From the IMG/VR virus record IMGVR_UViG_3300020428_000110, positions 1 through 21,850 of that record: a stretch of DNA of 21,850 nucleotides; one strand, given 5' to 3'. Below, piece after piece: positions 1 through 21,850 of this stretch. Source of the DNA: a virus. The first letter of the stretch is position 1, and every line of letters starts with the position of its first letter. Under the pieces are notes generated by a model that saw only the letters and a list, made by a program, of their open reading frames with translations, had not been told where the DNA came from and ran no database searches. A program made the translations under genes and the position numbers.

Positions 1-3000
1 TTTGTGCGTGTTACTAGAGATAGAAACGTATTTGAATTACTGCTTAAAGAAACAATTAATGGAATATATTTCTGCAAAATTCCTGTGGTGCAAAAGGAAA
101 ATGTTTGTATTATAGACAACACAACAACTTTCAATGATTTAATTTTTGATCCTGCAAGTGGTTATAAGCAAGATAGAATAAAAGTATTAGGATACTTGAC
201 TGAGTGGGACGGAAGCGGAGTATCTCCAGGCTTTATATTTGACGAAGCCAAAATACAAGAATGGGCACCATTCACAAAATATGCAATGAGTGATGTAGTA
301 AAACACAAACAGTTTTATTATACTGCAAATAAAAAATTAAAAGCAACAGAAAAATTTAATGAAGAAGAATGGCGTAGATTAGACAGTCGTCCTGAACCTT
401 CTTTGTATGCAAACTTTGATTACAAAGCAAATCAATTTGCTGATTTTTATGATTTAGATACAGACAACTTTGATACTGATCAACAGCGAATGGCCCAACA
501 CTTAATTGGCTATCAACCAAGAGAGTACTTAAGAAACATTATAAATGATGATGTTGCTCAATACAAATTTTATCAAGGATACATTAGGGAAAAAGGAACG
601 TCAAATGCATTGAGTAAATTGTTTGATGCTCTTGCAAGTGCAGACAAAGAAAGTGTTGATTTCTATGAGGAGTGGGGCATACGTAAAGGACAATATGGTG
701 CGTCGGATACTTTCGATGAAGTAGAATATGTGCTAGATGAATCTAAATTGAGATTGAATCCTCAACCAGTTGAATTAACAGATTTAGGCACAGGAGCAGA
801 AACAGATTTAGTATATAGAATACAATCAGGTGAAGTTTATTTAAAACCTGAAAATTATAACCACAATCCGTTTCCTATAAAATATGACAAAAATACGTAC
901 GTCAAAACTGCAGGCCCGGTTAATCCAATTGATATATCTGTAACAGTTGGCAGTTATGATGATTTGTTAACAAGCACATCTTTGACAACATTAAAAGACG
1001 GACAATATGTTTGGGTAGGAAACTACAACAATTCTTGGAATGTGTTTAGATATTCTAACACTAATCAAACAATTACAAGTGTCGTTGCAGGTTCAAATGG
1101 AATCACAGTTACAACTCTAAACAATGCTGAAATGACAGTTGGAGAAATTTTTATTGTAAATGCAAATGGTTCTGACTATGTGTTGAAATGTAAATCAGTA
1201 TCTTTGAATTCAATTGTGTGTGAACCTAAAACAGGATTCCAATCTATCACAACAGCAGTTGGATTTGTTAGACGACTTGTAACAAGTCGTGTGTCTGATA
1301 TTGCAGAAATCAATCAAAGAATTGTTGATCAAGGATTAAAAGATGACGAAAAATTCTGGGTAGATCAAAGTAATGATGGTAAATGGAAAATTGTAAACAA
1401 TAGATTTGTTTTCAAACAGCATGACACAGTAAGTTCAACAACGGATTCAGGTGATGTAAGTTTTGGACAGGTATTATCAGCAAACCAAAATAACACGATA
1501 CTATTAGTAGGACAACCAGATGAAAGTGATGGGCAGATTTATGTGTTCAGTAGAGGGACTGAAAGTGCTACATTAAAACTTATTCAAGTAATTCAATCAC
1601 CAACTGTAGATCCTATCTATCAGCAAGTTGATTTATTTGGTTCTAACAGTAAATTTGGTAAAGCAATGGAAATTTCACCAGAGGGTGATTACATTTTAGT
1701 TGGTGCTCCAGATGCCAGCAATCTAAAAACAGAATACAAAGGTCAATATGTTGATACACAAAATTATGCAACAGGAAATATTGTTCAGTACAAAAAACAA
1801 TTATGGAGAGCAACTAATCAAATTATTGGCGCAGATCCTTCTGTAGACTTCACAACTTTTGATGCCGCAGGTTTATACAACGAAGCAACAAATTCAGCAA
1901 TCACAAATCTTTTAATAGGTGATTATATTCACCCAGGCTCAACAACAAATCACCTTTTAGTTAGAGCAAGTGCTGATCAATACAACGGTACAAAAATTGG
2001 TGACAAATTGTACATGGATTATTTAAGTTTCACATCTGATTACAATCAAGACAGAAACAATTACACGAAAGATCCAAAAGGACCATTCGGACAGAACATT
2101 AGTCAATCAACACTTAAAAATGAACTGTTCCTATCTAATGCTGTACCAATAGTAGAAAAAATTGATGAAATATTAAAAGTTGATTTAACATTAAAAGACC
2201 CTGTTGTTGGTAATGTGTTGACAACAGATACAGCACAAGGAACAGTAGTGTATGTAAACAAAGTTGGAACAAAAACACTAATCTATTTGAAAGATGTGCA
2301 AGGAATATTTTCTACTTCAGATTCAATAAACTTTGGCAATTTAGAAATAGGAGCATATGACAGAGTTATTACAGAAGATTACAATCAACTAGGTGGTTGG
2401 TGGAGAGTAGATTTTCCAACAGCAGTATCTACAGACTTAGGTGCAGATACATCCAATCACCTAGTGATATATGATATTATAAGACAAAATATAACAAGAA
2501 CAGTTCAACATTTTAACAACTCATTGACGTATCCATGGACACCTATTACTCCACAACAAGGTCCAAGTTACACTGCAGAATTTGGAATGATATCTTATGC
2601 TCAGAGTTATTACATTGATCAAAGCACAAACAGTTGGCAGGCAAACGGTTCGCCAGTGAGTGTGTTAAGCAACAAGTATTTTATTAGAGCAGACGTTCCA
2701 ACAAGTTATCATGCAATGGGCAAACAGGCAGGTGATCAAATTAATGTTTGGTTCAACACTGTATCGAACAATAGATACACTTTCCCAGGATTGAATATTT
2801 CCAATGCTGACACAAATGGATTAAAAACAATCAATGATGTTTGGGAAGGATATGTTGATGTTGACTCTCAACCAGACAACAACGCAAACTTCTATGTGCC
2901 AACAGTTGGTGACGTTGTAAGATGCGATACAACTTACACAAACACAGCAGGATTTGGTGGAGAAGGTACCGTAGCGGCAATTCAATACACAGGATTGCAA

Positions 3001-6000
3001 AAATATAGATTATGGATTAAAAATTTATCAGGTAATGGTGTTCCATTTGTGCAAGGTTCCAATGCAGGGTTCAACGGAACAATCACTGTTGTAGGTACAC
3101 CAAACAGATTGTTAGGTAACATTGAACAAACAGCATTTACTGACAGTAATCAGCCTCCAGGAACACTTGGTAATTTACTAGTGTTTGAACACACAGCACC
3201 AATCAACTTCTCGGGCACAATTACAGAATACTTTGGAAGAGATATTGAATACTGGACTTGGGACGAACAAACATTAAACGGCATCAATGTTAATGCAAAC
3301 ATACCAAGTAGCACAAACAAAGATTGGATACAAGTTTACAATATTCCAGTAGGTGAAGGAGTGCAAAGTGCTTTCACTAACCAAGGTTGTTTCCTTGTGT
3401 ACAAAAAAGAAACTTCTGGACAATTTAGTTTTGCCGGAGGTTACAGCATACCTGATGCCGCAACTGGATTAAGATTTGGTTCACGTATTAAAATAAGAAC
3501 TGTGGGCAATGAAACTGTTGCTTATGTAGGAGCAGAAGGTGACAACACCACAAATTTACCTGGTAAAATTTATTTCATAGAAAACAGTGCTACAAAAAAT
3601 TGGTGGTTAGGTATTGATCCTCAATACAGAGGACCTTTTGAAAATACAGTGGCATACCAAACAGGTGAATTGGTTGTTTACAACAGTCAATTATACAAAG
3701 CAACAACAAATATGATTGCTGGTGTGTTCAATACAGCAAATTGGCAACTACAAAATACTCACACAGATTTCTTAGGCTATGTTCCAAATGATTCAGGAAT
3801 TGAATTAGAAAACGACAGTACTCTAGATCAAAACAACATGGTTCAGTTTGGAAATAGATTTGACATTGACACAAATGGAAACAATATAATTGCAAATGTA
3901 TTGTATTCAAATGACAGTCAAAAAATAATAGTTTACAGATTACATGACAATCATTACACATACAAACAAACAATAACTGCACCAGATGATTCAGGACCTA
4001 CAATTAATTTTGGTGCTGATATCAGTATCAGTGGCGATGGTGAATTAATTGCTATTGGATCTCCTCTAAAAGACTTCACTGATATAGATATGGGTGCTGT
4101 TTATGTTTACAAAAAAGCAACAAATGATTCAGGTTTGTATTCACTAACACAAACTTTAACAAGTCCTGCTAAAGAAGTAAGTGAAAACTTTGGATATGCT
4201 TTATCTTTCAGTGGAGACATACTTGCTGTAACAAGTTTAAAAGGTGACATGACAATTGACACAACTTTTGATGGTGGCACAACAAGTTTCGATAATGAAA
4301 TGACGTCATTTACAAAAATTGTACAAGACACAGGTACAATTCACATTTATGAAAAATTTGATAACACATTATTATATTCAGAAAAATTCACTTATGCAGA
4401 TACAAGCATACAGCAGTTTGGTTCTAATTTATTAGTAAATGTAAATCACGTTTATGTTGGAATGCCTAATCTACAATTAACAAATGAAGAAATAGGAACA
4501 ACTATTGATTTCCGTAGATCTCAAGATGCTAACAACTGGACTAGTGTACATGAAACTATTGGCGGTATTGAACAACCTGATCTTACAAAAATTAAAAGTG
4601 TATTCTTATACAACAAAAAAACAAAAAAAGTTTTAGCAAATCTAGATTATATTGATCCTATTTTCGGAAAAATTCCTGGACCAGCAGAAGAAGAAATTTT
4701 CTACAAAACAAAATATGATCCAGCATACTACAATCAATCAGGATCTACAAAGCAAGATGATTTAAATCATTGGGATAACAGTCAAGTAGGAAGATTATGG
4801 TGGGATATAAGCAAAGCACAATATTATTATCCGTATCAAAGTAATATAATTTTTAATAATGCTTATTGGAATAAATTGTTTCCAGGAGCAACAATTGACA
4901 TACATGAATGGACACAGTCAAAATACACACCTACTCAATGGAATACTTTAAGTGCAAGTACAGAGGGATTATCTTTAGGTATTACAGGTACAGTGTCAAA
5001 CACAAATAACTTTGTATTGAAAAAACAATATGACAAAGTTGCAGGTGTGTTTACAAATGTTTACTTTTATTGGGTAAAAGATAAAACATCTGTTCCGCAA
5101 ATTGAAGGTAGAATTTTATCTGCAAATGGCGTAGCAAAATTAATTAAAGATCCAAGATCTCAAGGTTACAAATATGTAACAATATTTGGTTCAAATAAAT
5201 TTGCAATAGTAAACTGTGGCGGATTAATAAGTGATAAAGATGCTGTAATAAACTTTAGATTGTTTAATACAACTACAAATAATGATATACATGAAGAGTA
5301 TGCCATAGTAACTGAAAATTTAGCGTCAAGCAAAATTCCAACAGACATTGAAACTGTTTGGTTTAATAGTTTAATTGGTTACGATGAATTAGAGAATCAA
5401 GTTCCAAATCCTGAAATAAGTGAAAAATTAAAATATGGTACATTGATGCAACCAAGACAAAGTTGGTTTAAAAACAAACAAGAGGCTTTAAAACAAGCAA
5501 TTGAAAGAATCAATAGTACATTAATTTCTAATTTAATTGTAGATGAAGTAGACTTATCTAGTTTAATTAAATCTGATCCAGCACCTTTAACTGCAACAGG
5601 CTTATATGATGTAACAGTTGACACTGAAAAAGATTTACAATTTGTTGGTGTTGGCACAGTAAAAACAGCAACGCTGGTTCCAACAATTGAAGACGGAAAA
5701 ATTAAATCTGTATTTGTTTCGGACGCAGGTAAAGGATATAAATTTAAACCAACAGTAACAATTAACACCACAACAGGATCAGGTGCAGTAATAGAATTAT
5801 CAATTGATGTAAATGGGTCAGTGTCAAATGCTGTGGTACGTGAACAAGGTAGCAATTACAAGTCCATCGACACAATTACAGTGCGTGACTTTAGTGCTTT
5901 AGTAAATGCTGACAGTACGGTGACAGGCAAATGGGCAATCTACTCTTACACAACAGAAGGTTGGACACGTACTAGAATACAAAGTTACAATGTTGGATTA

Positions 6001-9000
6001 TATTGGAATTATGCTGATTGGTATGATACAGGATACAGTGAACTAACTGCCATAGATAAAAAAGTTTCACAAACTTACGAACTAGATGCAGTAGAATGCA
6101 ATATTGGTGACATAGTAAAAATTGAAACTGTGGGCACAGGTGGTTGGTTACTATTAGAAAAAACAGATAATAAAGAAGATGTTGACTATACAGTAAATTA
6201 TAAAACTGTTGGAAGACAAAATGGAACAATTCAATTTAACACAAAATTATATGATTATGCTAATCAAAATATAGGTTTTGATTCGAACAGTTTTGATGTT
6301 CAACTGTATGACAGACAGCCTATTGAAGAAACAAGAATTATTTTACAAACTGTAAGAGATAGCATATTTGTTGAAGAATTAAAATTAGAATACAACAAAT
6401 TATTCTTTGCAAGTATTAGATATGCATTATCAGAAGATACTTTAAATGATTGGGTATTCAAAACAAGTTTTGTTACAGCACAACACAACGTAGGTGATCT
6501 AAAACAAAAAGTTACATTTAAAAACGATAATCTATCTAACTATGAAGATTATATTAAAGAAATTAAACCATACAAATCTAAAATTAGAGAATATGTAAGT
6601 TCTTATGATAAAATTGAACCTACTAATACTTCTTTAACTGATTTTGATTTACCGCCAAGATACATTAATGGTGTAATTACGCCTTCAAATATTAGAGTTG
6701 AAAATAATGCTTTAGTAAATGCAGACAATATAAACACTTATCCAAACAAACATTGGAAAGACAATGTAGGCTTTGCAGTCAAGTCTATTAACATAAAAGA
6801 AGGTGGCACTCTGTACAAAAATGCACCTACAATAGAAATAGTTGGAGGTGGCGGATCTGGAGCCACAGCAACAGCATATATTAAAAATGGAAAAATAAAC
6901 AGAATAAATGTTACAAATGGTGGATCAGGATATATTGGTGCTCCAGCAATAAACATTTTAGGATCAACTACAGGCACAGTTGCTCAAGCCAATGCTGTGT
7001 TAGGGGACAGTTTTGTTAGATCAACTCACATTGGTGTAAAATTTGACAGAACAACTGGAGACCTTTTACTTGCTAACTTAACAAGAACTGAAACATTCTC
7101 AGGAAACGCAAGTCAATTAAAATTTAAATTGAAATGGCCAATGGATTTACGTACAACAACGGTCAAAGTAAAAGTAAACAATCAATTAAAATTAAGAAGT
7201 GAATATACTTTTAATAATGAGTTAGATGAAACAAAATCATACACAAGAAATAGTGGATATGTTTCATTCACTTTGCCTCCGGCAAACAATGCAAATATAT
7301 CTGTGGAATATTTGATTGATCAAGATGTATTGCAAACACAAGATAGAGTAAATTTATATTACACACCAACTGCTGGAATGCCAGGCAAAGAACTTGCACA
7401 GGTAATTGAAGGTATAGACTATGGTGGTGTAGAAGTTCGTAGCATAGGATTTGAAAATAAATCAGGTTGGGACAACCAACCTTTTATGGATGGTGAATGG
7501 GACACTTATGATGAAAGTTATGAAGATGAAGTTTTCTATCTAGATCAAAGCACATTATCTTTAACACTTTCTAAAACACTTGAAGCAAATGTACAATACA
7601 ATGTATACAGAAACGGTAAAAGAGTTGATGATCCTAATTTTGGAACAGCACAACAAACAAATGTCAATGCTGTTATGGAAACAATTATCGGCGATGGTTC
7701 TACTAAAACTGTAGACATAAGTGCTGTTGAAACAGGCAATGACACAATCATAATCAGAAAATCAACAAGCGATGGTTCATTCTTACCTGATCCGGAAGAA
7801 GTTGACACACTTTTACAAGGTGGTGATTTGGCATACTCTACAGCACAAGGTTTAAGTGCTGAAGATATAAATGTTGATGGAGACGGCTTTGTAACTCCAA
7901 CATCATCTCATGGTCCAGAAGAATTTGTACCTGGACAAGTGTTAGATACATTAGACATACAAGTTTATGACAGAGGTTCAAACACAGGCAGTAAAATTAA
8001 CAGTTACAATTACATAGGTGATGGTACAACAACAGAATTTGCCTACACTGATTATCCGCAAAGTGCTGACGCTGTATTTGTTTCAGTAAACAATATTTTA
8101 TACAACAGTAATTTATTCACAGTTGATTATCAAAATAAAAAAATAATATTCAACAGTGCACCTACAAATGGCAATAAAATTAATTTTATTACTATGGGCA
8201 ATAACGGTGAATCTGTTTTAGATGTAGACACATTTACTGGTGACGGTTCAACAGTTGATTTTGTATCAAGAGCAAAATACACAGCAGGCAAAATTTCAGT
8301 ATTTGTTAGAGTAAATGGTCAAAGAACAACATACCAAGTTTTAGAAACAGACAGTTCTTTTGCTGTACCAAATAGAGTAGCAATAAGATTTAACACAGCG
8401 CCGGCAATAGACGCTGTAATTAGTATATGTGTATATGAAAGTGCAAGTCAATCCTTTAGTGAAGTTACTCAAAATGAATTTACTGGTGATGGAAGCACAG
8501 CAACATATCAACTATCTCCTACACCTTTTGCACAAAAACCTTTAACAACAAATGTAATTGTTAAGGTTGGAGACAATGTATTAAGAAGTGGTTGGTACAA
8601 ACAATTTAAAGTTTCAGTATTAAGAGAATACGAAATTGAAAACTGGCAAATAGTTCCGGGCAGTATAGGAACATCAGATGTAAGAGCATTTTTAAATGAT
8701 GTTGAAATGACAAGTTCACAATACAGATGGAATCCAGGAAATTCAAGTGTAACATTAGAATCAGGTGTAGGTGTTGTTGGCGATATTTTAGATGTGTTTA
8801 TAGACAATGGACAATACAGTGTATCAGATGCTGGTGTATTAACTTTAACGACTGCACCAACGCAGAATACAAAAGTAACTGCTTACCAGTTTAGTAAACA
8901 CGATATAGCAGATATAGAAAGAGAACAGGCAGATGTAATTGCAAGATTATCAATTACAGTAAACAGTGATGACTATTACCAATACAATCAATTAACAAAT

Positions 9001-9894
9001 GGTGTAATTTATCTACGTAAGCCGGCAGTTGATGCTCAATATGTTTGGGTTTCATTGAATGGCGAATGGTTGGCACCTAGTGTAGACTACACTGTATCAA
9101 ATGATCAAATGAGAGTATTAATTTCAAGAACTGTAAGTCAAAATGATCAAATAGATGTCATGCATTTCTCTGCTCCAAGTTTCATTGGAAAATTTGCATA
9201 CAGACAGTTCAAAGACATGATGAATAGAACGCACTTTAAACGCATAGGAAATGATAGACAATACTTCCTTGCAAATACATTGTACTGGTATGATAAAGAA
9301 ATTGTTTTAAAAGACGCAACAGGAATCACAGAGCCAAATATTAATGCTAGTTTACCTGGCATTATATTCATAGACGGTGAAAGAATTGAGTATTGGATTA
9401 AAGCAGGTAACAAATTACAACAATTAAGAAGAGGTACATTTGGTACAGGAGTACCAACTCAACACTTTGCTGACACTGAAGTTCATGATCAAAGTGGATT
9501 CCAGACAGTTCCTTACAAAGATGAGTTTGTATCAGAAGTGTACACAGGCGCAGATGTGTCAAATAATCAATTAACTATCTCGTTCACTCCAACAAATGTG
9601 AATCAATTTGAATTATTTGTTGGCGGTAAGAGACTGCGTAAAAACAGTATTTCACAGTATAATCCAGCAAACGGACAGGACAGTCCTGAAGCAGATGACA
9701 CTGTGTCAGCAGAATTCACAGTAGATGGTGTAAATCCTGTGATTACGTTTAACAATACACCAGCCACAAATGCCAAAATTGTGGTCATACGTAAACAAGG
9801 TAAAATTTGGCAAGAAGGCACAGATCCACTGAGTCAGACAGATAATGACATCGCAAGATTCATACGTCAAAAAGAAGTGGCTCCGCCGCAATAA
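1..9894 (+). CDS. Giant mosaic tail/virion structural protein, 5'-truncated by the window edge
   Basis: Probably a tail, tail-fibre or baseplate-associated adhesin of a T4-like marine phage. The frame is open from base 1 (TTT then GTG at 4). The first residues look like the middle of a domain and no ribosome-binding site can be seen, so the true start is probably upstream. Numbering from the GTG: three CBM5/12-like aromatic motifs lie near 87-123, 580-606 and 1210-1249 (pattern Y..G..V.Y....Y.A....W). A block starting YQPREYLRNIINDD at about 170 resembles a stretch conserved in large cyanophage structural proteins, from memory. FG-GAP-like propeller blades lie near 551-576 (FGKAMEISPEGDYILVGAP), 1336-1360 and 1396-1415. 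Glycine-rich GSGY modules lie near 1909-1953 and 2267-2320. GDGST-type beta repeats run from about 2563 to 2840. A FIDGERIEYW...LRRGTFGTG block sits near 3122-3165. No transmembrane segment is evident. The structural role is fairly sure; the exact virion position is not. Confidence 0.85.
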   Translation, partial: FVRVTRDRNVFELLLKETINGIYFCKIPVVQKENVCIIDNTTTFNDLIFDPASGYKQDRIKVLGYLTEWDGSGVSPGFIFDEAKIQEWAPFTKYAMSDVVKHKQFYYTANKKLKATEKFNEEEWRRLDSRPEPSLYANFDYKANQFADFYDLDTDNFDTDQQRMAQHLIGYQPREYLRNIINDDVAQYKFYQGYIREKGTSNALSKLFDALASADKESVDFYEEWGIRKGQYGASDTFDEVEYVLDESKLRLNPQPVELTDLGTGAETDLVYRIQSGEVYLKPENYNHNPFPIKYDKNTYVKTAGPVNPIDISVTVGSYDDLLTSTSLTTLKDGQYVWVGNYNNSWNVFRYSNTNQTITSVVAGSNGITVTTLNNAEMTVGEIFIVNANGSDYVLKCKSVSLNSIVCEPKTGFQSITTAVGFVRRLVTSRVSDIAEINQRIVDQGLKDDEKFWVDQSNDGKWKIVNNRFVFKQHDTVSSTTDSGDVSFGQVLSANQNNTILLVGQPDESDGQIYVFSRGTESATLKLIQVIQSPTVDPIYQQVDLFGSNSKFGKAMEISPEGDYILVGAPDASNLKTEYKGQYVDTQNYATGNIVQYKKQLWRATNQIIGADPSVDFTTFDAAGLYNEATNSAITNLLIGDYIHPGSTTNHLLVRASADQYNGTKIGDKLYMDYLSFTSDYNQDRNNYTKDPKGPFGQNISQSTLKNELFLSNAVPIVEKIDEILKVDLTLKDPVVGNVLTTDTAQGTVVYVNKVGTKTLIYLKDVQGIFSTSDSINFGNLEIGAYDRVITEDYNQLGGWWRVDFPTAVSTDLGADTSNHLVIYDIIRQNITRTVQHFNNSLTYPWTPITPQQGPSYTAEFGMISYAQSYYIDQSTNSWQANGSPVSVLSNKYFIRADVPTSYHAMGKQAGDQINVWFNTVSNNRYTFPGLNISNADTNGLKTINDVWEGYVDVDSQPDNNANFYVPTVGDVVRCDTTYTNTAGFGGEGTVAAIQYTGLQKYRLWIKNLSGNGVPFVQGSNAGFNGTITVVGTPNRLLGNIEQTAFTDSNQPPGTLGNLLVFEHTAPINFSGTITEYFGRDIEYWTWDEQTLNGINVNANIPSSTNKDWIQVYNIPVGEGVQSAFTNQGCFLVYKKETSGQFSFAGGYSIPDAATGLRFGSRIKIRTVGNETVAYVGAEGDNTTNLPGKIYFIENSATKNWWLGIDPQYRGPFENTVAYQTGELVVYNSQLYKATTNMIAGVFNTANWQLQNTHTDFLGYVPNDSGIELENDSTLDQNNMVQFGNRFDIDTNGNNIIANVLYSNDSQKIIVYRLHDNHYTYKQTITAPDDSGPTINFGADISISGDGELIAIGSPLKDFTDIDMGAVYVYKKATNDSGLYSLTQTLTSPAKEVSENFGYALSFSGDILAVTSLKGDMTIDTTFDGGTTSFDNEMTSFTKIVQDTGTIHIYEKFDNTLLYSEKFTYADTSIQQFGSNLLVNVNHVYVGMPNLQLTNEEIGTTIDFRRSQDANNWTSVHETIGGIEQPDLTKIKSVFLYNKKTKKVLANLDYIDPIFGKIPGPAEEEIFYKTKYDPAYYNQSGSTKQDDLNHWDNSQVGRLWWDISKAQYYYPYQSNIIFNNAYWNKLFPGATIDIHEWTQSKYTPTQWNTLSASTEGLSLGITGTVSNTNNFVLKKQYDKVAGVFTNVYFYWVKDKTSVPQIEGRILSANGVAKLIKDPRSQGYKYVTIFGSNKFAIVNCGGLISDKDAVINFRLFNTTTNNDIHEEYAIVTENLASSKIPTDIETVWFNSLIGYDELENQVPNPEISEKLKYGTLMQPRQSWFKNKQEALKQAIERINSTLISNLIVDEVDLSSLIKSDPAPLTATGLYDVTVDTEKDLQFVGVGTVKTATLVPTIEDGKIKSVFVSDAGKGYKFKPTVTINTTTGSGAVIELSIDVNGSVSNAVVREQGSNYKSIDTITVRDFSALVNADSTVTGKWAIYSYTTEGWTRTRIQSYNVGLYWNYADWYDTGYSELTAIDKKVSQTYELDAVECNIGDIVKIETVGTGGWLLLEKTDNKEDVDYTVNYKTVGRQNGTIQFNTKLYDYANQNIGFDSNSFDVQLYDRQPIEETRIILQTVRDSIFVEELKLEYNKLFFASIRYALSEDTLNDWVFKTSFVTAQHNVGDLKQKVTFKNDNLSNYEDYIKEIKPYKSKIREYVSSYDKIEPTNTSLTDFDLPPRYINGVITPSNIRVENNALVNADNINTYPNKHWKDNVGFAVKSINIKEGGTLYKNAPTIEIVGGGGSGATATAYIKNGKINRINVTNGGSGYIGAPAINILGSTTGTVAQANAVLGDSFVRSTHIGVKFDRTTGDLLLANLTRTETFSGNASQLKFKLKWPMDLRTTTVKVKVNNQLKLRSEYTFNNELDETKSYTRNSGYVSFTLPPANNANISVEYLIDQDVLQTQDRVNLYYTPTAGMPGKELAQVIEGIDYGGVEVRSIGFENKSGWDNQPFMDGEWDTYDESYEDEVFYLDQSTLSLTLSKTLEANVQYNVYRNGKRVDDPNFGTAQQTNVNAVMETIIGDGSTKTVDISAVETGNDTIIIRKSTSDGSFLPDPEEVDTLLQGGDLAYSTAQGLSAEDINVDGDGFVTPTSSHGPEEFVPGQVLDTLDIQVYDRGSNTGSKINSYNYIGDGTTTEFAYTDYPQSADAVFVSVNNILYNSNLFTVDYQNKKIIFNSAPTNGNKINFITMGNNGESVLDVDTFTGDGSTVDFVSRAKYTAGKISVFVRVNGQRTTYQVLETDSSFAVPNRVAIRFNTAPAIDAVISICVYESASQSFSEVTQNEFTGDGSTATYQLSPTPFAQKPLTTNVIVKVGDNVLRSGWYKQFKVSVLREYEIENWQIVPGSIGTSDVRAFLNDVEMTSSQYRWNPGNSSVTLESGVGVVGDILDVFIDNGQYSVSDAGVLTLTTAPTQNTKVTAYQFSKHDIADIEREQADVIARLSITVNSDDYYQYNQLTNGVIYLRKPAVDAQYVWVSLNGEWLAPSVDYTVSNDQMRVLISRTVSQNDQIDVMHFSAPSFIGKFAYRQFKDMMNRTHFKRIGNDRQYFLANTLYWYDKEIVLKDATGITEPNINASLPGIIFIDGERIEYWIKAGNKLQQLRRGTFGTGVPTQHFADTEVHDQSGFQTVPYKDEFVSEVYTGADVSNNQLTISFTPTNVNQFELFVGGKRLRKNSISQYNPANGQDSPEADDTVSAEFTVDGVNPVITFNNTPATNAKIVVIRKQGKIWQEGTDPLSQTDNDIARFIRQKEVAPPQ

Positions 9895-9897
9895 ATA
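9890..9897 (+). promoter_or_regulatory. Candidate T4-like late promoter (AATAAATA)
   Basis: The motif AATAAATA resembles the T4-type late promoter consensus TATAAATA. It overlaps the stop codon of the giant gene and lies about 20 bases upstream of the next ATG, the right distance for a short leader. The same ATAAATA core recurs before two other structural genes here. Transcription itself is not shown. Confidence 0.5.
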
Positions 9898-9917
9898 CAA
9901 TAGAAATTGGAGCATAA

Positions 9918-10529
9918 ATGAGTAAATTTAATGAAAACAACGGAGTTTTAATACAAGGTCATATTAAGATACATGACCCTGAATCAGGCGCTGTTTTCGT
10001 CAATAAACGCAATGCAATTCATTATGAGAACATGAGTGTTGCTTTAGCGGAGAGTGTTGCTAATCAAGGTCAAGGTTTTATTAATTCAATGGCGTTTGGT
10101 AACGGCGGAACAAGTGTTGATCCAACAGGAATTATTACATATTTGACTCCTAACAGTACTGGCACAAATGCAAGTCTGTATAATCAAACATACACCAAAG
10201 TTGTTGATGATAGAAGTGTTACAAACTTAGATCCTCAAAGAAACAAAATAGAAACTAGACACGTAAACGGAACAAATTACACAGATGTTCTTGTAACTTG
10301 TCTTTTAGATTACGGTGAGCCAAACGGACAAGATGCAGTTGATCAAGCATCGCAGGCAAATAGTTTATATGTGTTTGATGAACTAGGACTAGTAAGTTAT
10401 TCGCCAAGTGGCACAGGCAAACTTTTAACACACGTAGTATTTCATCCTGTACAAAAAAGTTTAAACAGATTAGTGCAAATAGATTACACTGTTAGAGTAC
10501 AAAGTTTGACAGGTTTTAACGAGGGGTAA
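9918..10529 (+). CDS. Conserved virion structural protein of marine T4-like phages
   Basis: A 203-residue protein, probably a tail or baseplate component. I see no enzymatic motif, signal peptide or membrane segment. The N-terminal part (VLIQGHIKIHDPESG, then VFVNKRNAIHYENMS, residues about 10-40) and the later FGNGGTSVDPTGIITYL stretch (near 56-72) resemble a small structural protein that sits beside tail-fibre genes in cyanophage genomes; that resemblance is from memory. The start is the ATG at 9918, preceded by GGAG at 9909-9912 with a 5-base spacer. The gene lies 23 bases after the giant protein and 3 bases before the next gene, whose GAGGGG ribosome-binding site is inside its own last codons, so translation of the two is probably coupled. 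Its partners are most likely the flanking tail proteins. Exact virion location is unknown. Confidence 0.7.
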   Translation: MSKFNENNGVLIQGHIKIHDPESGAVFVNKRNAIHYENMSVALAESVANQGQGFINSMAFGNGGTSVDPTGIITYLTPNSTGTNASLYNQTYTKVVDDRSVTNLDPQRNKIETRHVNGTNYTDVLVTCLLDYGEPNGQDAVDQASQANSLYVFDELGLVSYSPSGTGKLLTHVVFHPVQKSLNRLVQIDYTVRVQSLTGFNEG

Positions 10530-10532
10530 TAG

Positions 10533-12563
10533 ATGTCATATACCATAAGTTTTTCTGATGCAGTAAACAAAGGTACTATCACTGTCGAAGACAACACAGT
10601 GAACAGTCAAACTAGTTTACAGTTTCCTGGAAAAAACACAACATCATATGGTACAATTATAGCAGAGAATTTTCTACACGTATTAGAAAATTTTGCTAAC
10701 AGTACGGCTCCATTAAGACCAATACAAGGTCAAACTTGGTTTGATACAACAGCAGGCGTAAACCAATTAAAAATTTACGATGGTACAACATGGGTAGCAT
10801 CAGGCGGACTTAAAAAAGCAATCAATCAACCAAGTGCTTCAGAAAGTATTACAGGTGATTTATGGGTTGATACAGATCAGCAACAATTATATCTATTCAC
10901 AGGATCAGGCTGGATTCTAGTAGGTCCACAATACAGTTCAGGATTAGTTACAGGTGCAACACCTACAACAATCAAAGGAACTGATGATTTAGATTACACA
11001 ATTATAAAATTAGAAGTTGCGGCTCAAACAGCGGCAATAATTGCAACAGATACATTCACTCCAAAAATTACAATACCTGGTTTTTCACAACTGCGTCCAG
11101 GAATTAATTTAAGTATAGCAAATATAAAAGGTGACGGAGTTGGTAAATTTTATGGCACAGCCGAAAAAGCAGATGCTCTTGTTGTTAGCGGCTCAACAGT
11201 AGCGGCAGGAAACTTTTTAAGAGCAGATACAACTTCATTAACAGATTTTCCAATTAAAGTAAAAACAGATGATGGTATAGAAGTAGGTGCCGCAGGATCA
11301 TTTAAAATGTTTGTTGAACAACAAGCAGGTATAATTCAATTAGGCACACTAGATGAAGAAATAGATTTCAGATTAAACAATCAAGGTACAACAACCACTG
11401 TAATGAGATTAAGTTCTGCAGGACAAGTTGGTGTAATGAAAACAAATCCAACTGCTGTGTTAGACGTAGCAGGCACTTTATCAGCAGACGGTATTGTTAC
11501 AGCAAATGATACAACTGATGCAACTAATATTGGTTCAGGATCACTTGTAGTAAAAGGTGGTTTAGGTGTTGCTAAAAAATTATTTGTTGGAAATGATACA
11601 AGTATTGCAGGTAATTTAACTGCAAACAACATATCACCTTCTACAAACAATATACATAACCTAGGTTCTACAAATAATCAATACGGCAATGTTTATGCAA
11701 ACACTTTTGTAGGAAATTTGACAGGAAACGTAAGTGGAACAGTATCAGGTACAGCAGGATCATCTAACAAATTAACTCAAGCAACAACATTTAATTTGAC
11801 TGGTGATGTCACAGCAACAAGTTTTACATTTGATGGACAAACAGGTGGAACATCAAAAACTTTTAATACAAGTATAAGCAATTCATTTATTGGTAATCAA
11901 ACATTAACAACAACAAGTCAAGTAAGTGATGAATTAATAATTAATAGAACACAAGGTACAGCAGGAATTTTCAAAACAACTGTTGGTAACATTGTTAGTA
12001 CTATTCCAACACCACCAGTAGGTTCAATAACATTATTTGCTGGTGCTACTTCTCCTGCTAATTGGTTAATGTGCGATGGTGCTGAAATTAGTAGAGCAGT
12101 ATACAGCACTCTTTATGGTATAATAGGCACACAATACGGAACTCCAACAAGTTCTGCGGTGTTTAAATTACCTGACTTACGTGGAAGATTCCCATTAGGT
12201 AAAGACAATATGTCTAACCCAGGTTTAGGACAAGGTTCAGCGGATAGAGTTACAGCGGTAGCGGCAGATAATTTAGGTCAAGGTGCAGGTGATGAGAAGA
12301 AAACAATCACAAAAGAAAACCTACCAGATCACGAACACAATATGAGAGCAAACAATGGTGATCAATTCTTTGGTTCAAGAATGATAGCAGGTGCATCAAC
12401 AGATAATGAAGTAACAACTAGAGATGGACCTGATTTAACAAATACACTAGGTGCTCAACAATTACCTAATTCAGGTGGAATCAGCGGCACAATAGGACAA
12501 CAAATGGATGTAATGAATCCTTACATGACATTAAACTATATAATTTATACTGGAGGCATTTAA
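10533..12563 (+). CDS. Tail-fibre-like protein with C-terminal phage tail collar domain
   Basis: A 676-residue structural protein, likely a receptor-binding or fibre component. Residues about 1-132 form the N-terminal module shared with the next two genes, with two WxDT units (GQTWFDTTAG near 66-75 and GDLWVDTDQQQLY near 108-120), each ending in an aromatic-glycine segment. The middle holds fibre-type sequence: a VLDVAGTL segment, then NLGSTNNQYGNVYANTFVG. The C-terminal part matches the phage tail collar domain seen in microcystin-dependent-protein and short-tail-fibre families: PVGSITLFAG and NWLMCDG from about 496, FKLPDLRGRFPLGKD, LPDHEHN at about 597-603, and the terminal MNPYMTLNYIIYTGG. 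The start ATG follows GAGGGG at 10521-10526. The stop overlaps the next ATG by one base (TAATG). Domain assignment is firm; the equivalent T4 gene is not assigned. Confidence 0.85.
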   Translation: MSYTISFSDAVNKGTITVEDNTVNSQTSLQFPGKNTTSYGTIIAENFLHVLENFANSTAPLRPIQGQTWFDTTAGVNQLKIYDGTTWVASGGLKKAINQPSASESITGDLWVDTDQQQLYLFTGSGWILVGPQYSSGLVTGATPTTIKGTDDLDYTIIKLEVAAQTAAIIATDTFTPKITIPGFSQLRPGINLSIANIKGDGVGKFYGTAEKADALVVSGSTVAAGNFLRADTTSLTDFPIKVKTDDGIEVGAAGSFKMFVEQQAGIIQLGTLDEEIDFRLNNQGTTTTVMRLSSAGQVGVMKTNPTAVLDVAGTLSADGIVTANDTTDATNIGSGSLVVKGGLGVAKKLFVGNDTSIAGNLTANNISPSTNNIHNLGSTNNQYGNVYANTFVGNLTGNVSGTVSGTAGSSNKLTQATTFNLTGDVTATSFTFDGQTGGTSKTFNTSISNSFIGNQTLTTTSQVSDELIINRTQGTAGIFKTTVGNIVSTIPTPPVGSITLFAGATSPANWLMCDGAEISRAVYSTLYGIIGTQYGTPTSSAVFKLPDLRGRFPLGKDNMSNPGLGQGSADRVTAVAADNLGQGAGDEKKTITKENLPDHEHNMRANNGDQFFGSRMIAGASTDNEVTTRDGPDLTNTLGAQQLPNSGGISGTIGQQMDVMNPYMTLNYIIYTGGI

Positions 12564-14749
12564 TGAGTTATAAACTAAACAAAACAGATGGTAGTTTACT
12601 TGTTGATCTAGTTGATGGTCAATTAGATACTACTTCCAGTGACTTAACACTTATAGGAAGAAACTATTCAGGTTTTGGTGAAGTTTTAAATGAAAACTTT
12701 ATACAACTTTTAGAAAACTTTTCAAACGCAACAGCACCTATTAATCCGTTAAGAGGTCAATTATGGTTTGATACAACTGAAAATAGATTAAAAGTATACA
12801 ACGGATCGGCTTTTGTTGCTTCAGGCGGTACAACAGTTTCTAACACACAACCAAACATGGTTGCAGGTGATATTTGGATCAACAACGAAACAAGTCAACT
12901 GTATTTCTTTGATGGTACAAATTTAAAATTAGTTGGTCCAGTATATTCTAACGCACAAGGAACTTCAGGTTTTGAAGTTGTAAGTTTATTAGATACACAA
13001 AACGTTACACAACACGTTATTAAAATGTTTGTTGCAGGCAGTTTAGTAGGCGTTCATGCAAATGCAGTATTCACTCCAGTGGCAACAGGTAGAATTACAG
13101 AACTTGTATCAAGTTCTAATCCAAATGGTGAAATCAAAAAAGGTTTTAACACTGTAGGCACAGATTACAAATACATTGGAACAGCAACAGTTGCCGAAGC
13201 ACTTGTTGATGGTAATGGAACAATTAGAAATGCTGACAGTTATCTTGTGTCCGATGGCGATGACACAACTGTAGGTGCATTAACAATACAAAACAATGCA
13301 GGTTTAACAGTAGGTCTTAATAATAACACAAAATTACAATTTACAAACAATGCATTCACTATTGCCAATCAATTAACAGGACAAGATGTAGAAATTAAAG
13401 TAAGAAATCCAGCAGAATTGTCTGCATTGAAAGTAGATGCAACAAACAGTAGAGTTGGAATTTACAAAGTATCACCTACAAAAACTTTAGACGTAGGTGG
13501 AGATGTCAATATTGATGGTAATCTTGTTGTTGCAGGTACAACAACATCCATAGATGTACAAGATTTAAGAGTAGAAGACAAAAATATTGAACTTGCAATA
13601 GACAGCAACGGTAATGTAGGTAATGATGCCGCAGTAGATGGTGGTGGTATTATATTAAAATCAAGTCAAGGTGACAAATCATTTGTATGGCAAGATGGTA
13701 CAGACAGTTGGACAAGTTCTGAATTTATAGATTTAGCGGCAACTAAAGGAATAAAAATTAACACAAACACAGTTTTAACAGAAACGGCATTAGGTGCCAG
13801 TGTAACTACTGCACCTGGTTTAACAATACTTGGAACTTTAACACAATTAGTTGTAGATGATGTAACAGTTGATGGTTCAAGTGTGTTTACTTCGGCAAAC
13901 AGTTTACAATTAGGCAGTAATGGTCCAATCACAGTATTGAACAGTAACAGAATAACAGGTGTAGGTTCACCAGTAAATGATTCAGATGTTGCAACAAAAG
14001 GTTACACAGATGGATCAACTGTAATAGGTTTAGATATGAACGTGACTGGATTGAATATGGCTTCGCCTTACAATGATGTAAGAGACGAATTAGAAAAATT
14101 ATTCCCAGCAGGCGGTTACACATTGGCAAGTCCTAATAGACCAACAAATGCTAATTTTTCTAACAGTGTAATACCAGCAAGAGGACAAGGTGCATTGGCA
14201 AGAGTAAGAGCAGTGAATTATGGTTCAGGTGGTGGTTTCAGTATTCCAAGCATACCTTTTGCAGGTTTGAAAAACTTTACACCAGTTGACCAAACAATTA
14301 CAACTCAACAAAGAACAATACAAACTGTTACAACGTACAGTCAAGATAACAGTTTAGGTACAACAACAAAAATTACTTGTTCTGCATCACATTACTACGA
14401 AGCAGGTCAAGCCGTTGTATTAACAGGCACAACTTTCAGTGGTGGTATTGGAACAATAGACGGAAACTACACGGTACAGTCGGCTGAATTTTCAGCAGAA
14501 TCACCTAACTTTGTGTCATTAACAATAAACTATGACTCACAAGCGTCAGGATTAAATGGTGCCAACTATAATGCGGCAAGTGGTACTATTGAAAGAACAC
14601 CTGTGGTAGGAAACGCAAACAAACAGGTAGTAGAAGACTTCTCAGACCCAACAGGAGTAACTGGACAGGTTACTTTTGCTCCAACAACAACGATTTTACA
14701 GTTTGGAGTGAACAATGGAGTGTGGGAGTTTGACAGAACAATACCGTAA
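12563..14749 (+). CDS. Tail-fibre-like structural protein, second of three paralogues
   Basis: A 728-residue paralogue of the preceding protein. The N-terminus repeats the shared module: an SYKLNKTDGSLLVDLVDG opening, ENFIQLLENFSNATAP, GQLWFDTTENRLKVYNG, then GDIWINNETSQLYFFDG before VGPVYS. The central region has fibre-type motifs, LDVGGDVNIDGNLVVAGTT followed by VEDKNIELA, and at about 464-483 the stretch ITGVGSPVNDSDVATKGYTD, a pattern common in phage tail-fibre shafts. Unlike its upstream neighbour it has no collar domain. The roughly 240 C-terminal residues are Ser/Thr/Asn-rich and not recognised, ending in LQFGVNNGVWEFDRTIP. The ATG overlaps the upstream stop by one base and has GGAGG at 12552-12556 with a 6-base spacer, so it is translationally coupled. 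No enzymatic motif seen. A fibre or tail accessory role is inferred from domain architecture and position. Confidence 0.8.
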   Translation: MSYKLNKTDGSLLVDLVDGQLDTTSSDLTLIGRNYSGFGEVLNENFIQLLENFSNATAPINPLRGQLWFDTTENRLKVYNGSAFVASGGTTVSNTQPNMVAGDIWINNETSQLYFFDGTNLKLVGPVYSNAQGTSGFEVVSLLDTQNVTQHVIKMFVAGSLVGVHANAVFTPVATGRITELVSSSNPNGEIKKGFNTVGTDYKYIGTATVAEALVDGNGTIRNADSYLVSDGDDTTVGALTIQNNAGLTVGLNNNTKLQFTNNAFTIANQLTGQDVEIKVRNPAELSALKVDATNSRVGIYKVSPTKTLDVGGDVNIDGNLVVAGTTTSIDVQDLRVEDKNIELAIDSNGNVGNDAAVDGGGIILKSSQGDKSFVWQDGTDSWTSSEFIDLAATKGIKINTNTVLTETALGASVTTAPGLTILGTLTQLVVDDVTVDGSSVFTSANSLQLGSNGPITVLNSNRITGVGSPVNDSDVATKGYTDGSTVIGLDMNVTGLNMASPYNDVRDELEKLFPAGGYTLASPNRPTNANFSNSVIPARGQGALARVRAVNYGSGGGFSIPSIPFAGLKNFTPVDQTITTQQRTIQTVTTYSQDNSLGTTTKITCSASHYYEAGQAVVLTGTTFSGGIGTIDGNYTVQSAEFSAESPNFVSLTINYDSQASGLNGANYNAASGTIERTPVVGNANKQVVEDFSDPTGVTGQVTFAPTTTILQFGVNNGVWEFDRTIP

Positions 14750-14753
14750 AGAC

Positions 14754-14761
14754 GATAAATA
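14754..14761 (+). promoter_or_regulatory. Candidate T4-like late promoter (GATAAATA)
   Basis: GATAAATA lies in the 30-base gap between the 728-residue and 489-residue genes, starting 5 bases after the upstream stop and about 19 bases before the next ATG. It matches the ATAAATA core of T4-type late promoters and the motifs found before two other structural genes here. The leader would contain AAGGG (14771-14775) as the ribosome-binding site. Confidence 0.55.
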
Positions 14762-14779
14762 TTACGAAACAAGGGTACT

Positions 14780-16249
14780 ATGGCATATATTGTAAACAAA
14801 TTTGATGGAACTTTAATAGCAACTGTGCAAGATGGCACAGTGGATCAAACAACTAATCTAAGATTCATAGGTAAAAACTATGCTGGATATGGTGAAATAC
14901 AGAACGAAAACTTCTTACACCTATTAGAAAACTTTGCAAGTGGTAGTCAACCAAGCAAACCACTCAGTGGTCAGATATGGTTTGACACATCAAACAGCAA
15001 ATTGAAGTTCTATGATGGTACAAAATTCAGAACAACTGGTGGGGCAGAAGTAAGCACATCCGCTCCAGGTGGTTTAACAACTGGTGACTTTTGGTGGGAT
15101 TCAGCAAACAGTCAATTATATGCTTGGGACGGTACAAGTTTTGTGCTTGTTGGTCCTCAAGGTACAGGTTCTTCAGTAACACAGTTTACAACAAGACAAA
15201 TAAAAGATTCATTAAATGCAAATCAATTAATTATTGAAGGTAAAGTAAACAACACAACTGTTGTTCTTTTCAGCGGAACTGAATTTACAATTGGTACAGC
15301 AGATCCAAACAACACAATCACAGGATTTGATGTTGTTAAAAAAGGTTTAACACTTGTAAACACTCAGGCGGCAACAAGTGGTATCACAACAACTGACCAC
15401 AGATATTGGGGAACATCATCTAACTCAGATAGATTAGGTGGCTTTCTTGCTTCTGATTACATTAGATCAGGTTCAAGTGCTTTTGCAAGTATTGTAAGAT
15501 TCGGTGATGCAGGATTCACAGTTGGTGATTCAAATGATTTAAAAGTTTCAATTGAAAATGGCAATGAAGGTGCTATTGCAAATGAAATAGGAACTAAAAT
15601 TTCTTTAAAAGTAAATTCAAATAACGTTGTTACAAACATTGCAGAAGTAAATGCAGATGGAATAATGCCAGGCACAGGTAATAAAAATATTGGTGCTTCA
15701 AATGATCAATGGTATGAAGTTCATGCAAATTACTTTAAAGGATTGGCGGACAATGCATCAGGTATATACTTCGGTAACCAAACTTATTTAGGTGCAACAA
15801 CAGCCGTTAACAACACAGTGGCATTAAGAGATGGTACAGGTAAAATTACAGCAAATATTTTTGACGGTGTGGCAACATCAGCCAACTATGCTGACTTGGC
15901 AGAGATATATTCTACAGACAAAGAATATGAAGTGGGTACAGTAATGGCAATTGGTGGTGATGCAGAAACAACTGAATATGATAAAACAAAAAGTGCTTTT
16001 GGTGTAATATCCGAAAAACCAGGATTTTTGATGAACAAAGATGCTGAAGGTCAAGCGATTGCGTTTGTTGGTCGTGTACCAGTAAAAGTAAATGGTGCTG
16101 TACAAAAAGGCGACAAAGTTTTTGCTGATGATGGTGGTGTTGCAACTACTACCAAAAAAGGAGAATTAATTGGTTTTGCACTGGCAACTGATACAAATGA
16201 ATCCACAAAACTTGTTGAGGTAGCACTAAGACTAATAAATAATTCGTAG
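14780..16249 (+). CDS. Tail-fibre-like structural protein with C-terminal YADLAE-type domain, third paralogue
   Basis: A 489-residue protein, the third tandem copy of the shared N-terminal module: opening IVNKFDGTLIATVQDGTVD, GKNYAGYGEIQNENFLHLLE, GQIWFDTSNSKLKFYDG, and GDFWWDSANSQLYAWDG before VGPQ. A NIGASNDQWYEVHANYFKG segment follows, comparable to the NLGSTNNQYGNVYAN segment of the first copy. From about 365 to the end lies a separate domain starting NYADLAEIYSTDKEYEVGTV (Y370 to E375 is the core), continuing through GVISEKPGFLMN, GRVPVKVNGAVQKGDKVF and ending near LRLINNS. I recall similar C-terminal segments at the ends of phage and bacterial fibre-like proteins; some annotations link comparable regions to autoproteolytic peptidase G2, but I cannot confirm that here. 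Start ATG at 14780 after AAGGG (14771-14775). Confidence 0.8.
   Translation: MAYIVNKFDGTLIATVQDGTVDQTTNLRFIGKNYAGYGEIQNENFLHLLENFASGSQPSKPLSGQIWFDTSNSKLKFYDGTKFRTTGGAEVSTSAPGGLTTGDFWWDSANSQLYAWDGTSFVLVGPQGTGSSVTQFTTRQIKDSLNANQLIIEGKVNNTTVVLFSGTEFTIGTADPNNTITGFDVVKKGLTLVNTQAATSGITTTDHRYWGTSSNSDRLGGFLASDYIRSGSSAFASIVRFGDAGFTVGDSNDLKVSIENGNEGAIANEIGTKISLKVNSNNVVTNIAEVNADGIMPGTGNKNIGASNDQWYEVHANYFKGLADNASGIYFGNQTYLGATTAVNNTVALRDGTGKITANIFDGVATSANYADLAEIYSTDKEYEVGTVMAIGGDAETTEYDKTKSAFGVISEKPGFLMNKDAEGQAIAFVGRVPVKVNGAVQKGDKVFADDGGVATTTKKGELIGFALATDTNESTKLVEVALRLINNS
16234..16241 (+). promoter_or_regulatory. Candidate T4-like late promoter (AATAAATA)
   Basis: AATAAATA lies within the last codons of the 489-residue gene and 20 bases upstream of the next ATG at 16262. 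The spacing and core match the motifs at 9890 and 14754. The downstream leader holds AGGA at 16248-16251, a plausible though distant ribosome-binding site. Confidence 0.5.
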
Positions 16250-16261
16250 GAATAGAATTCA

Positions 16262-17140
16262 ATGGCTTTAATAACAGCAAATAGATTTAACACATTAAGA
16301 CAATCAGTAGACAATGTACTAGGAAATGGTGCAGGTGACACAGGTTACGGACAAACATTAACAAGTGCAGGGATAAATGTTGGCGATATAATTAATGCAA
16401 GTCACATTAATGCTGTTTATGAAGATTTAAGAAAATGTTACAAACACCAAAACGGTGGTGATCCAGCAACAAGTTTAATCCAAGCAGTAACACAAGGCGA
16501 TCTTGTAAAAGATACTGATGGTGTAAATTATACTGGTTGGGATCAATATGAAGCACTTGCTTCTACTATATCAACAAACAGATTGACTGTGGCAGGTACG
16601 CAACAAACCATTGCAACTGCAATGACAAGAAGCAGAGGCAGTTGGAATGGAACTATCGTACAAGTTTCTGACGTTTCTTTTGCTAGTGATGATGCACGAA
16701 GACACTTTTTCAACCAAGGTGGATTCATCAGAATTTTAGCAAGTACGTCAGACGGAAGTTCACTAGGTAACAGTTGGCAAAATATGTTCAACAACAATGC
16801 CGGCAATGTTGACCTTAAAGCACATAGCACAACAAGATCAGGCGGTGGTGGTTCAGTATCTGGAGCATTAGGAAATTATGAACTATCAGGAGCATACCAG
16901 TACATATATCAAAACTTTGATGCTGGTGGAGGTGCTTACAGTGCCAATGATTATTACATTGAGGCGTATGCGGCAAGTGGTAGTTTAATCAAAATCAGAC
17001 AAACATGGAGAGACGAAAAAGGTGGCAATCCAGATGAAAACATCTCCAATTTAACAGCGACTATTCAATGTGCAACAGCAATAACAGATGTAATTGGTAC
17101 TGCACCGGGTGTTTCAAGCGGTTCTGGTACTACTTTATAA
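16262..17140 (+). CDS. Probable virion structural (tail) protein
   Basis: A 292-residue protein, last of the structural block. It opens with MALITANRFNTLRQSVDNVL, a helical segment, then a short linker with GDTGYG. Around 146-157 is RRHFFNQGGFIRI, a signature that I remember from uncharacterised virion proteins of marine T4-like phages, where a beta-rich domain follows an N-terminal helical part. The C-terminal half is rich in glycine, serine and aromatic residues (GGGGS, AYQYIYQNFDAGGGAYS) and looks like a beta-sandwich. No signal peptide, membrane segment or catalytic motif. It has its own candidate late promoter just upstream and ends 52 bases before the next gene, with no convincing terminator hairpin between. 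Structural role inferred from position and motif; the specific tail location is unknown. Confidence 0.65.
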   Translation: MALITANRFNTLRQSVDNVLGNGAGDTGYGQTLTSAGINVGDIINASHINAVYEDLRKCYKHQNGGDPATSLIQAVTQGDLVKDTDGVNYTGWDQYEALASTISTNRLTVAGTQQTIATAMTRSRGSWNGTIVQVSDVSFASDDARRHFFNQGGFIRILASTSDGSSLGNSWQNMFNNNAGNVDLKAHSTTRSGGGGSVSGALGNYELSGAYQYIYQNFDAGGGAYSANDYYIEAYAASGSLIKIRQTWRDEKGGNPDENISNLTATIQCATAITDVIGTAPGVSSGSGTTL

Positions 17141-17149
17141 TTCATTTCA

Positions 17150-17178
17150 TTGACTAAAATCCCAATTTACGTTATAAT
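17150..17178 (+). promoter_or_regulatory. Near-consensus sigma70 promoter
   Basis: TTGACT (17150-17155), a 17-base spacer and a perfect TATAAT (17173-17178) form a near-ideal bacterial housekeeping promoter in the 52-base gap after the structural block. It would start transcription near 17185 and read into the 110-residue gene and the enzyme cassette. This suggests host-polymerase, possibly early, expression, unlike the ATAAATA-type sites upstream. The predicted leader before the ATG at 17193 is only about 8 bases. Confidence 0.8.
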
Positions 17179-17192
17179 GACACTACAAAATT

Positions 17193-17525
17193 ATGAATCA
17201 ATCGTTCGAAAAATCTTTGGCTTACGCCAATCGTATGAAAGTGTTCAACAATCAACTTAGATTGTTAAAAGAAAAGTATCTAGAAAAGAATACTTACTAC
17301 ACTAAAGGACATCAATTTACAATAGATTTACATCTTCTTAATCATTGTATAGCACTGAAAAATTTGAACAAACAAAACACAGTTTTGCTAGATGATTATC
17401 AAATTCCCATACAAATAGAAAACATAGATACTTTTTATCATGACATAATGGACGTTTACCAACGCAATCTTAATTCTTATCTAGTTGAATACAACAAGTT
17501 GGTAAAGGAAAAAGGTGAAATTTAA
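17193..17525 (+). CDS. Hypothetical protein, first gene of the enzyme cassette
   Basis: A 110-residue protein I do not recognise. It is highly charged and rich in Leu, Lys, Asn and Tyr, appears mostly helical (for example FNNQLRLLKEKYLEKNTYYT near 18-37 and YHDIMDVYQRNLNSYLVEYN near 82-101), and lacks a signal peptide, membrane segment or metal-binding motif. The only upstream in-frame ATG is at 17193, which has no Shine-Dalgarno sequence and lies about 8 bases after the predicted transcription start, so translation may be close to leaderless. A second in-frame ATG at 17235 is possible but also lacks a ribosome-binding site and is preceded by a short inverted repeat. It is separated by 2 bases from the first glycosyltransferase, whose AAGGTGA ribosome-binding site sits inside its last codons. 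A regulatory or accessory role for the cassette is a guess from position only. Confidence 0.65.
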   Translation: MNQSFEKSLAYANRMKVFNNQLRLLKEKYLEKNTYYTKGHQFTIDLHLLNHCIALKNLNKQNTVLLDDYQIPIQIENIDTFYHDIMDVYQRNLNSYLVEYNKLVKEKGEI

Positions 17526-17527
17526 AA

Positions 17528-18328
17528 ATGTCAAAAGGAATTGTATTATTTGCCCATAATAATGATACCATTAATTATGTGGCACAGGCAGTATTTTGCT
17601 GTAAGAAAATTAAAGAACATCTAAAACTCCCAGTAACTTTAATTACATCTGAAAATGTTAAAGAAGATATATTTGACAACATTATTAAAATAAAAAATCC
17701 AAATACAAAACAAACTAGAAATATGTATGACGGAGAAATCCGTAAAAACGTTTTGTGGAGCAATCAATCTAGATCAACGGTGTTTGATTTGACTCCATAC
17801 GAAGAAACCATAGTGATGGACACAGATTATATTGTGGAAAACGACACACTGCTTAAAGCATTTCAAACGAAGGAAGACTTTTTAATAAACTATGATGCAC
17901 AACACATAGATTTTGAATCAACAATGACCAGTGAAATGAAATATATTAGTGATACTGGTATAAAGATGTGTTGGGCCACAGTATTTTATTTTAAAAAAGT
18001 TGGACGTGTAAAAAATTTGTTTACTTTAATAGATCACGTCAAACAACACTGGAGTTTTTATAGGTTTCGGTATCAATTAAAAGAACTAACATATAGAAAT
18101 GATTTTGCTTTTAGTATCGCGATACATATGATGAACGGATTTACACACAGTGATTGGCCCAATAAATTGCCATGTAAATTGTTTTACATCACAGATAGAG
18201 ATAAAATTATTTCATACAAAGACAGTACTTGGAGTTTTGAACTACAAGGTGGATTAAAATGTTCTATCAAAGACTTAAACATTCATGTAATGAATAAAAT
18301 AGGATTAGAAAAAATAATAAATGACTAG
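17528..18328 (+). CDS. GT-A-like glycosyltransferase (first of pair A)
   Basis: A 266-residue predicted cytoplasmic glycosyltransferase. It would transfer a sugar from a nucleotide-sugar donor, with a metal held by its DxD motif. The N-terminus GIVLFAHNNDTINYVAQAVF suggests the first nucleotide-binding strand and helix. The strand EETIVMDTDYIV carries D98-T99-D100, the likely DxD. Later come WATVFYFKK (near 150-160) and NDFAFSIAIHMMNG (near 194-207), where the acceptor or catalytic region would fall. The arrangement is like GT8-type retaining enzymes, but I cannot fix the family. Residues around DxD, the FYFKK segment and the DFAFSIAI segment align with the next gene, so the two are paralogues. 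It overlaps that gene by 8 bases. The substrate is unknown; candidates are virion proteins, host surface glycans or modified DNA bases. Confidence 0.65.
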   Translation: MSKGIVLFAHNNDTINYVAQAVFCCKKIKEHLKLPVTLITSENVKEDIFDNIIKIKNPNTKQTRNMYDGEIRKNVLWSNQSRSTVFDLTPYEETIVMDTDYIVENDTLLKAFQTKEDFLINYDAQHIDFESTMTSEMKYISDTGIKMCWATVFYFKKVGRVKNLFTLIDHVKQHWSFYRFRYQLKELTYRNDFAFSIAIHMMNGFTHSDWPNKLPCKLFYITDRDKIISYKDSTWSFELQGGLKCSIKDLNIHVMNKIGLEKIIND

Positions 18329-19142
18329 AGGTTTTTTAATTTTTGTACAAGACAACGGAGATGTTGATTATCTTAAACTGGCGACTGCGTGTGCTATGAG
18401 CATTAAAAAATTTATGCCCAAAGAACAGGTATGCCTAGTTACAGATATATTTGTGCCTGACAACTTTAAACAATATTTTGACATAGTAAAAGATATACCA
18501 GGAGATGATTTGGCTAAAAATTCAAAATGGAAAGTACAAAACAGATGTAAAATATATGATGCTACTCCATTTGATGAAACTATTGTTTTAGATGCAGATA
18601 TGTTAGTATTAGAAGATATTACACATTGGTGGAAAGCATTATCTAATTATGAATTATATTACACTGATAAAGTAAAAACTTTCAGAAATGAATTAGTTAC
18701 AGACACGTTTTATAGAAAAGTATTTGAGGCAAACAATTTGCCTAATGTGTATTGTGGTATGTACTATTTCAAACGCACAGATAACAATCATAAGTTTTTT
18801 GAATTACTGAAAGACGTAGTAAAAAATTACAGTTGGTACAGCGAAAAGTACACTTCTAAAAATACGCAAAGTTGGGTTAGTATGGATGTCAGCACTGCTA
18901 TTGCAATTAAAATACAAAATATTGCTCATCAGGTTTTTTCTAAAAAGAACTTTTTAACTTTTACACATATGAAACCTAACATACAAAAGTGGTTAGCACA
19001 AAAGGATAGTTGGTTAGAAGTAATTGATTACAATTTTAACAATTCAAATGAACTAATGGTAGGCAACTTTTTACAAAAAGGTATATTTCACTATGTAGAG
19101 AAAAGTTTTGTTACAGACAAAATGATGGAGCAGTTACAATGA
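18321..19142 (+). CDS. GT-A-like glycosyltransferase (second of pair A)
   Basis: A 273-residue paralogue of the preceding protein, again predicted to be a soluble, metal-dependent glycosyltransferase. Opening RGFLIFVQDNGDVDYLKLAT matches its neighbour's RGIVL/KGIVL-type first strand. The strand DETIVLDADMLVLEDITHWW contains D91-A92-D93, the likely DxD. YCGMYYFKR (near 146-154) and MDVSTAIAIKIQN (near 191-203) align with the neighbour. The start ATG at 18321 overlaps the upstream stop by 8 bases and has only a distant AGGA, so coupling is likely. The ATGA overlap with the next gene (4 bases) has GGAG at 19127-19130. Two related but distinct active-site neighbourhoods suggest sequential additions to the same glycan or a heterodimer; neither is proven. 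GT8-like family membership is the best guess. Confidence 0.65.
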   Translation: MTRGFLIFVQDNGDVDYLKLATACAMSIKKFMPKEQVCLVTDIFVPDNFKQYFDIVKDIPGDDLAKNSKWKVQNRCKIYDATPFDETIVLDADMLVLEDITHWWKALSNYELYYTDKVKTFRNELVTDTFYRKVFEANNLPNVYCGMYYFKRTDNNHKFFELLKDVVKNYSWYSEKYTSKNTQSWVSMDVSTAIAIKIQNIAHQVFSKKNFLTFTHMKPNIQKWLAQKDSWLEVIDYNFNNSNELMVGNFLQKGIFHYVEKSFVTDKMMEQLQ

Positions 19143-19723
19143 GACCACCTTTAAAATTCGGAAATTATAAACCTGAAATGAAATACTATTTTAAATTTGA
19201 TCCAGATAGTGGAGAAGTGTTAGAGTTTAGTATAGAAAAGAAAGGTAATTGTGTAGAGATATCAAAAGAACTTGCAGACAAGTTGTATGCAGGACAAACA
19301 AATTATATTTTTTATAAAGTGATATTAGACAAAGATGGATACAAAGCAGTGCCTAAGAATGCTGTTGAAAGCAAGACACATACAGAAATACAGCAGAAAG
19401 ATATAGCAAACACAAATTTATATGAAATTAAATCAAACACAAATGATTCTTGTATTAGATTTATTTTAAACATGACTAAAAAAGAATGGAATATATCAAT
19501 AGACAGCAAGTTAAAAGCATCGTTGCAGAACAGCGTAGACGCTGATAACGAGTATGAGTTTTTTGCAACTGATGATGATAACACGTCAATACCAGCATAC
19601 AGTTTTAAAATTAAATTACAAAATTTATTTGATAATAATATTGTAATACCACACACAGTTGATTATGTTCCAAAAATATTTTGTCGGAAAGTTTTTAATT
19701 ATGCGTATGAGGTTGCACAATGA
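19139..19723 (+). CDS. Hypothetical protein between the two enzyme pairs
   Basis: A 194-residue protein of no recognised family. It is Lys/Asp/Asn-rich and appears beta-rich: YYFKFDPDSGEVLEFSI near 16-32, then an unstructured-looking stretch around 80-95, then SCIRFILNMTKKEWNISI near 104-121, DDDNTSIPAYSFKIKLQN near 145-162 and a final PHTVDYVPKIFCRKVF. There is no signal peptide, transmembrane segment, DxD strand or cysteine-cluster motif, so it is not another copy of its neighbours. It begins at an ATGA overlap with the upstream glycosyltransferase and ends at an ATGA overlap with the next enzyme (GAGG at 19709-19712), so it belongs to the same translational unit. It could be a carrier, an acceptor, or a structural protein that is modified, but each is speculation based on position. 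Confidence 0.6.
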   Translation: MRPPLKFGNYKPEMKYYFKFDPDSGEVLEFSIEKKGNCVEISKELADKLYAGQTNYIFYKVILDKDGYKAVPKNAVESKTHTEIQQKDIANTNLYEIKSNTNDSCIRFILNMTKKEWNISIDSKLKASLQNSVDADNEYEFFATDDDNTSIPAYSFKIKLQNLFDNNIVIPHTVDYVPKIFCRKVFNYAYEVAQ

Positions 19724-20631
19724 TACTAAAAATTTCAGATATAGATTTTGTGTTTTTAAGTTTTGACGAGCCAAATGCTGATAAAAACTTTGCTGATTTG
19801 AAAAAGAAAGTGCCATGGGCAAAACGTGTACACGGAGTGGCAGGATTTGATTCTGCACACAAAAAAGCAGGTGAGATATCTGAGTCACAAAGATTTATTA
19901 CAGTAGATGCAGACACACAGATTGATGAGGAGTTTTTGTCAATGCTTGTAGACTTTAATAGTTTAGGCATAGATGACACATACACATTAAGTTGGTGTGG
20001 TAAAATTGATCTTAATGGATTACAATATGGCAATGGTAGTTTAAAATGCTGGACAAAAGAATTTGTTAAAGAAATGAAAACTCATGAAAACCACGATGGC
20101 AAAAACAAAAATGTGATTGAGTTTTGTCATAATCCTAAATATTTCCAATTTAATGAAAATTTTTCAACAAGTTTTATAAATGGTTCGGCTTATCAGGCAT
20201 GGAGAGCAGGTTTTAGAGAAGGTGTCAAAATGTCTTTAGATAAAAATAACAAACTACAAGATTTAAAAGATGGCTGGTGGCAAAATTATCAAAGACTGCT
20301 TGTTTGGATGTCAATTGGTGCAGATGTAGAATACGGCATTCACGCAATACATGGAGCAAGATTAGGATGTTATCTAACAAGTTGTACAGATTGGGACTTT
20401 ACAAAAGCAAACAATTATAGATTCTTTCAACAGTATTGGAAATTTGAAATGCATGACAACAACAGGACTCCTGACTTTTATAAAGAAAGTGTAGAATTAG
20501 GACAAAAAATATTGCAACAGCATGACATAGAATTAAGTGCCGAGCCTTTTAATTCAGCACAAAGCAAAACTTTTAAAGAAGTGTATTTGAATACGCCAAG
20601 AATATGGAAAAGGAGATTCAGAAATGTTTGA
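19720..20631 (+). CDS. GT-A-like putative glycosyltransferase (first of pair B)
   Basis: A 303-residue protein predicted to have a GT-A-like nucleotide-sugar fold. The N-terminus DFVFLSFDEPNADKNFADL (about 9-27) is followed by RVHGVAGFDSAHKKAG (near 36-51) and the strand RFITVDADTQIDEEF, where D63-A64-D65 is a candidate DxD metal site. Further on lie AYQAWRAGFREGVKMSL and WWQNYQRLLVWMSIGADVEY, both partly conserved in the next gene, and a C-terminal extension rich in aromatic residues. I recall EPNAD/RVHGV proteins from marine phage genomes as unassigned or glycosyltransferase-like. It shares no clear similarity with pair A beyond the DxD idea. The ATG overlaps the upstream stop by 4 bases; its end overlaps the next gene by 8 bases, with AGGAG at 20611-20615. 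The substrate cannot be told from sequence. Confidence 0.6.
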   Translation: MILKISDIDFVFLSFDEPNADKNFADLKKKVPWAKRVHGVAGFDSAHKKAGEISESQRFITVDADTQIDEEFLSMLVDFNSLGIDDTYTLSWCGKIDLNGLQYGNGSLKCWTKEFVKEMKTHENHDGKNKNVIEFCHNPKYFQFNENFSTSFINGSAYQAWRAGFREGVKMSLDKNNKLQDLKDGWWQNYQRLLVWMSIGADVEYGIHAIHGARLGCYLTSCTDWDFTKANNYRFFQQYWKFEMHDNNRTPDFYKESVELGQKILQQHDIELSAEPFNSAQSKTFKEVYLNTPRIWKRRFRNV

Positions 20632-21295
20632 TATATTTTTTATATCATATCAAGAACCTAATGCAGATGTGAATTTTGCAATACTTCAAGATAGATTTCC
20701 TATTGCTCAACGGGTGCATGGTGTTAAGGGAATACATCAAGCACACAAAGAAGCCGCCAAAAAAGCATTAACAAAAATGTTTTATGTTGTGGATGGTGAC
20801 GCTTTAGTAGAAGATAATTTTAATTTTGATTATGAAGTACCGCAAAAAGATATGAATGCTGTCCATGTTTGGAGAAGTAAAAATCCTGTAAATGAATTAG
20901 TATATGGTTATGGCGGAGTAAAATTATTGCCAACAAAACTTACATTAGACATGGATTGTGCTTCAACAGATATGACAACTAGTATTAGTAAGAGATTCAG
21001 ACCTATGGAGCAGATATCAAACACATCTCGTTTTAACAGCACACCATTTAACACTTGGAAAAGTGCATTTAGAGAGTGTGTAAAACTATCAAGTAAAGTA
21101 ATAGATAGGCAAGATAATAAAGAAACTGAAGCAAGATTAGATGTGTGGTGCAACAATTCGAATGACAATATTGCTATTGCAGGTGCAAAAGCAGGAAGAC
21201 AATATGGTGAAGCAAACAAAAATAACAAAGAAGCATTAGCGAAAATTAATGACTTCGATTGGTTAAAGGAACAATACAATGACAATCCCATTTAA
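20624..21295 (+). CDS. GT-A-like putative glycosyltransferase (second of pair B, shorter)
   Basis: A 223-residue paralogue of the preceding protein. Shared blocks: IFFISYQEPNADVNFAILQ against FVFLSFDEPNADKNFADL, RVHGVKGIHQAHKEAAKKA against RVHGVAGFDSAHKKAG, and the strand MFYVVDGDALVEDNF carrying D57-G58-D59 in place of DAD. Later FNTWKSAFRECVKLS matches the neighbour's AYQAWRAGFREGVKMS, and EARLDVWCNNSN, then GAKAGRQYG, match its RLLVW and GARLGCYL stretches. It lacks the neighbour's long aromatic C-terminus and has a shorter middle, about 80 residues less in all, but no break or frameshift is seen. Start ATG at 20624 follows AGGAG at 20611-20615 with an 8-base spacer. Its last 17 bases overlap the next gene. 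Predicted glycosyltransferase-like fold; activity and acceptor unknown. Confidence 0.6.
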   Translation: MFDIFFISYQEPNADVNFAILQDRFPIAQRVHGVKGIHQAHKEAAKKALTKMFYVVDGDALVEDNFNFDYEVPQKDMNAVHVWRSKNPVNELVYGYGGVKLLPTKLTLDMDCASTDMTTSISKRFRPMEQISNTSRFNSTPFNTWKSAFRECVKLSSKVIDRQDNKETEARLDVWCNNSNDNIAIAGAKAGRQYGEANKNNKEALAKINDFDWLKEQYNDNPI

Positions 21296-21850
21296 TAAGA
21301 TTGTAAAATTTGGACAAAGCACCATGCTTGAAAAAGATTTATTCAACGTAAGTTGGATATTAAGTAGATTTTGCAATTATAATTGTTCGTACTGTTGGCC
21401 CTATGCACACAGTAAAAAAATTGATCATAGACCATTAGATGAATACAAAAATACTATGGATGAAATAAAAAGACAAGCACGAGCAAATGGATTTAACAGT
21501 TTTCATTTCAGTTTTTCAGGCGGAGAACCTACAGCATACAAAAGATTTTTGTCTTTAATAGATCATTATTCAAACGATACTGAAACAAATTATCAAAGTT
21601 TACATATGACAACAAATTGTTCACCAGGCATAAAGTGGTGGAACGTATGGTTGAAAGCAACAGCAAAATTAATACGTAGAAGTATTACAGCAAGTTATCA
21701 TCATGAATTTGCACCAGAAGATGCATTTGGTGACAAATTATTAATGTTACAAGATGCAGGTGTGTATTCAACAATTAATCAAGTAATGGTTCCGGAGTTG
21801 TTTGATGAGTTGTATGAAAGATGTGAACGTTTTCATAAACGTGGTTTAAA
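21279..21850 (+). CDS. Radical SAM enzyme, 3'-truncated by the window edge
   Basis: The frame starting at ATG 21279 stays open to the end of the window (190 complete codons). It encodes the N-terminal part of a radical S-adenosylmethionine enzyme. FCNYNCSYCW contains C32, C36 and C39 in the CX3CX2C pattern that binds the 4Fe-4S cluster which cleaves SAM to a 5'-deoxyadenosyl radical. SFSGGEPT (GGEP at 81-84) is the SAM-binding motif, followed by HMTTNCSPG (110-118) and ITASYHHEFAPEDAF (136-150), both in positions usual for the partial TIM barrel. AAAGGA at 21265-21270 is the likely ribosome-binding site; an internal ATG at 21324 is possible, but it still leaves the cluster motif intact. It overlaps the preceding gene by 17 bases and is probably coupled. 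Reaction and substrate cannot be told because the C-terminal, function-specific part is missing. Confidence 0.9.
   Translation, partial: MTIPFNKIVKFGQSTMLEKDLFNVSWILSRFCNYNCSYCWPYAHSKKIDHRPLDEYKNTMDEIKRQARANGFNSFHFSFSGGEPTAYKRFLSLIDHYSNDTETNYQSLHMTTNCSPGIKWWNVWLKATAKLIRRSITASYHHEFAPEDAFGDKLLMLQDAGVYSTINQVMVPELFDELYERCERFHKRGL

Follow-up and report, generated by a model that had tools for sequence, protein, structure and literature searches.

A giant phage protein in the probable gp7/BW3 slot of the baseplate genes, with a predicted FG-GAP beta-propeller in a variable cassette slot

In this study, we describe a viral fragment of 21,850 bases, the whole of which is the window analyzed here, that opens inside a giant ORF for a virion structural protein and continues with a small adjoining gene and three tail-fibre-like genes (Table 1). 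The complete gene encodes 4,896-4,897 aa in the close relatives L007, L009, and L010 and 4,370-5,051 aa in remoter ones, so that roughly 1,600 residues of the window's giant lie outside the fragment, whose start corresponds to about residue 1,601 of the L010 giant. In a PHROGs profile search the giant matches phrog_10938, a family of virion structural proteins (E 7.5e-117), and the record of its homologue in phage PA5oct carries the note ESI-MS/MS. The conserved core has at least 581 relatives among at least 599 matched stretches of viral contigs; Pfam and PHROG scans with it returned its own family and otherwise weak matches only, which we take as chance. The baseplate wedge family phrog_2885 matches the L010 giant (E 4e-13), with the C-terminal scaffold as the best stretch. 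A PDB search with the alignment of this scaffold yielded one match, as did a first single-sequence PDB search, and both were set aside as chance. The main alignment of giants was entered by 12 of the 23 distinct giants, that of the window included; alignments A7 and A8 hold 60 of 69 usable relatives and 71 of 80, respectively, near-duplicates having been removed by hand. In the C-terminal part of the giant (window ~7020-9894), segments of the TGDGST type are repeated and a sub-threshold match to DUF2460 was seen.

Table 1. Coordinates of the features described in the 21,850-base window.
Feature	Position (nt)	Strand	Remarks
Giant virion structural ORF	1..9894	+	3297 aa; no start of its own, 5' end beyond the fragment
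CBM1, CBM5/12-like motif	259..381	+	aa 87-127; profile match E 8e-4
Conserved core, YxG..xxKGT...EEW motif	400..807	+	aa 134-269; alignment A5; possible equivalent of the wedge core of gp7
Predicted FG-GAP beta-propeller	1405..4542	+	aa 469-1514; AlphaFold2 model, integrin match, Pfam FG-GAP_2
CBM2, first half	1723..1836	+	aa 575-612; blade 2 loop after the GAP strand
Insert inside CBM2	1846..3300	+	~485 aa, aa ~616-1100; one putative domain twice (aa ~651-774, ~893-1019)
CBM2, second half	3301..3351	+	aa 1101-1117, with the terminal DW strand at aa 1107-1117; blade 2 continues from about aa 1127
CBM3	3610..3753	+	aa 1204-1251; loop between blades 3 and 4
Conserved C-terminal scaffold	4621..6765	+	aa 1541-2255; glycine-rich repeats within, aa ~1884-1969
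GGSGATA-type glycine-rich repeats	6766..7020	+	aa 2256-2340; phrog_460 E 2.9e-17
203-aa protein adjoining the giant	9918..10529	+	phrog_11259
Three tail-fibre-like genes	10533-12563, 12563-14749, 14780-16249	+	one N-terminal domain common to all

The initial annotation of this DNA had called the ORF a tail protein, and this is borne out by the relatives, in which the gene lies among baseplate genes; the window itself begins inside the giant, and gene order was seen in relatives only. In the L010 record the giant is preceded, in this order, by genes for a hub/spike protein, a PAAR protein, gp25, and a gp6 of 1,180 aa. A gp25 gene was present in all nine records searched, above cut-off in eight of them; its coordinates place it ahead of the giant, and both are on one strand. 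Moreover, the giant adjoins a gene annotated as baseplate wedge in PA5oct, RaK2, Atu_ph07, and Phosso; the neighbouring gene takes its name from a CBM5/12 domain in the Vibrio phage and has no name in SCTP-2. The same slot is taken by gp7 in T4, by a gp7 of 5,195 aa in P-SSM2, and by a 4,067-aa "baseplate wedge initiator" in SynMITS9220M01. Judged by the gene order of its relatives, the giant thus sits directly after gp6, in the slot of T4 gp7/BW3. According to the Leiman review, gp7 is a monomer at the periphery of the baseplate, with six copies in each tail, and Sullivan et al. (2010) count it among the very divergent structural proteins.

Homology of the giant to gp7 itself is only suggestive at the sequence level. 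A whole-profile comparison of the giant with T4-type gp7 found nothing. When the core was compared with the gp7 core by hhalign, the stretch with the KGT motif aligned at E 0.002-0.003, with a probability of only 10-13%; against the whole N-terminal scaffold the values were E 0.02-0.04 and 1-2%, yet the top match still fell at the core. The real score was reached by 2 of 150 controls with the cyanophage profile and by 0 of 150 with the mixed profile. The gp7 profile was made from 63 of 80 loci plus three rows of A6, and another core comparison used the five of seven gp7 cores that could be located. Because the core match is weak and the whole-profile comparison gave no match, we write "in the gp7 slot" rather than "gp7". 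The blade profile found no match at E < 0.1 in five gp7 proteins. The gp7 alignment (T4 gp7 = L037:7061-10159) contains SxDxGxTW-like motifs, which resemble the Asp-box repeats of propellers, and from its sequence T4 gp7 may itself hold a propeller-like part. The gene in the gp7 slot of pelagiphage HTVC008M (L043:33435-36485) is annotated as head closure Hc2, probably on account of shared glycine-rich repeats; the same label, phrog_460, also matches the window.

Several FG-GAP-like repeats had been reported in the giant, and the three strings quoted in support of them were located at aa 552-570, 1337-1355, and 1396-1412. Pfam FG-GAP_2 (PF14312) scores 41 bits in the window giant, above the curated cut-off of 23, as well as 38.9 bits in the L010 copy and 22.1 bits, slightly under the cut-off, in the L022 copy. 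Scanned singly against Pfam, three of six blade fragments match FG-GAP_2 (E 1e-7, 0.0012, and 0.061) and three match nothing. With a profile of blade 5, further blades were matched (E 3e-6, 0.004, and 0.04); the last of these values is not above chance, since the best shuffles reach 0.011 and 0.024. The blade count is seven, from FG starts at aa 488, 552, 1159, 1283, 1337, 1397, and 1473 in the sequence rather than from the model; integrin heads also have seven blades. The remark that acidic DxDxDG calcium loops are not obvious holds, as a pattern search of the window giant found none and a looser pattern gave only two matches, DIDTNG in blade 4 (aa 1288) and, further on, DINVDG (aa 2622). The FG-GAP and CBM-like motifs are confined to nt 259-4467; downstream of nt 4467 in the window ORF, blade and CBM profiles had no match at E < 0.1. 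Matches to blade and CBM profiles were found in 56 of 56 relatives, a partly circular count, since A7, the source of the profiles, contains most of these relatives, and one that leaves out 43 of 99 ORFs whose flank patterns were unmatched, including four cultured giants.

The structure prediction that the initial annotation had put forward as a check on a beta-propeller in the FG-GAP regions agrees with it. An AlphaFold2 model of aa 380-1575, made with 61 sequences, is all-beta with a mean pLDDT of 84.1 and a pTM of 0.68. Its best match by VIA-align is integrin alpha-M (Z 31.0, 354 residues, 3.2 A, 16% identity), in an alignment that spans model residues 90-1135, that is, aa 469-1514. Integrin heads fill all of the first thirteen rows; WD40 propellers reach Z 28.5 (309 residues in the best chain), and specific kinship with integrins is therefore not proven. 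Foldseek with the same model listed many integrins and ranked an Elongator subunit first, at TM-scores that were low throughout, as is expected for so long a model. From this model we predict a beta-propeller in the giant with good confidence. Viral structure matches include proteins named for FG-GAP repeats in an uncultured Caudovirales phage and in giant viruses; hence the occurrence of FG-GAP propellers in viruses is by itself no novelty. In the literature searched, outside which most subscription papers fell, we found no paper that describes an FG-GAP propeller within the baseplate wedge of a phage.

The claim of at least three CBM5/12-like motifs is upheld by their profiles. The CBM2 profile finds CBM3 (aa 1208-1237, E 3e-9), the CBM3 profile finds CBM2 (aa 578-607, E 6e-9), and these profiles, both derived from A7, also find the first copy at aa 87-113 (E 8e-4), against chance matches no better than E 0.022 among 20 shuffles and E 0.018 for the reversed protein. 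Pfam CBM5/12 (PF02839) stays below its cut-off of 26.2 bits, with 19.3 bits for the whole protein, 14.8 and 18.9 bits for the CBM2 and CBM3 fragments, and no match for CBM1. Residue 1243, in CBM3, is F or W in 58 of 61 sequences. In integrins, loops placed like those that hold CBM2 and CBM3 here lie on the ligand-binding face. The solved sequences closest to CBM3 in a PDB search are two phage tail proteins, at weak E-values of 0.006-0.009; coronavirus spike rows in that search (E 0.027 and worse) were taken as chance. In Milano gp124 the stretch matched by CBM3 falls within the N-terminal tail-binding module, residues 1-175, as given in the Milano paper. Residues ~80-130, which include CBM1, are the best-predicted part of a poor model of aa 1-345 (pLDDT 55), the listed fold matches of which are about 40-100 columns long and mostly of CBM type. 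Foldseek matches of CBM1 mix chitinase domains with baseplate proteins of phages and injection systems, at probabilities of up to 1.00 and with no E-value below 0.069, from this model of pLDDT 55. A fourth CBM-like copy lies outside the window in the N-terminal part of the giant (L010:905-6754, A1 profile positions 1424-1461); its profile matches chitin deacetylase and chitinase sequences (E 0.002-0.03), and Pfam CBM5/12 gives it 19.6 bits, under the cut-off. Searched against the PDB, the alignment of the N-terminal scaffold matched only CBM-bearing chitin-active proteins, through one stretch.

CBM2 is split by an insert: the chain passes from the GAP strand of blade 2 into CBM2, through an insert of ~485 residues, and back by the DW strand into blade 2. 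The two halves of the insert are alike (hhalign probability 98.3%, E 2e-14; the score of 99 compares with no more than 21.7 among 100 shuffles), and by this measure the insert is a tandem duplication of a putative beta domain. The stretch measured across CBM2 is 513-658 residues long in 59 of 61 aligned sequences; in the other two, L102 (59 residues) and L123 (60 residues), the insert is missing and the stretch holds an intact CBM-like module (CBM3 profile E 8e-5 and 3e-10). At residue 1109, in the second half of CBM2 that aligns to this intact module, 51 of the 61 sequences have W and 10 have Y. To judge from these alignments, CBM2 may act as a mount that carries the insert. The initial annotation had proposed a propeller head with glycan-binding arms, and had missed both the nested inserts of the propeller and its setting in a scaffold of baseplate-wedge type. 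Its propeller stands as a prediction. The arms are only partly supported by the sequences: the aromatic residue at aa 1243 and the match of the fourth copy to chitin-active proteins speak for them, and the splitting of CBM2 in 59 of 61 sequences and the nearness of CBM3 to phage tail proteins speak against them.

The propeller occupies a variable cassette slot between two conserved parts of the giant. By alignment, the block from the core to the C-terminal scaffold is ~1,170 aa long in the window and its near relatives, 1,019 aa in L026, 943 aa in L022, 416 aa in SCTP-2, and 270 aa in PA5oct, and is shortest in Vibrio phage 2.275.O (178 aa) and RaK2 (118 aa). In Atu_ph07 and Phosso, ~1,515 residues separate the two parts that match the window, where the corresponding distance is 1,241; Pfam found no FG-GAP in these two giants up to E 1, the blade profile reached E 0.093 at best in that of Atu_ph07, and their slot stretch (giants L210:3979-17328 and L211:3697-17364) resembles glycine-rich repeats in parts. 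The block also diverges in sequence. Median identities by one measure are 72% in the core, 60% just after the propeller, 29-42% in the blades, and 28% in the insert; these figures favour the core, since the relatives were fetched by their core match, and the stretches beside it reach only 45-49%. We therefore rely on the less biased comparison with L013, L017, and L018, in which the N-terminal and C-terminal scaffolds are 47-50% and 49-51% identical, respectively, and the propeller block 33-34%. Such fast divergence can also mean relaxed constraint.

We propose that the giant is a baseplate protein of the gp7/BW3 slot with a host-contacting propeller cassette, a reading that in our judgment has an even chance of being right as a whole. 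The ORF would make up two thirds, on the 3' side, of a giant baseplate protein, which would occupy the position of gp7/BW3 within a contractile tail like that of jumbo phages. Its core and C-terminal scaffold would help to build the baseplate, probably together with gp6 and presumably in six copies. The cassette slot would hold, in this clade, a seven-bladed integrin-alpha-like propeller whose loops bear CBM5/12-like modules, and one of these modules would carry a duplicated beta domain. Most likely the propeller is held out on the baseplate, where it would touch the host surface, be it protein or glycan, in adsorption or landing, and the CBM-like modules may serve in part as mounts and in part as glycan contacts. 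Gene order in relatives, the predicted fold, the inserts, and the variable slot are results of the analysis; the copy number, the exposure of the propeller, its contact with a receptor, and a bound target are inferred. Receptor-binding proteins attach to BW3 in T4, A511, and the R-pyocin, and are predicted to do so in many other phages, according to the Milano paper, where the spikes of Milano itself are placed at the sheath-baseplate junction and not at BW3.

It is possible, although rather doubtful, that the propeller and its CBM-like modules are protein-protein parts that dock fibres or brace neighbouring wedges, and make no contact with the host. This would agree with the phage tail proteins being the closest solved sequences to CBM3, with the matches of CBM1 to injection-system and phage baseplate structures besides chitinases, and with a CBM2 that is mount-like for its insert. 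However, the genes behind the giant argue otherwise. The 203-aa protein has relatives in Vibrio phage 2.275.O, RaK2, PA5oct, and SCTP-2 (phmmer E 3e-46 to 2e-32), and the N-terminal domain of the fibre-like proteins occurs in the same four phages (the comparison took 4 window queries against 11 hand-picked proteins of these phages). Since both are present in RaK2 and Vibrio phage 2.275.O, whose giants have no propeller, fibre docking seems not to need one, and the idea that it does was set aside. Moreover, the propeller block diverges more than the scaffold on either side of it. The third fibre-like protein (14780-16249) matches Peptidase_G2 (IMC autoproteolytic domain, E 6.6e-8) at its C terminus. 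Behind the fibres, at window 17528-21848, lies a run of genes that look glycosyltransferase-like by eye, with a gene for a radical SAM protein after them (Pfam E 2.5e-13). None of the genes in this run matched a glycosyltransferase family named as such in Pfam or PHROG, and one matches phrog_1903 (function unknown). Going by their sequences, these genes possibly serve in the modification of the virion or the fibres.

A less probable alternative, and in our opinion an unlikely one, is that mucus, chitin, particles, or other free or environmental glycans are what the propeller block binds, so that it keeps the phage near its hosts without binding a host receptor. The possible CBM5/12-like fold with its chitin-binding relatives would fit such a role, as would the aromatic residue kept in CBM3, against which stand the CBM matches of the window, which are under the Pfam cut-off or absent, and the splitting of CBM2 by its insert. 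That the FG-GAP strings are a chance resemblance and the propeller nonexistent is highly improbable: half of the blade fragments have no Pfam match on their own and one blade-profile match is no better than shuffles, but the Pfam score of the protein is above the cut-off and the confident all-beta model is headed by thirteen integrin heads.

Host-surface recognition by the propeller is thus our best inference, though an unproven one. The presence of fibre parts in phages that seem to attach them without a propeller, the divergence of the block, and the exchangeability of the slot content all favour a surface-exposed recognition role, and the lack of a propeller in the slot of RaK2 and of the Vibrio phage counts against it. 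For every homologue, binding of a receptor or a sugar is putative. Tentatively, and with more doubt than the proposal as a whole, we suggest that an integrin-alpha-like adhesion head is built into the wedge itself, that the slot takes up whole recognition modules, and that the loops mount CBM-like holders for exchangeable tips; adsorption and the switch of the baseplate could then be coupled in one polypeptide. Receptor binding by contractile tails is generally ascribed to separate fibres and spikes, and a wedge protein with a swappable head of its own would, if true, be a second and little-studied place for host range. The family is large, with hundreds of core relatives, and its cultured members with other slot contents allow tests.

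Several known systems share parts of this arrangement. The propeller of Staphylococcus phage phi11 reportedly has a receptor-binding role, and it belongs to a host-recognition device, as we propose here; the phi11 protein is, however, that of a siphophage, is likened to ours by description and not by structure, and is presented in a text without the term "FG-GAP". The propeller of integrin alpha subunits, our best structural match, has FG-GAP repeats and the fold predicted here, whereas that of the window lacks DxDxDG, keeps a single DIDTNG in blade 4, and has putative CBM-like and duplicated beta domains as inserts within a phage scaffold. The chitin-binding CBM5/12 modules resemble the window motifs in the pattern of YxA and a terminal W and, tentatively, in their small beta fold; the motifs differ in falling below the Pfam cut-off, in that their binding is putative, and in the large insert that splits CBM2. 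T4-type gp7/BW3 proteins lie in the same slot after gp6, those of cyanophages being giants too, and the glycine-rich repeats of the window giant recur in a PHROG named baseplate wedge subunit; gp7 differs in that none of the five tested matched the blade profile, and homology of the cores is only suggestive. A further system comprises the phrog_10938 family and the giants of RaK2, 121Q, PA5oct, Atu_ph07, and Phosso: the slot holds 118-416 aa in RaK2, Vibrio phage 2.275.O, PA5oct, and SCTP-2, or, in Atu_ph07 and Phosso, some 1,500 aa without a Pfam match to FG-GAP, in place of the propeller, and the core and C-terminal scaffold are alike in sequence to those of the window.
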